Shown: positions 1 through 64,000 of the stretch, in pieces
How the letters are laid out: each line of letters begins with the position of its first letter
Numbering within the stretch: position 1 is the stretch's first letter
Assembly: GCF_030817175.1 (NCBI RefSeq)
Contig: NZ_JAUSYY010000001.1
Coordinates: forward strand, 2,170,001-2,234,000
Reading direction: 5' to 3'
Length of the DNA: 64,000 bases
From: Agromyces ramosus
GTDB lineage: Bacteria > Actinomycetota > Actinomycetes > Actinomycetales > Microbacteriaceae
Translations under genes and position numbers: made by a program
Notes under the pieces: generated by a model
Told to the model about the DNA's origin: nothing
What the model saw: the letters and a program-made list of their open reading frames with translations, nothing else
Database searches by the model: none

Positions 1-1447
1 TCGCTCGCTGCAGTTCGGCGCTGATGTTCGCCGGGTTCAGCCCGTGCTCACGGATGACGTCCGACATCGTGTCGGTGAGGGCGTCGTGCTCCTGCCACTT
101 CGCCTCGAGCACCGCGCGGACTTCGGTCTCCGACTCGGCATAGATCAGGTGGGCGACGACCTGCCGCTCCTGGCCGAACCGTTGCACCCGGTGCACGGCC
201 TGAATGGTCTGCTCGAACTTGTGCGTCACGCCGACGAACACGACGGTGTTGCACTGCTGCAGGTTCATGCCCTGCCCGAGCATCACGGGCTTGCCGATGA
301 GCGCGTACGTCTCGCCGGCGCGCCACGCGTCGAGGCGACGCTCGCCCTCGTCGTCGGAGAGGGAGCCGTGCACCGAGGAGAACGTGATTCCGAGCTCGGC
401 GAGCGTCTTCTCGATCTCGGCCTGTTCGTCGTTCAGATCGCACCAGAGGATGATCTGGCCGCGCTCGTCGACGTCGCCCCAGTGATTCACGACGATCTGC
501 CGGAGCCGCGCGACGCGCTCGCTCAGGGTCTGGCGCTTCTCGCGCGCTGCGTCGACGATGCCGAGGGCGCCGCCGCGCACGAGCACGCCCTGCCCGTCGC
601 GCTCGACGACGCTCGACTGCATGTCGACGGCGACCTCATGCCACTGGACGTCGAGTGCCGGGAGAACGTACCCCTCATCGGAGTAGCCGAGGTCGGACGG
701 CGCCTGCAGGAAGCACGCCCACGTGTTCAGCCACAGCCAGAACTCGCGCTCCTTGTGCGGGTACAGCGTGAGGTTCCCCGCCTGCGACGAGTCGCGCTGG
801 AAGAACCGCGTGAGCGCCGCGCCGGTGTCCATGATGCCGAGGAACCCGGCGTAGTGGATCAGCTCCTTGTGCCGGTTCGGCGACGGCGTCGCGGTCGCGA
901 CGAACCGGAACGGCACGTCGGCGAAGAGGCCGAGGAACTCCTGATACGTCTTCGACCCGAACGACCGGAGCACGGCCGCCTCGTCGAGCGACACCGCGTC
1001 GAACTGGTCGACGGCGAGCTTCCCGTCGCGCACGGACTCGTAGTTCGTCACGTAGATGCCCGACCACGCCGGGTCGACTTCTGCAGTGCGTCGGACGAAC
1101 CGCACCTCGAGGCCGAGCAGGTCGCGGCCGTCGCGGACGAACTCGCCGCGCACGCCGAGCGGCGCGACGATCAGTGCCCGACTGCCGCCGCCGAGACGTT
1201 CGAGGATCAGCCGCAGGATCTCCAGCTGCATGACCGACTTGCCGAGGCCGAACTTCGCGAAGATCGCGCGCCGGCCGCCGGCGACGGCCCAGCGGACGAT
1301 GTCGGCCTGGTGCGGCTTGAGGATGGGGTTAACGGCCGTCGGCTCGACCTCGAATCCGAAGCGGCGGTCGAACGCGACCTTCTCGCGCAGGAACTCGTCG
1401 TACGGCATCGCGCCCGTGTTGCCGGTGGCGAGCGTCAGGGGGCTCAT
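1..1447 (-). CDS. Phage SNF2/DEAD-like helicase (3' end beyond the window)
   Basis: The minus-strand frame is open from ATG at 1447 to the window edge, about 482 codons. It encodes a superfamily 2 helicase, presumably acting in prophage DNA replication or recombination. The N-terminal part carries a Walker A-like FGLGKS sequence after a KPHQADIVRWA stretch, and a DEAA box (SLDEAAVL) as motif II. The C-terminal part has the HRVQRFGQ sequence typical of SNF2-type motif VI. The start overlaps the stop of the rusA-like gene by 4 bases (ATGA), so the two are translationally coupled. A long plus-strand frame over the same DNA is a GC-driven shadow. The C-terminus is outside the window. Helicase assignment is firm; the exact role is inference. 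Confidence 0.85.
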   Translation of the reverse strand, partial: MSPLTLATGNTGAMPYDEFLREKVAFDRRFGFEVEPTAVNPILKPHQADIVRWAVAGGRRAIFAKFGLGKSVMQLEILRLILERLGGGSRALIVAPLGVRGEFVRDGRDLLGLEVRFVRRTAEVDPAWSGIYVTNYESVRDGKLAVDQFDAVSLDEAAVLRSFGSKTYQEFLGLFADVPFRFVATATPSPNRHKELIHYAGFLGIMDTGAALTRFFQRDSSQAGNLTLYPHKEREFWLWLNTWACFLQAPSDLGYSDEGYVLPALDVQWHEVAVDMQSSVVERDGQGVLVRGGALGIVDAAREKRQTLSERVARLRQIVVNHWGDVDERGQIILWCDLNDEQAEIEKTLAELGITFSSVHGSLSDDEGERRLDAWRAGETYALIGKPVMLGQGMNLQQCNTVVFVGVTHKFEQTIQAVHRVQRFGQERQVVAHLIYAESETEVRAVLEAKWQEHDALTDTMSDVIREHGLNPANISAELQRA

Positions 1448-1869
1448 GCGGGCAGCTCCGTCACGGTGAACTCGAAGTGCGGCGTGCAGCCCTTCTCGTA
1501 CCGGATCTCCGGCATGTGCTTCACCATGAACTCGCGGGTGTCGTCCTCGACGACCTCAGCGTCGACGAGGCCGTCGCAGAGAGGCTTGAGTGTGGCGACG
1601 ATGTTCTCGTCGTCGCGGCGCCGGCGGGTGCTCACGAACCAGACGAGACGCACCTCGCAGCGTCCGAGGTCGGGAATGTGCCTCGCCGCGGCGTGCATGA
1701 GGGAGCGCAACTCGGCGGTGAGCTTCGCCTTGACGATGTGGTGCATGCGGTCGTTCATAGAGAGCGGCGCCTTCGCCCACTCGAAGGTGAACGTCGTCGA
1801 GAACGGTGCGGCGGGCTCTTGCACGGTCGCGGGCTCCGCGCCGTCGGGTACGCCAAGATGGGATGACAT
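1444..1869 (-). CDS. rusA: RusA-family Holliday junction resolvase
   Basis: A 141-residue protein of the RusA family, Mg-dependent endonucleases that cut Holliday junctions in phage recombination. The family acidic cluster is visible as RRRRDDENI near residues 82-90, with a further acidic pair (EDD) near residues 108-110. I chose ATG at 1869 because AAGGA lies 5 bases upstream. An upstream in-frame TTG (1884) has no comparable site. The gene overlaps the helicase downstream by 4 bases and follows the RecT/YqaJ recombination genes in the same operon. Length is close to the usual 120-140 residues of the family. Confidence 0.85.
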   Translation of the reverse strand: MSSHLGVPDGAEPATVQEPAAPFSTTFTFEWAKAPLSMNDRMHHIVKAKLTAELRSLMHAAARHIPDLGRCEVRLVWFVSTRRRRDDENIVATLKPLCDGLVDAEVVEDDTREFMVKHMPEIRYEKGCTPHFEFTVTELPA

Positions 1870-1901
1870 TTCGTTCCTTCGCAAGGGGTTCGGGGTGTGA
1901 A

Positions 1902-1936
1902 GGGGGCTCAGCGGGCCGGAATCCTGCTGAGCCCCC
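1902..1936. other. 11-bp inverted repeat between two phage genes
   Basis: GGGGGCTCAGC (1902-1912) and its exact complement GCTGAGCCCCC (1926-1936) are separated by 13 bases, in the 139-bp gap between the DUF2303 gene and rusA. There is no clear T-tract on the minus strand, so it could be an attenuator, an mRNA-stabilising hairpin or a weak terminator rather than a canonical terminator. Confidence 0.5.
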
Positions 1937-2008
1937 GGTTGGGGCCTGTGCCGTGCATCTCGTGGTGCTCGCGGGTGGTCCCGCTCGGACGGCTCAGCCC
2001 GGTCTCAT

Positions 2009-2902
2009 CTACGGGCGGCCGTAGAAGATCGGCACGTCTCCGATGCCGTCGTGCTCGCGCGTCTCGACCTTGTCGACCGTGACGGTCTTGCCGTCGCGGA
2101 TCTCGGTGACGATGTCGGAGAACGCGGCTTCGAGGATGTTCTCGGGCCGCTCGAGCGCGTACCCGAGGAGGAGCCCGTTGCCGCTGATGCGGTACCGGAA
2201 CTGCGCCGTCAGGTAGTAGATCGGCCCGCCGATGTACGGGCGTAGCGCGAGGCGGAACACCTTCGGGATCTCGAGGGTGCCCTTCTGGCCGGCCTTCGCC
2301 GCGACGGTCTCCGTGTAGGCGAACTGCACCGCGCCCGAGTCGGTGCGCACGGCCGACGCGAAGTCGGCCTTCTGCTTCGCCTCGAACGTCGTCGCGATGT
2401 CGATGAGCGCACCGTGGTCGGGCTCGACAACGTCGAGTGCCCGGTCCTCGATGAACTCGGCGAACTCCTGCTGCCCGAACCAGCCGCGAGGGTTCTGGCC
2501 GAGGTCGTGCTCGACCCACGCCCGCCACGCCTTGGTGTGTTCGAGCGACAGGTCGAGCTTGTGGCTCTGCCAGCCGGGCTCGCCGGCGCCACCCTCGTGC
2601 GAGTCGATGACCGCTCGCACCGTGGAGTTGGGCGTGTCGGCGTAGACCTCGGTGCCCGCGGTGACGTGGCGGTTCACGTAGGCGACGAACGATGCCGCGT
2701 CGAGCACCACGCGCTTCCCCTGGGGGCGGCGCGGAGTCTCGGCGTACTGATCGGTGTCCGCGATGCGGACTCCGCCGTGCCCGTCGGGCAGGGCGTAGAC
2801 CTCGCCGAGGTCGAGCCCCGACGGTGCGATCGCCTGCTGAGCGAGGTCTGCCACGACCCCCGCCTCCGTGGTGGCCGCAACAGCTTCGAGTTCGATGCTC
2901 AT
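2009..2902 (-). CDS. DUF2303 phage protein
   Basis: A 297-residue protein resembling the DUF2303 (YfdQ-like) family, found in phages and prophages and of unknown biochemical function. It has no membrane segment. Residues about 60-270 hold the conserved body, including a FGQQEFAEFIED stretch and a C-terminal YRISGNGLLLGYALERPE segment. Start ATG at 2902 overlaps the stop of the upstream 125-residue gene by 4 bases. It sits between small unknown phage genes and rusA in an operon otherwise devoted to recombination, so a role in phage DNA metabolism is plausible but unproven. Confidence 0.75.
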   Translation of the reverse strand: MSIELEAVAATTEAGVVADLAQQAIAPSGLDLGEVYALPDGHGGVRIADTDQYAETPRRPQGKRVVLDAASFVAYVNRHVTAGTEVYADTPNSTVRAVIDSHEGGAGEPGWQSHKLDLSLEHTKAWRAWVEHDLGQNPRGWFGQQEFAEFIEDRALDVVEPDHGALIDIATTFEAKQKADFASAVRTDSGAVQFAYTETVAAKAGQKGTLEIPKVFRLALRPYIGGPIYYLTAQFRYRISGNGLLLGYALERPENILEAAFSDIVTEIRDGKTVTVDKVETREHDGIGDVPIFYGRP

Positions 2903-3276
2903 GCGTTCGGTGCCTCCTTGATCTCGCCGGTCGACAGGTCGAGCCCGGCTTCTCGGATGTCGTCGTCGAAGAGCGGCATCGCCGACGGGTCGGTGCGCTG
3001 CAGCCGATTCCCCTCGCCGATGTACGCCATCGACCCTTCGCGGTTCTTCTCGGGCGCACGGACCGTGATCGCGTCGTTCACGATCACCGCAGAGCCGCTC
3101 GCGTCGACGGGCTTCACCTCGAACTTGACGCTGAGGGTGCCCTTCTTCCCGGTGACCTTGACGTCCTCGATGAGCTGCGACAGCTTCTCCGCGAGTTCGA
3201 CATCGGTCTTCGGCCGGATCGTGGCGAGCACGGCGGCGAAGCTGCCGGGCCCTCCTTCGGCCTTCTTGTCTCCCAT
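2899..3276 (-). CDS. Hypothetical phage protein (125 aa)
   Basis: I do not recognise this protein. It starts at ATG 3276, seven bases after a strong GAAGGAGA ribosome site, and has 125 residues. It is mostly hydrophilic, beginning MGDKKAEGGPGSFAAVLATI and ending STGEIKEAPNA, with no transmembrane segment. A longer frame continues upstream, but its sequence is arginine-rich shadow of the neighbouring genes, so the ATG with the ribosome site is preferred. It overlaps the DUF2303 gene by 4 bases and is co-transcribed with it. Confidence 0.7.
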   Translation of the reverse strand: MGDKKAEGGPGSFAAVLATIRPKTDVELAEKLSQLIEDVKVTGKKGTLSVKFEVKPVDASGSAVIVNDAITVRAPEKNREGSMAYIGEGNRLQRTDPSAMPLFDDDIREAGLDLSTGEIKEAPNA

Positions 3277-3299
3277 GAGATCTCCTTCTCTGTGGTGGG

Positions 3300-3743
3300 T
3301 CATCGGGGGCCGAATCCCATCTGCGCGGTCATGCGCTTGCCGATGTTCATCAGCCCGAAGCTCCGGTTCTGCAACGCCTTCTGCATCTCCTCGGCGTAGC
3401 GGAGCTTCTCCTTCGCGAGGTTCAGCTCGTGCAGCTCGGTCTTGGTCTTCGCGTGCGCGTACTGGCGGGCCATTTGCGAGCCCGACTTCTCGTGCATGGT
3501 CATGTAGTCGGCGAACTGGCCCTGGTAGGTCTCCTCGGCGCGGTGCACGTCCTCGTAGAGGAGGACGACGACCTTCGCGACGTGCTCGATGACGTCGGCG
3601 AGCTCGGTGATCATCAGGTCGATCTCGGGGCCGCCCATCGGCGGGCCGTAGACGCCTGAGGGGATCGCGAGCATGGCGCGCACGGCCGTCTCCGCGGGGG
3701 AGAGGCGCAGCTCGCCGGTGCGCCCGTCGACGAGGTCGGTCAC
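3300..3743 (-). CDS. Hypothetical phage protein, helical (147 aa)
   Basis: An unrecognised 147-residue protein. Residues about 50-130 are rich in Ala, Glu, Lys and Gln with heptad-like spacing (for example KTKTELHELNLAKEKLRYAE), so a coiled coil or helical bundle is likely. ATG 3743 overlaps the stop of the recT-like gene by 4 bases (ATGA), tying translation to it. Its position directly after recT is compatible with a recombination accessory factor, but nothing in the sequence proves this. Confidence 0.65.
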   Translation of the reverse strand: MTDLVDGRTGELRLSPAETAVRAMLAIPSGVYGPPMGGPEIDLMITELADVIEHVAKVVVLLYEDVHRAEETYQGQFADYMTMHEKSGSQMARQYAHAKTKTELHELNLAKEKLRYAEEMQKALQNRSFGLMNIGKRMTAQMGFGPR

Positions 3744-4669
3744 GGCTGCACCTCATCCTCAGGCTCGGCCTCGAAGGCCGCCGCGGCGGCATCCGCGATC
3801 GCGGCTTCGTCGCGCTCGACGTCCTCCTCGGCGGCCTCGACCACCTCGGCATCGACGACGTCCTCCTCACGGGCGAGGAACCCAGCCCGCGCGAGCCATG
3901 CCGTGCGGAGCTTGTCTGTGCCTTCACCGGAGGACGAGAGGCGGGCCGCGATGTCGTCGAGCGCCTCACGCGTCTCTGCCGCCGCGATCTGGCCGGCCCA
4001 ATCTTCCGAGGGCTCGGGGTCCGGAGCGGCGACCGGCAGCGAGGGGCCGCCGTCGGTGAGCTCCTCAGTCGAGTAGAGGCCGAACGTGACGTCGGAGAAC
4101 CCGAAGCGCGAGACCTCGGAGATCGCACGCCACACGGGCATGACCTCGGCGTATGCTTCCCACGGCTTGATGCCGCCCTTCGACGATCGCGCCCGCACCT
4201 CCCAGACGCCCTGGGCGTTCTGCTTGTACGAGTCGACGAGGCCAGCACGGATCGCGCGGGCGATGTCCCACGTCGCAGAGAACTCCTCGCCCGTCGCGGC
4301 GATCGTGCCAACGACTGTGACGGAGTAGTCGCCGGTCGGGATGCTGCCCGTCTTGCGGATCTCGAGGCGGTTGCCAGCCTTGCGGATCAGCGCGGCGATG
4401 AGCTGCGCGGAGAGGGTTGCGCGGCCCTCGACGACGTTGATCGACTGCAGCGCGGCGGCGGGGTGGAGGCCGAGCATGGCGCCGGTCTCGATGACGAGCA
4501 GCACCTTCCCCGGAGACGGGGCAGGTGGGATGATCTTGCCGTCGGGGCCGGGCCGGGCCTCGGACCACAGGCCCTTCGGGATGAGGTCACCCGCGGCGGC
4601 GAGGGTCTGGGCGTACTCGCGACGCTCGGTGAGCGAGGCAGCTTCGTATGCGACGACTGCGGTGGACAT
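3740..4669 (-). CDS. recT: RecT-family single-strand annealing protein
   Basis: A 309-residue RecT/Bet-type recombinase that anneals complementary single strands during phage recombination. The core covers about residues 10-220, with the family-like segments KGLWSEARPGPDG, LLVIETGAMLGLHPAAALQSI and IKPWEAYAEVMPVWRAISE. The last 70 residues are a Glu/Ala-rich acidic tail, probably disordered. It starts at ATG 4669 overlapping the stop of the exonuclease gene by 4 bases, the usual pairing of an annealing protein with its exonuclease partner. Confidence 0.85.
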   Translation of the reverse strand: MSTAVVAYEAASLTERREYAQTLAAAGDLIPKGLWSEARPGPDGKIIPPAPSPGKVLLVIETGAMLGLHPAAALQSINVVEGRATLSAQLIAALIRKAGNRLEIRKTGSIPTGDYSVTVVGTIAATGEEFSATWDIARAIRAGLVDSYKQNAQGVWEVRARSSKGGIKPWEAYAEVMPVWRAISEVSRFGFSDVTFGLYSTEELTDGGPSLPVAAPDPEPSEDWAGQIAAAETREALDDIAARLSSSGEGTDKLRTAWLARAGFLAREEDVVDAEVVEAAEEDVERDEAAIADAAAAAFEAEPEDEVQP

Positions 4670-5283
4670 CAGAACGGTGCTCCTTCGAGGACGGGGACCG
4701 CGCCGAGCGCGGCGAGGACGTCGTGCGCGATCGGCACGATCAGGCACGTGGCGGCGACGATGGCCGGGTGGGTGCGGTGGAAGACGAGCGTCTGCGGGTC
4801 GCGGCGCAGCGTCCACTCGCCGTCACGCTGGATTAGTTCGCCCCAGATCCACTCGGCGTGGTCGGCCTCGGGGATGGTGAAGAGCTGCCAAGCGAGCTGG
4901 CGGACCTCGTAGGGCGTCGGCCCGGTGACGACCTTGTTGTGCTTCGCCTTCGTCTCCACGATCGCGAAGCCCTCGCCAACGCGACGGGTGCCGTCGACGG
5001 TCGCGCCGAAGCGCTCGTTGTCGGGGTGGTGAATGAGCAGGCTGTTCGGGTCGGCGCCCGCCCAGGCGAGCAGCATCGGCTCCCACCGGTTCCCGGATTC
5101 GGTCGAGGCGTTGCCGTGGAAGGTGCGCGGTTCGAGGATCTGGCGGACGTACGTCTCGACCGAGCTCGCCTTGGCGAACTTCCCGGCCGTCGACGAGCCG
5201 ATGACCTTGTCGTGCACGTTCAGCCACGACTCGCGGTCGGCGGAGTCCGCGAGAGTCCGGCCCAGCGCAGCGAGGGCGCTCAC
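4669..5283 (-). CDS. YqaJ-type viral exonuclease
   Basis: A 204-residue nuclease of the YqaJ/lambda-exonuclease fold, which resects double-stranded DNA to give ends for RecT. With GTG 5283 as start, the PD-(D/E)xK residues are visible: E68 in NRWEPM, D97 in GATVDG and the ETK pair at E110/K112. The GTG start overlaps the stop of the upstream ATPase gene (TCGTGAGC), so coupling supports it. The longer upstream frame is arginine-rich shadow. Together with recT and the SbcC-like ATPase it forms a complete two-component recombination module. Confidence 0.85.
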   Translation of the reverse strand: MSALAALGRTLADSADRESWLNVHDKVIGSSTAGKFAKASSVETYVRQILEPRTFHGNASTESGNRWEPMLLAWAGADPNSLLIHHPDNERFGATVDGTRRVGEGFAIVETKAKHNKVVTGPTPYEVRQLAWQLFTIPEADHAEWIWGELIQRDGEWTLRRDPQTLVFHRTHPAIVAATCLIVPIAHDVLAALGAVPVLEGAPF

Positions 5284-6497
5284 GAGCGCACCTCGCCGTC
5301 TTCGATGACGAACCCGACGCCGCCGGTCTCGTCGACGACCTCGATCCACACCTGATACTCGTGCTCGGCCGCGAGCGCAGCGATCGTCTCGAGCGACGCC
5401 GAGTCGAGTAGCGACCCGTCGAGGATGCGGAGCACCCGCAGCGTCGGGTTCGCGGCCATGGCGAGCGCCACTGACACGCGAAGCTGCTCGGCGGCGGACG
5501 CCTGCGCGAACGGGATGCCGTTGTACGTCACGCCGCTGTCGTCGAACGAGAGGCCGGGGACGGGGAACTCGACGGCCGCGAGAGCGTCGGCCTTGCGCTT
5601 CTCGATGGCCATTAGCGCGAGGGTGTGCTGCGCTGCCTGCCCCTTCCGCTCGGCGAGCTCGGAGGCGACAGCCACGCGGTGCTGCTGCTGACGGATGCGG
5701 GCGTTCGTGGCCTCGATGTTCGCGAGGCGCTCATCGAACGGCGCGAGGTCCACGGGCTGGTCGAGCTGGAGCGCGGCAGCCTGCAGGAGCGCGAGGTCGC
5801 TCATCTTCTCGCGCAGCTTCTCCTCGAGCTCGTCGACCTCGGCGAGCAGCCGCTTCTCGGCGGCGGTCGCCCGGTCGTACATCTCGTTGTTGGCGCGCGC
5901 CCGCTCGCGCTCGGCGAGCACGTCGGCCACCGACTCCTCGGCATCCGGCAGCGACGGGTCGGCGCTCGGGTATCCGGCGAGCTGGCCTTCGAGCTTCGCG
6001 ACCTCGCGGCTGATCTCGGTGCGTCGGTCGAAGACGCCCTTTCGTTCCCGCTCGAGCTCGTCCGGGTCGAAGGGCAGGTCGACGGTGGAGACGAGCGTCG
6101 CGACCTGGTCCCTCGCCGACTGCCGAGTGAACGCGAGCGGGTCGAACGCGCGTGCACCGATCAGCTGGTCAAGCACCTTCTGCGGCGACGAGTACCTCGC
6201 GCCGTCTGCCGCTTCCACGATGAGCGTGCCCGAGTCGTCCTTCGTCCACCGGCGGGTGACCTTCATGTCGCCGAGGTCGAGCGAGACGACGGCGCTGTCC
6301 TGGCCGTCGCGGATCGGCTGCTGCGTCGCGCGGGAAGCTTCCCCGCCGGCGAGCGCCGCCCAGATCGCGTCGAGCACGGACGTCTTGCCCTGCGCGTTGC
6401 GCCCGCCGATGAAGACGACGTTGCCCTCAGGGGTGATGTCGACGGCTCGGAGCCGCTTGTAGTTCTCCGCCTTCAGATTGAGTACTTGGAGAGCCAT
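5280..6497 (-). CDS. SbcC/RecF-like ATPase of the phage recombination operon
   Basis: A 405-residue P-loop ATPase of the SMC/RecF/SbcC group. It has an N-terminal Walker A at residues 32-40 (GRNAQGKTS), a central coiled coil (about 150-285, rich in Glu/Arg/Leu), an ABC-type signature-like ASAAEQLRVSVALAMA near 335-350 and a Walker B-like LRVLRILDGS near 358-367. Such proteins, next to YqaJ and RecT, probably handle DNA ends. It is shorter than cellular SbcC (about 1000 residues), as usual for phage versions. ATG 6497 has AAAGGA 10 bases upstream. Confidence 0.8.
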   Translation of the reverse strand: MALQVLNLKAENYKRLRAVDITPEGNVVFIGGRNAQGKTSVLDAIWAALAGGEASRATQQPIRDGQDSAVVSLDLGDMKVTRRWTKDDSGTLIVEAADGARYSSPQKVLDQLIGARAFDPLAFTRQSARDQVATLVSTVDLPFDPDELERERKGVFDRRTEISREVAKLEGQLAGYPSADPSLPDAEESVADVLAERERARANNEMYDRATAAEKRLLAEVDELEEKLREKMSDLALLQAAALQLDQPVDLAPFDERLANIEATNARIRQQQHRVAVASELAERKGQAAQHTLALMAIEKRKADALAAVEFPVPGLSFDDSGVTYNGIPFAQASAAEQLRVSVALAMAANPTLRVLRILDGSLLDSASLETIAALAAEHEYQVWIEVVDETGGVGFVIEDGEVRS

Positions 6498-6503
6498 GGG
6501 GGC

Positions 6504-6629
6504 TCAGTCCTTTCGGTTGTCGGTGTTGTCGAGCAGGGTGGGGAGCCACTGCGGGGCCTTGTAGCCCTCGATCAGCTCCTCAGGGTCGTAGGCGTCGATG
6601 TCGTCGAACGACGCGTCGCGCGGGCTCAT
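6504..6629 (-). CDS. Small acidic phage protein (41 aa)
   Basis: A 41-codon frame fills the gap between two operon members. It starts at ATG 6629, overlapping the upstream stop by 4 bases, and ends at 6504, seven bases before the ATPase start. The product begins MSPRDASFDDIDAYDPEELI and is strongly acidic. Close packing and coupled start are the main support; function is unknown. Confidence 0.55.
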   Translation of the reverse strand: MSPRDASFDDIDAYDPEELIEGYKAPQWLPTLLDNTDNRKD

Positions 6630-6892
6630 GACGTCCCGGCCTTGTGCTCGAGCTCCCACGACATGACCGCGGCGCGGGCGGCCCCGTCGCGACCCTCCGA
6701 TTCGAACGAGTCACCGCACGCGCAGACCGACTCGATCGATGCGGCGTGGCCGACCCGGGTGAAGCTGTGCACGGTCGCCTTCTCGGCGAGCTGGTCGACG
6801 GCCGCGGTGAACCCTGCGGGCGCGGGCCCGGCGAGGTCGCCGAGCTCGAGGTCGATGATCGGGATGCCGTCGGGGGAGAGGGTGATGTTCAT
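6626..6892 (-). CDS. Hypothetical phage protein (88 aa)
   Basis: An unrecognised 88-residue protein starting at ATG 6892, which overlaps the stop of the upstream membrane-protein gene by 4 bases. It begins MNITLSPDGIPIIDLELGDL and contains a CACG sequence near residue 56 but no second cysteine pair, so a zinc site is doubtful. No membrane segment. It is part of the tightly overlapping minus-strand operon. Confidence 0.6.
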   Translation of the reverse strand: MNITLSPDGIPIIDLELGDLAGPAPAGFTAAVDQLAEKATVHSFTRVGHAASIESVCACGDSFESEGRDGAARAAVMSWELEHKAGTS

Positions 6893-7308
6893 GAGCGGTG
6901 GTCTTCCTGCTTGGCGCCCATGAAGAGCGTGACGATGAACGGCACGACGACCAGCCAGGCGCCGGCGAGCATGAGCCACGCCTGCCCGCTGTGGCCGCCG
7001 AGAGCGCCGATGCCGCCGATGATGAACAGCACGCCGCCGATGACGAGGAGGATGAGCAGGATCTCGGCTCGCCCCGACTCCGCGTCGGAGAGGGCGAACG
7101 GCGACACGATCACGTCGGAGAGCAGGTACGTCGCGGTGAAGTAGTCCCGCTCGAAGACGAGCTCTTCCCAGTCGGGCGTGTTCGCGATCGTCACCGTGCG
7201 GTCGGTCATTGCGACGAGCCAGCCGTCGAGTTCACTGATGTCGGAGTCGTCGCCCCGGCGGATGAACTCAGTGATGACGACCCGGTCGCCGCGGGCGAGG
7301 GCGCTCAT
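6889..7308 (-). CDS. Small phage membrane protein (139 aa)
   Basis: A 139-residue protein with a soluble N-terminal half (about residues 1-80) and two adjacent hydrophobic helices near the C-terminus: AEILLILLVIGGVLFIIGGIG and AWLMLAGAWLVVVPFIVTLF. It starts at ATG 7308 overlapping the upstream stop by 4 bases. I do not recognise the family. A membrane location is likely; early phage membrane proteins often affect superinfection, but that is speculation. Confidence 0.6.
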   Translation of the reverse strand: MSALARGDRVVITEFIRRGDDSDISELDGWLVAMTDRTVTIANTPDWEELVFERDYFTATYLLSDVIVSPFALSDAESGRAEILLILLVIGGVLFIIGGIGALGGHSGQAWLMLAGAWLVVVPFIVTLFMGAKQEDHRS

Positions 7309-7565
7309 GCCGCACCCCACACGGCGAGGAAGAGCGCGAGGCCAACGAGGGCGAACATCGCGGTGATCCCGGCGCCCGTCCACAGGTCGGGGCGGCGGTG
7401 ACGGATTGGGAGGATCGACGGCATCCCACCGGCGACCTCGAGCGACGACCGCGCGGAGACCGGCGTGTCCGGGTGCACGTGCACCTCGACGCCCATGTCG
7501 GCGGACTCCGCGAACTCGATGAAAGGGTTCGCCGGGTGGCCCTCGGCACGCTCTGCGGGGTTCAC
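7305..7565 (-). CDS. Small phage protein with one membrane helix (86 aa)
   Basis: An 86-residue protein with a C-terminal hydrophobic helix (GITAMFALVGLALFLAVWGA, about residues 66-85) and a hydrophilic, His/Pro-containing N-terminal part. ATG 7565 overlaps the preceding gene's stop by 4 bases. Together with the next gene it forms a small membrane-protein pair in the operon. Family unknown. Confidence 0.55.
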   Translation of the reverse strand: MNPAERAEGHPANPFIEFAESADMGVEVHVHPDTPVSARSSLEVAGGMPSILPIRHRRPDLWTGAGITAMFALVGLALFLAVWGAA

Positions 7566-7948
7566 GCTGCTGCCGCTTCGGTGAGGCGCATCACGCGCTG
7601 ACCCTCACGAGTCGCGAACTGCGGCTTGCCGCCCCGCTGCGTGCCCACACGGATCGGCTCGATCGAGCCGAAGTCATGCTCGAGCTCCGTCATGCGACGG
7701 CGGATCTCCTGCAGGTCCGCCTCGGGCAGACTCTCGATGTCGAGACGCTGCAGGGTGTAACGGTCAAGCACCTCCGAAGGAGTGCCAGGGCCATGGGTTG
7801 CCAAGACAGCGACGATCGCGCCGTACAGCAGAGACTTCTTCGTGCCCGTCGAGGCTCGCTCTGCGGCTTCGTGCGACGTGTGAGGGTCATCCCGGTGCGA
7901 CATCCGCCGGATATCGAGGGGTGTTGGTGTAGCGTTGGTCGTGGACAT
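7562..7948 (-). CDS. Phage protein, possible winged-helix (128 aa)
   Basis: A 128-residue soluble protein. The DPHTSHEAAER segment near residues 21-31 is common in actinophage early proteins. Residues about 45-110 (GPGTPSEVLDRYTLQ, then LQEIRRRMTELEHDFG) look like a winged helix followed by a short hairpin, so DNA binding is possible. ATG 7948 has AGGA 9 bases upstream. It is the first gene after a small gap holding a hairpin, so it may begin a transcriptional subunit. Confidence 0.6.
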   Translation of the reverse strand: MSTTNATPTPLDIRRMSHRDDPHTSHEAAERASTGTKKSLLYGAIVAVLATHGPGTPSEVLDRYTLQRLDIESLPEADLQEIRRRMTELEHDFGSIEPIRVGTQRGGKPQFATREGQRVMRLTEAAAA

Positions 7949-7971
7949 AGGAATTGTTCCTTTCTCGATTC

Positions 7972-7991
7972 GCCCCGGTTGCCGCCGGGGC
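7972..7991. other. GC hairpin between phage genes
   Basis: GCCCCGG (7972-7978) and CCGGGGC (7985-7991) form a 7-bp stem with a 6-base loop. On the plus strand it is followed by CGTTTCTCTT, which would suit a rightward terminator. On the minus (coding) strand there is no T-tract. It lies in the 56-bp gap between two minus-strand genes. Confidence 0.4.
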
Positions 7992-8004
7992 GTTTCTCTT
8001 CGGT

Positions 8005-8250
8005 TCAGACGGCGCGAAGCAGTTTCGTGACGCGCTCGCGGCGTGCGTGAGCGTCAGAGCGTGAAGCCTTCGCCGGCTCGTGGTGCAGCATCTCGACGAC
8101 ACGGTCGATGTCGGACTGCTGCATGCGTCGGTTCCGAGGGCTGAACTTCGTGTGGGGCCAGCGGCCCGCGTACACGTTGTCTCGGACGATGTCGTAGTCG
8201 AGCTTCAGCTTCTCGGCGACCTCGGCGAGCGTGAAGAACTCGTCCATCAT
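8005..8250 (-). CDS. AlpA/excisionase-like DNA-binding protein
   Basis: An 81-residue protein with a MerR/AlpA-type helix-turn-helix (FFTLAEVAEKLKLDYDIVR, residues 5-23) and the characteristic following WPHTKF and DIDRVVE segments. Proteins of this class act as excisionases or early regulators in phages. ATG 8250 overlaps the stop of the Cro-like gene by 4 bases. Being second in the leftward operon, it is more likely a regulator or Xis of the prophage than a structural protein. Confidence 0.7.
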   Translation of the reverse strand: MMDEFFTLAEVAEKLKLDYDIVRDNVYAGRWPHTKFSPRNRRMQQSDIDRVVEMLHHEPAKASRSDAHARRERVTKLLRAV

Positions 8251-8477
8251 GCGACCGCCGGTTCGGATGCCAACTCCGCGACGTTGAGGCGAAGCGCTCG
8301 CGTGATGCGGATCAGTTCGTCGAGGGTGAGGTTGTCAGGCCGCTGGTTCAGCTTGCGTCGGAGCGTGGGGTAGGGAATGCCCGTCTCTTCGGCGAGCCAA
8401 CGCTCACTGCGACCATCCCCCTCACGCGCTTCCCGGATGCGCTTCGCTACATCCTCGGGGTTCAGTCGGTGAGTCAT
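8247..8477 (-). CDS. Cro-like helix-turn-helix regulator
   Basis: A 76-residue XRE-type protein, first gene of the leftward early operon. The helix-turn-helix spans about residues 28-50 (SERWLAEETGIPYPTLRRKL). Its start at 8477 lies inside the first of two 12-bp palindrome-like boxes, and a divergent XRE gene starts at 8572. The arrangement is that of a Cro/CI switch, with this protein in the Cro position. Confidence 0.75.
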   Translation of the reverse strand: MTHRLNPEDVAKRIREAREGDGRSERWLAEETGIPYPTLRRKLNQRPDNLTLDELIRITRALRLNVAELASEPAVA

Positions 8478-8579
8478 ATGAGTAATCTAGTGGCTCATGT
8501 GACTCAGTGCAAGCCCTTAGATGATCCATTTGAGCTATCGGATAACTCGCATGGGTAGTACTGTGGTTCACATGAACGA
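8472..8579. promoter_or_regulatory. Divergent early promoter/operator region of the prophage
   Basis: Three related boxes flank the divergent starts: AGTCATATGAGT (8472-8483), GCTCATGTGACT (8493-8504, nearly the inverse of the first) and GTTCACATGAAC (8568-8579, GTTCA..TGAAC palindrome over the rightward ATG 8572). All share a TCA-n2-TGA core. Repressor operators overlapping both start regions are the simplest reading. The rightward gene has no ribosome site before ATG 8572, so a leaderless transcript is possible. Confidence 0.5.
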
Positions 8580-8820
8580 TCGAGACGACGCGCTGGAACG
8601 CGCGTATGCAGTCCAGATCCAGGCCGAACTCATCGACCGGGGCAGCAACGTCAAGGCCTTGGCCGCTGAGCTCGGCATCGCGTACTCAGCCCTGCGGAAC
8701 TACCTGTTCCTCGGCCCCGTGCGCCGTTCAATGTCCCTCGACACGCTCATCGACGTCTGCCGAGTGCTCGGAATCTCACTGGCTACGCTCGATGAGCGCG
8801 CACGCCAACGGCTCGAATAA
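8572..8820 (+). CDS. XRE-family regulator (CI-like position)
   Basis: An 82-residue protein from ATG 8572 (in-frame ATGs at 8521 and 8551 are also possible). The helix-turn-helix is SNVKALAAELGIAYSALRNYL, followed by the MSLDTLIDVCRVLGISLATL segment typical of XRE domains. It is transcribed away from the Cro-like gene. None of the candidate starts has a Shine-Dalgarno sequence. I chose 8572 because it begins just before the conserved domain and fits leaderless initiation. Confidence 0.65.
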   Translation: MNDRDDALERAYAVQIQAELIDRGSNVKALAAELGIAYSALRNYLFLGPVRRSMSLDTLIDVCRVLGISLATLDERARQRLE

Positions 8821-9034
8821 CCAGCTCAACCAGCGATGTCTCTGACCGCAGGGCTTCTTCAATTGCCTCAGCCAAGGTCGAGTTGCTGGTCAGTGCCATC
8901 GAAGGACTCCTCTTCGTAGGGAAAACGGCGTCCGCGAGTTGGCGCCGAAGGGTAGGAGGTCAGGGTGATCTTCCGTATATGGAATCCGACGCAAACGCGA
9001 GTCCGCGGTGCTGCTCCGTCGGTAACGTGCCGAC

Positions 9035-9256
9035 GTGCCAGGGGTCCTGAATCGCGCGCTCGCGCGCATCCTGTTCGCCCAGATGCAAGAGTCATCAATG
9101 ACACAGACCGAGCTGGCCCGGAAGGTGGGACTAGCGCCGTCGACGGTGTCGCGGGCGCTGCACTGCAAGACGCCCATGACTGTCGACCAGCTCGAGGCGT
9201 TCTGCAAGGCACTCCGGTTGGACCCATCCGCGGTGATCGCGGAGGCCTCGAGGTAG
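9035..9256 (+). CDS. XRE-family regulator (73 aa)
   Basis: A 73-residue single-domain XRE protein starting with GTG. The helix-turn-helix is TQTELARKVGLAPSTVSRAL (about residues 23-42), with the C-terminal MTVDQLEAFCKALRLDPSAVI helix pair. It is the second of three plus-strand regulators between the divergent promoter and the attachment site, and may be part of the lysogeny control circuit. No clear ribosome site was seen. Confidence 0.65.
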   Translation: MPGVLNRALARILFAQMQESSMTQTELARKVGLAPSTVSRALHCKTPMTVDQLEAFCKALRLDPSAVIAEASR

Positions 9257-9340
9257 CCGGTTCCCATGCCGCTGACTGTAGGCCGAACCCACCGTCATTT
9301 CTGAGGCCGTTCCAGCGAGGTTCCGCGGAAGTTCGCGGGC

Positions 9341-9431
9341 TTGTCCCCCGAACTGGGGGACAAAGAAACCGGGTCCAGTCCTCCCTTTTGGGGACGCGAT
9401 CGAAGGTCGGTGGAACGGTTAACGTTCCACC
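9341..9431. promoter_or_regulatory. Hairpin and palindromic operator upstream of the phage repressor
   Basis: TTGTCCCCC/GGGGGACAA (9341-9349/9355-9363) is a perfect 9-bp inverted repeat. A second perfect 9-bp inverted repeat, GGTGGAACG (9409-9417) and CGTTCCACC (9423-9431), ends 15 bases before the start of the 9447 gene. The latter fits an autoregulatory operator; the former could terminate or regulate upstream transcription. Confidence 0.45.
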
Positions 9432-9446
9432 CTGGGGGGCTGCCTG

Positions 9447-9773
9447 ATGCCGGGGTCAACACTCCGCTGGCTGCGCCAGTTGACGGGCGAGACGTCCACA
9501 CGCGAGATCGGTAAGCACCTCGGTAGGTCCCACGCGACAATACAGCGGTGGGCGAAGTATGGAATACCGCCACGCGCGGTCCTTCAGCTGGTCGCTGAAC
9601 ACGGGATCGACCTCTACGACACGCTGGAGGCGCTCGGATGGCTGTCTTCGGAAGACCGGGCGAAGATCGCGCCACACGCAGAGCAACTGCCCACCGAGGT
9701 ACTGGCCGCGGAGGTCCATCGCCTGGCCGGCGTGGTGCACGAGCGCGTGACGGATCACGAGGACGAGTGTTGA
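9447..9773 (+). CDS. Phage immunity-repressor-like helix-turn-helix protein
   Basis: A 108-residue protein. The N-terminal half has a helix-turn-helix (TSTREIGKHLGRSHATIQRW, residues about 16-35), followed by PPRAVLQLVAEHGIDLYDTLEALGW, a pattern found in actinophage immunity repressors. It is the last prophage gene before the attachment-site sequence at 9876 and has its own palindromic operator immediately upstream. A plain regulatory role is well supported; immunity function is inference from position. Confidence 0.65.
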   Translation: MPGSTLRWLRQLTGETSTREIGKHLGRSHATIQRWAKYGIPPRAVLQLVAEHGIDLYDTLEALGWLSSEDRAKIAPHAEQLPTEVLAAEVHRLAGVVHERVTDHEDEC

Positions 9774-9875
9774 CGGCGTCAACGCATCGTCCCTGTTCGT
9801 CCTGACTGGTGCCTATTCCCGAGAGCGACTACCCGCGTAATTCCGGGCCACACGCACAGCCGTGCGGTGTTCGGG

Positions 9876-9900
9876 CGGGTTCAAATCCCGCCGTCTCCGC
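9876..9900 (+). repeat. Attachment-site repeat, left copy (tRNA 3' end)
   Basis: These 25 bases recur exactly at 56367-56391. They contain a T-loop (GGGTTCAAATCCC) followed by CGTCTCCG, the 3' half of a tRNA, probably tRNA-Ser because the acceptor strand would pair with GGAGACG. With the base before the repeat the T-stem GCGGG/CCCGC is perfect here. No matching 5' acceptor strand is present within 100 bases upstream, so the tRNA itself is not here. The integrase lies 67 bases to the right, so this is the left end (attL) of the 46.5-kb element. Confidence 0.8.
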
Positions 9901-9908
9901 GAGAGCGA

Positions 9909-9954
9909 GTCGCCATCTGCCCCGAGATTTCGGGGCAGATGGCGACTTTCTTTT
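9909..9954. terminator. Strong hairpin terminator between att and integrase
   Basis: A near-perfect 17-bp stem (9909-9925 with 9930-9946; loop GATT) is followed by TTTCTTTT at 9947-9954. The T-tract suits rightward transcription entering from the prophage. The stem would also end the leftward integrase transcript, whose stop is at 9968. Confidence 0.8.
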
Positions 9955-9967
9955 GGTGACCAAAAGG

Positions 9968-11068
9968 CTATGGACGCGGTTTGGACACACTTGCAGCCGC
10001 AACGGCCTGATCGAGGCGGTCTGAAACCGCATCGAGGTCATCGTCGAAGAGGTCGCTGTAGACGTCCAGAGTCATTGCTGCGGAGGCATGTCCGAGCATC
10101 CGCTGGACGGCTTTCACGTTCGCGCCAGAGCTGACGGCGAGCGAGGCCGCAGTGTGCCGAAGGTCGTGGATGGTCATCGGCTCGAGCGAGGCGTTCCGAA
10201 GCGCAGTCTTGAACCAGGACTTCGACCCGGTGCTAGTTCTTGTCCGGCGCATGTAATCGCCATTGGTGCCAGGGAACAGGAGCTCGTCACGTTCCCGGCC
10301 ACTCATCTGATCCTTGAGGTAGGGGTGGAGGAACCGCGGCGTTGGGACGGCGCGGGTCTTGTAGGTTTTCGGCGACCCGACGTGAATCACCCCTCCGACT
10401 TCGACAGCGTTCTCAGTGACGTTGATGCGCCGGCGTTCGAAGTCAACGCTTCTGACACGAAGGGCAGCTACCTCACCCCATCTCAGGCCGGTATAGGCGA
10501 GAGTCAACACCAGGGCCGCGCGTGGACCGGCCTCGGTCGCGAGCTGGTGGACCTGCTCGTGTGTGAGATACGTGTGTGCCTTGCGCTCTTTGCGCGGCAA
10601 TGTGGTTCCTCGCGCCGGATTAGAGAGTATGCGCCGATCGCGCACGGCGACATCGAGGATCGCGGCCAACACCCCGAAGCTGCGAATTACCACCGTCGGG
10701 GATCGGGAGGCGGAGAGCTCTGACACCCACGCCTGCACGTCACTGTGCTGGATGGCGGAGACCGGATATCGCCCCCACCGAGGGTCAACCCGAAGGCGCC
10801 ACGCGTCAGCTACGGTGCGATAGGTCGAGGGCTTTAGGTGTGTTTGAGTCGACAGCCAAGCCTGCCCCAGCTCGGCTATCGTCGCGCGCGCCGCGCCATG
10901 TTCGACAAACTCGCCACGCGCCTTCGAGATCTCGATCGACGCAAGGTACAGCTCGGCCTCCCGCTTGGTGCGGAAGCCTCGTTTTGCACCTTGGGAATGG
11001 TCAGGTTTGCGATAGCGCACCCGATAGCGCTTCCCTGTCTTCGTCGAATAAGTCTCGATGCTTGCCAT
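9968..11068 (-). CDS. int: Tyrosine integrase of the ICE
   Basis: A 366-residue phage-type tyrosine recombinase that would integrate and excise the element at a tRNA 3' end. It has an N-terminal AP2-like arm-binding domain (MASIETYSTKTGKRYRVRYRK), a core-binding SAM-like domain (about 60-155) and a catalytic domain (165-345). Catalytic residues are visible: R196 in TGLRWGE, K234 or K237, H301 and R304 in HDLRH, H327 in LGHAS and Y337 in TLDVYSDL. I prefer ATG 11068 to the GTG at 11083, because the conserved N-terminus starts there. It ends 67 bases from the attachment repeat. Confidence 0.92.
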   Translation of the reverse strand: MASIETYSTKTGKRYRVRYRKPDHSQGAKRGFRTKREAELYLASIEISKARGEFVEHGAARATIAELGQAWLSTQTHLKPSTYRTVADAWRLRVDPRWGRYPVSAIQHSDVQAWVSELSASRSPTVVIRSFGVLAAILDVAVRDRRILSNPARGTTLPRKERKAHTYLTHEQVHQLATEAGPRAALVLTLAYTGLRWGEVAALRVRSVDFERRRINVTENAVEVGGVIHVGSPKTYKTRAVPTPRFLHPYLKDQMSGRERDELLFPGTNGDYMRRTRTSTGSKSWFKTALRNASLEPMTIHDLRHTAASLAVSSGANVKAVQRMLGHASAAMTLDVYSDLFDDDLDAVSDRLDQAVAAASVSKPRP

Positions 11069-11508
11069 CTCGCTAGAAACCACCCAATTCGTCGCTCAAG
11101 CCCTACTGCACAGATGCGTCAATCGTAGAGATTTGGATCGATAGTGCTCAGGCGACCCTTCGATTTTCAGTCGGCGCCGACGCCGCACAATCTCGCCCTT
11201 CGGAACGGACCGCCTCGTAACATGCGCCCTCTGCCACCAACGTGATCATCCTCCGTGCTGTTCGGTGGGGGGCACTTGTGGGCAAATCGTGGGCACGGCG
11301 AATCGATGGACCCCACGCACGTCGTACTCGGAACCGGCGGCCGAACGGATCGATCTGTTGCGGTTGGGACGCCCCCTGCGGGCACTTCACCGGGCGGGGC
11401 ATGTGGGAATCACGAAGTTGCGACGCCATGAGAGTGAGGCCGGCCCGTACCCATTCCGCATGAGGACCGCCTATCGGGCCGCCCCGGGCGCCATGCGATG
11501 ATTTTGGG
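11069..11508. other. Non-coding region upstream of the integrase
   Basis: About 440 bases between the integrase start and the DUF2510 gene. Frames on both strands here are short and arginine-rich, with no ribosome sites or recognisable domains. It presumably holds the integrase promoter and the arm or accessory sites, but I could not point to a specific motif. Confidence 0.4.
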
Positions 11509-11895
11509 ATGCACCCGCTTCCACCGCCGCACGAGGGCGCAGCACCCGGTTGGTACGCCGACCCGTTGGCGGCCGACATGCTCCGGTGGTGGGACGGGAC
11601 AGACTGGTCGGAGACGGACTTCAGACTGGCTCGGCCGTTACTGACGACTGAAATGCAGCGCGACCTGCTCCTCGGCCCGGTTGGTCGCCGCGGTTCCGTG
11701 ATCAACGTGGCGGTCTGCAGTGGGCTCATCATCTTCGGGATCGTGTTTGCGCTGAACGTTCATCCGGCTGGATGGGGTATCGCAGGCGTCGCCGGCGTCC
11801 TCGACGTGGTCTTCATCACCGTCGCTGTCGTGGTCCATCGGTATCGCGTCGCGAGCACGCTTCGGGCTCTGCTGTGGCCCAGTCGGGAACACTGA
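11509..11895 (+). CDS. DUF2510 membrane protein
   Basis: A 128-residue protein. Residues 14-30 carry the DUF2510 signature (GWYADPLAADMLRWWDG, then TDW), a short module common in actinobacterial membrane proteins. Two hydrophobic helices follow: VINVAVCSGLIIFGIVFAL and GIAGVAGVLDVVFITVAVVV. Function is not known for the family. It opens the accessory gene cluster of the element and stands alone, without operon partners. Confidence 0.7.
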   Translation: MHPLPPPHEGAAPGWYADPLAADMLRWWDGTDWSETDFRLARPLLTTEMQRDLLLGPVGRRGSVINVAVCSGLIIFGIVFALNVHPAGWGIAGVAGVLDVVFITVAVVVHRYRVASTLRALLWPSREH

Positions 11896-11944
11896 GGGAT
11901 CGTCGATCGGACAAGCGTTCATCGTTGCCGATTAGCGTGTGGGC

Positions 11945-12274
11945 ATGGCGAGCGAACAGGTAAGCGAGAGTAACCACCTCCCAACGCTGGAATGGTGGCC
12001 CGACTACGGCGGCGATCTCCTCTGGTTGCGCTCCGGCGCAGGTGGATCTCGGATCGCCATCAGCGATGTCGGCCTCTCGACCGCATTCCACGATGCCGTT
12101 CAACCATGGCTTGCAAAGTACGACGATGGGCGGCTTCCGATCGACGGCCCGGGTGACATTAGGTGGATCGAGCAAGGCATCCGATTGCTCGCGGCCGCTC
12201 GTTCTGAAGTGGCGGGCCGCTACATCATCGTGGTCTCCGAGGAGTGGTGGGGCGAGCCAGCCAGCGACTCTTGA
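11945..12274 (+). CDS. Hypothetical protein (109 aa)
   Basis: Unrecognised 109-residue soluble protein, beginning MASEQVSESNHLPTLEWWPD and containing many Trp residues and an IRWIEQGIRLLAAARSEVAG helix. GTG at 11939 is an alternative start two codons earlier. Its size and acidic character would fit an immunity or antitoxin-like protein, but no partner toxin is evident next to it. Confidence 0.45.
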   Translation: MASEQVSESNHLPTLEWWPDYGGDLLWLRSGAGGSRIAISDVGLSTAFHDAVQPWLAKYDDGRLPIDGPGDIRWIEQGIRLLAAARSEVAGRYIIVVSEEWWGEPASDS

Positions 12275-12362
12275 CCGTCTCACTCGGCGACCGGCAATCG
12301 GGCCGCCGGGCGCCAAAGGTCAGCCGAGACGGTATGGCGTTTCGAGGATCGCCCAGGCGAAG

Positions 12363-12797
12363 TTACGCTCCCTCAAGTCTCCAGAGGGCGCGATTTCCCG
12401 GCAGGCTGAGATACTCGTCCCACCAGGCGGCAGCAAGGTCTTCGGATGACTGCGGCCTGTAACCAGGATGACGCTTCGCCTCCCGAGCCCGCCTTTGCTC
12501 CACCCCCACGAACGCGGCCCAAGACGAGTGCGCGTCCTCGATCAAGCGCCCCGCAAGATCGAGTTGCTCCGGCGTCCAGGTCCCGGGCGAGGCGCCAGTG
12601 GCCGTGCAGAGGAGCGCGAACGTCCGAGTGAACCCGAAAGGCCGGAATCGCTCCACCGCGCTCGAGAGATTCGTGACGCGACGCTGTACTGGCTCGCTCG
12701 CATCGCCGACCACGCGCAAGTGTGTTCGGAGGTTGGACACCCAAGCAGTCTCCCAGAGTCGCCGCCCGTTGCGGGAAAGCTGCGCTGGGGGATCCAT
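12363..12797 (-). CDS. Hypothetical protein (144 aa)
   Basis: An unrecognised 144-residue soluble protein from ATG 12797 (ATG 12827 is also in frame). It is helical and Trp-containing, with WVSNLRTHLRVVGDASEPVQ near the N-terminus and WWDEYLSLPGNRALWRLEGA at the end. It is divergent from the gene at 12845, with only 47 bases between starts. No domain is recognised. Confidence 0.5.
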   Translation of the reverse strand: MDPPAQLSRNGRRLWETAWVSNLRTHLRVVGDASEPVQRRVTNLSSAVERFRPFGFTRTFALLCTATGASPGTWTPEQLDLAGRLIEDAHSSWAAFVGVEQRRAREAKRHPGYRPQSSEDLAAAWWDEYLSLPGNRALWRLEGA

Positions 12798-12844
12798 CCC
12801 CGGGCAGTGTTGCGCCCGACCGATCATCTGCGAGGCTTTGCCGC

Positions 12845-13246
12845 ATGGGATCTTTCGAGGCTTACGTCTTTGTCGACGGGCGGTGGTCGTCGCACGAGGC
12901 GAGTCGCGGCCCCTTTCTCGCAGTTTCGCTTCACGACAGCGACATCGCGACGGTGACATATGCCCCTGGCCCACAACACGGCGGGCTGGCCTACCTGGGC
13001 TTTCAACCCCGCGACTACTTCGAAGACCCGACTGCGAGCGATGAGGTCAATCTCGACGAGCAGGCCGCCGGACTGTCGGTGTGGGCGCGCGACGTGCTTT
13101 CCGCGGAAGTCGACCCAGCGCGCGTGCGGTCGTTGCTGGCCGAATCCGGAATCGAAGAGCCAATGGATGACTTCGTCGAGGACACTGTGCGTCGCTTGAT
13201 AACGGTGCTCGGGCTTCCGCTGCCGGATGATCTCGCAGCCGCTTAG
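12845..13246 (+). CDS. Hypothetical protein (133 aa)
   Basis: Unrecognised 133-residue acidic soluble protein beginning MGSFEAYVFVDGRWSSHEAS. It contains a beta-rich N-terminal half (FLAVSLHDSDIATVTYAPG) and a helical C-terminal half (MDDFVEDTVRRLITVLGL). ATG 12845 has no evident ribosome site. It is divergently arranged with the 12363-12797 gene. The composition resembles small immunity proteins, but this is only a guess. Confidence 0.5.
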   Translation: MGSFEAYVFVDGRWSSHEASRGPFLAVSLHDSDIATVTYAPGPQHGGLAYLGFQPRDYFEDPTASDEVNLDEQAAGLSVWARDVLSAEVDPARVRSLLAESGIEEPMDDFVEDTVRRLITVLGLPLPDDLAAA

Positions 13247-13361
13247 TGCGAGTCACGCTGCCGAGTTTCACTACGGTGTGGGGATCGCTCTGCGGTGCGC
13301 CGCCGCATCGCGGGATGCGCGGATTCATCAGCGGGCCCGCGACACGAGCCATGATGTTCCC

Positions 13362-13703
13362 ATGCCACACTCCGTCGAACCGGCGCTTCGTTCCGAGATG
13401 ATGCGTCGCATGAACGACGGGTGGGTCCTCCATGGTGATCGGACCAGCACAGAGATGACGATGCGGCACATCGTTCTGCCGCCCGCGTGGCGACTCGCCG
13501 TTGACCTCATCAATCCTTTTGCATGGCTGTTCGGTGTGACCTGGACGCCGGCGAACCGCACTCTCACAGTCGCGGTCGACGAGGAAGGCCGCCTCCACCG
13601 CCGCACCACGGGAAAGATTCCCAAGAGATGGCCCCAGCACTATTCATGGGAAGTGCCGGACGGTCCGATCGACCCGCAGGGTGAAACGCGACACCGCCGC
13701 TAG
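13362..13703 (+). CDS. Hypothetical protein with one hydrophobic segment (113 aa)
   Basis: An unrecognised 113-residue protein starting at ATG 13362. A hydrophobic stretch (RLAVDLINPFAWLFGVTW, about residues 44-61) may be a membrane anchor. The tail is basic (KIPKRWPQHYSWEV). No ribosome site stands out. Confidence 0.45.
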   Translation: MPHSVEPALRSEMMRRMNDGWVLHGDRTSTEMTMRHIVLPPAWRLAVDLINPFAWLFGVTWTPANRTLTVAVDEEGRLHRRTTGKIPKRWPQHYSWEVPDGPIDPQGETRHRR

Positions 13704-13751
13704 AGGATGTAGTCGCGGACGCCCGCAAGACGATCCGGCTGCGGTACGCGC

Positions 13752-14213
13752 CTATGGCGCCCACACGATCAGCGGCGCATCGCCAAGCACGTAGAGCGGA
13801 TGCTGCGGGTTTCCCTTCTTAGTGACCCCCAAGGCGAGGAGCGGCGGCAGGAGCGCCACCACCTGGGCCACGCGCGCCGGATCGGCGTTGTTGCCCCACC
13901 CCGCGACGACGGTACCGGTGACGCCTGCGAGCATGCGATCGTTCTCCGGTCCGACCGGATCAGTCGCGGCCTTCATCACTTTCGGGGACTTCGTGCGGAA
14001 TGCGTACAGGTTGAGAATCACCATGCCGCCGTACCCCTCACGCTTCGCGAAACTGACGCACCGGCGCAGTGTCGGATCGAGCTGCTGCGCGTCGGCGGTG
14101 CTCGGGTTGAGCAGCACGTACGTGATCGTCGGCAGCGCTTCGTCCCAGACGCGGGTCAGCGAGTAGCGATAGTCGCCACGGATGTCCGCGGTGGTGGAAA
14201 CGAACTCAGTCAT
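13752..14213 (-). CDS. DUF1643 family protein
   Basis: A 153-residue protein of the DUF1643 family, visible from YRYSLTRVWDE, TYVLLNPSTADAQQLDPTLRR and YGGMVILNLYAFRTKSP. Members occur on phages and mobile elements and are uncharacterised. The gene is downstream of, and co-directional with, a DUF4365 gene (gap 98 bases), which may make a small functional unit. Confidence 0.75.
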   Translation of the reverse strand: MTEFVSTTADIRGDYRYSLTRVWDEALPTITYVLLNPSTADAQQLDPTLRRCVSFAKREGYGGMVILNLYAFRTKSPKVMKAATDPVGPENDRMLAGVTGTVVAGWGNNADPARVAQVVALLPPLLALGVTKKGNPQHPLYVLGDAPLIVWAP

Positions 14214-14311
14214 CGGGCAGCCTCCTCCGGCCAGATCATATTGCCCTCTGGCGACATCGGGTCATGCTCCGAGTCGGGCCATCCCGGAGGCAGCTTCGCT
14301 GGCTCGTGCTT

Positions 14312-14896
14312 CTACGTCCACTCGGGCAGCACCTCGTGCCAGCCGTGTCCGTCGGGCAACCTGACACGGGCATCCAGCGCCAACTCGCGCAGTCTCGGCG
14401 GCAGCAGCACCGGCGCTTTGCTCTCGTCGACCAGCAGCAGATCCCAGCGGTCCTCGTAGTGCGCGAAGATCTCGACGGGGATGCGCGATCGATCCACGCC
14501 GGCGCTGCGCTGACCGGCGGGCACGCCGGGTTCGGTCAGCCAGTCCATGTGCACGATCCACGCGGCCGCAGCGAGATGCGCGCGCGGCACGATGAAGTAC
14601 CGCGGCGGCGATGCATCGTCGGTTGGCACCGCGACGAGCACGAAGTACTCGCGCTCGTGCTGGCTGGGGCCCTGGGCTTTGAGTCCGAGCGGCCAGCTGA
14701 ACTTCGAGCCGAGCGGGTGCCTGGTCGTCTTGACCTGGACCTCGATGAGTCGGCGCTGGTCGCCCACAGTCAGGACAGCGAGGATGTCGGTCCGCTCGAG
14801 GCCGTCGCGAGTGAACGCCGGCGCCCAGCCTCTCCGGGCGAGCTCTGCTGCGGCGTAATGCTCGCCGATCGTCTTCGTCTGCTTGGTGTCGACCAT
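14312..14896 (-). CDS. DUF4365 domain protein (restriction-endonuclease-like fold)
   Basis: A 194-residue protein of the DUF4365 type, a family with a PD-(D/E)xK-like fold found near defence genes. The signature is at the N-terminus: IGEHYAAAELARRGWAPAFT, followed by D in RTDILAV and EVQVKTT (E-x-Q/K pattern). I chose ATG 14896 (MVDTKQTKTIGEH) because the upstream extension to GTG 14953 runs through promoter-like repeats. Nuclease activity is inferred, not shown. Two tandem 21-bp repeats lie 68 bases upstream. Confidence 0.65.
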   Translation of the reverse strand: MVDTKQTKTIGEHYAAAELARRGWAPAFTRDGLERTDILAVLTVGDQRRLIEVQVKTTRHPLGSKFSWPLGLKAQGPSQHEREYFVLVAVPTDDASPPRYFIVPRAHLAAAAWIVHMDWLTEPGVPAGQRSAGVDRSRIPVEIFAHYEDRWDLLLVDESKAPVLLPPRLRELALDARVRLPDGHGWHEVLPEWT

Positions 14897-14963
14897 GAGC
14901 CTGAACGTAGCGTGGATCACGCTGCATTGCGTGTGCATCACTGAATGCAACACTGCTCGGGTT

Positions 14964-15008
14964 CAGTACTTCGGTCGTGCACAGGTGCAGTACTTGGGTC
15001 GTGCACAG
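14964..15008. repeat. Two 21-bp direct repeats, 24-bp period, in a divergent promoter region
   Basis: CAGTACTT-(C/G)-GGTCGTGCACAG occurs at 14964-14984 and 14988-15008 with a single mismatch. Spacing of 24 bp places the copies about two and a quarter helical turns apart. They lie between the divergent starts at 14896 and 15063, so they are candidate operators for one or both genes. Confidence 0.6.
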
Positions 15009-15062
15009 CACCTGTGACGGGATCGGTGAGCGCGCAGCTTGGCTTCGCAGTCGTGAGCAAGT

Positions 15063-15548
15063 ATGTTCCCGAACGTGACGATGAAATGGCTCACCCGTGA
15101 ACGGGCATCGGGCTCGCTCGATGACGACGAATGGGATGAGCGTTGGAGGAAGTATCTAGCCCACAACGCCGAAGTGCTACCGCGACTGACCAATGGTGCA
15201 GAGCGATTGGCCCAGGAGATCAACCTGCACGACGCACAGATCCACTCCTTCGAGTACCGTCCCAACGATGTCCTGGTGATCCGCGCTCTGATAGGTGACC
15301 TGCAGATTGGTTATCAGTTCGTCGAACTGAGCTTCCTCGACTCGGAAATTCGCTTGGAACCGGGATCGACCATTGACTCACTGTGCCTGCATGAAGCCCA
15401 GACAGAGATCATCTACGACGAAGTCGACCTCGAAGCTGACGGGCGATCCGTGCATCGCGTCCTCCTCTGGCCGCAGGGCGAGTACGAGGTGGTATTCACC
15501 AACCTCACGGAGCGCCGCGAGCTAGCGAGCCCCAGCGACCGCCGCTGA
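15063..15548 (+). CDS. Hypothetical protein (161 aa), possibly DUF4085-like
   Basis: A 161-residue soluble protein. Residues 7-60 (MKWLTRERASGSL, EWDERWRKYLAHNAEVLPRL, INLHDAQIHSFEY) recall the DUF4085 pattern of a helical region followed by an LHDA motif and beta strands. I am not sure of the family. ATG 15063 or ATG 15081 could be the start. It shares its upstream region, with the direct repeats, with the divergent DUF4365 gene. Confidence 0.5.
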   Translation: MFPNVTMKWLTRERASGSLDDDEWDERWRKYLAHNAEVLPRLTNGAERLAQEINLHDAQIHSFEYRPNDVLVIRALIGDLQIGYQFVELSFLDSEIRLEPGSTIDSLCLHEAQTEIIYDEVDLEADGRSVHRVLLWPQGEYEVVFTNLTERRELASPSDRR

Positions 15549-15587
15549 AGCCGGCCAAGTGCGCGCTGACCGATCCCCAGCGGGAAC

Positions 15588-16193
15588 TCACGCTGAACGC
15601 TCGAGCGTGACCCATTGCTCGTCGACGATGTAGCCGACGCTCCGGTTGGTTGCCAGGCTCGCGGCGTTGTCGGCTGATCCGCCTGTGCGGAAGATCTCGA
15701 CTCCGACGTTCATGAGCGCGAGCACGGATGTCGCCTTGACCGCCGCACCGAGCCCCAACCCTCGCTGCGCTCCATCGACCACGGTGAAGTCGGTCTCAGC
15801 GCACGGCCCGCTGATATCGATGTACGTGACCGCCAGGGCTCGCCCGGCACGGTCGAACAAGCCGAATCCGCGACGCTCGGCAGATACGCGAGCACGCTCC
15901 ACCGTCAGCCGGTCGTGGCGGGTAGCGATTCCACCTGGGTAGTCATCGACCGTAGCGGCATCGAGGGCGAGGATCGCGTCAACGTCCCGCACGCCGACCT
16001 CGCGGAGATCCCCGCGATCCCCGACGCGCTCAACCAGTCCTCGAAGGCGACTCGGATCCACCTCGGAGGCCGTGAGCTGAGCCGCCCACGAGCGAGCGAT
16101 GACCACCCACCCGTCTGCCTCGAGGTCAGCCCGTCGCGGATCGTCAGCGCGAAGGACGACCTGATCGTGATGCACCCACTCAGTCTGACGCAC
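15588..16193 (-). CDS. GNAT family N-acetyltransferase
   Basis: A 201-residue protein of the acetyl-CoA-dependent GNAT superfamily. The fold is seen in VRDVDAILALDAATVDDYPG, the strand RALAVTYIDISG, the pyrophosphate-binding region DGAQRGLGLGAAVKATSVLALM (motif A, R/Q-x-x-G-x-G/A) and the terminal RTGGSADNAASLATNRSVGY segment. The start is a GTG at 16193. The substrate cannot be told from the sequence. It stands alone on the minus strand in the accessory cluster. Confidence 0.75.
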   Translation of the reverse strand: MRQTEWVHHDQVVLRADDPRRADLEADGWVVIARSWAAQLTASEVDPSRLRGLVERVGDRGDLREVGVRDVDAILALDAATVDDYPGGIATRHDRLTVERARVSAERRGFGLFDRAGRALAVTYIDISGPCAETDFTVVDGAQRGLGLGAAVKATSVLALMNVGVEIFRTGGSADNAASLATNRSVGYIVDEQWVTLERSA

Positions 16194-16292
16194 TCAACCC
16201 GACGGCGTGGCATCACCGGACATCGCGATGAGGGATCGACCTATGGTGCAGTTCATGTCGCATCGGCTCGGGTGGCCGATTGCGCACCGTGG

Positions 16293-16529
16293 TCAGGGCG
16301 CGGCGGGCGGGCGTGCGTCGCCGCTAATGTCGTCGTCATGTGCCCCGCCGTCCGAGGCATCTGCGAGGAGCAGTTCCGTTTGAACCCGACGGTAGCGGGC
16401 CATGGCGGCTGAGGCCTTCGTCGCCGAGATGAGGAACACGATCAGGCAGACGACCGCAGTGAGTAGCGCGAGTGCAAAGACCAGCCAGATGACGCCGTAG
16501 ATGGCGCCGAAGTTGAAGAGTTCGTACAT
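16293..16529 (-). CDS. Small membrane protein (78 aa)
   Basis: A 78-residue protein with one long hydrophobic helix ([22 protein letters not shown], residues 13-34). A basic helix and an acidic Asp-rich tail follow. No family recognised. It is divergent from the ABC exporter operon starting at 16691, so a relation to it is possible but unsupported. Confidence 0.5.
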
Positions 16530-16690
16530 CCGTCGAACCTATCGTTCCCATGAGACCCGCACGGATACAGGCGGATCGCCGACGTGGAATCTTGTCTCAC
16601 CTACGGGCATCCGCTCGATAGGGTGCATGGACGGCTCTCGATCTCGATGTCGGGCGTCATCCCTACCTGACACCGATCGAATGGAGTGCC

Positions 16691-17722
16691 GTGGGCGTCT
16701 GGCGCCGATGGATCTGGCCCGTACTGAAGTCGATCGTGGTCCTCGTCATCGCGGTCGCGCTCGTGAAGCTCGCGTTCTTTCCCGATCATCCGAGCGACGA
16801 GGCGGCGATCTCGCCGACGGGCGCGGTGCAGCAGCCGCAGGTGCCCGTCAGAGTGGACACGATCAAGAACGACGTGGTGTTGACCGGCACCGTGAACGCG
16901 GATGCCGCGGTGCCGGTGAAGGCGACGGCGGCCGGTGCCGTTGACGAGGTGTTCGTCGCGGCGGGCGCGCAGGTCGTCGCGGGCGACGTGCTCTTCGACA
17001 TCAAGGTCGAGAACCCGGTCGAGCCGGTCGAGTCGGCCGGGCCTGACGGGTTCCCGATCACCACCGTTCCGAAGCCCACCTATCGATTCGAGAAGGTGGT
17101 CGCCCCCGCGGCGGGTACACTCGCGGCGCTCGACGTGATCGCGGGCCAGGTCGTTGCAACCGGAGAGGAGGCCGGCCAGGTCGCGCCGCCATCGTTCAAC
17201 GTCAGTGCGACCCTCAGCCCCGAGCAGCAGTACCGGCTCACCACGAAGCCCACCGAGGCGGTCATCGCGATCACGGGCGGCCCCGCCGCCTTCACCTGCA
17301 CCGGCCTGACGGTGACGACGCCGCTGAACGGGCAGACGCCCGATGACTCTGGCGCGCCGCCCACGTCGGGGACGACCGTGCGGTGTGCCGTGCCGGCCGG
17401 TGTCACCGTGTTTGCGGGCCTGTCGGCCGAGATGACGATCGCGGCGGGGTCGGCCGCGGATGTGCTCGTGGTTCCGACGACAGCGGTCAAGGGTGGTGCC
17501 GAGTCGGGGGTGGTGTTCAAGGTCGGCGAGGCCGGTGAGCCGGTGGAGCATCCGGTGACCCTCGGTCTCACCGACGGTCGCAGCGTGCAGATCGTCGACG
17601 GGCTCGCTGAAGGCGACCTGATCCTCGAGTTCGTGCCAGGAGCGCCGGCGCCGGTCGTCGGTCCCGACGGGTGCGTCACGAACCCCAACGGCTCGGTCGA
17701 GTGCGTCGCGGTGGGCGGATGA
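16691..17722 (+). CDS. MacA/HlyD-like membrane-fusion adaptor protein
   Basis: A 343-residue protein anchored by an N-terminal helix (VLKSIVVLVIAVALVKLAFF, about residues 11-30). Biotinyl-lipoyl-like halves are seen in VPVKATAAGAVDEVFVAAGAQ and APAAGTLAALDVIAGQVVA, and a C-terminal beta domain ends LTDGRSVQIVDGLAEGD. Such adaptors work with MacB-type ABC transporters in Gram-positives. GTG 16691 has GGAG five bases upstream. The stop overlaps the ATPase start by 4 bases, so adaptor, ATPase and permease form one operon. Confidence 0.8.
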   Translation: MGVWRRWIWPVLKSIVVLVIAVALVKLAFFPDHPSDEAAISPTGAVQQPQVPVRVDTIKNDVVLTGTVNADAAVPVKATAAGAVDEVFVAAGAQVVAGDVLFDIKVENPVEPVESAGPDGFPITTVPKPTYRFEKVVAPAAGTLAALDVIAGQVVATGEEAGQVAPPSFNVSATLSPEQQYRLTTKPTEAVIAITGGPAAFTCTGLTVTTPLNGQTPDDSGAPPTSGTTVRCAVPAGVTVFAGLSAEMTIAAGSAADVLVVPTTAVKGGAESGVVFKVGEAGEPVEHPVTLGLTDGRSVQIVDGLAEGDLILEFVPGAPAPVVGPDGCVTNPNGSVECVAVGG

Positions 17723-18429
17723 CGCGCGGCTCTGCTCCGATAGTCGCTGCGCGCGGTGTCGGGCGCAGCGTCGTACTGCCTGAGGGCGACACGCTCACGA
17801 TCCTCGACGGCATCGACCTCGACGTGTACGACGGCGACCGGGTGTCGGTCGTTGGCCGCTCCGGGTCGGGCAAGTCGACGCTGCTGAACCTGCTCGGTCT
17901 CATCGACACCCCCTCCGCCGGCGACCTCCGGTTCCTCGGCGAGGATGTGCGCACAATGCGCGGCGGCCGTCGCGACCGGCTGCGCGGGGAGGAGGTCGGG
18001 TTCGTGTTTCAGCAGTTCAACCTGCTGCCTGGGCGCACGGCCCTTGAGAACGTGCAGACGCCTATGCTGTACGCGCCCGGTCGCAGCTTCTGGCGGCGCG
18101 AACGGATCGCCCGCGAGATGCTCGAGCGGGTCGGCCTCGGCGAGCGGCTCGCGACAATGCCGGAGCGCCTCTCGGGCGGCGAGCAGCAGCGGGTAGCGAT
18201 CGCCCGCGCTCTCGTGCGTCGGCCGCGGCTGATCCTCGCGGACGAACCGACCGGCGCCCTCGATCTGCAGACCGGCGCCACGGTGATGCACCTCATCGAG
18301 GAGGTCGCACGTGAGACGGATGCCGCGCTCGTCACGATCACGCACGATCCGACCATCGCGGCACGATCCAGCCGCCATCTGCGACTTGACGCGGGCCGGC
18401 TCGTCGACAAGATCGAAGTCCCGGCGTGA
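17719..18429 (+). CDS. ABC transporter ATP-binding protein (MacB/LolD type)
   Basis: A 236-residue ATPase with Walker A GRSGSGKST (residues 46-54), Q-loop FVFQQFNLLPGRT, signature LSGGEQQR, Walker B LILADEP and switch His in TITHDP. The FQQFNLLP sequence is typical of the LolD/MacB/FtsE class that energises mechanotransmitting permeases rather than classical importers. Start ATG 17719 overlaps the adaptor stop and its own stop overlaps the permease GTG, giving tight coupling. Substrate unknown. Confidence 0.9.
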   Translation: MTRGSAPIVAARGVGRSVVLPEGDTLTILDGIDLDVYDGDRVSVVGRSGSGKSTLLNLLGLIDTPSAGDLRFLGEDVRTMRGGRRDRLRGEEVGFVFQQFNLLPGRTALENVQTPMLYAPGRSFWRRERIAREMLERVGLGERLATMPERLSGGEQQRVAIARALVRRPRLILADEPTGALDLQTGATVMHLIEEVARETDAALVTITHDPTIAARSSRHLRLDAGRLVDKIEVPA

Positions 18430-19685
18430 GGGGGATCTCGCAGGCCTTCACGGCGATCGTCAGCACTATCGTCGAAGCACGCGAGGAGCTGAGGATCCAC
18501 CGCGGACGCGTGCTGCTTTCCCTAATCGGCGTCGCGGTGGCCGTGCTCGCCCTGACGACCGTCGTCGCAGCTGGGGCGGTGACCGAACAGGTGAGCCGCG
18601 AAGCGAATGAACGTAGCGCTGGACGGCCAGCGACACTCACCGTGTACATCGGTGCTGCGTACGATCCACAAACCGGCATGCCCGCGAGTGACGCTCCCGC
18701 CGTGTCCGCAACGGATGCCGCGTGGGCCGAGGCGATGCAGCGCTACGGCATCGAGTACCACTCCCGCGTGCTGAATCAGCCGATGCGCGTGCAGTTCACT
18801 GACGGCGTGGTCGATGCGAACGCCCGGGCGGTCGACGTCGCCTTCGGCGAGATGCACCGCGTGGCCCTAGTCGAGGGTGCCTGGTTTGTCGACGGCGACC
18901 GCGACCGGTTCGCGCCCGCACTGGTCGTCAACGAAGCGTTCTGGGACCGGCTCGGACGACCGCCCGTTGCCGCGAACCCGGTGATCGAGATCGTCGCCGA
19001 CCGCCCTGTCACCGGCGTCATCATCGGTGTGACTCCGCGGCAGTCGGAGTACGACGCTCCAGAGGCGACACTGCTCATCGAGTCGCTGCCGTCGGTCGCG
19101 ACGACGGAGAGCGACGTCATCGGCGGACCGCAGGGAGCCCAGTATGAGGCCTGGGTCCCCGAGTCCGAAGCCGATGCGCTCACGGCGGCGTTGCAGTCCG
19201 ACCTGCGCTCTGCGATCGGGGAGGACGCCGAGATCTCGGTCAACCGGAATGATTGGGGCGCATGGCCGTTCGACCCGTTCCTCGCCCTGAAGCTACTCGT
19301 CGGCGGCGTCGCCGGCGTCATCCTGCTGCTCGGCGCGCTGGGACTGGTGAACATCGCACTCGTCACCGTACGCACCCGGATCCGAGAGATCGGCATCCGT
19401 CGGAGCTTCGGCGCGACAAGCGGCCGCATCTTCTTCGCGGTGCTGATGGAGAGCGTGGTCGCCACATTCCTGGCCGGTGCCGTCGGCGTCGGCATCTCGA
19501 TCGCGCTGGTGCGCAGCCCGCTCCTACAGCTCGCGTTCGGCACAGCGCTCGACGACGCACCCGCGTTCCCGATCGACGCGGCGATCATCGGCCTCGTCGC
19601 CGCGACCGCGGTCGGCGCGATCGCGGGCCTCCTGCCAGCAGTCGCTGCAGTTCGGGTGCGCGTCATCGACGCCATCCGGTTCTGA
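18426..19685 (+). CDS. MacB/FtsX-like ABC transporter permease
   Basis: A 419-residue permease with a first membrane helix (GRVLLSLIGVAVAVLALTTVV, about 26-46). A large extracellular domain spans about 55-275 and three more helices lie near the C-terminus (LLVGGVAGVILLLGALGLVNIAL, VLMESVVATFLAGAVGVGISIAL, AAIIGLVAATAVGAIAGLLPAV). This MacB/FtsX topology, together with the adaptor and ATPase, suggests export of a peptide, lipid or antibiotic. GTG 18426 overlaps the ATPase stop. It is probably ICE cargo, since it lies between the two attachment repeats. Confidence 0.85.
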   Translation: MRGISQAFTAIVSTIVEAREELRIHRGRVLLSLIGVAVAVLALTTVVAAGAVTEQVSREANERSAGRPATLTVYIGAAYDPQTGMPASDAPAVSATDAAWAEAMQRYGIEYHSRVLNQPMRVQFTDGVVDANARAVDVAFGEMHRVALVEGAWFVDGDRDRFAPALVVNEAFWDRLGRPPVAANPVIEIVADRPVTGVIIGVTPRQSEYDAPEATLLIESLPSVATTESDVIGGPQGAQYEAWVPESEADALTAALQSDLRSAIGEDAEISVNRNDWGAWPFDPFLALKLLVGGVAGVILLLGALGLVNIALVTVRTRIREIGIRRSFGATSGRIFFAVLMESVVATFLAGAVGVGISIALVRSPLLQLAFGTALDDAPAFPIDAAIIGLVAATAVGAIAGLLPAVAAVRVRVIDAIRF

Positions 19686-20167
19686 AGGACCACGGAGCGG
19701 GGCCGAGCGGTCCGTTACTTGTAGGTCCTCCGCTCCGGGATCTGGAAGATCCTGCGTGGCCTGTTCGCGAGCTGGGAAATGCACGTCGAGAGAGAAATCC
19801 GCGACAAATGACAATTTTGCCATCTAGATGCCAAGTGTCGCGGAATTTGCCATCTTCGCGCGGAACCTACAACCGGCTGTAGCTTCTCGCGTCGAGATGG
19901 CATCCGGGGCCACGATTCCACGGTATTTGTCTGGATCGAGAGCTCGGATTCCGAGCGAATCGGCGGATTCCCACACCGGCTCAGTGAGGCTCGCGTCCGG
20001 ATCCTCAGACCCGACACTGGGGGAACGAATGCCCGCTAGGGATCTTCAACGGAAGGCCTCGCCTAGGGACGGAATCATCGCTGCAACGCGTCGACCGAAC
20101 ACCTTTGCTGTGCACGCCGAACGTGCCACCGAACACGCCGAACAAGTTCAAGCAACTCGACGCCGGC
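19686..20167. other. Non-coding region after the ABC operon, with short repeats
   Basis: No convincing gene. CCGCGACA (19799-19806) and TGTCGCGG (19836-19843) form an 8-bp inverted repeat. A 10-bp direct repeat, TTTGCCATCT, occurs at 19816-19825 and 19846-19855. Local composition is more AT-rich than the neighbours. This may be a decayed mobile or operator sequence; frames here are short and shadow-like. Confidence 0.35.
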
Positions 20168-20323
20168 TCACACCGAGTTTCGCAACTTGGCTCGGTAAAC
20201 CCGGCTGAGCCCAAAGAGGAAATAGACCCCCATGCCTACGATTCCGACTAGGAGAATCACGGCGCTGGCGACGCGAGAGGTGTGTCCGACTGAGCGGTCT
20301 GCTTCTACAGGCTCGGCCATCAT
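20168..20323 (-). CDS. Small membrane protein (51 aa)
   Basis: A 51-codon minus-strand frame starting at ATG 20323 or the adjacent ATG 20320. The product begins MMAEPVEADRSVGHTSR. A strongly hydrophobic helix follows (VASAVILLVGIVGMGVYFLF, about residues 18-37), then a basic tail (RVYRAKLRNSV), which is the positive-inside pattern. No ribosome site is obvious. Coding is supported by the clean anchor-plus-basic-tail structure; function unknown. Confidence 0.45.
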   Translation of the reverse strand: MMAEPVEADRSVGHTSRVASAVILLVGIVGMGVYFLFGLSRVYRAKLRNSV

Positions 20324-20503
20324 CGCGGTACCGTCAGCCGCCGTTTGTCGAGAAGATCGCGAGCTCGGAGAAGTTCGATGCGCACGCTTCGAACACCGGC
20401 AGCGAAGCCTCTACAAAAGCCGGAGTGGACGGAGCGAACCTGGCCCCGGTGGCGGTGTCAGGGTGTGCCTCGATGTACTTCGGATCGATTCCCGACGCCC
20501 ACT

Positions 20504-20530
20504 GAGTAACGGGGCTTGAACCCGTTACTC
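20504..20530. terminator. Hairpin upstream of the restriction-modification operon
   Basis: GAGTAACGGG (20504-20513) and CCCGTTACTC (20521-20530) form a perfect 10-bp stem with a 7-base loop. No T-tract follows on either strand. It separates the upstream non-coding region, including a possible decayed gene end at 20503-20505, from the hsdM promoter region. It could be a terminator or a regulator site. Confidence 0.45.
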
Positions 20531-20712
20531 ACCGCGCGACCGATTCCCGCAGGAGGATCGGCTAGCGGGCACACCGGAGGCGATTGTGGTCGTACAGTGC
20601 TCGACCAATACGGGCCTCCAAGTGCGTTCACTTCGAGACTGCCCATTGCTTTAGCCCAGTAGCGTGTTGCGTGACCGTTTAGAGCACCGAGCCGCACCCA
20701 GGAGCACCCCCG

Positions 20713-22239
20713 ATGACGCTTGCCCCCACTGATCAGCGCCGCCTCAGTCAGCGGGAGCTCGAGCAAGCCCTTTGGAGTGCTGCGAACGCGCTGCGTGGTC
20801 CAGTCGATCCGGGCGACTTCAAGGCCTATGTGTTCCCGGTGCTGTTCTACAAGTGGATCAGCGACGTCTACGACTACCACCACCAGCAGGCCGTCAGGGA
20901 CCTCGAAGAGGACTGGTCGCAGGAGATCGAGGATGAGGACTACCAGACGTTCTTCATCCCCGAGGGCACCCACTGGGACTCGACGTTCGAAGTGACAAAG
21001 AACCCCGGAGCGGCCCTCAACAAGGCCCTTGTCGCAATCCAGGAAGCGAACCCGGGCAAGCTCGCAGGCGTTTTCGGAGACGTCAACTGGGCGAACACGG
21101 AACGCATCCCCGAGTCCGCGCTGCGCGCACTCATGGGTGTGTTTGACAAGCTCACCCTCGACCCCGCCCACGTGTCCGGGGACATGCTCGGCTCTGCGTA
21201 CGAATACCTTCTCCGAGAGTTCGCCGAGGCCAGCGGCAGGAAGGCCGGGGAGTTTTACACGCCCCGCCACGTCGTCCACCTGCTGGTCAGGATTCTCCGC
21301 CCGGAGCCCGGCGACTCGATCTGCGACCCCGCCTGCGGCTCCGCAGGGATGCTCGTCGAGACTGTTGAGGAGGTAAAGGCCGCTGGCGGCAGCGCCGAGT
21401 CACTGCTGCTGTACGGGCAGGAGCAGAACCTCACCACCGCCGGGATCGCGCGAATGAACCTGTACTTACACGGGGTGGAGGACTTCGAAATCAAGCGCGG
21501 CGACACATTCCGGGAGCCGAAGCTGCTCGATGAGCAGGGCCGACTCCGGAAGTTCGACATCGTCATCGCCAACCCGCCGTTCTCTCTGGAGAACTGGCCG
21601 TCGGCGACCTGGGCGAAAGACCCGCACAAGCGCGCACTCGGCGGGATCGTCCCACCGGCGAAGAGCGCCGACTGGGCGTGGATCCAGCACATGCTCTCCA
21701 CCATGAAGGAGGGCACAGGCCGCGTCGGTGTTGTCATGCCCCACGGTGTGCTGTTTCGAGGCGGCCGCGAAGCCGAAATGCGCCAGTACGCCATCGAGAA
21801 CGAGCTGCTCGAGGCAGTGATCGGACTTCCGAACAACCTGTTCTATTCCACCAGCATCCCCGTCTGCCTGCTCATCTTCCGGGCTACCAAGCCACAGGCG
21901 CGTGAGGGCCAGGTTCTGGTCGTGGACGCACGAGCCCGTTTCAAACCCGGCCGCAACCAGAACAGCCTCGACGACGACGACGTCAAGGCGATCGCCGGCG
22001 CATACGAGAGGGGAGTGGACCCCGACGATGACGACCGTATCAACGTGCGCCTCGTCCCGAAGGACGAGATAACCGGCAACGGCTACGACCTCAACATTGG
22101 CCGCTATATCCAGACCGAAACCAAGGCGGAAGCCGACGTCGACGCCGCACTCGCTGCGCTCCGTGAAGCGCAGGAACGCATGGACACCGCCCGTGCCGCT
22201 CTCGACCTGCGACTGAAGGAGGCGGGCTTCGATGCGTGA
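20713..22239 (+). CDS. hsdM: Type I restriction-modification system, methyltransferase subunit
   Basis: A 508-residue N6-adenine DNA methyltransferase. It has the helical HsdM N-terminal domain (residues about 10-150) and the SAM-binding motif DPACGSAG at 205-212. The catalytic NPPF is at 287-290, followed by an AT-contact region with GRNQNSLDDDD. The preceding EFYTPRHVV is diagnostic of HsdM. It modifies one strand of a bipartite recognition site with HsdS. ATG 20713 is followed 7 bases into its 3' end by the hsdS start, so subunit stoichiometry is coupled. The operon is likely a defence or stabilisation cargo of the ICE. Confidence 0.95.
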   Translation: MTLAPTDQRRLSQRELEQALWSAANALRGPVDPGDFKAYVFPVLFYKWISDVYDYHHQQAVRDLEEDWSQEIEDEDYQTFFIPEGTHWDSTFEVTKNPGAALNKALVAIQEANPGKLAGVFGDVNWANTERIPESALRALMGVFDKLTLDPAHVSGDMLGSAYEYLLREFAEASGRKAGEFYTPRHVVHLLVRILRPEPGDSICDPACGSAGMLVETVEEVKAAGGSAESLLLYGQEQNLTTAGIARMNLYLHGVEDFEIKRGDTFREPKLLDEQGRLRKFDIVIANPPFSLENWPSATWAKDPHKRALGGIVPPAKSADWAWIQHMLSTMKEGTGRVGVVMPHGVLFRGGREAEMRQYAIENELLEAVIGLPNNLFYSTSIPVCLLIFRATKPQAREGQVLVVDARARFKPGRNQNSLDDDDVKAIAGAYERGVDPDDDDRINVRLVPKDEITGNGYDLNIGRYIQTETKAEADVDAALAALREAQERMDTARAALDLRLKEAGFDA

Positions 22240-23431
22240 CGGATGGCAGCAGGTAACTCTCGGAGAGCTGTTCGAGCCCAGCAACGAGCGTCTCGGCGAC
22301 CACGACGCGGAGCCGACCGTCTTCTCCATCTCGAAGCACGACGGGGTCATGCCAGCGGATGAGTTCTTCGAGAAGCGAGTGGCCTCGTCAAAGCTTCACG
22401 ACTACAAAGTCTTGCCGAATGACGCGTGGGTCTACTCGACGATCCATATTGACGAAGGTTCGATCGCGCGAAACTCCACCGGCGTAGCGGGAGTGGTGAG
22501 CCCTATGTATACAGTGATGCGCTGGGTCTCGGAGCGCGACGATGCGATGTACGGTGAGCTCCTACTGCGGTCGGCCAAAATGATGGCGACGTACTCCGAC
22601 AACGCTCGCGGGTCGATCAACCGTCGGCGGAGCTTGCCATGGAGCGTGTTCCGAGATATCTCGATCGCGCTCCCTCCGCTTCACGAGCAGCACCGGATCG
22701 TGGACCTCATCTCCGCCGTCGACCACGCCACCAAGACTGCTGAAGAGGAAGCACGTTCGTGTGCCGCCCTGCGAAGGGACGCAATCGACTCTCTCATCAA
22801 CGCGCACGACTCCGGGGAACGAGTGAGTCTCGGTCAATTGGGTACTTTCGAGCGCGGGAAACGCTTCACCAAGAAGGATTATGTGCCTGATGGGCTCGGT
22901 TGCATTCACTACGGACAGATCTACACAAGCTACGGCGCCACAGCTACGGAAACCATCTCGTTTCTTCCTGAGTCATTCCGCGCCAAGGCGCGACTGGCGC
23001 GATCGGGCGACCTTGTGATCGCCGGCACAGGCGAGAACGTTGAGGACATTGGCAAGGCTGTCGCCTGGCTCGGCGAAGATGACGTTGCAGTTCACGATGA
23101 TGCATACATTTATCGCCACAGCTTGGATCCGGCGTACGCGTCGGCGCTGTTTGCGTCAACAGCGGTTCGTAGTCAGCGTGCCCCGTCCGACTCGAAGGTT
23201 GCGCGCCTCTCATCGAGTGTCCTCGCGAGTATTTCCGTACCAGTAGTGGGCGTAGATGCTCAGCGCCAGATCGGCGCGCTGATGGGCTCGCTAGACGACG
23301 CCGCCGTCGCTGCTCGCACCGCCGCCGCTTTGCGCCGCGATCTCCGGTCGAACCTGTTGACGGTGCTGCTGTCGGGTGAGCACGAGATCCCGCCGTCTTA
23401 TGACAAACTCCTGGGGGAGGTCGCCGCGTGA
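22232..23431 (+). CDS. hsdS: Type I restriction-modification system, specificity subunit
   Basis: A 399-residue HsdS with two target-recognition domains. Each domain is followed by a conserved helix: IALPPLHEQHRIVDLISAVDHA in the middle and ISVPVVGVDAQRQIGALMGSLDDA near the end. These repeats set the two halves of the recognition sequence. Length is near the usual 400-450 residues. The gene overlaps hsdM by 8 bases and hsdR by 4 (GTGA). Confidence 0.9.
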   Translation: MRDGWQQVTLGELFEPSNERLGDHDAEPTVFSISKHDGVMPADEFFEKRVASSKLHDYKVLPNDAWVYSTIHIDEGSIARNSTGVAGVVSPMYTVMRWVSERDDAMYGELLLRSAKMMATYSDNARGSINRRRSLPWSVFRDISIALPPLHEQHRIVDLISAVDHATKTAEEEARSCAALRRDAIDSLINAHDSGERVSLGQLGTFERGKRFTKKDYVPDGLGCIHYGQIYTSYGATATETISFLPESFRAKARLARSGDLVIAGTGENVEDIGKAVAWLGEDDVAVHDDAYIYRHSLDPAYASALFASTAVRSQRAPSDSKVARLSSSVLASISVPVVGVDAQRQIGALMGSLDDAAVAARTAAALRRDLRSNLLTVLLSGEHEIPPSYDKLLGEVAA

Positions 23432-26406
23432 GCGTCGGGTACACGGAGAAGGCCACGGTGCAGGCCGCGCTCGTGCAACTGCTGGTCGATGCCGGTTGGA
23501 CGTACATCCCCGGGAAAGACCTGCCCCGGACCACACAGCAGGTGTTCATCGAGTCGGACCTTCGGGCGGCGATCGAGCGCCTCAACCCTGCTCTGGTCGG
23601 CCGGACCGATGCGGTTCTCGCCGATCTGCGGCGGGTCGCGGTGTCCGCAGCGTCAGAGGGGCTGATGGCCGCGAACCAGGCGTTCACGCGCCTGCTGCGC
23701 GGCGGCGGTACAGTGCTGATGCCGGACACAAACCACGACGAGCCGTACCTGGTGATCGACTTCACGGACGCGGCCGCCAACACGCTGATCGTTTCGGATG
23801 AGGTCACCTATCAGGGTGCTCGGTTCGACGTCGTCCTGTTCGTGAACGGGATTCCCGTGGTCGTCGGAGAGACGAAGACGCCGGTGTCGACGTCGGTGTC
23901 GTGGATGCACGGCGCGAAGGACATCCACACCGCCTACGAGGCAAATCAGCCGGCGTTCTTCACCCCGAACCTGCTGTCGTTCGCGACCGAGGGGAAGGAC
24001 TTCCGGTACGCGGGCGTGCGGACGCCGCTGGATCACTGGGAACGGTGGGGCTCCAGCGAGGTGCCCGCCACCGTCTCCGGTTGGGACCGGGTGGTCATGT
24101 CGGTGACTGGGCTACTGAAGCCCACAGTGATCGTGAACCTGATCGAGCACTACGCGATGTTCGACCAGCAGAACGACGACGGCGCGGTGCGCATGATCAA
24201 GCTGCTGCCCCGATACTTCCAGTACGAGGCGGTTGAGAAGATCGTCGCCAGGGCCACCAGCGAGACGGGGACGCGAGGGCTGATCTATCACACGCAGGGG
24301 TCTGGAAAGACGTTGACGATGTCGTGGGTCGCGACCCGGCTGTACTTCGACCCGCGGATGCATAACCCGACGATCGTGGCCGTGGCCGACCGCACTCAGT
24401 TGGTGACACAGACGTTCGCGCAGTTCGCGTCAGCCGGTGTACCGGCGCCGGTAAAGTCAACCTCTCTCGTGTCACTTCAGGCCGCGTTGCGCAACGACGA
24501 GCGCGGGATCATCGCCACAACGGTGCACAAATTCGCTGGCGCAGGCGTTCTGACTGACCGGAACAATATCGTCTTGCTCGTCGACGAAGCCCACCGCACG
24601 CAGGAAGGTTCCTTGGGCGCCGACATGCGGGCCGCCCTCCCCAACGCGCACCTGTACGGGTTCACCGGTACACCGATCGCGGACCTCGACCGGAACACGT
24701 ACCAACTGTTCGGTGACGAGAGGGACCACCGCTGGGCGCTGGGCACATACGACTCCGACCGGTCCATCGCAGACGGCACGACGGTGCCGATGCGGGTGAT
24801 CCCGAGGCCGGTGCAGTTCGACATCGCGAAGGAGGACCTCGACGACGCGTTCGACGCCCTCGCCGACGAGGATGGACTCTCCGACGGTCAGAAGGAGGCG
24901 TTTTCCCGACGCGTCGCGAATGCCCGTGCAATCTTCCATAACCCGGACCGGATCGCTGCGGTCGCGGCTGACATCGTCGATCACTTCTACAGGTCAATCG
25001 ACCCGCTCGGCATGAAGGCACAAGTTGTCGTCGCAGACCAGGAGCTCTGCATCCTGTACGACGCCGCGCTCCGCGGCGCGCTGGCTGCCGCCGGCCGAGA
25101 CGACGAAGTGGCGGTAGTGATCTCGGCGACGGGCAAGGCGGATTTCGAACCGTACAAGCTCTCCGAAGGTGAAGAAGAGGCAGTTCTGGACCGGTTCCGC
25201 GACGCCGCCGATTCGCTGAAGTTCCTCGTCGTCACCGCGAAGCTCGGGACCGGCTTCAACGCCCCAATCGAAGGCGTACTGTACCTCGACAAGCCGATGA
25301 AGCTGCACACGCTGTTCCAGACGATTACGCGCACGAATCGTCCGTGGCGGAACCGAGACACCGGGTTCATGAAGGCATACGGCACGATCGTCGACTACAT
25401 CGGGCTCGGGGACGGGTTCGCCCGCGCAATCGCCCCGTCGAGCCCAGAGCACGCGCAGCGACAGATCGACACGGAAGGCCTGGTCGGCACGCTCGAGCAG
25501 GCACTGAAGGAGATGCGTCGCCGGTTCGTCGGCGTCGCTCGGGACGACTCCATGGGCTCGCTGCAAGCCGCGCTCGAACGGGTTCCGGCGGACACCGAGG
25601 ACCGGCAGGAGTTCCGTACCGAGTTCCAGCTCGCGCAAGGCCTGTGGGAGACGATCTTCCCGGACGCCGCCCTTGACGACTGGACTGACGACTACCGCTG
25701 GTACGCGCAGGTCTATGCCGCTATCCCCACCGAGACCGACGACAGCGATCTGTTGTGGGAACGTCTCGGCCCGAAGACGCGCGAGCTTGTCCACGCGCAC
25801 ATGCGCAACGTCCGCGTCGATGATCGCAACATCGCCGTCGTCATCGCGGACGCCGAGACTATCCGCAGGATGTCGGAGTCAGGCCAATTGCCGCCCGTCC
25901 CGATGGAGTATGACGGGCAGTCCGCGCAGGAGATTCTCGACTCCTTGACCGAGCGAATCCGGCGGCGGCTGGAAAGCGACGCCGACGGAACCGCACGGTA
26001 CTCGTCGATCGCAGAACGTCTTGAGCAACTCCGCCAGCGGGTAATCGCGACAGCCGAAGACTCGATCGACTTCCTCACCACACTCTTCGGAGTCGCGACC
26101 GATCTCACGGACGCGGAGGGGGAGGACGGCTACGGTGTCCTCGCAGACCTTCCCGACCCAAACGTTGGAATGCTTACGCGCATTTTTGAGGAGCACAAGC
26201 CCGTCGGGATGACCGTGCTCGTGAGCGAAGTAGTTGCCGAGGTAGATGCCCTGGTCCGACACGCGGTCCACCCCAACTGGACTTCCAAGGACGCCTCGAA
26301 GAAGGAGATCCGCCGACAGCTTCGGCAGCTGTTCCGGAGGTACAAGCTTCCTGTCACCGGCGAGCCGTTCGACTCGGCCTGGGCGTACATCCTTAGGCAC
26401 TACTGA
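23428..26406 (+). CDS. hsdR: Type I restriction-modification system, restriction subunit
   Basis: A 992-residue translocating endonuclease. The N-terminal nuclease has the PD-ExK residues D134 (ARFDVVLF) and E148-T-K150. The SF2 motor carries Walker A GSGKT at 291-295, DEAH at 386-389, and the TGTPI and QTITRTNRPW motifs of HsdR. Full family length and intact motifs suggest activity. GTG 23428 overlaps hsdS. With HsdM and HsdS it would cleave unmodified incoming DNA, so the host chromosome must be methylated by the same operon after transfer. Confidence 0.93.
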   Translation: MSVGYTEKATVQAALVQLLVDAGWTYIPGKDLPRTTQQVFIESDLRAAIERLNPALVGRTDAVLADLRRVAVSAASEGLMAANQAFTRLLRGGGTVLMPDTNHDEPYLVIDFTDAAANTLIVSDEVTYQGARFDVVLFVNGIPVVVGETKTPVSTSVSWMHGAKDIHTAYEANQPAFFTPNLLSFATEGKDFRYAGVRTPLDHWERWGSSEVPATVSGWDRVVMSVTGLLKPTVIVNLIEHYAMFDQQNDDGAVRMIKLLPRYFQYEAVEKIVARATSETGTRGLIYHTQGSGKTLTMSWVATRLYFDPRMHNPTIVAVADRTQLVTQTFAQFASAGVPAPVKSTSLVSLQAALRNDERGIIATTVHKFAGAGVLTDRNNIVLLVDEAHRTQEGSLGADMRAALPNAHLYGFTGTPIADLDRNTYQLFGDERDHRWALGTYDSDRSIADGTTVPMRVIPRPVQFDIAKEDLDDAFDALADEDGLSDGQKEAFSRRVANARAIFHNPDRIAAVAADIVDHFYRSIDPLGMKAQVVVADQELCILYDAALRGALAAAGRDDEVAVVISATGKADFEPYKLSEGEEEAVLDRFRDAADSLKFLVVTAKLGTGFNAPIEGVLYLDKPMKLHTLFQTITRTNRPWRNRDTGFMKAYGTIVDYIGLGDGFARAIAPSSPEHAQRQIDTEGLVGTLEQALKEMRRRFVGVARDDSMGSLQAALERVPADTEDRQEFRTEFQLAQGLWETIFPDAALDDWTDDYRWYAQVYAAIPTETDDSDLLWERLGPKTRELVHAHMRNVRVDDRNIAVVIADAETIRRMSESGQLPPVPMEYDGQSAQEILDSLTERIRRRLESDADGTARYSSIAERLEQLRQRVIATAEDSIDFLTTLFGVATDLTDAEGEDGYGVLADLPDPNVGMLTRIFEEHKPVGMTVLVSEVVAEVDALVRHAVHPNWTSKDASKKEIRRQLRQLFRRYKLPVTGEPFDSAWAYILRHY

Positions 26407-26759
26407 TCGTCGAGACGACCTCAGGCCTCTGCATCGTTGATCTGTCGAAAAAGGCGGTTCGGGTCGAGGTCGGGGCGGTGGACTTATCGGCAAAGTGTGC
26501 AGCATCGCATTGGATCTCTTGTTGCACGCCAGGGTGTGTGCGGAAACGCATGACGCGGACGATCTTCATTGCGGAGTAACTCCCGCGCACGGATGCTCGG
26601 GGTTGGTGAGGGCTCGTCCAGTGTCCCGTCAAGGACGAATTCGATGCGATGCGACAGGCCCGACGGTGAACGAACTTTGTGCTACGGGGCTTGGCGCCGA
26701 CAATTTGGCAGCGGGGAGAGCGCCTGAATCGCAGACCTTAACCAAGGTCGAGGCACGCT
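26407..26759. other. Non-coding gap between hsdR and the ICE repressor
   Basis: About 350 bases lying between the 3' ends of two convergent genes. Frames on both strands are short and lack ribosome sites. I see no terminator-quality hairpin with a T-tract and no recognisable mobile element. Confidence 0.4.
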
Positions 26760-27338
26760 TCAAGCATTTGTTTCGAAGCCCGAGGTCCTGAGGAGCTGGG
26801 AGAGCTCATTGGCACGTGCTTGCAGCGCACGGATTCGGGTAAGCGCGGGGCTATCCCCGTTGGCGTCCCGGCTGTCGCGCTCGCTTCCTTCGAGAGCCGC
26901 GACAACGTTCAACCGGTCGATCTCCCGGAGCAGCGAGAAGAGCTCTCGATACGCGTCGAGATTCTCCCGATCATTTCGTTCCGCGGTCGATGAGGGCCGG
27001 TGCGCTCCGGTTGAGGCTCCGGAAAACCAGGCGTCGAATTCGGCGGCGCTCAGGCCCTGAAGGTCGTCGGTGATGTTCTGCAGGTCGAGGTGCGCCGAGG
27101 GTCGGACGAGGGGAGCGAGCAAGTAGCTCGGAGGCACTCGAAGGGCGTACGCGATGCTGAGGAATTGGCCGAGGGTCAGGTCGGCTTTGCGTCCTGACTC
27201 GATGTTCTCGAGGACTGATTCAGTGATCTTCGTGCCCGTCAGGGTCTCCGCCAGTTCACGGGTTGTTCGGTAGCCGCGGTCGCGACGGGCGGCGCGGATG
27301 CGTGCCCCAATGCTGGCTTCCCCGCGGTAGTCCGTCAT
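26760..27338 (-). CDS. XRE-family repressor of the ICE transfer/replication module
   Basis: A 192-residue protein with an N-terminal XRE helix-turn-helix (ARIRAARRDRGYRTTRELAE through ITESVLENIESGRKADL, residues about 12-52). A C-terminal helical domain probably mediates dimerisation (DAYRELFSLLREIDRLNVVAA; TRIRALQARANELSQLL). It is divergent from the Xis-like gene at 27442. The intergenic region has three GTTGTCA boxes, consistent with control of both directions. Confidence 0.75.
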   Translation of the reverse strand: MTDYRGEASIGARIRAARRDRGYRTTRELAETLTGTKITESVLENIESGRKADLTLGQFLSIAYALRVPPSYLLAPLVRPSAHLDLQNITDDLQGLSAAEFDAWFSGASTGAHRPSSTAERNDRENLDAYRELFSLLREIDRLNVVAALEGSERDSRDANGDSPALTRIRALQARANELSQLLRTSGFETNA

Positions 27339-27361
27339 TTCGACAGGTTACCGCTTTCGCT

Positions 27362-27425
27362 GTTGTCAGGTCGAAGGCAGCCTGCTACCGTGAATATGAC
27401 AACGACGACATCAGCGAGTTGTCAT
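27362..27425. promoter_or_regulatory. Repeated GTTGTCA operator boxes in the divergent promoter
   Basis: GTTGTCA is at 27362-27368. ATGACAAC (27396-27403) and GTTGTCAT (27418-27425) form a perfect 8-bp inverted repeat with a 14-base spacer. The boxes lie between the divergent starts of the XRE repressor (27338) and the Xis-like gene (27442), the expected place for repressor binding. Confidence 0.6.
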
Positions 27426-27441
27426 TACGAAGGGAAACGTG

Positions 27442-27645
27442 ATGGATAAGGAGTTCATTCAGCCGGAAGCGGTGTCCGAAATCACCGGGCTGTCCGTGGG
27501 CGCGCTTGCACAGCTGCGGTACACGGGTCAGGGGCCACGGTTCTACAAGCCGACGAAGCGGACAGTGCTGTACAAGCGACAGGAGGTGGTCGAGTGGGTC
27601 GAGTCCACGGCACGCACGCGAACGGGCGTGGAGTCGTTCGCGTAA
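27442..27645 (+). CDS. xis: Excisionase/AlpA-like DNA-binding protein
   Basis: A 67-residue protein with a MerR-like winged helix-turn-helix: FIQPEAVSEITGLSVGALAQ, then the GPRFYKPTKRTVLYKRQEVVEWV wing and helix that defines Xis/AlpA-type factors. ATG 27442 has AAGGGA upstream. It leads the rightward replication/transfer module. Acting as recombination directionality factor for the integrase is likely but it lies 16 kb from int, so an activator role is also possible. Confidence 0.65.
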   Translation: MDKEFIQPEAVSEITGLSVGALAQLRYTGQGPRFYKPTKRTVLYKRQEVVEWVESTARTRTGVESFA

Positions 27646-27681
27646 GCCTGGCGTCGTCCGACCATCAGGGGGTTGTTTGCC

Positions 27682-28119
27682 ATGGGCCTGTATGCCGCGA
27701 AGGGTGCAGTGATCCTGGCGGCCCGACTTCAGCTGGGCAATGCGGCGACCCGCTTGCTTCTACATATGGCGCTCGAGTGCTGGGATGGGGAGGCGCCAGA
27801 TGGGCGCCTCCCGCGGCGGTACTTCGGCGGCCGGGAGATGGCGGCGATCGCGCTTGGGTACATGGCGCCGGACAATGCGTCGCCGGCGGCCCGACAGGCG
27901 GTGAAGCGCGCGATCTCGGAATTGACCGGCAAGGGCGCGATTGTGCGCGTCCGCACTGGCGGGCGTGGCCTGCCTGCGGAGTACGAGCTGCTCGTGGCAA
28001 GCGCGCGACCGGTGGGTGGTCGGAGGGCTGTGGATAACGCGGTGGTGTTGCCGTTCCATGGTCGGGGCCAGGGGGACGCTGGCCGTACCCCTCAGGGGGT
28101 CGCTCGCCGTACCCCTTAG
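27682..28119 (+). CDS. Winged-helix replication/regulatory protein of the ICE
   Basis: A 145-residue protein with a predicted winged-helix region: ATRLLLHMALECWDGE, YFGGREMAAIALGYM, ARQAVKRAISELTGKGAIVR and a wing GRGLPAEYELL. Similar small helix-turn-helix proteins sit at this position in actinobacterial integrative elements and plasmids and may be replication initiators, though I cannot assign the family with certainty. ATG 27682 has AGGGGG upstream. The 3' end of the gene runs into the 24-bp repeat array and the stop is in its third unit, so the DNA repeats and the C-terminal codons overlap. Confidence 0.55.
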   Translation: MGLYAAKGAVILAARLQLGNAATRLLLHMALECWDGEAPDGRLPRRYFGGREMAAIALGYMAPDNASPAARQAVKRAISELTGKGAIVRVRTGGRGLPAEYELLVASARPVGGRRAVDNAVVLPFHGRGQGDAGRTPQGVARRTP

Positions 28120-28164
28120 AGGGTCAGTCTCCGTACCTGCCAGGGGGACGGTGGTCGTACCCCT
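28069..28164 (+). repeat. Four tandem 24-bp repeats (iteron-like)
   Basis: Units at 28069-28092, 28093-28116, 28117-28140 and 28141-28164 follow the pattern AGGGGGnCG-n-TGG-n-CGTACCCCT, with unit 3 the most diverged. The ACCCC end of one unit and the GGGGGT of the next form small hairpins (for example 28087-28100). The array spans the 3' end of the winged-helix gene and the leader of the DUF2637 gene. It resembles initiator-binding iterons or a regulatory array. Confidence 0.7.
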
Positions 28165-28186
28165 TAGAAGAAGGAAGAGAACAGGA

Positions 28187-28243
28187 ATGAACACTAATGA
28201 ATCAGTACGCGCGCGAACCGCGGACAATTGGAGCGTCAAATGA
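28187..28243 (+). CDS. Possible 18-aa leader peptide upstream of the DUF2637 gene
   Basis: ATG 28187 is preceded by GAAGGAAGAGAACAGGA. The short frame (MNTNESVRARTADNWSVK) ends with a TGA at 28241-28243 that overlaps the ATG of the DUF2637 gene at 28240. The strong ribosome site followed by a coupled stop/start suggests translational coupling through a mini-ORF, but such a short frame cannot be proven from sequence alone. Confidence 0.35.
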   Translation: MNTNESVRARTADNWSVK

Positions 28244-29025
28244 GTCGAGAACCCCGGCGGTCGGCCAAGAATGAGACTGGCCCATCGCAACTTCGTTCGG
28301 CGTCGCGGCCACTCCGGATCTTTCTGGGATGGCTCATCGCCGCCGCGGGTGCGCTCGCGATCTTCATGTCCTGGGGTGCACTGCACGACTTGGCGTTGCA
28401 CGTTGGCGGCATGCCACCGGACCGGGCGATCGTGTTTCCCATCGTGGTCGACCTTCCCGCGTTGGCGGCGATGCTGATCGCCCTCCTGGTACCGGCTCCA
28501 TCAGAATTCCTGCGGGCGCTGCCGTGGTTCACGTTCGCCCTGTTCAGCGCGCTCACGGTCGCCGGCAATGCAGCTGCCGTCGCGATCGCCGACCCGAGCA
28601 CGATGATTCTTGGGCAGGCGCCGGCCGTGATCGTGAACGCGGTTCCGGCGATCGCGTTGCTGCTGACAACCCACCTCGCCGCCGCCACGGTGTACCGGCG
28701 CGATGACCGGTCGGCACGCGGCCCCCGGCGGCCGGGTGCGATCGATCGTCCGGGTTCGACTATTAGGGGGAAGGACACTCCGACTAAGACTCCCGTTCAA
28801 GCGGCGTCCGGTGCGGTCACTTCGAGCACACCACCTGAGCATGGGGTCGGCGAGTTCGAGGATCGAACCGCGAAGCGAGTCGAGGTGCTCGAGCTAGTCG
28901 GTACGGGCGCCACTGTGCGGAGCGCGGCACGCACCGCCGGGGTTGCACCCACCACCGCCCAGCGCTGGGTTGAACGAGCGCGCCTCGATGGCGTGCTCGT
29001 AGACAGGGCGACCGTCGATGCATAG
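28240..29025 (+). CDS. DUF2637 membrane protein (Spd-like conjugation/spread protein)
   Basis: A 261-residue protein with four predicted membrane helices in residues about 28-160 (FLGWLIAAAGALAIFMSWGAL, FPIVVDLPALAAMLIALLVPA, LPWFTFALFSALTVAGNAAAV, PAVIVNAVPAIALLLTTHL) and the DVPA-type VDLPALAA segment of DUF2637. The C-terminal part ends in a helix-turn-helix-like region (GATVRSAARTAGVAPTTAQRWV). DUF2637 proteins are typical of actinobacterial conjugative plasmids and ICEs. Start at ATG 28240, coupled to the short leader frame. Confidence 0.75.
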   Translation: MSREPRRSAKNETGPSQLRSASRPLRIFLGWLIAAAGALAIFMSWGALHDLALHVGGMPPDRAIVFPIVVDLPALAAMLIALLVPAPSEFLRALPWFTFALFSALTVAGNAAAVAIADPSTMILGQAPAVIVNAVPAIALLLTTHLAAATVYRRDDRSARGPRRPGAIDRPGSTIRGKDTPTKTPVQAASGAVTSSTPPEHGVGEFEDRTAKRVEVLELVGTGATVRSAARTAGVAPTTAQRWVERARLDGVLVDRATVDA

Positions 29026-29091
29026 TCACATTGCCGGCCTTGACGCCGCCATCGAGGATCGAGACATCCTCGTGTGCCGTTCTCCCGGCGT

Positions 29092-29305
29092 GTTACCCCC
29101 GTTTGGGGGTGACACTGCCGGTTGTATGGGCGTGCGCTTGGGTGTTCACCCGGCGCGAATAGGTGAACGAACGGTTCACCCGGTTCTTTCCCTGTCCTGC
29201 TGCCCCTGCCGCGCTTCGCGCGCTTCCCAACCTCCCGCACTCATCCTTCGGAGTTCCTGAGGGAGGTTGGGAAGTAAAGCAGGGGCAGCAGGACAGGGAA
29301 AGAAC
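29092..29305. other. Origin-like structured region (candidate oriT or replication origin)
   Basis: This non-coding stretch holds, in order: a hairpin GTTACCCCC/GGGGGTGAC (29092-29113, one mismatch); three GTTCACC boxes (29144-29150, inverted 29162-29168, 29174-29180); and a very long inverted repeat. That repeat has a perfect outer arm of 27 bp (29183-29209 with 29279-29305) and an inner arm of 14 bp (29223-29236 with 29261-29274), with a 24-base terminal loop and a small internal palindrome GCGCTTCGCGC. It lies between the DUF2637 and replication-relaxation genes, where oriT or a rolling-circle origin would be expected. Confidence 0.6.
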
Positions 29306-29387
29306 AACAACAAGAGACAAACCATGGGTGCGGCGGCGGTCGTGAGCAGGGCGTTGGGCGCGTGGGTAGAGGGGTGGAGTGGGGCTG

Positions 29388-30111
29388 ATGGTGCAGTTGA
29401 CGAGTCGTGATGAGGCGATGCTCGAGTGGTTGGGCGTGGTCCGGATGGCGGACGTGGAAGCGATTCGGTGGGCTTTGTCGGGGCTTGCGGGGGATCATTT
29501 CGGGGTCGCCGGTGAGCCGTCGGAAGGCGCAGCAGTGGGTTGCCCGGTTGGCGGGCGTCGGCTTGGTGGATCGGGCGCGGCCGAACTTCCAGGACGGGCA
29601 GGTGGTGTGGGCGACGCACCAGGCGATCGGCCGGTCCGCGCCGAACCTGTACCGTCAGACCGCGCGCCACGAGGTCGCGGTCGCGGCCGCGTCGGCCCGG
29701 TACCTGGCCCGCGGGTACGCGTGGTACCGGGATCGGCGACCCGCGTCGACCCAGGACCACCAGGTCGATGGGGTCGCAGTGCGGGGGGAGCGGATCGAGC
29801 TCGTGGAGGTGGAGCTGACCCCGAAGACGCTGCACCGGTATAAGGCGATCCACACGAACCATGCGACCCGGATGACAACGACCGGGGTGACCCGGGTGGT
29901 GTACCTGTGCACCGCCGACGCGGCGCGGGTCGTCGCCCGCGAGGCGGACCGGTTCATCTTCCGCACCGAACGGGACCGGCTGGTGACCCTCCCGGTGCTG
30001 GACGCCCGGGGCAAATGGGTTGGCGACGACTCTGGGCTGTGGGACGACGCACCGGCACCGGTGACAGGTAACCCGACGGTGACGCCGGAGCTGTGGGAGC
30101 GGGTCGGATGA
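29388..30111 (+). pseudogene. Replication-relaxation family protein with an apparent frameshift
   Basis: Two overlapping frames together encode one replication-relaxation protein (about 240 residues). The N-terminal winged-helix starts in the frame of ATG 29388 (VQLTSRDEAMLEWLGVVRMA, EAIRWALSGLAG). The conserved SRRKAQQWVARLAGVGLVDR and the rest lie one frame later, ending at 30111. Removing one G from the G5 run at 29489-29493 restores a continuous protein. This could be a sequencing error, a real inactivating mutation or, less likely, programmed slippage. The family is linked to plasmid replication and conjugative relaxosomes. Its stop overlaps the coupling-protein start by 4 bases. Confidence 0.7.
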
Positions 30112-31901
30112 GCCTCGAGCAGAGCACCGCGGCCGCTCCAGAGTCGGATGGGCTGAGCGACGCGATCGAAGCGATCCTCGGCGCATGCCTGCTCGCCGTC
30201 GCGGGGTTAGTTGCCCTGCCCCTGCTCGTGCCCGTCCTAGTCGCGCGGGTGGCGGGGGACGGGATCGCGACGAAGGCATTGTTCTGGAAGGTGCGGCGGG
30301 GTCACTGGATCGTGAACACGATTGGCGCGATCGCGGTCACGCTGCTCCTCGCCACCGAGGCGGTGCTCTTGGGGGAGTGGGTCGCATCGGGCGGTGCGGA
30401 GCAGTTCTTTGCCGGCGACTGGGTGGGACAGCTTGCACCAACGTTCGGGCCATGGACGATGGTGAACCTGCTCGCCGGGGCGCTCCTGCTGCCCCTGACC
30501 TGGTCCATTCGCCGTCGCCAGATTGCGGAGCGGGTCCGAGCGCGCCGGATCGAGGACGTGCTCCGGCAGGAACGGATCGAAGTGGCCCGCAAGCGCGCCG
30601 CGGACGCGGCGACCGCGGACCGGATCGGGATCCGCCTTGACCCGCAGACGGGTCGAATCACCGGCGTTCGCGAGGGTGCGGTGACCGTGCCGCACACCGT
30701 TGACGGGCAAGAGGCGTTCGGGTTCGTGACCCGCTCCACCGTCCGGAGCGTGGCTGACCGGTTCCACGACGCCCGACAGGTCCGCGACTGGGTCGACCCG
30801 ACCGGACGCTACCTCCTCATGCCGGGCAGTTCATCTGCGGCTAGGGCGTTGATCATTGCGGAGTCCGGCAGCGGCAAGACCGTGCTGATCAACGGCCTCG
30901 TGCTCTGCGCGCTCGAGTACGGCTGGCCGGTGTTCGTGATCGACGCGAAGGGCGACCCGGCCGACGCCCGATCCATGGTCGCCCTGGCCCACGCCGCTGG
31001 CCGCACCGCGACGATCGGCGGCCAGTGGAACCTGTTCTCAGGGCCGGCGGAGCAGGTCACCGCGAAGCTGATGCGACTCATGCCCGTTCCCGACGGTGCG
31101 AACCAGCACTACCTCGACGAGATCCGTGGTGTGCTCCAAGCCGTGCAAACTGCGGCACCGATCCGGTCCGCCGCTGACCTCCGTGATCGGCTCATGAACC
31201 CAGGCCCGCACGTTCGTGACCAGTTCGACCTCACGCTCGTGAACCAGACCGTCGACCGCAACGGTGCCACCGCCGGAAGTCGGGCGCTCCAGAGCCTCGC
31301 GGTCGCGCTCCGGCCGCTCGAACGATGGATCGCAGAAGACGGCTGGTCCTACGCGGCACCCCCGGCAGACCTCACCGTGGTCCCAGTTTCCCCTGTCGAC
31401 GACGCTCAGGCGCGACTCGGCGATCTCCTGTTGCTGGACTTGCGGAACTTTCTCTCCGCGAGGCTCGAGGCGGGGGACAAGTCACCGGTCCTGGTCATCG
31501 TCGACGAGTTTCCCCAGCTCGTCACCGGGGCACAGGACCCCGGGGACACCGCAGGCAGCCTGTTCGAGACAGCTCGCTCCGCCGGTGTTGGCCTCGTGCT
31601 CGCCACCCAAAGCCCCGCCGGCCTCTCAAACGACGACATCCGCCGTCGTCGTGCCCTAACCAGCGGGGCGGCGCTCATCTTCGGACGTTCGAAGGATCCC
31701 GAAGAAATCGTCCAGTACGCCGGAACGATGATGCGCATGGAAGCGTCAGGACAGGCTGCAGGCGACCGGCTGGGCTCCGCCAGAGCCCAACATACGTTCG
31801 TGGTGCCGCCTCAGGATGTCCGTGAAGCTGCCGACGGAGCATTCTGGCTCGTCCAAGGTGGCGCAATCGCGGCGTTCCGAGCGCTGCCGCAGCCAACGTA
31901 G
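30108..31901 (+). CDS. Type IV coupling protein (VirD4/TraD-like)
   Basis: A 597-residue ATPase that would bring DNA to the conjugation channel. It has three N-terminal membrane helices (about 22-45, 64-86 and 105-125) and Walker A ESGSGKT (252-258). Walker B is VIVDEFPQ with D466/E467, and an ATQSPAGLSNDDIRRR segment near the sensor matches TraD/VirD4 C-terminal ATPases. The sequence AARALIIAESGSGKTVLING resembles TraD-type coupling proteins. The start at ATG 30108 overlaps the preceding gene. With the operon at 44866-51730 it provides a full type IV transfer apparatus. Confidence 0.85.
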   Translation: MSLEQSTAAAPESDGLSDAIEAILGACLLAVAGLVALPLLVPVLVARVAGDGIATKALFWKVRRGHWIVNTIGAIAVTLLLATEAVLLGEWVASGGAEQFFAGDWVGQLAPTFGPWTMVNLLAGALLLPLTWSIRRRQIAERVRARRIEDVLRQERIEVARKRAADAATADRIGIRLDPQTGRITGVREGAVTVPHTVDGQEAFGFVTRSTVRSVADRFHDARQVRDWVDPTGRYLLMPGSSSAARALIIAESGSGKTVLINGLVLCALEYGWPVFVIDAKGDPADARSMVALAHAAGRTATIGGQWNLFSGPAEQVTAKLMRLMPVPDGANQHYLDEIRGVLQAVQTAAPIRSAADLRDRLMNPGPHVRDQFDLTLVNQTVDRNGATAGSRALQSLAVALRPLERWIAEDGWSYAAPPADLTVVPVSPVDDAQARLGDLLLLDLRNFLSARLEAGDKSPVLVIVDEFPQLVTGAQDPGDTAGSLFETARSAGVGLVLATQSPAGLSNDDIRRRRALTSGAALIFGRSKDPEEIVQYAGTMMRMEASGQAAGDRLGSARAQHTFVVPPQDVREAADGAFWLVQGGAIAAFRALPQPT

Positions 31902-32476
31902 ATCGCCCAGCGACGGACGATCGACTCTGGCCGCAGTTGCTCCCGGACTCCACGAGCCCAGGCCCGCCTGGGCTTGAGGCGCTCGCTATCAGGCCGACTA
32001 CCGAGCGAGGTTGAGCTCACCGGGCGCTAGCGGGTGCCGCAAGGGCGAAAGGCTCGGCAACCTTCGGGCTAGTGCGGGAGCGAGACGCGGGCGCCGGATC
32101 CCATGACCACAGCTGACGTTCGCTGGACCACCATGACTCATTGGAACTCGGCGGTACAGAGAGCACGCTTTCGCTCCCCCGTGCATGAAGGCGGGATAGG
32201 CGTGAAGCGTGCTATCCGCAGGTCGCCTGGCCAGAATGCTTCGGCTCGTATCCAAGGTGCCTTGTGACTCTCGTCCGCTCGTGTAGCTGACGTGCCGTAA
32301 GGCGACGAAACCAAAGCGATTCCTCTCGTGATCAATCTGTGACCGAAAGCCCCCCGAATTGGGGGTATGGAAACCAGGCGTAGCGAAGCCGCTCTGCCTT
32401 CCGGCTGGGTACATTCGCTCTACGAGCACACTGCCGTCTCACGGTTGGGCTCACCCCCGCCCTACCGAGGAGTTCC
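31902..32476. other. Non-coding region upstream of the RHS toxin gene
   Basis: About 575 bases. The only clear structure is CCCCC-GAATT-GGGGG at 32351-32365, a 5-bp hairpin similar to others in the element. The promoter of the RHS gene presumably lies here. Frames on both strands look like shadows, with no ribosome site or domain. Confidence 0.45.
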
Positions 32477-35400
32477 GTGCCCCGTTTTGCCGCGTCGTCG
32501 CGCCCTGTTCACATGAGCGTGCGTCGAGTCGTCGATGCCTTCTTGGCTGTCCTACTGTCACTGGTACTTGTGGGCGCGGTCATCCAGCCCGCCTATGCGG
32601 AGGAAACTTCTGCCTCTGATACGCCGGCCGATATCGCGCCCCTTCTCCCGGAGGAGTCGGAGGAGGTTGTCGAACCGCTGGGTGAGAAGCCGGTGGAAGC
32701 AGATTTCAGCAACCCGCCGGCTGAGGCGCCAATTCCTACCGAAGCGCCTGCACCGGTGGAGTCGGAGCCGTCCGAACCGGCGATGAAGTCGTTGAAGGAC
32801 TTCAAGAAGGACGGCGCAGAGGTGGTCGACCGGGAAGAGTACTGGCAGACCTACAAGGGGCCGGATGGGACCCGTGTCACCGAGTCCTCGAACACCCCTC
32901 TGAACGTGCGCGTCGAGGGGGAGTGGAAGCCCGTCTCCACCGAGCTGCGAGGGCGTGGGCCGTTCGCGACGCTCGGGCGCGGCGGTGCCGAGGTCACCCA
33001 GCACCCGTTGCAGCCAGTGTTCGCCGAGAACGCGAACGAGGCACGACTGCTCACGTTGACGGAAGGCAAGCACGAGCTGTCCTTCTCGCTCGTCGGCGCG
33101 TCATCTTCCCTGATGCAGCGAGATCTCTCACCGTGGTCTTCGACCAAGCACCGGTTGGAGTATCCCGACGTGATGCCGGACACCGATCTCGTGTACGAGG
33201 TCGAGGCCGGCAGCGTGAAGGAGCTGTTCGTGCTGGCTTCGAAGCCCGGCCGCGACGGCAGGTCGGAATGGCAGTGGCGGATCGCCACTGACGGCCTCAA
33301 CCTGCGAGTCGACGAGAAGACGGGCGAGGTGCTCTTCGAGGATTCGAAGGGCACCCCGAAGCTGGTGATGCCGCGTCCCACGATGTGGGACTCCGCTGGC
33401 AGCGAAGGAGACCATGCGAACGCGGTAGGAGACGTCACCGCGACAGTTGAACGCGATGGCGACGAGTGGCTGCTCACGTTGACCGCGGACAGGAATTGGC
33501 TGAACGATCCGGCGCGGATCTACCCAGTATCGGTGGATCCCGAGGTTTGGGGCGGCGCGAGCGAATTCCACTCGTATAAGTCCAACGGCCAGTACAACCA
33601 CAACTACGGCATCCAGGTGGGCAACACGAACGAGAGCGGGATCTGGCGCACGATGGCGCTCGCGGACTGGCCGGGTATCGCAGGCAAGCAGGTCATCGAT
33701 ACGCAGATCGTGATGAGCGCGCGAACGGAGGGGACGGCCAACACCGTGCCCGGCCTGCTCTTCATGTCAAACAATTTCCAGTACGACAGCCTCGGCACCT
33801 ATCTCGGCCCAATCACCTACGCAGACGGCAGCGCCAGTGTCTACAACAGCACGTTGACCCAAGCTGTCGCGAACTGGGTGCGGGGCGGGTCTACGAGGAC
33901 GTGGCTGACTTTCACGGGTGACGAGGGCCGGCCCGCTTACACGTACAAGGTCTACAAGGCGTTCCAGACGTATACGTGGTGGAAGGAGTACCCGACGCCC
34001 GGCACGCTCGCCGCTCCGTCGCCGCCGAACGGGTCAGCGAACGCATCACTGACGCCGACCTTGAAGGTCGCGGGCTACACGTTCCCCGCAGGGACGACGG
34101 GATACCACTGGTTCAAGGTCAGTGAGAACCCGAACCCCGATGTCAACACGCTGTGGGAGACGGGGTACCAAGGATCGGACACGGTCCAGGTGCCGCAGAC
34201 CAAGCTCCTGCCCGGCCGGACCTACTACTGGAAAGCGTGGGTGCGCGACAACCACAACGGGACGTGGGGGACTTCCACCGAGCGAGGCTCCGCCGTGTGG
34301 AGCTTCACCACCGCGACCATTCCGACGGTGGATGTGGCTACCTTGTCGCCGCCGGATCGTGGTGTGGTCGTGTCGACCGAGCCGTTGCTGCAGGCGACCG
34401 CACCCGCGAATCCAAACAACCGCACGTTGAAGTATTGGTTCCGGGTCGCGACTGGCTCGGACACGAGGACCGGTGGAGTGCTGAACTCGGGCTGGCTCGC
34501 GTCGCCGTCGTGGCAGGTGCCCTCGGGGTCGTTGCAGGACGGCACCACGTATTCGTGGACGGTGCTGACCCGAGACGAGGGCTACGGGGTGGAATCATCC
34601 CCGCCGTGGGTGGCGAAGTTCACGGTGAACAAACGTCTCGGCGCGACGAGTGTGTCGCCGACGGATGCTGCGGGACCGGTATCGGTGAACCTCGCATCGG
34701 GCAACGTAAGCCTGAGCTTCGCATCGCCCACCGTTTCCACGGTGGGCGGGCCGATGGGCGTGTCGTTCAGTTACAACTCTCAGGCCGACTCGAACAAGGG
34801 GCTGAAGGGCGAGTACTTCGACGCAACCCCGAAACCCGGACAGCCACAGTCGTGGAACATCGCCGATGCTAAGCGGGTGCTTGCGCGCACGGACACACAG
34901 ATCTCATTCAACTGGGCGGCCGAATCGCCCGGCCCGGGCGTGCCCGTAGACAAATTCCTCGCTCGTTGGAGCGGATTCATCACCCCGGACCAGGCTGGCG
35001 ACTACACGTTCGGCACGCTGCATGACGACGGAGTCGTGCTGACCGTGGGCGATACGAAGCTGATCGATAAGTGGATGCCGTCGGGCAACGGCCTGGTGCA
35101 GTGGGCAGCATCAACGAAGCAACTGCCCGCCTCGCCGACGAAGTTCAAGTTCGAATTCATGGAGGATGCCGGCGCCGCCACGGTGCAGCTGTGGGCGAAG
35201 CTCGGCGCGAACGGTACCCCGTTCATCGTGCCCGCGTCGTGGTTCACCAAGTCGCAGGAGATACTGCCCGACGGGTGGGCGTCCTCGACGATCCTCGCCG
35301 GCGACCTCGGCACCTACACGAAGGCTCGGGTCGAAGAGGGATCGATTACCCTGACCGATGCGATGGGCGGAACCCATTCGTTCACGAAGATTCCGGCCGG

Positions 35401-38400
35401 CGGATACAAGCCCCCCGCTGGTGAGTCCGGCGTCATGGCGATCGGTGGCGACGGGCGGGTCACGTTCACGGACGGCGCTGGAGTGGTGAACGTGTTCCGT
35501 GCCGACGGACTGATCGATCAGGTTGTCAGCCCGGTCGACGTGAAGAAGCCAGCTGCGCCGGGAGTGGAGTACACCGCGGCGGGTCTGGTGAAGCGTGTGT
35601 TTGATCGTCTTGCGACGTCAACTGCGCCTCGGGAGGTGCAGTTCTACTACGGCGGTGACGATGTCGCCGCCCCGCTGACGACAGCTGACACCGGAGGATC
35701 GTCCAAAGCATGCCCAGCCGTCAGCGGCAGCGTCGAAGCCCCAGTCGGCATGTTGTGCCGAATCGTGTACCCGGGCCACCAGCCTGGCACCACCGACACG
35801 ACCCGCCTGTTCTATGACGCTGACAAGCGGCTGATCGGAATCCAGGACCCCGGTGGAGACGAAGTCGGGTTTGCCTACGACAATGCCCGACGCCTGACAG
35901 GCGTACATGACGCCCTTCAGACCGATTGGCTCCGGGCCGACTCGGCACGAGTTCCCGCCGAAACAAACCGCACTACGATCCAGTACGACGCGCAGGGCCG
36001 CGCCACCAAGGTCACCCTTGCTGCTCCCGACGGTCTCGATCCCGCGGCGCAGCCATTGCACGAGTACGTCTACGAGCAGGGTGCGACGACCGTGAAGGCC
36101 GCGGGGCAGGACGCGACCATCGGACACATCCGAAAGGTGACATGGGACTCTGCGTGGCGGGCAACATCCGGCTCCTCACCGTCCGGCCTGACCGCGATGA
36201 CCGTGTGGAATGCCAAAGACCAAGTGCTCTCCCGCACTGACCCACTCAGCCGGACATCGACCACGATCTACGACCAGTCCGACCGATCAACTGACGAGTA
36301 CGGCCCCGCACCGAGCGCCTGTTTCGGCTCCGACCGGCGCCCCATCCCAACCTGTCCGATCACGCCAGCTCACTCGAGCACGGCGTATGACGAGGGCTTG
36401 GTCGGCTTGAACGCGACCTGGTACGACAACGCTCATCTGTCCGGCCTTCCGAAGGCGATCACGCTCGGAATCCCAGCTGTGCTGGCCGGCAACGAGGGTC
36501 AGATCACCAAGGACTGGGCCGGAACCGCACCTTTGACAGGCATCCCGGCGACGAACTGGTCTGCACGGTTCGCAGGCACGATTACTTTCCCCGCAGCTGG
36601 CAAGTATGAGTTCAAGACGTACTCAGACGATGGATCCCAGGTCTTCATCGATGACAACCGGACCGTCGACTTCTGGCGGGGGGGAACATGGGCTCCATCA
36701 CCTCCAGGGGAAGTCGATGTGAAGACTGACGGGCAGGTCTCCCGTGTCCGGGTGGAGTATTTCCAGCTCACCGGGCCGTCCGCAATTACATTCCTGTGGA
36801 AGAAGCCTGGCGAAACGACGTTCACTCCGGTGCCAGGCAGTGCTCTGAAACCGGCTTACGACCTCGCCACTTCAACGACCACGGATGATTCCGTGCCAGC
36901 TGGCACACATGCTCAGGCGAGCGCGCCCTCCCTCCGGACCTCGACGTCATATGGCGCTGAGCCGTGGCTGGGGCTTGCCTCCCAGTCCACCGTCGACCCG
37001 CAGGGATTGAACCTGCGCACGGTTACCACCTACAGCGACACCTACAACCGGCGAACCTCACGGATGCTCCCTGCGGGCGTCGCGGCCGGAGCCACTGTCG
37101 CTGACAGCGGCACCGTCTACGCCTACTACGGCGACACGCAGACGATCGCTGACGCGTGGTCGAGCGATCCCGAGGTCACGGATGTGGACGCGACACTCTG
37201 TGGCGTGCCCGAGTCGACAGCCCAATTCGGTGCCCTGCAGAAGGCGACCCCGCCCGCAGGCGCCAACGGTGGACGAGTGGTCACCCAGGCGATCTACGAC
37301 CTCATGGGCCGGCAGGTCGGCGCCAAGCGCACCGGCGACGCCGCATGGACCTGCACGACGTTCGACGCGCGCGGCCGCACCAGCAAGGTGGAGTACCCCG
37401 CCTACGGCGACCCCGCCAACGGCGGCAGTCCGAAGCGCACAGCCGACTTCGACTTCACGGTCGGAGGCAACCCACTAATCTCGGCGGCGAAGGACCCAGC
37501 AGGGACGATCACCACTGTGACTGACCTGCTCGGCCGGGTCGTCAGTTACACCGACGTATGGGGCACCGTATCGAGCTCGGAATACAACCTCCTCGGCCAG
37601 GCCACCACAACAACGGTGACCCCGCCCGGTGGCACGGCATCGACAACGGCCTTGACGTACAACGTGGACGGGCAGGTCGAGACCGTCACGGTCGACGATG
37701 CCCTCGTAGCCGATCCGTCCTACAGCCAAGGTCAGCTCACCGGGGTTGCTTACGCAAACGGCTCCGCACTGGCCGAGCTGCAACGCAACCCTGCCGGCGC
37801 ATTGATGGGAATGACCTGGTTGTTCCCGAACGCGCAGGCCTCAGTCACGGATGCGGTGGTTCGTTCGCAGTCGGGCCGGATCATCGCTAACACCCTCACC
37901 GACAGCTCCGCGCAACCGTTGAACTCGGCCTACAAGTTCGACGCCGCGAGCCGGCTCACGCAGGCGGTGATCCCGGGGCATACACTCACCTACGAATTCG
38001 CCTCCACTGGCGGGTGCGGAACGAACACCGGTGCGGGGTTGAATGGGAACCGCACGAGCTCGGTCGACCTCCCAGATGGTGGCACCCCAGTGTCCACGTC
38101 GTACTGCTACGACCGCGCCGACCGGCTCACCTCGACCACGGTCACCGGCACCCCGCCAGGCCCAGGCTTGTCCCCCGTCGCATCGGCAATCCCGGCATCC
38201 CGGCTCGTCTACGACCTGCACGGGAACACCGCAACCCTCGCCGACCAGACCCTCTCCTACGACGTGTCCGACCAGCACCTGAAGACGACACTCACCGACG
38301 GCACCGTGGTGGAGTATCTGCGAGATGTCACCGGCCGGATCATCCAGCGCACGGAGACGCCGACTGGGCAGAACCCCTCGGTCGTCCGGTATGGATTCAC

Positions 38401-39397
38401 GGGCGGCGGCGAAGCCGCCGCAATGATCCTCGACGGACAAAACAGTCTGCTGCAGAAGGTGCTCGGCCTGCCGGGCGGAGCCACGGTGACCAAGTCCGGT
38501 GAGACGGCGTCGTGGTCGTATCCGAACATCCACGGTGACGTGACCGTGATCGCCGATGCCGCGGGAGCTCGAAGCCAGGGCGTGTACCACTACGACCCGT
38601 TCGGTCAGCCGGTGGACCCGGTCACCGCGCAGATCGGCACCTTGACCGCAGACGATGCGCTCCCCGACACGGTGTCTGACGGCGCAGACTGGGGCTGGCT
38701 CGGCACCCATCGGAAGCTGACCGAGCACGCAGGCTCGATCCACACCATCGAGATGGGCGCCCGCCAGTACGTACCCGCCCTCGGTCGATTCCTTGAAGTG
38801 GACCCTGTCGAAGGCGGTGTTACCAACAACTACGACTACCCTGCCGACCCTGTTAACGGCTTCGACCTCACGGGCCAGCGACAGGACTGCGGTGCATGTT
38901 CCCGGGGATCGATCACGTCGATCTCTGCTTACAACACTGCTGTCATGGCTAGAAGAGTCGCAGCTGCGGCGCTTGTAGCCTCGCTGGTGATCGCGGAGAG
39001 GGCACAACAAGTGGCGCGGAAGATGGGGGCGGATGTGCGAGTGATCCGAAACATCCCAGCCAGCACGGTCGGGATGGGCATCGCCGCGATGTCAGGCGCG
39101 AAATGCCAGATGGCGCCCAACGGTTTGAACGTTTGCGGCGGCGCTGCCTGGGGATACGGCGGTGGCGGCACGGCGTTCGGTGAGGTATTCATCACCCCGG
39201 TTCATGCCTCCGAAGCGATCCGGGACGCACCGCTGATGCGGCATGAACAGGCCCACTCGGTGCAGTACGCGGCAATGGGCAACGACGTGTTCGCGATTCT
39301 GTACTTCGGTAATATGTGGCTGGCCGGAGGGAAACAATGCAGCAACGTGTTCGAGGCAGGTGCCGGCTTCGAGGACGGGAATTATCCATGCGGGTGA
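32477..39397 (+). CDS. Secreted RHS/PA14 polymorphic toxin with HExxH C-terminal domain
   Basis: A 2306-codon gene. It starts at GTG 32477 with GAGGAG four bases upstream and has a Sec signal peptide (hydrophobic core [15 protein letters not shown]; likely cut after A41, in PAYA-EET). An acidic, Pro-rich linker and a DUF6531-like/RHS-associated region follow. Two PA14 domains lie at about 774-925 (GLKGEYFD) and 1308-1455 (GLNATWYDN), and then YD/RHS repeats. The shell ends at [15 protein letters not shown] near 2095-2110. The variable C-terminal domain (about 2135-2305) carries HEQAH at 2256-2260 and a later Glu in [14 protein letters not shown], the pattern of a zinc metallopeptidase. It overlaps the following lipoprotein gene. 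Confidence 0.85.
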
Positions 39398-39882
39398 ACG
39401 GCGGGCGCGGTGTAGCGCTCGGAGCTGTCGTGATCTCTGTCGGAGTCCTGATGTCTGGCTGCGGACCGATTCGACTTGAACCGCCAATGGCCGTCGCAAT
39501 ACGGCACGACGGGACTGATCTCGAGGTCGCAGTGTGCGAAGGCATCGAAGCGAGCCGTATCTACGTTGGTGCACGAAACTCGGAGACCGACGGCGAATGG
39601 GTGACCCTTAGCGAGCTTCAGGGATCGGAGTTGATTGAGCCCGGGTTGGTTTTCCGCGTGGGAGACGAGCTCCCGGGGATGACCGCTGTTACTTCCGCTT
39701 CGCATCGAACGCCAGTGGAAGGGGAGGACGTCAATGTCAACATCCAAAACAGCAGTGACGCTATGACCGTCTTCTTTGCCGCTGTACCTTGGGACGATCT
39801 CGACGGAGACTGGTTCTTCACCGATGGGGAGAGTTCGGCGGAACCGTGCGGGCACTACCAGGAATGGATATCGACGCACTGA
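39388..39882 (+). CDS. Lipoprotein, probable immunity protein of the RHS toxin
   Basis: A 164-residue protein starting at ATG 39388, ten bases inside the RHS gene, so it is translationally coupled to the toxin end. It has a short signal ([19 protein letters not shown]) with a lipobox LMSGC, so it would be anchored on the outer face of the membrane. The mature part is unrecognised, beta-rich and acidic. Gene order and coupling are those of an immunity protein. Being extracytoplasmic, it would neutralise a toxin that acts outside the cytoplasm, consistent with the secreted metalloprotease-like toxin. Confidence 0.65.
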
Positions 39883-39943
39883 TGCTTCGATAGCGTCGCT
39901 GGAACAGGATCTCGCCGTGGACCCGTCTTCGCAGCACTGCTGA

Positions 39944-40150
39944 CTACCTCGCCGGTCGCCGCTCCCTGAGGAACACGGTCGCCTTGTCCAGCTGCGAGAA
40001 CCGCCGATCGAACCGGCGGAGCGCGGAAAGGTAGAGGTTGCGGGTCGCGTCAGGGTACGCGAACGGGCCGACCTTCAGCATGCGGGGGTCGAGAACACCG
40101 ACGAGCCCGGAGTCCGACATCGACCGAATATCGCCTGAGCTCACCACCAT
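39944..40150 (-). CDS. Doubtful small ORF downstream of the DprA-like gene (68 aa)
   Basis: A 68-residue minus-strand frame beginning MVVSSGDIRSMSDSGLVGVL and ending in a basic FLRERRPAR tail. It has no recognised domain and a weak ribosome site. It lies 59 bases after the end of the DprA-like gene in the same direction, so it could be a second gene of that transcript or a remnant of a longer gene. Confidence 0.3.
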   Translation of the reverse strand: MVVSSGDIRSMSDSGLVGVLDPRMLKVGPFAYPDATRNLYLSALRRFDRRFSQLDKATVFLRERRPAR

Positions 40151-40209
40151 CGGGCGGGCTCGCCCTTCGCCCTGCTCATCGCGGTGCGGGCCGTCGGGAT
40201 CAGTTCAGC

Positions 40210-40944
40210 TCATCTTGGCGCGTTGTCGTACTGGATCCCCTCGATGACGATCATGCAGGTTGCGATCGCCGCCAGAACCAAGCGTGCACGACGGGTGCTC
40301 CGCGCCGTCCTTCCCGCCGTTGGCGGTTCAGCACTCACAGTCACTGAAGGAGTGACCCTACGAACAGTATGGCGGCCAAGACCGGCCGGCGCGATGGCGA
40401 TGGTAGCGCCCCGCATCACGGTCGCAGCCCTTAGCGCGAGCTCCTCAACGCCGGGTGCGACCCCAGAAGCTACCACCCAACCACGGTCGGCCATCGAGGT
40501 TGCGAACTCGAGTGTCGCCTGCCGCGTTTCGCGAGACGGGTGACAAGGGCCGACGATGGCGGCAGCCTCCTCCGCGAGGACTGTCTCCGCGCCTCGGACC
40601 CAGAGCAGCAGCGGCGCTGCGTCCCCGAGCGCGTCCAGCCCCCGCGGCCAGCTTTCGTGTTCCGGGGAGATCAGGGTCAAGCCCAACCGGTCGGTCGTCG
40701 CGATCACGCCGTCCACCCGAGAGCCGTGCGCCTGGGAGGCGATGGGCCCAAACGGGCCGACCGCGTCGACGTCGGTGCCTGACTGCGCGTGATCTAGCAT
40801 CTCAGCGGCGCCGCCCAGGCGGCGGATGGCTGCGCCTACGACTGGGTCGCCGGAGAGCCCGGCGCAGACCAGTGCGACCCGCGCGCGGATCTCTTCGTTA
40901 GTGCGGATGGTGGTGGGAGCGGTACGTGGGGCGGTCCAGGTCAC
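40210..40944 (-). CDS. Divergent, truncated DprA-like protein
   Basis: A 244-residue protein resembling the Rossmann core of DprA/Smf DNA-processing proteins: RGLDALGDAAPLLLWVRG, then IVGPCHPSRETRQATLEFATSMADRGWVVASGVAPGVEELALRA in order, and VTVSAEPP near the end. The usual GGAYGID motif is replaced by SGVAPGVEE, and the C-terminal winged domain of DprA is missing. GTG 40944 (TWTAPRTAPTT) is chosen because the mRNA leader element ends 30 bases upstream of it. ICE DprA-like proteins may protect or channel incoming single-stranded DNA; that is inference. Confidence 0.6.
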   Translation of the reverse strand: MTWTAPRTAPTTIRTNEEIRARVALVCAGLSGDPVVGAAIRRLGGAAEMLDHAQSGTDVDAVGPFGPIASQAHGSRVDGVIATTDRLGLTLISPEHESWPRGLDALGDAAPLLLWVRGAETVLAEEAAAIVGPCHPSRETRQATLEFATSMADRGWVVASGVAPGVEELALRAATVMRGATIAIAPAGLGRHTVRRVTPSVTVSAEPPTAGRTARSTRRARLVLAAIATCMIVIEGIQYDNAPR

Positions 40945-40973
40945 GGCAGTGAATGTCCTCTCGGATCGATCAT

Positions 40974-41126
40974 TTTGTTTGCCTTCCGGCAAGAGAGATC
41001 GATTGCGAAGGGACAAGGTGCAGTGCCCTGATTGTCGGGCGAAATAAGCCCTCCGGGCGCGTCCGGCAATCTGGGAACGAAACCGCGGTCACGAGCTACG
41101 ATCGCCAGCCGGAATGGCCAAACAAA
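40974..41126 (-). ncRNA. Structured 5' leader element, copy A (minus strand)
   Basis: Read on the minus strand, this is the leader of the DprA-like gene. The outer arms TTTGTTTG and TTCCGGC (near 41126-41108) pair with GCCGGAA and CAAACAAA (40990-40974). Inside are hairpins CCGG/CCGG and GGGC-TTATTTC-GCCC enclosed by GATTG/CAATC. Like the other copies it has GATCGTAGCTCG near the start and AATCGATCTCTCT near the end. It ends 29 bases before GTG 40944. It is the most diverged copy and lacks the GCTTAGCAACCGCT core. Confidence 0.6.
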
Positions 41127-41254
41127 CCACCAGGGCAGTGCCGCATCGCGGCTCCAATTTCAACGCTCTTCAGTCGCGCCTGCTCCGTCAGGCGCCGCCC
41201 GCCGCGGTCGCGGCGGGGAACAGCATCGTGGTGCCGCTTCGCGGCGCTGCCTTC

Positions 41255-41430
41255 TTGGTAGTTCGCCCTGTCTGGCCGTTCATCGTAGTTCGCTCCGCCC
41301 GCTCCGACCCGGCCGTCCGCTATTTGCAGACTGCGCCGCTTCGCGGCTCCGCTTAGCAACCGCTCCCGACCGGGCGGTCCGCCGGCTCCCGCTCACAATC
41401 GATTTCTCTCGCCAGCCAGGCCAAACAAAC
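41255..41430 (+). ncRNA. Structured 5' leader element, copy B
   Basis: Outer pairing is TTGG (41255-41258) with CCAA (41421-41424), and CTGGC (41272-41276) with GCCAG (41411-41415). A long stem CCGCCCG (41295-41301) pairs with CGGGCGG (41371-41377). A terminal hairpin is GCCGC-TTC-GCGGC (41335-41347). The invariant GCTTAGCAACCGCT follows it, and AATCGATTTCTC lies near the 3' side. The element ends about 24 bases before ATG 41454, just ahead of the GGGAGGAGG ribosome site. Copies A and B are back to back, 128 bases apart, implying divergent promoters between them. Confidence 0.7.
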
Positions 41431-41453
41431 GGTTGGCGGGAGGAGGCACCGAG

Positions 41454-42134
41454 ATGGTGCAGACCACGATCCGGCCCACGACGGACGCGGCATCCGTTAC
41501 CGAGACGAACCGCGCCGAGGCGGCCGCGTTCTTCCTGCGGATGCGTCGCATGGTGGCGCTCGGCCAGTTCAAGCGGGTCGCCCGCGAGGCGATGCTCGAG
41601 CCCCGGCTGCTGATGGCAATGCGGGAGATGCTCGTATGGAGCAAGCCCCGGCAACAGACCCGAAATGAACGTGAAGCTCGCGAACGCGATGCCCGCGCGG
41701 CGGCGCACGCGCACTTCCTCGCGCACCGCCGTGACTACATCGACCCGCAAACCAGGCCGCAGATGCCGCCGGTGCGGATCGGTGCCGAGCACCGCACCGA
41801 GCAGCGCATCGCCCGCAACAACGAGAACGCACTCGCGTGGGCCCGCCGCGTCGCGGCCGCCCCCGAGAAAGTGCTCGCCCGCCATGCCTCCCACACCCCA
41901 TACAACCGGTGGGCCGTGCTCCGCCCCGAGTACGGGCCGGTCCGGAACCCGGACGAGTTCTGGGAGGCGCGGGTGAACCGTGACGTCCGCGCGGTGCGCC
42001 GTCGCGCCGAACACCGCAACTCGATCCGCCCCGCCGGGATGACCCTCGACCGTGCGCTCGCGATCGCACGGGACGTGCTCGACGCCCACAGCGGCAAGTT
42101 CCCCAAGCCCGATTTGCTCCCCGACTTCCTGTAG
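41454..42134 (+). CDS. Hypothetical ICE protein behind leader element B (226 aa)
   Basis: A 226-residue, strongly charged and mostly helical protein (Arg, Ala and Glu rich) beginning MVQTTIRPTTDAASVTETNR. The basic segment RMVALGQFKRVAREAMLEP resembles part of a DNA-binding helix-turn-helix. No known domain is recognised. ATG 41454 has a GGGAGGAGG ribosome site. It is under a copy of the leader element shared with the ParB-like gene, the DprA-like gene and 53070, so it probably serves ICE maintenance or transfer. Confidence 0.6.
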   Translation: MVQTTIRPTTDAASVTETNRAEAAAFFLRMRRMVALGQFKRVAREAMLEPRLLMAMREMLVWSKPRQQTRNEREARERDARAAAHAHFLAHRRDYIDPQTRPQMPPVRIGAEHRTEQRIARNNENALAWARRVAAAPEKVLARHASHTPYNRWAVLRPEYGPVRNPDEFWEARVNRDVRAVRRRAEHRNSIRPAGMTLDRALAIARDVLDAHSGKFPKPDLLPDFL

Positions 42135-42296
42135 GCGAACCGGCCGGGGCCCGCGAGGCCCCGGCCGGTGAGGGGCGATCCCCTCACACACCCCGAAACT
42201 GGCGAACTCTCCACATTCGCGGTTTGGAACTGCCCGTCGCGTCCAGCGCTGCACCAGTGTCAGACCGTATTCACCACGAGAGCGGGGGCAGAGGAA

Positions 42297-42665
42297 ATGG
42301 CGCGCTTCATCAGGATCGCGGTCACCGACATGAACGGAGACGGTGAACCGCTCCCGTCAGACCGCGACGAGTGGATCAACTTGGACCAAGTCACCAGCGT
42401 GCGCGGCATGCTCAGCCACAACCTCGTACGTCGGCACCGCCTGAACGGTGCCATCCCGCGCGAGTTCTACCCGTTGCTCGAGCTCCGAACTGCCGACCGG
42501 CAGACACGGCTGATCTCCCTCGGCAGCTACCCCGACGCACCCACCGGGATGGCGGCGCTGAACGCGTTCCTTCCCGCGATCACTGCACCGGCAATCCGGG
42601 ATCTTGACGCCGAGCTCGCAGCACTCGTGCTGACGTCCGGCCTCGACGAGGACCGACAAGCCTGA
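42297..42665 (+). CDS. Hypothetical ICE protein (122 aa)
   Basis: A 122-residue soluble protein from ATG 42297 with AGAGGAA upstream. It begins MARFIRIAVTDMNGDGEPLP, followed by WINLDQVTSVRG and LLELRTADRQTRLISLGSY, suggesting a small beta-rich domain. An upstream extension to 42168 lacks support. Function unknown. It is followed by an 18-bp palindrome and the next leader element. Confidence 0.5.
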   Translation: MARFIRIAVTDMNGDGEPLPSDRDEWINLDQVTSVRGMLSHNLVRRHRLNGAIPREFYPLLELRTADRQTRLISLGSYPDAPTGMAALNAFLPAITAPAIRDLDAELAALVLTSGLDEDRQA

Positions 42666-42682
42666 TCTAACACCCCTGCGGA

Positions 42683-42700
42683 CGCCGGCACGTGCCGGCG
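42683..42700. terminator. Perfect 18-bp palindrome between genes (possible terminator)
   Basis: CGCCGGCACGTGCCGGCG (42683-42700) is fully palindromic and GC-rich, with no T-tract. It lies 17 bases after the stop of the 42297 gene, just upstream of another palindrome GGCGCGGCCGCGCC (42720-42733) and leader element C. It could end upstream transcription or bind a dimeric regulator of the parB promoter. Confidence 0.45.
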
Positions 42701-42744
42701 CGATTGCATCCAGTGGAGCGGCGCGGCCGCGCCATTCTTGTGGG

Positions 42745-42923
42745 GTTCTCGTCCTGCCTGGCCGTTCATCGTAGTTCGCTCCGCCGACTGCGCACCCTGC
42801 GGTCGCTCTTTGCAGACTCCGCGCCTGCGCTTCGCTCCGGTGCTGCGCTTAGCAACCGCTTCCTGCGGGTGCTCCGCCGGCTCCCGCTCACTATCGATTT
42901 CTCTCGCCAGCCAGGCCAAGAAC
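42745..42923 (+). ncRNA. Structured 5' leader element, copy C
   Basis: The leader of the parB-like gene. Outer pairing: GTTCT (42745-42749) with AGAAC (42919-42923), and CCTGGC (42757-42762) with GCCAGG (42910-42915). Middle stem: GCACCC (42792-42797) with GGGTGC (42867-42872). Terminal hairpin: GCGCC (42821-42825) with GGTGC (42839-42843), including one G-U pair. The invariant GCTTAGCAACCGCT follows, and ATCGATTTCTCTCGCCAG is shared with copy B. The 3' end is 10 bases before the GAAGGAG ribosome site of ATG 42946. Confidence 0.7.
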
Positions 42924-42945
42924 ACAGTCAACGAAGGAGCAGCCA

Positions 42946-44298
42946 ATGACTATGACTACCAGCATCGGCACCGGTTCGCGGGTGGAGCACGTCCACCCCG
43001 ACGCGATCCTGATCGAGGACAACATCCGCGAAGCGGTCCACCTCGACGACGGCTTCGTCGCGAGCATCCGCGAGCACGGTGTCATCCAGCCGGTGCTTGC
43101 GGTGCGCAACACGGACGGCACGCTGTCGGTGCGCGACGGTCAGCGCCGCACCCTCGGCGCCCGCGCCGCAGGCATTTCAAGCATCCCCGCGTACGTGGTG
43201 GACGCCGGGGATGACCGGGCGCTGCGGATCATTCAGCAGATCATCGCGAACGACCAGCGCGCCGCGATCACCGAAGCCGAACGCGTAGAAGCATTCCACC
43301 AACTAGCCCTCGAAGGCCTCAGCGTCGCCGCGATCGCCAAGCGCACCGGGCACAGCAAAGACCGGATCAAGGCCAGCGTCACCATCGCCGCTAGCAACAC
43401 TGCGACCGAAGCTCTCGCCAATAGTGCCGTCACACTCGACGCAGCGCTACTCCTCGCCGAGTTCGACGGCGACCACGACGCCACCGCATACCTCCTCGAT
43501 GTCGCCACCGACCGCCCGCACCAGCTCGTCCACGCCGCGCAACGCCTCCGCGACGACCGGGCCCGCAGCGCGATTGTCGCCCGAGCCGTCGCCGCGCTCC
43601 ACGAGCAGGGCACGCCCACGGCCGTGGAAGGAGACGAGTACCAGCGCCTCACCGCGCTCACCGACGCCGCCGACGATGCGGAGACCCGGCCGGAACTCGA
43701 CGTACACGCACACGGCGGATGCGACGGCCACGCCGTCCTCGTCACTGCACCGTGGAACGGAAGCGGCGATCCCATCCTCACCCCGGTCTGCACTCAACCG
43801 GACAAGCACCGGCAGCGCTGGGCGGGCTCGGTGCGGCAGCCTCAAAGCGGGCCGATGACCGAAGAACAGAAGGCCGAGCGGCGTGAAGTCATCGCGAGCA
43901 ACAAGGCATGGGACTCCGCCGAGACGGTACGCCGCGAGTGGCTGACCACACTGCTCAGCCGCAAGACCCTGCCCAAGGACGCCACCCAGTTCGCGGCCCG
44001 CGTCGCCGCGACCAGCGGCGCGGACCTCGACAAAGGCCGGGCGCTCGCGCACACGTTCCTCGGCGCTGAAGCCCCCACCAGCTTTCACGGCAACGCGCTC
44101 CCCAGCCTCGCCAGCGCGCAGGCCAAGGCCGGGCACGTGCTGCTCGCGCTCGCCCTCGCGGCGGTCGAGCAGGGCACCGGTCGCCATACCTGGCGCAACC
44201 CACACGACGGCCTCACTCGTGACTACTTCACCCGCATCGCCGCCTGGGGCTACACGCTCTCCGACATCGAGCAAACCGTGGCCAGAACTGATCACTGA
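42946..44298 (+). CDS. parB: ParB/Spo0J-family DNA-binding protein
   Basis: A 450-residue ParB-like protein. The N-terminal ParB/sulfiredoxin-like domain (about residues 12-100) contains VHPDAILIEDNIRE and the nucleotide-contact motif VRDGQRRTLGARAAG. A helix-turn-helix is at about 125-145 (LSVAAIAKRTGHSKDRI). The long C-terminal region is ICE-specific. ATG 42946 follows a GAAGGAG ribosome site and leader element C. ParB-like proteins on ICEs can aid element maintenance, transfer regulation or oriT activity; no adjacent ParA is present, but a ParA-like ATPase begins 568 bases downstream. Confidence 0.8.
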   Translation: MTMTTSIGTGSRVEHVHPDAILIEDNIREAVHLDDGFVASIREHGVIQPVLAVRNTDGTLSVRDGQRRTLGARAAGISSIPAYVVDAGDDRALRIIQQIIANDQRAAITEAERVEAFHQLALEGLSVAAIAKRTGHSKDRIKASVTIAASNTATEALANSAVTLDAALLLAEFDGDHDATAYLLDVATDRPHQLVHAAQRLRDDRARSAIVARAVAALHEQGTPTAVEGDEYQRLTALTDAADDAETRPELDVHAHGGCDGHAVLVTAPWNGSGDPILTPVCTQPDKHRQRWAGSVRQPQSGPMTEEQKAERREVIASNKAWDSAETVRREWLTTLLSRKTLPKDATQFAARVAATSGADLDKGRALAHTFLGAEAPTSFHGNALPSLASAQAKAGHVLLALALAAVEQGTGRHTWRNPHDGLTRDYFTRIAAWGYTLSDIEQTVARTDH

Positions 44299-44349
44299 TG
44301 AACGCAGCTGAGTGGGCAGGGCCCGTCGCTCTGCCCGCTCGGTGTGCGG

Positions 44350-44369
44350 GCGAGGGGCATGCCCCTCGC
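44350..44369. terminator. Terminator hairpin between convergent genes
   Basis: GCGAGGGGC (44350-44358) and GCCCCTCGC (44361-44369) form a perfect 9-bp stem with a 2-base loop. It lies between the 3' ends of the parB-like gene and the minus-strand gene at 44400. Without a T-tract, it may serve as a bidirectional hairpin terminator. Confidence 0.5.
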
Positions 44370-44399
44370 GCTCCCCGCAAAGCGCTACACGACGAACGG

Positions 44400-44723
44400 C
44401 TACCGGAGAATCCAGGCCACCAGCGCAGTGAGGTCATCGGTCAACGCATGCCGGCTCGCGGTATACCGGACCCGCTGCCCTCTCCGGGGTGCATCGATAT
44501 CGCCCACGACGTAACCCAGCGACTCGAGCTCCGCCAGAGCAGCGCGCACACCCCCAGCGCTCACGCCGGTGCCAGACACGATCTCCGGGCGCTTCGAACC
44601 AGGATGATCGAGGAGATATCGAATCACGCTCAACCGGGCATGACCTGCTACCGCTTCATGGGCAGCGGCAGCGCGAACGGGCATCCCCGCCAGATCCACG
44701 CGCTTGGGCATGCAGCCAATCAT
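44400..44723 (-). CDS. Winged-helix (MarR/ArsR-like) regulator
   Basis: A 107-residue protein with a winged-helix fold: HARLSVIRYLLDHPGSKRPE, IVSGTGVSAGGVRAALAELE, LGYVVGDIDAPRRGQRVRYT, RHALTDDLTALVAWILR. ATG 44723 and ATG 44711 are both possible starts. The gene is divergent from the T4SS operon beginning at 44866 and is well placed to regulate it. No direct operator was identified in the 142-base intergenic region. Confidence 0.65.
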   Translation of the reverse strand: MIGCMPKRVDLAGMPVRAAAAHEAVAGHARLSVIRYLLDHPGSKRPEIVSGTGVSAGGVRAALAELESLGYVVGDIDAPRRGQRVRYTASRHALTDDLTALVAWILR

Positions 44724-44865
44724 GCCCCACACGCAGCGCTTGCGGCCCGATTCTTCGATGTCAAAGAATGCTATTGAGTAGCAATGCGGACAACTGGCGC
44801 GATACAGTCGGTGCCATCCGTTACCCTCACTTGGGGGACAGGGATCTGGTGACTGAGGGGCTGCC

Positions 44866-46263
44866 ATGACTGAGATTTTCTCGCCGTCGAAGACTGAGGT
44901 ACTTGAAGGAACGACGTGTCCGGGGTGCGGGTCGAGACAGGTCGGCGCGAAATTCTGCACCCAATGCGGGGCAAGCTTGCTCCAAGACCAATCTGCCAAT
45001 GAACCGCAAGCCTCGAGCAACGAAACTCCCAGTCAGCGGGAAGCGCCTGCGACCATCGGACCGTTCCCGGGCGCGCACCGAGCCACTGGATACGTCGAGG
45101 ACCCACACACGATCCACGGCCAGGAACTGCGCGCCGTGCGGGACGCGGCCGCGGCAATCGCCGTCGACGCGGAGCCTGCGGAGATCGACGAGGCGCCGGC
45201 TGAGACCGTCGAGATCCCGCCGGTACGCTCGCGCGGAGAGATGCCGCCGCTGCCGAGTGAGCCCACCACCGTTCCGGCGTCCCAGCCGTTCGCGCCAGCC
45301 GCTTCGCCGGCCCACCTGCTGTCGGAGCCATTCAGCGAGCTTTCCACAGCGACCACGGCAGACAAGCCGGCAGTGGCAACGAAGGGCATCCGTGGCGCGC
45401 TGTCGCGCATCGGGATCCCCATGGCACCAGGTACGGCCGAGGCCGCGGAACTGAAGGCGGAGGGGGAGCGGCAGCGCTACGAACAGACGATCCGACAAGC
45501 GACGTGGACACGTGCCGTATCTGTGCTTGTCGCTAACCCCAAGGGCGGCACCGGCAAGACCCCGTGCGCTCTTCTGCTGGGCGGCGTGCTCGCCGCGGTG
45601 CGCGGCGGCTCCGTCGCGATCATGGAGGTTTCCGACGACCCGGGCGCACTCACCTTCCGCGCCGAAGGGAACCCGCCGCGCGGCATCGGCGAGCTTGTGC
45701 GCGACGTCGCGGAGATCCGCACCGCTGGCCAGCTTGCCGGCTACACGGCCCCGCAGACATCGTTTGCGTCAGTCATCGGCACCACAGGCCGCCGCGATCG
45801 TCTCACCCGTGAAAACGTGCGCGACGTAGCGGCCGTCGTGGACGAGTTCTACGGCATCCGCGTGATGGACTCCGGGAACCAGCCGAGCTCATCAGCGTTC
45901 CAGGGCGCGATCGAGACGGCCGACGCGCTCGTGGTGCCCGTCATGAACGCCGGCGATGCCGTGCTCGAGGCGGTGGCACTGCTCGACGTACTCCGAGCCG
46001 CAGGCGGAAAGGCCGCGGCCTTGGCAGACAACGCGAGCATCGTCCGACTCACCGACGGCCGACCCGAGCACCCGCAAGTGGTCGAGCGCGTGAACCGGAT
46101 CATCGCCAGCGCAAACGTGCGCCAGGTGTTCGACGTTCCCTACGACACGCACATCGCCGAGCGCGGGCAGCTTACCCTCGACTCTCTCGAGCCGGCCACA
46201 CGGCAGGCGTTCACCGCCGCCGCCGCAGGCGTCGTCTCCTGCCTGCAGCAGAGCATCCGCTAA
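44866..46263 (+). CDS. Zinc-ribbon ParA/MinD-like ATPase of the transfer operon
   Basis: A 465-residue fusion. An N-terminal zinc ribbon (CPGC and CTQC, about residues 18-37) is followed by a low-complexity Pro/Ala/Glu linker (40-205). The ParA/MinD-type ATPase carries a deviant Walker A KGGTGKT at 226-232, later VMDSGNQPSSSA and an end VFDVPYDTHIAERGQ. It is the first gene of the T4SS cluster and is 21 bases ahead of the VirB2-like gene. ATPases of this kind in actinobacterial T4SS operons may position the transfer apparatus; role inferred. Confidence 0.75.
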   Translation: MTEIFSPSKTEVLEGTTCPGCGSRQVGAKFCTQCGASLLQDQSANEPQASSNETPSQREAPATIGPFPGAHRATGYVEDPHTIHGQELRAVRDAAAAIAVDAEPAEIDEAPAETVEIPPVRSRGEMPPLPSEPTTVPASQPFAPAASPAHLLSEPFSELSTATTADKPAVATKGIRGALSRIGIPMAPGTAEAAELKAEGERQRYEQTIRQATWTRAVSVLVANPKGGTGKTPCALLLGGVLAAVRGGSVAIMEVSDDPGALTFRAEGNPPRGIGELVRDVAEIRTAGQLAGYTAPQTSFASVIGTTGRRDRLTRENVRDVAAVVDEFYGIRVMDSGNQPSSSAFQGAIETADALVVPVMNAGDAVLEAVALLDVLRAAGGKAAALADNASIVRLTDGRPEHPQVVERVNRIIASANVRQVFDVPYDTHIAERGQLTLDSLEPATRQAFTAAAAGVVSCLQQSIR

Positions 46264-46284
46264 CCACCAACAGAAAGAGCAGCC

Positions 46285-46593
46285 ATGCGCGAAACCGTCA
46301 TCCGGGCCGCGATCGACAATCCGCTCGACGGCATCATTCCCGACTTCTCCATCTTCGGAGCCGAGTTCACCCAGCTCTGGCAGAAGCTGCTCGCCGGGCT
46401 CTGGGGCATCGGCATCATTCTCGCGATCGTCTTTCTGATCATCGGCATTGTGAAGATGGCCAGCGCCTCGAGCAGCGGCAACCCGAACGAGTACAAGACC
46501 GCACGCACTCAGGCGATGTGGGCCGGAATCTCGCTGGGCGTGCTCGCCGCCCTCGCCGTAATCGTGGGCGCGATCCTCGCCCTGTTCGGATAG
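46285..46593 (+). CDS. VirB2/TrbC-like small membrane protein (pilin-like)
   Basis: A 102-residue protein with two hydrophobic helices (LLAGLWGIGIILAIVFLIIG, residues 35-54, and MWAGISLGVLAALAVIVGAI, 78-97) joined by a short loop, the topology of VirB2/TrbC pilins and actinobacterial T4SS pilin-like proteins. It lacks an obvious signal peptide. Its position between the ATPase and the VirB8-like gene supports the assignment. The start ATG 46285 has GAAAGAGCA upstream. Confidence 0.65.
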   Translation: MRETVIRAAIDNPLDGIIPDFSIFGAEFTQLWQKLLAGLWGIGIILAIVFLIIGIVKMASASSSGNPNEYKTARTQAMWAGISLGVLAALAVIVGAILALFG

Positions 46594-46599
46594 GCCCGC

Positions 46600-47280
46600 G
46601 TGATGCGAGCCGAAACGCGACCGCCGCGACGGAAATGGCCCTGGATCGTCTCCGGTGCCGCCCTCGCAGCTCTTCTCGTTGTGGGAGGTGTCTGGTTCAG
46701 CGCGAACCTCACGGACAAGCCTCCGATAGTCACCGGAAGCCCGGGCACGGTCACACCGCCGCCGAGCAACGAGGACGTCGTTCCGACCGGATGTCTGGGT
46801 GGCGAAGCGCGCGACGCTGCAATGGTGCTCGCGGCGCAGGAGGCAGCACCGCACACCAGCAATGGAGCCGTCGAGTTCGCAACGGCTCTCATGCGTTGGA
46901 TGCACCAGTACCCCGTGCCGGTTCCTGAGGATGTCGCCGCAGTCGAAGCGTCCGTCATCGCGTTAGGCTCGCCCTACGACCTCACCGCCGCCTACGCGGG
47001 CGACCCGAACACGTCCGGCGCGCTCGTGCCTGACGGAACGCCGTTCTATCTCTCGACGGTTCCGGGATTCTGGAACCTAGAGAGCTATGCCGACGACACT
47101 GCCACCGTCACGGTGGGAGCCGGGGTCGTAATCAACGGCGAGCTGCACCCCACCTTCCGCATGGCTAAGACGTTCACGCTCGACTGGGAGGCCGGGCATT
47201 GGACATTCGACCAGGCGAGCCTAGATCGCACTACTGAGGAGCTCTTCTCGATCGGGACGCCGTACACAGGGGGCTGCTGA
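46600..47280 (+). CDS. VirB8/TcpC-like conjugation protein
   Basis: A 226-residue membrane-anchored protein: a basic N-terminus (RPPRRKWP), one membrane helix (WIVSGAALAALLVVGGVWFSA, about 14-34) and an outer domain with NTF2-like features (ARDAAMVLAAQEAAP, ATALMRWMHQYPVP, GYW-like DTATVTVGAGVVING). VirB8/TcpC proteins are core T4SS scaffold factors. GTG 46600 and ATG 46603 are alternative starts. Its stop overlaps the ATG of the following gene by 1 base. Confidence 0.6.
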   Translation: MMRAETRPPRRKWPWIVSGAALAALLVVGGVWFSANLTDKPPIVTGSPGTVTPPPSNEDVVPTGCLGGEARDAAMVLAAQEAAPHTSNGAVEFATALMRWMHQYPVPVPEDVAAVEASVIALGSPYDLTAAYAGDPNTSGALVPDGTPFYLSTVPGFWNLESYADDTATVTVGAGVVINGELHPTFRMAKTFTLDWEAGHWTFDQASLDRTTEELFSIGTPYTGGC

Positions 47281-48636
47281 TGGGGAAGCAGGAACCATGC
47301 AACGATCCGCTGTGCGTTGTCAACGGCATCGGTGAGCAGATCGGCGGAGCCGTCAACTACTGGCAGGATCCGTTCGGCAACACCTTCCAAGCGTTGAAGG
47401 ATGCCGCGGCCGGCTTGGCCAAAGATGTGCTGCCGGCGCTCACCGAGGCGACGCTGCCGGATCTCACCGCCGGGTGGTTCCTGAGCGCCTACGCGATCGC
47501 GTTTGCAACCGCGATAATGGCCGCCATCGTGCTGCTTATTCCGCAGTTCGTACGAACGGCGCGCGGCGCCATGGCGGGTCGCGATCTCTTGGAGTCGATC
47601 GGGCTCTACTTCCCGCTGTTCCTTGTGGGCGCGATGTTCGGGCCGATGTTCGGCTACATCCTCGTCAACTTTTTCCACTCGCTCTCGAACGTGTTTATCG
47701 AGTGGGGCATCTCAGGGTCGTACTCCGAAGTCATCACCCGCATGGAATCCCTCATCGACACGACCGATCCCGTGACGCTCACCGGTGGTGTGTTCATCGC
47801 GTGCGTGCTCATGCTGCTCATGGTTATCGGCCTGTTCTTGGTCGTGCTCATGCTCATCGTGCAGCTGGTCACGCTTTACTTCACGGGCGTGCTCATTCCG
47901 CTCGGCATCGTCTGGATCATCGACCCCACGAAGCGCAGCTTCGGTCTCCGTCTAGTGCAGCTCTGGCTCGGGATCCTCGCGGCGCATGCGCTGCTCTTTT
48001 TTCCTGCTCGGCTTCGCGTTCAACATGATGGCCGGCGCCATCGTGACACTCGGTGAGAACGCTCCACTGCAAACGCTCGTGACGTTCCTTGTCGCGATCG
48101 TCGCTCTGTTCATCGCGGTGGGCTCGCCGCTGCTGCTGCTGAAGTTCGCACCGGTCATTCCTACGGGGATGGGTGGCACAAATGGGCCGGCGCTCAGCGG
48201 GAGCACGATCGGTTCCAACAATATGACGGACGCTGGCAGCAGGTACGGCCAGAGCAGCGACAGCGGCTCGAGGACGTCGAGCTCGTCGACCACGAGCACG
48301 AGCGACGCAGAGCCCGCGACCGTCCAAAGCGGCGGCGGTGGACTCTCTGAGGTCGCCGCATCGCGCGCTGGAGAGGGCGCAGCGGGGGAGGCGGCCGCGG
48401 CCGGTGGTGCTGGTGCCGGGGGAGGGGCGGGCGCAGCTGGAGCCGAAGGGCTCGCCGCTGCGGGCGCGGCCGAGTCCGCTACGGGAGTCGGAGCCGCAAT
48501 CGGCGTGCCGACGCTCATTGCTGCGGCCGCGGTTGGCGCGGCCGAGAAGGCACGAGAGGTCGGCGAGGCAGCCTCGAATCAGGCGGTCGCTGCGATGGAT
48601 GACCAGGGCTCGAACATCGGGGGAGATCGGCCATGA
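47280..48636 (+). pseudogene. VirB6/TrbL-like T4SS membrane protein with an apparent frameshift
   Basis: One long membrane protein is split across two frames: 47280-48056 and 47986-48636. The first frame encodes the signal-like start MGKQEPCNDPLCVVNGIGEQ and about five hydrophobic helices, then breaks at LLFF. The second frame continues with LLGFAFNMMAGAIVTLGENA, further helices and a Gly/Ala/Ser-rich tail. Removing one T from the T6 run (47997-48002) merges them into about 451 residues with the TrbL/VirB6 layout. The shift might be a sequencing error, a true disabling mutation or, less likely, programmed slippage. Its stop overlaps the next ATG. Confidence 0.7.
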
Positions 48637-50282
48637 GCCAGACACAGACGCGCGCGATCGCGCGGCACCTGGGTGGAGAGTCCGGGCACCGGTCGTTCTT
48701 TGGTGGCACGCACTCGAAGACGCGAATTGCCCTGATTATCGGGTTCGTCGTCGCCGGCATGATCGTGACGATTCTCGCCGGCTGGCCGGGTCTATTGATC
48801 GGCCTGGGCGGTGTCGGTGTGACCATGCTGGTTACCGCGAAGACGCACCGCGGCACGATCATGGAGCGCAGCCGCCAGCGTCGACGCTGGAAGGCCCGTG
48901 TGGCTGCCGGCACCGACGCATTCGAGCCGTACGCCGTCGCGGCCTGGGATCAGGCCGAGCAGGCCGTGCACGCGGCCAAGGGCCGCACTGAGAAGTGGGC
49001 GGCGCAGCGCGAGCTCGCCGCGATGCGCGCAAACCCCGACGGTGCCGACGGTATGGGCTGGCTCGAATGCGGCCGCGGCGTGCCTGGGATCCAGTGGCAC
49101 GCACCCATCGGTGAGCGAAGCTACCTAGCCGTTACCTTCTCCGTGACGGGCCAGCTGCGGGGCATCGAATCAACGTCGGTCATGACCCGCGCCGCGGAGG
49201 GCTGGGGCGCGTTCCTCGCCTCGCGTGCGGTGCCGTCCGTGCTCGTTGAGGACGTGCAGACGATGACGCGGGTTCTGCCCGCCGACACGGCCCTGCAAGA
49301 GTTCTGGGTGCTCAACAGCCTCGACGCCGACGCGCCCGCCGACGCGATCAAGTCCTATGAGGAAGTGCTGCGCCGAACCGGCGACGGGGCGATGGTGCAA
49401 CGGCACTTCATCACGATCAAGTGGCCGCTGTCCCCAGCGTTCTACGACGCCGCACGCAAGTACGGCGATGGCCGCGACGGCTGGCGCGCACTCATGCGCG
49501 AGGAGATCGCTTCCGCGCACCGCGGACTGACCGAGGCCCGCATGGGCCAGGTCGACGTGCTCTCCGCACGTCAGATCGCAGCGGTGATGCTGCACCAGCA
49601 GAACCCCTCGCGGCCGATCGATTACGTCGTGGACTTGCACCCGTCGCGGCTCGGAGTGCGATCGCACGATGAGTTCTCCGCGCACGTCGTGGAGGGCATC
49701 GACCCGCTCACCGGCGAGCCCGTCGAGTGGTGGCACCGCACCGCGAAGATCACCGCCGATGCTCTCGCAACAGCACCGCGCACGCAGCTGTGGGCGCTGG
49801 ATCTCCTCATCGGTCGAGACGTCCAGTTCATCCGCTCGGTGAGCTTCCACATTCACCTGGTGCCGGCAGGCGAGGCGAAGGCCGCGGCGCAGCGAGATCT
49901 CGTGCGCGACCAGGCCGAGGCAATCTCCAAGAGCGAGGCCGGTTCCGTCGACCTTGACGAGACCGGAACCGCCATGAGCGCATCGAAGCGCCGCCGGATA
50001 GATCTTCGCGCCGGCACCGGTCACCACGGCGCGGCGTGGGTCGGCTACGTGACGATCTCGACGCGATCGCGCGACGAGCTCGCACGGGCATCCCGTCAGC
50101 TCGAGGAGACGTGCGCGACCGGACTCGGGATCGAATATCTCGACTGGCAGGACTCATTCCAGGCCGCGGCATCCGGCACGACGTGGCCGATCGGTCGCGG
50201 CATCACGGCGCACGATTCGTCGTTCTCCGCGCGGATCTACCGCGCGTTGGCCGGCAAGTCGGAGAAGGAGGCGATCTCGTGA
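48633..50282 (+). CDS. SCO6880-family T4SS protein
   Basis: A 549-residue protein with two N-terminal membrane helices (IALIIGFVVAGMIVTILAGW and PGLLIGLGGVGVTMLVTA, about 31-70). A large cytoplasmic domain follows with WLECGRGVPGIQWHAPIGERSY, FITIKWPLSPAFYDAARKYG and VGYVTISTRSRDEL. SCO6880-type proteins are a hallmark of actinobacterial type IV conjugation clusters and usually precede the VirB4-like ATPase, as here. The stop overlaps the next GTG by 4 bases. Confidence 0.8.
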   Translation: MSQTQTRAIARHLGGESGHRSFFGGTHSKTRIALIIGFVVAGMIVTILAGWPGLLIGLGGVGVTMLVTAKTHRGTIMERSRQRRRWKARVAAGTDAFEPYAVAAWDQAEQAVHAAKGRTEKWAAQRELAAMRANPDGADGMGWLECGRGVPGIQWHAPIGERSYLAVTFSVTGQLRGIESTSVMTRAAEGWGAFLASRAVPSVLVEDVQTMTRVLPADTALQEFWVLNSLDADAPADAIKSYEEVLRRTGDGAMVQRHFITIKWPLSPAFYDAARKYGDGRDGWRALMREEIASAHRGLTEARMGQVDVLSARQIAAVMLHQQNPSRPIDYVVDLHPSRLGVRSHDEFSAHVVEGIDPLTGEPVEWWHRTAKITADALATAPRTQLWALDLLIGRDVQFIRSVSFHIHLVPAGEAKAAAQRDLVRDQAEAISKSEAGSVDLDETGTAMSASKRRRIDLRAGTGHHGAAWVGYVTISTRSRDELARASRQLEETCATGLGIEYLDWQDSFQAAASGTTWPIGRGITAHDSSFSARIYRALAGKSEKEAIS

Positions 50283-51730
50283 GCGAGCACAAGGCAGACA
50301 AGGGCAAGGGGATCTGGGCGCTGCCCGTCTTCCGTGCGTTCGCGCCACCCGTCGAGACGCCGCCCGAGGAGCGGGAGAAGAGCTCGAGCGAGATCGTGCC
50401 GTGGGATCTCCCCGGCACACCGTTGCGCACCAAGGCGTCGAAGGCGGCACGCGGGTTCTACGCGCCGGCGGGCGTTGGAGCGCCGACGACGACCAGGCAA
50501 GCGGAGATCCTCAACACTGCACTGATCGGACCGCCGACGGGCACCAAGGGCGTGGTGAACGGCCGCGACGTGCTCTCGCGCACATCGATCTCACATGACC
50601 CCGTGACGGCCTACAACTCGTCGCCACGCGAGGTGTCCAGCCCGAACACGGTTGTCATGGGCGACGTCGGCGCCGGAAAGTCCAGCTTCGTCAAGACGGT
50701 GTGTGTGCTCCGGCCTCTGCTGCTGCAGAACCGTCGCGCAGTCATTTTCGACAAGAAAGACCAGGCCGGCGAAGGCGAGTACTCCAACGTAGTGCGCCGC
50801 TACGGATACGAGCCCATCCGGTTCACCGCTGACGGCACCGGCACCCGGCTCAACCTCATGGATCCGATGATCGCGCGGGGCACGGGCGTGAAGGGCCAAG
50901 CCCGACTGCTCAACATCATCACCCGGCTCGGCCGCGGCGACCAGAGCCTCAACGAGTGGGAGGAAGAAGCGCTGCGCGCGGCTCTCCTCATGACGCTCAA
51001 CCGGTTCGAAGGAGGCCGCACGCCCGTGCTGGCCGACGTCCTGCCGAACCTGGGCGTCGTGGATCCCGAGCGATACGAGAGCCTGTCGCCCGACGCACGC
51101 GACAAGCTGCACCAGGCCGGCCTCTCAGTGCGTTGGACGCTGAACGGGCTGCTCGATGAGTACGCCGGCCTGCTGGACGGCGAGACGTCATCCGAGGTCG
51201 ACCTGACCGGCAAGCTCACGAGCTTTGATATCTCGCAGCTTCCCGACGACGGACCGGCCGTGCCGGTCGTTATGGCGATCGGCAACATGTGGATGCTGGG
51301 CCGGCTCCGGAACGAACGCGGCTGGGCAACCACCGTCGTGTACGAGGAGGGCTGGCACATGATCGGCGGGCCCAGCGCCCAGCTGATCAAGTCGAACCAG
51401 AAGCTCTCCCGCGGGCTCGGGATTTCCAACGTGTTCGTGATGCACAAAGGCACCGACATCCCACGGGACTCTCCCGGCATCACGATCGTCCAAGAGGCGC
51501 AGAGCATCTACACGTTCCGACAGGGCCGGCCCGAAGATGCCCAGTGGGCGCAGGAGACGTTCGGGTTCGCCCCCGAGACCGCGCAGACGATCGAGAAGCT
51601 GCGCGATGGTTACTACATCTTCAAGTACGGATCGCACCCCGAGACGCACGTGCAGCACATTCGCTCGCAGTGGGAAATCGATGTGACCAACACCGACGAG
51701 GCGTTGGCCGCGGCCGCGGGCCGCGAGTAG
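50279..51730 (+). CDS. virB4: VirB4-like conjugation ATPase
   Basis: A 483-residue ATPase corresponding to the C-terminal motor part of VirB4. Walker A is GDVGAGKSS at residues 128-136 (K134, S135), a Walker B-like VVYEEGWHM lies near 355-363, and FVMHKGTDIPRDSPGI near 380-400 is the usual VirB4/TraC-type region. A GTG start at 50279 overlaps the SCO6880 stop. In actinobacterial systems the VirB4 activity is split between these two genes. It would energise assembly of the channel. Confidence 0.85.
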   Translation: MSEHKADKGKGIWALPVFRAFAPPVETPPEEREKSSSEIVPWDLPGTPLRTKASKAARGFYAPAGVGAPTTTRQAEILNTALIGPPTGTKGVVNGRDVLSRTSISHDPVTAYNSSPREVSSPNTVVMGDVGAGKSSFVKTVCVLRPLLLQNRRAVIFDKKDQAGEGEYSNVVRRYGYEPIRFTADGTGTRLNLMDPMIARGTGVKGQARLLNIITRLGRGDQSLNEWEEEALRAALLMTLNRFEGGRTPVLADVLPNLGVVDPERYESLSPDARDKLHQAGLSVRWTLNGLLDEYAGLLDGETSSEVDLTGKLTSFDISQLPDDGPAVPVVMAIGNMWMLGRLRNERGWATTVVYEEGWHMIGGPSAQLIKSNQKLSRGLGISNVFVMHKGTDIPRDSPGITIVQEAQSIYTFRQGRPEDAQWAQETFGFAPETAQTIEKLRDGYYIFKYGSHPETHVQHIRSQWEIDVTNTDEALAAAAGRE

Positions 51731-51734
51731 CGGC

Positions 51735-52799
51735 ATGGGAGCGGGCAAGATCGCACTGGCCGCCGGCGTGGCACTCCTGCTCACGCTCGGCGGGGCAGTC
51801 GCGATCAGTTCGGCATCCGCCAGCTGCGGCGGCGGCTCGGTGAACCTCGCAAGCGTCGGCACCAGCGCGCCGGTCGCCGGCTACTCGGGTGACCAACTCA
51901 CGATCGCCGGCACGATCATCAACGCCGCGGCCGAGCTGGGGCTCGACAGCCGCGCTGCCGTGATCGCGGTGATGACCAGCATGGGCGAGTCGAGCCTCCG
52001 GAACCTGAACCACGGCGATGCCGTCGATAACATGACCATCGGCGTGTTCCAGCAGGGCGAGAGCTATGGCCCGCGGGCCGATCGGCTCGACCCGAAGAAG
52101 GCCGCGACGGCGTTTCTGACGCGGCTTGTGCAGGTTCCCGGCTGGGCGACGATGCCGCCCTCGCTGGCCGCTCATGAGGTTCAGATCAACCAGGATCCCG
52201 ACCACTACACGAAGTTCTACCCCGCGGCGGTCGAGGTCGTCGGCGCGCTCACGAGCAGCGCCGGGGGCGGCTCGTGCAGTGTCGGCGGGGACTCCCAGGC
52301 GCTCGCGCAGGAGCTCATAGCCGCGGCCGGCAACGGCCAGCTGCGCGTGCTCGAGCCGCGCTACCTCTCCCAGATCGAGGCTGTGGCAGCCGGGCAGAAC
52401 ATGCCCGACTGCGGAATCGACGCTGGCATCCTCCAGATCATGGTGCTCGCCGTGCGATCGTTCGAGACGGTCGGCGTCAGCGACATCAACCGCAAGTGCA
52501 CCGGCTCACTACTCGGAGCCGGAACCGGATCATCCCACTGGATCAACGGCGGCGGCGCAGCCGTCGACTTCTACGCGCTCGACGGGCGGACACTTACGGG
52601 CGCGGATCCCCAATCGATCCGGCTCGTCTCGATGCTCGACCCGATCATGCCCGAAGGCGCACGCGTCGGGCAGTCGCAATGCCGCGACCAGGCCACCATC
52701 TCACTCGCGCTTCGCAACCTCCGAGAGTTCCCGGACGACTGCAATCACCTGCACGTCGACATCGCCTTTGCGAAAGGGCCGCTGAACGTCGGCGGCTGA
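51735..52799 (+). CDS. Conjugation-associated peptidoglycan hydrolase
   Basis: A 354-residue secreted enzyme with an N-terminal hydrophobic segment (IALAAGVALLLTLGGAVAIS). A lysozyme-like half (DSRAAVIAVMTSMGESSLRN, IGVFQQGESYGPRADRLDP) is followed by a C-terminal region with SSHWINGGGAAVDFYALDGRT (H268, D278) and CNHLHVDIAF (H338, H340, D342). The latter resembles the zinc-peptidase site of D,D-carboxypeptidases of the VanY/M15 group. It would open the peptidoglycan for the channel. Domain identification of the second half is tentative. Confidence 0.7.
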   Translation: MGAGKIALAAGVALLLTLGGAVAISSASASCGGGSVNLASVGTSAPVAGYSGDQLTIAGTIINAAAELGLDSRAAVIAVMTSMGESSLRNLNHGDAVDNMTIGVFQQGESYGPRADRLDPKKAATAFLTRLVQVPGWATMPPSLAAHEVQINQDPDHYTKFYPAAVEVVGALTSSAGGGSCSVGGDSQALAQELIAAAGNGQLRVLEPRYLSQIEAVAAGQNMPDCGIDAGILQIMVLAVRSFETVGVSDINRKCTGSLLGAGTGSSHWINGGGAAVDFYALDGRTLTGADPQSIRLVSMLDPIMPEGARVGQSQCRDQATISLALRNLREFPDDCNHLHVDIAFAKGPLNVGG

Positions 52800-52865
52800 G
52801 GGAAGGACCCACAGGCCTAGTCGGTCAACATTGCCCGCAAAGTGCGGCGTGCCGTGAGTCCGTAG

Positions 52866-53057
52866 GTGATCGTTTCCTTTGCCCTTCCCGCTCTCCGACC
52901 GTAGCTCGCTCCGTCGGCTGCGTGCTCTCCGCTCGCTATTCGCAGACTCCGCCCTCCGCTGCGCTCCGGGCTGCGCTTAGCAACCGCTCCCTGCGAGCAC
53001 TCCGCCGTCTCCGCTCCCTCTCGATCTCCACGCCGGAAGGGCAAAGGAAACGATCAC
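52866..53057 (+). ncRNA. Structured 5' leader element, copy D
   Basis: The leader of the 53070 gene. The outer arms are a perfect 24-bp inverted repeat (52865-52888 with 53035-53058) abutting the AAGGAGAG ribosome site. Middle stem: GTGCTC (52922-52927) with GAGCAC (52995-53000). Terminal hairpin: GCCC (52951-52954) with GGGC (52968-52971). The invariant GCTTAGCAACCGCT is at about 52974-52987. The paired sequences differ from copies B and C but pair in the same places. The element starts 66 bases after the stop of the peptidoglycan hydrolase gene. Confidence 0.75.
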
Positions 53058-53069
53058 CAAGGAGAGAGC

Positions 53070-53282
53070 ATGGCCAGCACGACGTTCGACATTCAGGTCA
53101 TCAAGACCACCATCTCGACTCAGGCCCCGGTGCATATCGTCAGTGAGAAGCTGGCTTCGCGCCGTGTGGATCTGCAGGGTTTCGGCCAGCACGGCTACGA
53201 GCTCGTCTCGACGCTCAAGCTCGAGGGTCAGGGCTTCGTCACCCTCGTGGACACCATCCAGCGGCCGGTCTCAACGGAGTAG
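53070..53282 (+). CDS. Small ICE protein behind leader element D (70 aa)
   Basis: A 70-residue protein beginning MASTTFDIQVIKTTISTQAP and ending LVDTIQRPVSTE, with a mixed beta/alpha pattern and no membrane helix. No family recognised. ATG 53070 has AAGGAGAG right after the long leader stem. Its sharing of the leader element with the parB-like and DprA-like genes implies an ICE function, for example transfer control or antirestriction, but the sequence gives no direct clue. Confidence 0.6.
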   Translation: MASTTFDIQVIKTTISTQAPVHIVSEKLASRRVDLQGFGQHGYELVSTLKLEGQGFVTLVDTIQRPVSTE

Positions 53283-53524
53283 CTGGAACCACTGGGGCGG
53301 CCGCGGCCGCCCCAGCTTCGCGCGGTGCGGGCGTCGGCTCCCAGCTGCGCAGCTGCGGCTCGGTCGACCACCAGTGCTCCGCGAAACTCGCTGGCATCTG
53401 TAGAAGCTCACCCATGCGGGGAGCGTAGCGCTGGCCGCTGCCCGGAAGCCTGAGTTTTCCACACCGGCGGTGTGGTGGTGCTCAGCTATCCGGTTCAGCT
53501 CCAAGCTATGGGCAGAAGGCGAGG

Positions 53525-53890
53525 ATGCAGTGCGGCTCAGTGCACGACTTCTCAGGGATCCTGACGGCCGCGGCGCAAGTTTGGGGCGTGATCACACTCG
53601 ACCTCGGCGTCGACACAACCACGCCTGCCGGGAAGCTTGTCGCCAACGTGATGGCAGCAGTTGCCGAATGGGAGCGAGACATGATCGCTCTTCGTGCGAA
53701 GGAAGGCCTAGCTGCAGCGCGAGCTAAGGGCGTTCGCCTTGGCCGACCTCAGAGCCAGGACCCTGGTGTCGTTCGTCGCATCGCGCTGGCACAAGGCCGG
53801 CCTGACCTACCGCTCTATCGCCGAACGATTGAATGACAATTCGGTACCCCTACCCGGAACCGGGAATCGCTGGCACCCCCGGCTCGGTGC
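53525..53890 (+). pseudogene. Decayed serine recombinase (resolvase) fragment
   Basis: The C-terminal half of a resolvase/invertase catalytic domain is seen in WGVITLDLGVDTTTPAGKLV, ANVMAAVAEWERDMI and RAKGVRLGRP. The DNA-binding end (WHKAGLTYRSIAERLNDNSV) continues in another frame from about 53793, so there is a frameshift. The N-terminal part with the catalytic Ser is missing. It is a remnant of a transposon or phage recombinase near the right end of the ICE. Confidence 0.75.
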
Positions 53891-53908
53891 GGGCCATTGT
53901 AATGAGAT

Positions 53909-54625
53909 CTACCCGTCGTTGATCTCCGCGAGCGAGCCGCGAACGAACCTATCCATTTGCTTTCTGAACGTCTCGCGAGAGACCCGAACCTTCATCAGAT
54001 CGAACTCACCTCGAAGGGCATCCACGTCAACAGGCACCGCATCGTCGAGTGCCTGCCTGGTCGCTGTCTCCATCCGCTCGGCATCACGAACCGTCAACGA
54101 CAGCTCACGATTGCGAGGGTCGGAGTCCGCCGCACGTTCGGCCTGGTTCCGCGAAACTACGGCGTCGGCGTAATCCATGAGCAGTTCGAGCCGCGCGTTC
54201 CGCTGACGCCTCTCCAGCCCGTCGAGTGCATCGTGACCGCGAGCGTGAATGCCCCCGACGATCACAGCTACGATCGGCCCCAAGACGACCTCGAACACAT
54301 CCATTGTGGCGGACAGTAGAGGGTCCATCGCCGGGAACAGGATTAGAAGGAGGGAACTATAGACCAGCAGAAAGGCGACGATTCTTGGGGAGAGACTCTC
54401 TTCGTTGATCAGCGCTGCCAGGCCACTCGTAAGCGAGACAAGCAGCGAGACCAGCACAGAGAGGTAGGCGACGGATGTGAGCCAACGGCGAAAACGTTGC
54501 TTGAAGAAGCGTTTCTTGCTCCATCGCACTGCCAGACGGCGTGCCTCGATTACCAGCGTAAGTAGAAGGACGGCGGAAATCTGGGCGACAGTCGACCAGA
54601 ATGCGGTTTCCTGAGCCTCGGTCAC
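53909..54625 (-). CDS. Hypothetical membrane protein (238 aa)
   Basis: A 238-residue protein with a hydrophobic helix at about residues 10-30 (TVAQISAVLLLTLVIEAR). Further helices lie at 50-75 (RRWLTSVAYLSVLVSLLVSL), 90-105 and 115-135. A long charged C-terminal domain of helical character runs from about 145 to 238. GTG 54625 is taken as start; TTG 54670 is in frame upstream. Family unknown. It lies between a decayed recombinase and another membrane protein, near the right attachment repeat. Confidence 0.5.
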   Translation of the reverse strand: MTEAQETAFWSTVAQISAVLLLTLVIEARRLAVRWSKKRFFKQRFRRWLTSVAYLSVLVSLLVSLTSGLAALINEESLSPRIVAFLLVYSSLLLILFPAMDPLLSATMDVFEVVLGPIVAVIVGGIHARGHDALDGLERRQRNARLELLMDYADAVVSRNQAERAADSDPRNRELSLTVRDAERMETATRQALDDAVPVDVDALRGEFDLMKVRVSRETFRKQMDRFVRGSLAEINDG

Positions 54626-54727
54626 GAATCGAAGCGTACCGTTCCATTTCCGCGATGATGCGTCCCACAATTTGGACTCGCCATGACTTCGCGAAAGTCT
54701 GCGGCACAGCGCAGATCAGCAGCCTGC

Positions 54728-55627
54728 CTAGAACGGCGTTTCGTCCGGGTTCAAGATGTTTTGACCGCCCTTTGCAACCCACGAGTCCGGTTGGGGCGGC
54801 CGCTTCTCCCACCCCGCAACACGTACGTATTCGTGGTGCTTTTCGCCGTCGTCGTCATACCAAGTCACGTCGAGAGTGCCGCCGCCTTGACGCGCGCTTG
54901 GGCTGAACTCGGCGCGGAAATCGCCTGATGCTTTGCCCGACAGGTCCTCGAAGTGGCCTCCTTCGAGGATCGTCGCGACGCCGTTCGGTTCACCGTTGTA
55001 GTCGTGGCTGTCGTCCACGCGGACCTCACGTGCGACGCTCCGTTCGACGCTGTTGATGAGCGTGAAGGTGTCGGAATGCTCGTCCGATTCCACTCGTTGG
55101 ATGTGCCATCGCGGTGCCGGCAGAGGGATCATTTTCGAGGAGGAAGCCGCCGCGGCGACCGTACCGTTGACTCGACGTTGTGCAATCTTCTGTGCGATGT
55201 CCGTCATGGCGCGTGCGTACTCGGCTTTCGCGTCCTCCAGCATCTTCGAGCTCGCGATCTCTTCCCGGGCGATCTCCCTGCTCTGCTCCAGGATCGGCGC
55301 GATCAAGGATTTCATTACTCGCTCGATGTCTCGGCGGTGCCGACGAAGGCTGACAGGGCGGCTATCCCACAACCACTTCGCCAGACGTCCCACCCATCCC
55401 CAAATTGAAACCCTCCACGCCTTGATGATGAACGTCATCACGAACAGGACGAAGGCGATGCCGATACCGGTGCCGACGAGGTATGCCCACCACGGAAGCT
55501 GGCTTTCGGCCGCCCACTCATCGAGCGCCCTGGTGATCGGCCAACCGAGGATGGCACCAAGCACGGCACCGATCAGGAGCTCGACAGACGTGCTCATGCG
55601 ACGCCTCGACGGCGGATTCTCGGTCAC
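54728..55627 (-). CDS. Hypothetical membrane-anchored protein (299 aa)
   Basis: A 299-residue protein with two N-terminal helices (SVELLIGAVLGAILGWPITRAL, about 14-35, and LVGTGIGIAFVLFVMTFIIKAW, about 50-71). A long charged coiled-coil-like region (about 95-155) precedes a beta-rich C-terminal domain (VAREVRVDDSHDYNG, DVTWYDDDGEKHHEYVRVAG). GTG 55627 or ATG 55597 may be the start. The layout could suit a membrane-bound sensor or defence protein, but no family is recognised. Confidence 0.5.
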   Translation of the reverse strand: MTENPPSRRRMSTSVELLIGAVLGAILGWPITRALDEWAAESQLPWWAYLVGTGIGIAFVLFVMTFIIKAWRVSIWGWVGRLAKWLWDSRPVSLRRHRRDIERVMKSLIAPILEQSREIAREEIASSKMLEDAKAEYARAMTDIAQKIAQRRVNGTVAAAASSSKMIPLPAPRWHIQRVESDEHSDTFTLINSVERSVAREVRVDDSHDYNGEPNGVATILEGGHFEDLSGKASGDFRAEFSPSARQGGGTLDVTWYDDDGEKHHEYVRVAGWEKRPPQPDSWVAKGGQNILNPDETPF

Positions 55628-55753
55628 CCTTGAAGGCTATCGAACGGCCGCGATAGAGTGCGCTCGCGCGGGCACCGGCACGCCCGCTCAGGCACTGAGG
55701 GCACCGGCGCGATAGTCGATATCGCCGGTGCTCTCGATGCGTCAGATGCGCTT

Positions 55754-56068
55754 CTACGCCGCGACCTTCACTCGTTCCAACAGCTCGACCAGTTCGACAT
55801 TGGCATCACTTTCCGCGATGAACGCGGCTCGCCGCGTGGAGTGGAAGAATCGGCGGCTGTCCGAGTCCTGTGCACCGGAGTTGCGGCAGGTGTGAGTGAA
55901 CCGGAAGACCGCTTCGACCGCGTCCGCTGGGCCGTCTCCGAGATAGACCGCCCTGACCCACTCGCGGTCGCTGATCGTGTCGGCCTTACGCGCGAAGGTC
56001 TCGGCAGCGAACGTCAGAGTTCGATGCGCGCAGCCGTCTCGGCCTGGCGCGGTTCGCGTTGCAGACAT
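55754..56068 (-). CDS. Hypothetical protein (104 aa) next to the right attachment site
   Basis: A 104-residue soluble protein from ATG 56068, preceded by AAGGGA. It begins MSATRTAPGRDGCAHRTLTF and includes FIAESDANVELVELLERVKV. It has Asp/Arg-rich character and no membrane helix. Family unknown. It is the last ICE gene before the right attachment repeat. Confidence 0.5.
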   Translation of the reverse strand: MSATRTAPGRDGCAHRTLTFAAETFARKADTISDREWVRAVYLGDGPADAVEAVFRFTHTCRNSGAQDSDSRRFFHSTRRAAFIAESDANVELVELLERVKVAA

Positions 56069-56366
56069 ACTCGGTCCCTTCCGAACGATGCCGCTTGAAC
56101 GAAGGAAGGCCAGAGCATCGCTCGGCCTCCCTTTACTGAGGTGATTCCCTCTGCGCGAGGGGTGACTACAGACCGTCTGGTCGTTGCGTAATCTTGTTGA
56201 CGCTTGGCCTCCGACTCGACCGAAGCGGGTCTGCATAGGCCTCGCGGACGCGAAATGGACACAACCGTCGTCAATTTCCGTCGATCCGATGTGATTGGCC
56301 GTCATTCAGGATGACCGGAATTCTGCCGAACATCGCCGCCTAGTGCGTGGTCCCAAGGCCGACCAC
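56069..56366. other. Non-coding right end of the ICE
   Basis: About 300 bases leading to the right attachment repeat. There is no gene. Only small repeats are visible, and the sequence just before the repeat (GCCTAGTGCG...CCAAGG) retains a faint resemblance to the D-arm and variable region of a tRNA, as expected of an attP arm. I see no other structure. Confidence 0.4.
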
Positions 56367-56391
56367 CGGGTTCAAATCCCGCCGTCTCCGC
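56367..56391 (+). repeat. Attachment-site repeat, right copy (tRNA 3' end)
   Basis: Identical over 25 bases to 9876-9900, including the T-loop and the CGTCTCCG acceptor end. Here the base before the repeat breaks one T-stem pair, and no tRNA 5' part is present. Flanking bases differ completely on both sides. It lies exactly where the element genes stop and the chromosomal genes (56445 onward) begin, so it marks attR of the ICE. Confidence 0.8.
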
Positions 56392-56444
56392 ACTGCAAAT
56401 CCCCGATCACGGCTTCCTTCATCGGCGTGAGAGCGTGTCATGCC

Positions 56445-57044
56445 CTACGACCGCACCGGCCGGTAGGTGATGTGCGTGACGAGTGATGCCGCCCGCACCG
56501 ATACCCGCTCGAGCGCCTGTGTCGGCACGCCGTCGAACACGCGCTCGCCCGCGCCGAGGATGCAGGCGGTGACGTGCAGTCGCAGCTCGTCGATGAGGCC
56601 GGCGGCGAGGTACTGGTTCACCGTCGTGGCGCCGCCCGCAATCGAGATGTTCCGGTCGCCGGCCGCAGCGCGCGCCTGCTCCATGGCGGAGTGGATGCCG
56701 TCGGTGACGAAGTGGAACGTCGTGCCGCCCTCCATCTCGATGGGGTCGTGCGAGAAGTGCGTGAGCACGAAGACGGGCCCGTGATACGGGGGGTTCGGCC
56801 CCCACCAGCCGCGCCAGTCGCGGTCCCACTCGCCGCGGACCGGGCCGAACATGTTGCGGCCCATGATGGTCGCGCCCGAGTCGACGATCGCGTCGACCTC
56901 GGCACGGTTCTCGTCGTACGTGTCGAACATCCAGCCGTGCAACCAGTTCTCGTCGATGTCGCCGAACGGCGCCTCCTCGCGCTGGTTCATTCCCGTGGCG
57001 AAGCCGTCGGCCGAGACCGCGAGGTCGCTGAACACCGTGCCCAT
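56445..57044 (-). CDS. Dihydrofolate reductase-like family protein (RibD C-terminal fold)
   Basis: A 199-residue protein of the DHFR/RibD_C superfamily, common in actinobacteria as uncharacterised oxidoreductases. Visible features are the N-terminal SVDGF-like SADGFATGMN, the GATIMGRNMF nucleotide-binding segment and ISIAGGATTVNQYLAAGLIDELRLHV near the C-terminus. It probably binds NADPH. It is divergent from an HxlR regulator, with two palindromes in between, a common arrangement in which HxlR controls the reductase. Confidence 0.8.
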   Translation of the reverse strand: MGTVFSDLAVSADGFATGMNQREEAPFGDIDENWLHGWMFDTYDENRAEVDAIVDSGATIMGRNMFGPVRGEWDRDWRGWWGPNPPYHGPVFVLTHFSHDPIEMEGGTTFHFVTDGIHSAMEQARAAAGDRNISIAGGATTVNQYLAAGLIDELRLHVTACILGAGERVFDGVPTQALERVSVRAASLVTHITYRPVRS

Positions 57045-57059
57045 GATCTGACTCCCTTA

Positions 57060-57119
57060 ACCAGTTGTGAATTGCAACTGGTGGCAGGCTAACCCAACCA
57101 GTTGTAGACTGCAAGTGGT
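57060..57119. promoter_or_regulatory. Two palindromic operators between the reductase and HxlR genes
   Basis: The first is a perfect inverted repeat ACCAGTTG-n7-CAACTGGT (57060-57082). The second is ACCAGTTG-n7-CAAGTGGT (57097-57119), differing by one base. Their centres are 37 bp apart. They cover the space between the divergent starts at 57044 and 57147, so the HxlR protein probably represses both genes through them. Confidence 0.7.
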
Positions 57120-57146
57120 TTTTCACGAGTTCTCCAGGAGGTGGAG

Positions 57147-57635
57147 ATGGAGCATCGCTCGGGCTGTCCGATCAACCTCTCACTCGAGGTGTTCGGCGAC
57201 AGGTGGTCGCTCATCGTGATCCGCGACATGATGTTCGGCAACCGGCGGCACTTCAACGAGCTGCTCGCGGGCTCCGACGAGGGCATCGCCTCGAACGTGC
57301 TCGCAGACCGCCTCCAGCGGCTCGTCGCCCTCGGGATGATCTCGCGCGCGCCCGACCCCAGCCACAAGCAGAAGGTGCTGTACAGCCTCTGCGAGCCGGC
57401 CATCGAGCTCGTCCCGGTGTTCGCCCAGCTCGGAGCGTGGGGGCGGCGCCATCTGCCGGTGAGCCGGGAGCTGTCGGTCCGCGCCGAGCTGCTGGAGCGT
57501 GGCGGTCCCGAGTTCTGGGATCGCTTCATGGACGAGCTGCGCGAGCAGCACCTCGGCGTTCCGCGCCCCGCCGGAACTTCGTCGGCCTTCGAGGAGCTGA
57601 GGTCCGTCTACGAGGCGGAGCTGGCGCGCGCGTGA
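57147..57635 (+). CDS. HxlR-family transcriptional regulator
   Basis: A 162-residue winged-helix regulator of the HxlR/MarR-like family. It opens with CPINLSLEVFGDRWSLIVIRD and continues GNRRHFNELLAGSDEGIASN, VLADRLQRLVALGMI, the hallmark order of HxlR. The C-terminal helices would dimerise it. AGGAGG lies five bases before ATG 57147. A conserved Cys near the N-terminus (C8 in SGCPI) is often the redox-sensing residue of this family. Its palindromic sites are immediately upstream. Confidence 0.85.
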   Translation: MEHRSGCPINLSLEVFGDRWSLIVIRDMMFGNRRHFNELLAGSDEGIASNVLADRLQRLVALGMISRAPDPSHKQKVLYSLCEPAIELVPVFAQLGAWGRRHLPVSRELSVRAELLERGGPEFWDRFMDELREQHLGVPRPAGTSSAFEELRSVYEAELARA

Positions 57636-58138
57636 TGGACGCCCCGGTCACGGTCCGCTCCGCCCGACTGGAGGATGTCGGGGCCATGGCGCGGGTCCTC
57701 GTCCGATCGTGGCAGGAGACGTACCGCGGCCTGATGCCCGACCGCGTGCTCGACGATCCGAGTCTCGTCGACGCCCGCGAACGGTTCTGGATCGCCGCCC
57801 TCGTCGACGAGCGCTACCGCGCGAACCGGGTCGCGGTGGCTGAATGCGACGGGGCCGTCATGGGAGTCGCGATGGCCGGACCGCCGGAGGCTCCGGAGCC
57901 GGGATGGAGCGTGCATCTCTACGTGCTGTACGTCTTGGCCGCCCATCACGGAACGGGCGCCGGGTCGGCCCTGCTGGACGCCGTCGTCGGCTCTCACGAG
58001 TCGGCGGCCCTGTGGGTCGCCGACCCCAATCCGCGGGCGCAGGCGTTCTACCGGAAGCACGGGTTCATCCCCGACGGCACGATGCAGGTGGAGGACGGGG
58101 TTCGGGAGATCCGAATGGTGCGCACCTCCCGCACGTGA
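57635..58138 (+). CDS. GNAT family N-acetyltransferase
   Basis: A 167-residue GNAT protein: VRSARLEDVGAMARVLVRSW at the start, a beta strand YVLYVLAAHHG, the acetyl-CoA-binding HHGTGAGSALLDAV (Q/R-x-x-G-x-G/A type) and ADPNPRAQAFYRKHGF near the end. The start at ATG 57635 overlaps the HxlR stop by one base, suggesting co-transcription. The substrate is not known. Confidence 0.8.
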   Translation: MDAPVTVRSARLEDVGAMARVLVRSWQETYRGLMPDRVLDDPSLVDARERFWIAALVDERYRANRVAVAECDGAVMGVAMAGPPEAPEPGWSVHLYVLYVLAAHHGTGAGSALLDAVVGSHESAALWVADPNPRAQAFYRKHGFIPDGTMQVEDGVREIRMVRTSRT

Positions 58139-58262
58139 TGAATCGAGCCTGAGCCGCGCGGCAGCTGCCGGGTGCACGGCCGGGTTCTCGCTCCGTTCGC
58201 GCGCCGGCCTGGTTTCGTTCACCCGGCTCGGGGAGCATCGGCGTGCCCCCGAAGGAGTCACC

Positions 58263-59465
58263 ATGCCCTCACGCCCCGGCATCCGCCGTCTCATCGTGGC
58301 CGTCGCCATCGCAATCGCCGCGACGGCATCGGCGATGCTGCCCTCGCTGTCCGCGGCCGCGCACGGGTTCTCGACCGTCGTCTACGTCGACGCGAGCGCC
58401 CCATCGGATGACACGGTGAGAACGGAGCTCGGGCTCGAGTACGACCTGCTCGTCGTCTCCGTCGCTGACCAGGAGGATGCCCCGCAGTTCTTCGAGGACG
58501 GCATGGACGTCTTCCAGACGGGCGATGAGGCATCCGCCCTCAATGCACATGCTGACGAGATCGTGCAGTACGTCACCGAGCGCTTCGCTGTCAGCGCGGG
58601 CGGGAGGCCGTGCGAGCCGACCCCAGTCGGGGAGATCGGCGTGACACAGCGCAAGGGCGTGCCCTATGCGGTGCTCACGCTTGACCACTCCTGCGCTGGC
58701 AGCTCCGCGCACGAGATCCGGAGCGAGTTGTTCCCCGATTCCGAAGAGTACGTGACGGGCACCGTGACGGTCGTCGAGTACGATCTTGACGGCGCGAGCG
58801 GCAGCGCAGCGCTCGACCGCGATGCGCCGGTCTTCACCACCGAGCAGCCCCTGCTCGAGCGGTTCGGCCACTTCTTCGTGCTCGGTGCCGAGCACCTGCT
58901 GTTCGGCATCGACCACATCCTGTTCCTGCTCGCCCTCATCGTCGGCTCGCGCCGACTGCGCGACGTCGTGCTCGCCGCGACCTCGTTCACGGTGGCGCAC
59001 TCGGTCACGTTCATCCTCGCCGCACTCGGTATCGTGTCGGCGCCGGCGGCGATCGTCGAGCCGATCATCGCGCTCTCGATCGCCGTCGTCGCCATGTGGT
59101 ACCTGTGGCGCATCCGGCACGACCGGCGCACGCACGAGCCGGAGCGGCCCGGCAGGTTCGGACTGACCCGGGCCGACTGGGGTCGGCTCGCGGTCGTGTT
59201 CGGCTTCGGGCTCATGCACGGGCTCGGCTTCGCCGGGGCGTTCGGGATCGATGAACCATTCTCGTGGCAGCTGCTCTCGTCGCTGCTCGTCTTCAATGTC
59301 GGCATCGAGGCGGTGCAGATCGCGATCATCGCCGCGGTCTTCCCGCTGCTCGCGCTCCTCCGTCGGCGTGAGCCGATGCTTGCGCTCGGTGTGGGCGGCC
59401 TCGTCGCCGCCGGCGTTGCGGTGACGGGCCTGGTCTGGTTCGTGCAGCGGGTGCTCGGCGTGTGA
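58263..59465 (+). CDS. HupE/UreJ-family membrane protein
   Basis: A 400-residue protein with a signal peptide (LIVAVAIAIAATASAMLPSLSAAA) and an outer domain to about residue 195. Six helices follow, with the family motifs HFFVLGAEHLLFGIDHILFL, TSFTVAHSVTFILAAL and GFGLMHGLGFAG. HupE/UreJ proteins are linked to nickel or cobalt uptake, but this long version with an outer domain is of unknown substrate. His and Asp residues in the first two motifs would be metal ligands. ATG 58263 follows GAAGGAG. Confidence 0.75.
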   Translation: MPSRPGIRRLIVAVAIAIAATASAMLPSLSAAAHGFSTVVYVDASAPSDDTVRTELGLEYDLLVVSVADQEDAPQFFEDGMDVFQTGDEASALNAHADEIVQYVTERFAVSAGGRPCEPTPVGEIGVTQRKGVPYAVLTLDHSCAGSSAHEIRSELFPDSEEYVTGTVTVVEYDLDGASGSAALDRDAPVFTTEQPLLERFGHFFVLGAEHLLFGIDHILFLLALIVGSRRLRDVVLAATSFTVAHSVTFILAALGIVSAPAAIVEPIIALSIAVVAMWYLWRIRHDRRTHEPERPGRFGLTRADWGRLAVVFGFGLMHGLGFAGAFGIDEPFSWQLLSSLLVFNVGIEAVQIAIIAAVFPLLALLRRREPMLALGVGGLVAAGVAVTGLVWFVQRVLGV

Positions 59466-59644
59466 GCGAACCGCTCAGTCGGGCCAGATCTCGACACCGG
59501 TTTGCCGCTCAGCACGCTCGCGACACCCGCGCGCCGCGGCCGATCGAGACATGGCCGGGCGTGCCACTGGCGGTGTCGGACGCGCTCGCTAGACTCTGCG
59601 AGTACCAAGATCAGGTTGGGTACCACGACCAGGGGGTTTTGCCC

Positions 59645-60076
59645 ATGCAGAAAATCATGACGTCCACAGCACTCCTCTTCGCCGGCGCGCTGCTCCTCAC
59701 GGGCTGTGCCGCAGGTGGGGGCGGCGCTGAGGCGAGCGCCTCAGCCGACCCGTGCGAGGCGGTGCGCGTCGAGGTGCGCGACATCTCGAACGGTGCGCAG
59801 AACGCGCTCACGGCCGGCGGCGAGCCTGCCGACGTGCAGGCATCGCTCGAGGGCTACAGCGAGCGTGTCGACGCGCTCGACGAGTCGGCCGGCGACGACG
59901 AGGCGGTCTCCGACGCCCTCGAGGCACTCGGTGAGAAGATCGACGACGCCGCCGAGTTCGCTGCGACGCTGCCCGCCGCCCCCGAGGCGGAGGTCGACGC
60001 CGATGCGGTGGCCGAGCACCAGACGGCCATTCAGGAGTCGGCTGCTGAAGTGACGTCGGCCTGCGGCGCAGAGTAA
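59645..60076 (+). CDS. Small secreted lipoprotein (143 aa)
   Basis: A 143-residue protein with a lipobox (LLLTGCA, Cys about residue 21) after an N-terminal signal (STALLFAGALLL). The mature part is acidic and helical (EALGEKIDDAAEFAATLPAA) with a Cys near each end, C36-like and C140, which may form a disulfide. No known domain. A longer frame from 59462 is not supported: ATG 59645 directly precedes the signal peptide. Confidence 0.65.
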   Translation: MQKIMTSTALLFAGALLLTGCAAGGGGAEASASADPCEAVRVEVRDISNGAQNALTAGGEPADVQASLEGYSERVDALDESAGDDEAVSDALEALGEKIDDAAEFAATLPAAPEAEVDADAVAEHQTAIQESAAEVTSACGAE

Positions 60077-60137
60077 CGCGCCGCTCCGGCACCTGACCGG
60101 CGCGTGGCATCCGATCGACGGATGCCACGCGCCGTCG

Positions 60138-61067
60138 TCATGAGGCGGCCTTCTTCTTCGGCGACGCCTTCTTCTCGTCGCTCGACGATGCCTTCTTCTT
60201 CGCGGGTGCCTTCTTCTCCCCCGTGCCCGCCTTCGATCCGCCCGACCCGGATTTCGAGCCCGTTCCGCCCTTCGCCCCATCGCCGCGCTTCGCCGCGATC
60301 GACTGCCGCAGCGCCTCCATCAGGTCGATGACCTCGCCGCCCGCCTCTTCCTCGGGCTGCTCGCCGAAGGTGGCCGCGGTGTCGAGGCCCTCGCCCTGCT
60401 CGAGCTTCGCCTTGATGAGGGTGCGCAGTTCCTCCTGGTACTCGTCGACGTACTGCTCGGGCTCGAAGTCCGAGACGAGGCTCTCGACGAGCTGCTTCGA
60501 GAGGTCGAGCTCCTTGGCCGAGATCTTCACGGGCTCGTCGAGCGACTTGAACTCCGCCGCGCGCACCTCGTCGCTCCACAGCAGGGTCTGCACGACGAGC
60601 ACGTCGCCATGCACCCGCAGGGCGGCCAGGCGGGACTTCTGGCGCAGCGCCATCTGCACGATCGCCGTTCGGTCGGTGGATTCGAGCGTGCGCCGCAGCA
60701 GCACGTAGGCCTTCGACGAGGCGGAGTCCGGTTCGAGGTAGTAACTGCGGTCGAACATGATCGGATCGATCTGCTCGTTCGGCACGAACTCGAGCACCTC
60801 GATCTCGCGACTGCGCTCGGCGGGCAGCGACTTCAGGTCTTCGTCGGTGATGACCACGGTCTGCTCACCGTCGTCGTAGGCCTTGTCGATGTTCTTGTAG
60901 TCGACGACCTTGCCGCAGACCTCGCACTTGCGCTGGTAGCGGATGCGCCCACCATCTTCGTCGTGCACCTGGTGCAGGGACACGTCGTGGTCCTCGGTGG
61001 CGCTGTACAACTTGACGGGCACATTGACAAGGCCGAATGTGACCGCCCCCTTCCAGACGGCTCGCAT
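60138..61067 (-). CDS. ku: DNA end-binding protein Ku
   Basis: A 309-residue bacterial Ku, which forms a ring on double-strand break ends and recruits LigD. The core domain is residues 1-250 (AVWKGAVTFGLVNVPVKLYSA, then a CxxC-like YQRKCEVCGKVVD and KSLPAERSREIEVLEFV). A Lys/Ala/Ser-rich tail from 260 to 309 is typical of actinobacterial Ku and aids DNA binding. Its start is divergent from ligD, 57 bases apart, so a shared promoter region is likely. Confidence 0.93.
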   Translation of the reverse strand: MRAVWKGAVTFGLVNVPVKLYSATEDHDVSLHQVHDEDGGRIRYQRKCEVCGKVVDYKNIDKAYDDGEQTVVITDEDLKSLPAERSREIEVLEFVPNEQIDPIMFDRSYYLEPDSASSKAYVLLRRTLESTDRTAIVQMALRQKSRLAALRVHGDVLVVQTLLWSDEVRAAEFKSLDEPVKISAKELDLSKQLVESLVSDFEPEQYVDEYQEELRTLIKAKLEQGEGLDTAATFGEQPEEEAGGEVIDLMEALRQSIAAKRGDGAKGGTGSKSGSGGSKAGTGEKKAPAKKKASSSDEKKASPKKKAAS

Positions 61068-61124
61068 GCCTCAAGTACACACCCCTTCCGCCGCTCCAAG
61101 CTAGCCCGATGCCAAGATGGGGAC

Positions 61125-63530
61125 ATGGCTGAGGGCTCGCGGCACCTCGTCGAGGTCGATGGTCGGAGACTCCGGCTGACGAATCTCGACAAGGTCATGT
61201 ATCCCGAGACGGGCATGACCAAGGGCGAGGTGATCTCCTACTACGCGGAGGTCGCCGACGTCATGGTGCCGCTCGTCGCCGGTCGGCCGGTGACGCGCAA
61301 GCGGTGGGTCCACGGCGTCGGCACGGCGGATGCCCCTGGCCAGGTCTTCTTCGAGAAGGCACTCGCCGAGCACGCGCCCGACTGGGTGCGGCGCGGGGTC
61401 ATCGAGCATTCCGACGGTCCCAAGACGTACCCGATCGCCGACAATCGTGCCACGCTCGTGTGGCTCGCGCAGCAGGCGTCGCTCGAGGTGCACGTGCCCC
61501 AGTGGCGGTTCCGGCCCGACGGATCGCGCGGGAACCCCGATCGCATGGTGTTCGACCTCGACCCCGGTGAGGGCATGGGCCTCGTGGAGTGCGCCGAAGT
61601 GGCACGGCTCGTGCGCGTCATCCTCGAGGGCATGGGCCTCGAGGCCTTCCCGGTGACGAGCGGCAGCAAGGGCCTCCACCTGTACGCGCCGCTCGACGGG
61701 TCGCAGACCTCCCAGCAGGCCTCGGAGATCGCGCACGAGCTCGCGAAGGCGCTGGAGGCCGACCACCCCGAGCTCATCGTGTCGAGCATGCGCAAGACGC
61801 TCCGCGAACGACGGGTGCTCATCGACTGGAGCCAGAACAACCAGAACAAGACCACGATCGCGCCCTACTCCCTGCGAGGGCGGTCGCGTCCGACGGTGGC
61901 CGCGCCCCGCACGTGGGAGGAACTCGACGATCCCGGGCTTCGCCATCTCGACGCAAACGACGTGCTCGCACGGCTCACCGACGGCCTCGACCCCACGGCC
62001 CCGCTCGCCGGCTCGGGCGGTGGCGCGGCGGGCCCGCTCGGCACCTACCTCTCGATGCGCACGAGCGGCGTCACCCCCGAGCCCATGCCCGGCTCCAGCT
62101 GGGGCGAACCGGGCGAGGGCCCGCCGCGGTTCGTGATCCAGGAGCACCATGCGAGGCGCCTGCACTTCGACCTCCGGCTCGAGCGCGACGGCGTGCTGAA
62201 GAGCTGGGCGGTGCCCAAGGGCGTGCCCGAGACATCCGGCGTCAACCACCTCGCCGTGCAGACCGAAGACCATCCGATGGAGTACGCGACGTTCGAGGGC
62301 ACGATCCCGGCTGGGGAGTACGGTGCAGGGTCGATGACCATCTGGGACGACGGCACGTATGCGACCGAGAAGTGGCGCGACGACGAGATCATCATCGACG
62401 TCGACGGGCGGCCCGGTGGGCCCCTCGGCGGCACCGTGCGCCTCGCGCTCATCCGCACCGACGGCCGCGGCGAGAAGAGCAGCTGGCTGCTGCACCGCAT
62501 GAAGGACCAGCGGCCAGGGCACTGGAGCCCGAAGGCGCGGCGAGCGGCGAACGCAGAGGTGGAGCCGATCCGTGAACGTCCGATGCTCGCCACGACCGGC
62601 ACGCTCGGCCTGCTCGCCGGGGAGGAGTGGGCGCTCGAGTGGAAGTGGGACGGCATCCGGGTGCTCGCGAGAGCCGGCGGCGGCGGCATCCGGCTGCTGA
62701 GCCGCAACGGCATCGACATCACTGCCCGGTATCCCGAGTTCGCGGCGCTGCCCGCGGTGCTCGAGGCGGATGCCCTCGTCGACGGCGAGATCGTCGCGCT
62801 CGACGATGCAGGGCGCCCGAGCTTCGGCCTGCTCCAGCAGCGCATGGGCCTCACGAAGCCTCGCGAGATCGAGCGGGTGGCGGCGACCGTGCCGGCACGG
62901 CTCGTGCTGTTCGACGTGCTCGAGGTCGGCGGCGAGTCGGTCATCGAAGCGCCGTACCTCGAACGCCGGACCCGCCTCGAACGGCTCGTGCGGCGCACGG
63001 GCGGCGTGCCCATCGAGGTGCCGGGCCCCGCCGAGGGAACCCCGGCCGAAGCGCTCGCGGAGAGCCGGCTACTCGGCCTCGAGGGCATCGTCGCGAAGCG
63101 GCCCCACGCTCGCTACCGCCCGGGCGTGCGCTCCGACGACTGGGTGAAGCTGAAGGTCACCCGAACGCAGGAGGTCGTCATCGGGGGGTATCGCCGCGGT
63201 ACCGGAACCCGCGCGGGCCGCATCCGCTCGCTGCTGCTCGGAATCCCGGGAGCGCAGGGCCTCGAGTACGTGGGCCGGGTCGGCTCCGGATTCCGCGAGA
63301 TCGAGCTCGACCGCCTCCTCGCGGCGCTGCGCCCGCTCGAGCAGCCGGCGTCGGCGTTCGTGGAGGTGCCGCCGGCCGATGCCCCCGACGCCGTGTGGGT
63401 GAGGCCCGAACTGGTCGGCGAGATCGAGCTCAGCGACTGGACCACGACGGGCGTCGCCCGCCACCCGCGGTGGCGGGGCCTCCGCCCCGACAAATCGCCC
63501 GATGACGTGCAGCGCGAGGAGCCCGAATGA
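61125..63530 (+). CDS. ligD: Multifunctional ATP-dependent DNA ligase LigD
   Basis: An 801-residue non-homologous end-joining enzyme in the order polymerase, phosphoesterase, ligase. The polymerase domain (about 1-270) has DLDPGE with D144 and D146. The 3'-phosphoesterase (about 310-460) has HHARRLHFDLRLE. The ligase (about 480-795) has the nucleotidyl Lys507 in EWKWDGIR. ATG 61125 is chosen because the conserved start MAEGSRHLVEVDGR begins there; the upstream frame is a shadow of ku. It acts with Ku in break repair. The stop overlaps the next ATG by 4 bases. Confidence 0.93.
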   Translation: MAEGSRHLVEVDGRRLRLTNLDKVMYPETGMTKGEVISYYAEVADVMVPLVAGRPVTRKRWVHGVGTADAPGQVFFEKALAEHAPDWVRRGVIEHSDGPKTYPIADNRATLVWLAQQASLEVHVPQWRFRPDGSRGNPDRMVFDLDPGEGMGLVECAEVARLVRVILEGMGLEAFPVTSGSKGLHLYAPLDGSQTSQQASEIAHELAKALEADHPELIVSSMRKTLRERRVLIDWSQNNQNKTTIAPYSLRGRSRPTVAAPRTWEELDDPGLRHLDANDVLARLTDGLDPTAPLAGSGGGAAGPLGTYLSMRTSGVTPEPMPGSSWGEPGEGPPRFVIQEHHARRLHFDLRLERDGVLKSWAVPKGVPETSGVNHLAVQTEDHPMEYATFEGTIPAGEYGAGSMTIWDDGTYATEKWRDDEIIIDVDGRPGGPLGGTVRLALIRTDGRGEKSSWLLHRMKDQRPGHWSPKARRAANAEVEPIRERPMLATTGTLGLLAGEEWALEWKWDGIRVLARAGGGGIRLLSRNGIDITARYPEFAALPAVLEADALVDGEIVALDDAGRPSFGLLQQRMGLTKPREIERVAATVPARLVLFDVLEVGGESVIEAPYLERRTRLERLVRRTGGVPIEVPGPAEGTPAEALAESRLLGLEGIVAKRPHARYRPGVRSDDWVKLKVTRTQEVVIGGYRRGTGTRAGRIRSLLLGIPGAQGLEYVGRVGSGFREIELDRLLAALRPLEQPASAFVEVPPADAPDAVWVRPELVGEIELSDWTTTGVARHPRWRGLRPDKSPDDVQREEPE

Positions 63531-64000
63531 GCGATCCCGAGGTGAAAGACGAGGAGCACCGCGACGACCGCGATGCGGGGAGCGACACCGAGCGCGACGT
63601 CGAGGAGCGTCGACACGGTGTGAAGCGGGTCGTCGGCCTGCTCGGGCCCGGACTCATCACCGGCGCCTCCGACGACGATCCGTCGGGCATCGCGACGTAC
63701 GCGCAGGCGGGTGCGATCTACGGGTACGGCACGCTCTGGACGGTGCCCGTCGTGCTCCCGCTCATGATCGCCGTGCAGGAGATCTGCGACCGCACCGCCT
63801 CCGCCACCGGCAAGAGCCTCGGCGCGCTGGCGCGGGAGCGGTTCACGGGCGGCTGGCGCATCGTGATCCTGCTGCTCGTGGTCGCGCTGTTCGCCGCGAA
63901 CGGGCTGAACGCCGCCGCCGACCTGCTCGCCGTCGGCGAGGGCATGGAGCTGCTGCACGCCGGTCCAGCCCAGCTCTGGAGCGCGGTCGCCGGCCTCGGC
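63527..64000 (+). CDS. NRAMP-family divalent metal transporter (3' end beyond window)
   Basis: The N-terminal 158 residues of an NRAMP-type membrane transporter. A charged N-tail (about 1-40) precedes GPGLITGASDDDPSGIATYAQAGA, the conserved first transmembrane segment. Here it has DDDPSG instead of the classical DPGN, as in many uncharacterised actinobacterial homologues. Further helices follow (TVPVVLPLMIAVQEICD; IVILLLVVALFAANGLNA). Its start overlaps the ligD stop by 4 bases, which is unexpected for a DNA-repair gene. Confidence 0.8.
   Translation, partial: MSDPEVKDEEHRDDRDAGSDTERDVEERRHGVKRVVGLLGPGLITGASDDDPSGIATYAQAGAIYGYGTLWTVPVVLPLMIAVQEICDRTASATGKSLGALARERFTGGWRIVILLLVVALFAANGLNAAADLLAVGEGMELLHAGPAQLWSAVAGLG

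Follow-up and report, generated by a model that had tools for sequence, protein, structure and literature searches.

Covarying hairpin elements before establishment-type genes of actinobacterial conjugative elements: candidate single-stranded DNA promoters

The Agromyces ramosus locus

The 64-kb window, meaning the whole stretch of Agromyces ramosus DNA that was analysed, holds a decayed conjugative element in which four related sequences, copies A to D, each end shortly before a gene. Specifically, copy A (40967..41120, minus strand) precedes the gene for a DprA-like protein (40210..40944, minus; DNA_processg_A, Pfam PF02481, E 5e-19), copy B (41264..41435, plus) an ORF without a Pfam match (41454..42134, plus), copy C (42750..42930, plus) the gene for a ParB-like protein (42946..44298, plus; Pfam PF02195, E 2e-7), and copy D (52880..53056, plus) a 70-aa ORF, likewise without a Pfam match (53070..53282, plus). 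The end of the covariance model lies 22, 18, 15 and 13 nt from the start codon in A, B, C and D, respectively, bearing out the initial annotation, which had placed four stretches here, each just before a gene start. In two Cryobacterium plasmids, a copy is followed by a 217-aa protein related to the ORF after copy B (tblastn E 3.9e-9 and 4.6e-9; clustering); in pA28BH2, the protein after a copy has 67 aa and clusters with the 70-aa ORF. The ParB-like protein matches the ParB of M. zhujimingii (tblastn E 5e-94). By tblastn, the gene block at 45364..52793 (plus) shares synteny with the Cryobacterium plasmid pP27867_1 in its T4SS region, and it includes a T4SS pilin (PF18895). Coupling-protein and relaxase queries found no match within the 64-kb window, and the relaxase profiles PF03432 and PF08751 found none in the organism's own genome.

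Copies B, C and D carry a type-3 apical module and share the words CGTAG[TC]TCGCTCCG, CAGACT, GCTTAGCAACCGCT and ATCGAT[TC]TC, as originally listed. Likewise, the outer arms of copy D (52865-52888 and 53035-53058), read from the sequence, form the perfect 24-bp stem that had been described, so that with its stem this copy spans 52865-53058. Copy A does belong with the other three but is no poor relative of them; it shares their arms and has another apical module, type 1, which also occurs in 12 of the 21 first-aligned copies (types assigned by eye). The covariance model R1, built from A-D and 17 plasmid copies, recovers the four at E 7e-27 to 2e-16 (A, 123 bits, E 7e-27; B, 114.8 bits; C, 114.7 bits; D, 79.1 bits). 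Since these matches arise by construction, the weight rests on the other matches and on the absence of a fifth match: in the organism's 4.0-Mb genome the model search found none at E<=1, leaving A-D as the only four.

The initial annotation read these sequences as a family of structured leader RNAs before ICE genes, belonging to no recognised family. The latter point agrees with Rfam, where the 64-kb window had no match at gathering score and the best weak matches for 40900-43000 at E<=1 (E 0.17 and 0.19) fell below the cut-off. As for the former, a riboswitch-like or protein-binding 5'-leader transcribed from the coding strand suits the position of the elements, just before start codons and in the gene's direction, and covarying structure before genes is what they have in common with Rfam leader and small RNA families; the lack of an Rfam match at gathering score speaks against it.

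A covarying family on conjugative elements

Run on genomes, as the initial annotation had suggested, the model of A-D plus 17 plasmid copies returned 155 matches in 92 sources, all in the organism's own family, Microbacteriaceae, within which this search was made (L202 was omitted as a duplicate of L127, pCCa). The best 150 of the 155 matches were aligned, giving 146 distinct copies; for gene calls, three of the five left-out matches were added, giving 149 distinct copies, and the other two, incomplete at contig ends, were dropped. Up to five copies occur on one plasmid (L128), and the family has three interchangeable apical modules. Full copies are also present in Arthrobacter, module-only matches reach Dietzia, and the sequence of the apical module is kept in plasmids of other families. 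Under strict filters, with which weak matches are lost, seven genomes of 396 were matched across the order at E<=0.001, all in the same family, and 7 of 394 across the class with a second model; of the latter, four belong to the same family, one to a different family within the order (E 2e-5) and two to a further family (E 8e-4). Diverged forms from Curtobacterium, Clavibacter and Dietzia are barely matched or not matched (L262, E 0.0035; L264, 0.097; L263 and the Dietzia locus L265, 0.39), and in phages one type-1 query found no match at E<=1e-3.

When two shared words were sought, with up to three mismatches allowed, in the window, in seven plasmid loci and in five loci from a scan for GCTTAGCAACCGCT, only B, C and D were found, because most plasmid copies carry other apical modules. 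The exact GCTTAGCAACCGCT scan of genome contigs gave at least 119 stretches, among the matches listed mostly from unrelated bacteria; of two such stretches checked with the models, that of Leifsonia sp. C5G2 (L063) holds three copies and L064 none.

That pairing is kept while sequence changes, as first described for A-D, holds across the family. Across the 146 distinct homologues, the fraction of paired cells is 88.7%, compared with 75.2% in shuffles, cells with double changes number 418 against 127, and the covariation score is 0.334 against 0.112, a value reached by 0 of 500 shuffles; with the arms slid against each other the score is at most 0.073. The shuffles leave relatedness in place, and the pair counts lean towards the structure because the alignment (A4) was fitted to it, a bias that the slid-arm control answers only partly. 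The 40 copies with less than 75% identity contain 120 Watson-Crick double changes at 18 of the 24 pairs. RNAalifold gave a poor consensus of 14 pairs for 21 copies, and the structure was therefore written by hand from single folds. What stands of the initial reading is a multi-copy, structured and covarying family before conjugative-element genes. Covariation would also be expected of a leader RNA, though covariation alone does not tell the strands apart.

The copies sit before establishment-type genes of conjugative elements. A start codon lies 10-31 nt past the end of the model in 114 of 149 copies, and the genes that follow include ParB, ArdC, SSB, DprA, NrdH, DUF3846 and DUF3560. Specifically, Pfam assigns the 149 downstream proteins to ParB_N (24), glutaredoxin (16), DNA_processg_A (13), DUF3846 (12), ArdcN (11), SSB (6) and DUF3560 (4). 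The DprA cluster discussed below is a single-linkage BLAST group of 36 proteins, larger than the 13 of 149 that match the DprA Pfam family; 23 of its members are shorter than 200 aa, and only two of these match full-length DprA (tblastn E<=1e-3). A signal used mainly to initiate or prime second-strand synthesis (ssi, sso or a primosome site), with gene adjacency secondary, would not need up to five copies per plasmid, this spacing from start codons or genes of the establishment-regulon classes. We regard such a signal as improbable as the main function, even with the apical module's conserved sequence in plasmids of other families and the ability of Frpo to prime DNA synthesis as well, as recounted in part of PMC7690428.

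The folding strand and a -10-like hexamer

The more stable fold of the element lies on the template strand. Minimum free energies make this strand more stable than the coding strand in 144 of 146 copies and in 39 of the 40 copies below 75% identity; composition accounts for 3.8 of the 5.8 kcal/mol between the strands, yet in 119 of 146 copies the lower z belongs to the template strand. The window's own copies score modestly when folded singly (A-D, z on the template strand -0.9 to -1.7). As a control, stretches of the F leading region had the lower energy on the template strand in five of seven cases, some by small margins and one overlapping a gene, and thus had no clear strand preference.

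Mismatches point the same way. An RNA made from the coding strand should favour G.U among its non-canonical pairs; at the 24 pairs, coding-strand A.C (G.T on the template strand) accounts for 157 non-canonical cells against 93 for coding-strand G.T, and pyrimidine-pyrimidine for 172 against 56 for purine-purine. At 23 interior-loop columns, picked by hand, pyrimidines, which are G or A on the template strand, make up 81% of the coding-strand letters in the 40 diverged copies. Of 146 copies, 113 have the whole of an interior 3x3 loop that reads G-N-A/G-N-A on the template strand (T-N-C/T-N-C on the coding strand), and 135 have tandem G.A on the template strand. In the window the loop is complete only in A; B-D have one G-N-A position broken by a C at column 53. 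Sheared-G.A motifs of DNA are the background to the G.A-type reading of these loops.

The template strand also carries a -10-like hexamer, TAnnnT, in 142 of 146 copies and in 38 of the 40 diverged ones, at the only place on either strand, over 154 well-occupied columns, where it exceeds 60%. Its letters are nearly invariant (A at -11 in 146, T at -12 in 145 and T at -7 in 143 of 146), though the bases opposite -11 vary (A 100, C 35, T 6, G 3), and pairing therefore does not explain their constancy. Sigma makes contacts with the bases of a -10 element, and on its sequence the hexamer is a candidate for one, placed in the hairpin on what would be the non-template arm. In the window the candidates are TACGAT at 41097..41102 in copy A (plus, opposite to the gene's coding strand), 41282..41287 in B (minus) and 42768..42773 in C (minus), and TACGGT at 52898..52903 in D (minus). 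The proposed functional strand is the window's plus strand for A and its minus strand for B. No -35 element at 16-18 nt was found by eye in the conservation table, where positions -34 to -29 read approximately GGnACG and not TTGACA. Nor can the hexamer be made out clearly by eye in the diverged Curtobacterium, Clavibacter and Dietzia forms.

These results go against the 5'-leader part of the initial annotation: the fold is better on the other strand in nearly every copy, coding-strand A.C exceeds G.T, pyrimidine-pyrimidine mismatches dominate and loops are pyrimidine-rich, and the strand opposite to such an RNA retains a -10-like hexamer. A leader RNA now seems a poor prospect. The same asymmetry bears on a double-stranded operator palindrome or cruciform of the establishment regulon, worked by a plasmid repressor or by supercoiling, which should be conserved symmetrically and would leave unexplained a TAnnnT on the strand facing away from the gene. 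There is a precedent, since pLS20 plasmids have inverted-repeat regions of 400-600 bp before establishment genes, with the transferred strand as non-template, and single-stranded promoters were argued against for them, at least in the passages of PMC8708921 drawn on here. We consider such an operator unlikely for the present family.

Strand of transfer and the proposed promoter

Gene arrangement suggests that the template strand would be the transferred strand. Among copies from fetched loci whose contig also has a match to PF03432 or PF08751 (chromosomal pairs more than 60 kb apart excluded), 55 of 65 lie on the same strand as the relaxase; the nearest relaxase to a chromosomal copy, at a distance of up to 60 kb, may be that of another element. 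Six named plasmids have, on one strand, the elements with establishment genes, sometimes cargo, and then the relaxase; cargo often intervenes between elements and relaxase. No relaxase gene was seen in the stretches examined of Cryobacterium sp. LW097 (typed MOBP), and none is named in the annotation tables of pCS1 and pSGAir0570_2 (typed MOBC). Exact motifs like the nick sites of other plasmids had no consistent match in five plasmids. Upstream of mobC, two conserved inverted-repeat boxes were found in 16 and 15 of 18 loci, but they have opposite polarity, and oriT was therefore not used as proof of the transferred strand. According to the portion of Samuel et al. (2024, PMC11541004) on which we rely, the lagging region is where the relaxase typically lies, and the T-strand encodes the anti-defence genes of the leading region.

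The exceptions are confined to one gene group. Outside the DprA cluster all 44 copies are on the relaxase strand, compared with 11 of 21 inside it, and the ten opposite-strand copies all precede DprA-cluster proteins of 100-134 aa; copy A likewise faces opposite to B-D in the window. Opposite-facing copies keep the family's features (TAnnnT in 11 of 11) and are left unexplained by a one-strand model. A leader RNA fits divergent pairs such as A/B without special pleading, and a double-stranded operator permits both gene orientations, which would explain the opposite copies before the DprA cluster.

On balance, the elements are probably single-stranded DNA promoters that a conjugative plasmid or ICE uses on its transferred strand, similar to Frpo and ssi in function, not in sequence. 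We infer the use of the hairpin by RNA polymerase, its start point, timing and purpose as follows. Little or no activity would be expected of the element in double-stranded plasmid DNA; once the transferred strand arrives single-stranded in the recipient, the element would fold into a long rod. At the base of this rod, an outer stem of approximately 10-24 bp would lead to a pre-opened loop and then to a short duplex with the -10 element (TAnnnT) on its 3' arm beside a bulged base, above which stems bridged by G.A-type mismatches would rise to the interchangeable apical domain. Host sigmaA RNA polymerase would bind the rod and read its 5' arm as template, the 3' arm being the non-template; starting close to the first G in the right arm of the outer stem, it would run off onto single-stranded DNA into the gene, whose Shine-Dalgarno sequence would adjoin its start. 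By such run-off, ParB, ArdC, SSB, DprA, NrdH and others would be made before a second strand exists. If the promoter does lie inside the hairpin, most of the element would be untranscribed, with transcripts starting within or after it.

A bolder extension, which we put forward tentatively and think rather doubtful, is an actinobacteria-wide, unrelated class of single-stranded promoters without need of a -35, in which a DNA fold would stand in for polymerase recognition: a G.A-mismatch rod with swappable, aptamer-like apical modules would present a pre-melted -10. Opposite-facing copies, before the short genes of the DprA cluster, would then be read from the donor's remaining complementary strand, one design serving both mating partners.

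In the part of PMC7690428 that describes them, Frpo and ssi (F, ColIb-P9) are stem-loops of single-stranded DNA that present promoter boxes to RNA polymerase before leading-region genes, and the present family resembles them as a hairpin with a candidate -10 element before establishment-type genes of a conjugative element. It differs in length (approximately 150-180 nt versus 328 bp) and in its lack of a detected -35 box, its G.A-mismatch rod, its three interchangeable apical modules and its actinobacterial hosts, and no sequence homology to Frpo was found in F 45-70 kb (best blastn E for A-D 0.43; best model match E 0.065). EGeRS1 of the pLS20 family, as far as the relevant portion of PMC8708921 goes, is similar in having several inverted-repeat-rich copies before establishment operons of Gram-positive plasmids, and is set apart, by description only, through its 400-600 bp and its non-template transferred strand, whereas the geometry here suggests the template strand. 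No description of such promoters in actinobacteria was among the matches listed from the open-licence literature searched. Enterobacterial (E. coli) plasmids are known to have single-stranded promoters; for the Gram-positive pLS20 family such promoters were argued against (PMC8708921, in part). If the proposal is true, a second, sequence-unrelated class would mean that transcription from incoming single-stranded DNA evolved more than once or diverged further than thought; it would also give testable rules of sequence and structure, and flag genes of establishment and anti-defence in plasmids that have many neighbours annotated as hypothetical. Finally, gene order in the leading region of F is similar, with methylase, antirestriction, SSB, ParB and PsiB genes on the tra-gene strand, before traM.

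The four elements and their relatives

The four stretches singled out in the initial annotation are present on sequence inspection: copy A (40967..41120, minus strand) precedes a DprA-like gene, and copies B (41264..41435), C (42750..42930) and D (52880..53056), all on the plus strand, precede an ORF at 41454-42134, ParB and a 70-aa ORF, respectively. Rfam gave no match in the window at the gathering score; a scan of 40900-43000 at E<=1 gave two weak matches (E 0.17 and 0.19). A BLAST search of plasmids with copy B matched seven records of Mycetocola, Cryobacterium, Leifsonia and Clavibacter, from whose intergenic regions 17 copies align with A-D, with arms common to all. Three types of apical module were told apart by eye in these 21 copies: type 1, CAGATTTTCGGACGCGG..TTATTTCGCCCGAAATTCTG, in 12 including A; type 2, TCGCGGCATATCC..GGTATTCCACGA, in five; and type 3, TATTTGCAGACT..GCTTAGCAACCGC, in B, C, D and plasmid locus L126.

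A covariance model was built from the 21 copies and revealed a large family, with 155 matches at E<=1e-4 in 92 sources chosen for holding matches; 150 of these (146 distinct) form the alignment used below. The model matches 53 of 299 Microbacteriaceae genomes at E<=0.01 and seven of 396 genomes of the order, all seven being Microbacteriaceae, and at E<=1 it finds nothing besides A-D in the 4.0-Mb A. ramosus genome. BLAST with a type-1 copy matched 56 plasmid records, including 18 of Curtobacterium, 16 of Clavibacter, three of Dietzia and two of Arthrobacter; many of the matches are confined to the apical module. Phage records gave no BLAST match. This module of about 50 nt (L123:16042-16091) is ~85-94% identical in Curtobacterium, Clavibacter, Microbacterium, Arthrobacter and Dietzia plasmids. 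In the seven records opened, the match lies directly before a ParB, DUF3846, glutaredoxin or hypothetical gene, one of the last leading into DUF3560. One Arthrobacter copy is a full covariance-model match (150.5 bits) and another scores 42.9 bits; the Dietzia copy opened is assigned by module and position alone (covariance model E 0.39).

The arms differ in several opened module-matching plasmids (L262-L267), for example GCCGTGAAGGC arms. One genome, G178 (L230-L237), carries nine dispersed copies on one chromosome, four of which lie no more than ~2 kb upstream of a MOBF relaxase match; these are apparently several related ICEs or remnants. Matches at L217, L182, L192 and L245 have no convincing downstream gene in the ORF choice; the copies may have decayed, or the starts may have been missed.

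Pairing and the folding strand

The covariation noted in the initial annotation holds in the alignment of 146 distinct copies, where the covariation score is 0.334 versus 0.112 in shuffles (0/500 reaching it) and at most 0.073 in a control with slid arms. Pairing is kept in 88.7% of cells, and double changes occur at 22 of 24 pairs (418 cells observed versus 127 shuffled). The 40 copies below 75% identity contribute 120 Watson-Crick double changes, spread over 18 of the 24 pairs.

With DNA parameters, MFE is lower on the template strand in 144 of 146 copies, by a mean of 5.8 kcal/mol, of which shuffles account for 3.8; z is lower there in 119 of 146 (mean -2.17 versus -1.40). In paired columns, template-strand G.T (coding-strand A.C) outnumbers the opposite wobble 157 to 93, and coding-strand mismatches are pyrimidine-pyrimidine in 172 cases versus purine-purine in 56. 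A 3x3 interior loop, T-N-C/T-N-C on the coding strand, reads G-N-A/G-N-A on the template strand; all four fixed letters are present in 113 of 146 copies, the N positions being close to random (0.03 and 0.14 bits), and a tandem G.A is intact in 135. Of the window copies, only A carries the whole G-N-A pair, B, C and D each lacking one of its four letters. G.A motifs of this kind are stable in DNA. Because of the MFE and z values, the wobble and mismatch asymmetry and the G.A loops, the predicted functional fold is placed on the template strand. The same G.A and wobble asymmetry and template-strand fold speak against a structured 5'-leader RNA, the reading of the initial annotation and the main one rejected here; so does the -10-like TAnnnT kept on the strand that folds better.

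A candidate single-stranded promoter

On the template strand, T(-12) (145/146), A(-11) (146/146) and T(-7) (143/146) are among the most constant letters, occurring together in 142 of 146 copies and in 38 of the 40 diverged ones; the letters at the three positions between are variable and paired. Opposite A(-11) stand A100/C35/T6/G3, and at the next base A64/T62/C19. Across 154 well-occupied columns and both strands, no other window exceeds 60% TAnnnT. The hexamer is on the 3' arm, adjoining the pre-opened loop and a bulged base opposite (column 202, in 145/146). RNA polymerase threaded along the hairpin would start near the first G in the right arm of the outer stem, which would leave a ~40-nt leader with a Shine-Dalgarno sequence.

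We infer that the elements work like Frpo/ssi, the single-stranded promoters of the plasmids F and ColIb-P9. They differ in lying outside the Frpo/ssi sequence family, by sequence and model comparison, and in the -35 feature of such promoters, no -35 element being recognised. In the open-licence literature searched, no description of such promoters in actinobacteria was found.

Downstream genes, relaxase geometry and the window's own element

Among the ORFs picked by script for 149 copies, 114 have their start codon 10-31 nt beyond the end of the model; of the remaining chosen starts, six overlap the element end and 29 are further away. Pfam matches over the 149 proteins include ParB_N (24), glutaredoxin (16), DNA_processg_A (13), DUF3846 (12), ArdcN (11), SSB (6) and DUF3560 (4). 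BLAST clustering yields a DprA cluster of 36 proteins, 23 of them under 200 aa, of which only two directly match full-length DprA. A short-protein family (most ~83-134 aa, starting M[RW]VF[IV]IDT.NM.PELQGG) with a weak DprA link lies directly 3' of elements in L230, L232, L233, L234, L237, L184, L201, L253, L256 and L063 (Leifsonia sp. C5G2). One subtype immediately precedes the gene of a MOBF relaxase, and a second points away from ArdC or ParB.

Of 65 copies lying on the 26 contigs that carry a relaxase, 55 are on its strand, including 44/44 outside the DprA cluster; the ten exceptions all precede DprA-cluster proteins of 100-134 aa, and 11 other DprA-cluster copies agree. Elements with establishment genes and then the relaxase follow on one strand in M. 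zhujimingii, pA28BH2, pCCa, pP27867_2, pP27867_1 and Arthrobacter YC-RL1, the same order of establishment and then transfer genes as in the F plasmid. Gene order, strand agreement and the likeness to F thus suggest transfer of the template strand. This geometry is not proof, because two conserved boxes upstream of mobC have opposite polarity: GGAGCAAGCT with an inverted repeat in which both arms vary in concert (16/18 loci), and another repeat with TCGCTGCGCTGG after it (15/18). This oriT-like region (L123:24760-24920; upstream of mobC in L274-L289 and L174) has the GGAGCAAGCT box, then often GGCATACTTG[AT]CGTATG, another hairpin and TCGCTGCGCTGGGCC, all upstream of mobC (15/18 loci).

Within the window, coupling-protein and relaxase queries gave no match, and neither PF03432 nor PF08751 is matched in the A. 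ramosus genome. One gene block shows synteny with the T4SS genes of Cryobacterium pP27867_1 and runs in ParB's direction, unlike its counterpart in that plasmid. The window's element has the look of an integrated plasmid that has decayed and been rearranged, and rearrangement may thus explain why A points the other way. Opposite-facing copies before the DprA cluster nevertheless recur elsewhere, with TAnnnT intact in 11/11 including A, and are therefore counted against a simple one-strand model.

The window also holds a phage-type integrase (PF00589; 9968-11083, minus), which may belong to this or to a different integrated element, and type I restriction-modification genes (20713-26406). A 2306-aa PA14/RHS-repeat protein (32477-39397, plus) has a 43% identical relative on Clavibacter pCCa, ~5 kb from that plasmid's element copy. 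A resolvase N-terminal fragment (PF00239; 53525-53836, plus) adjoins copy D, and recombinase genes lie near element regions in several plasmids too.
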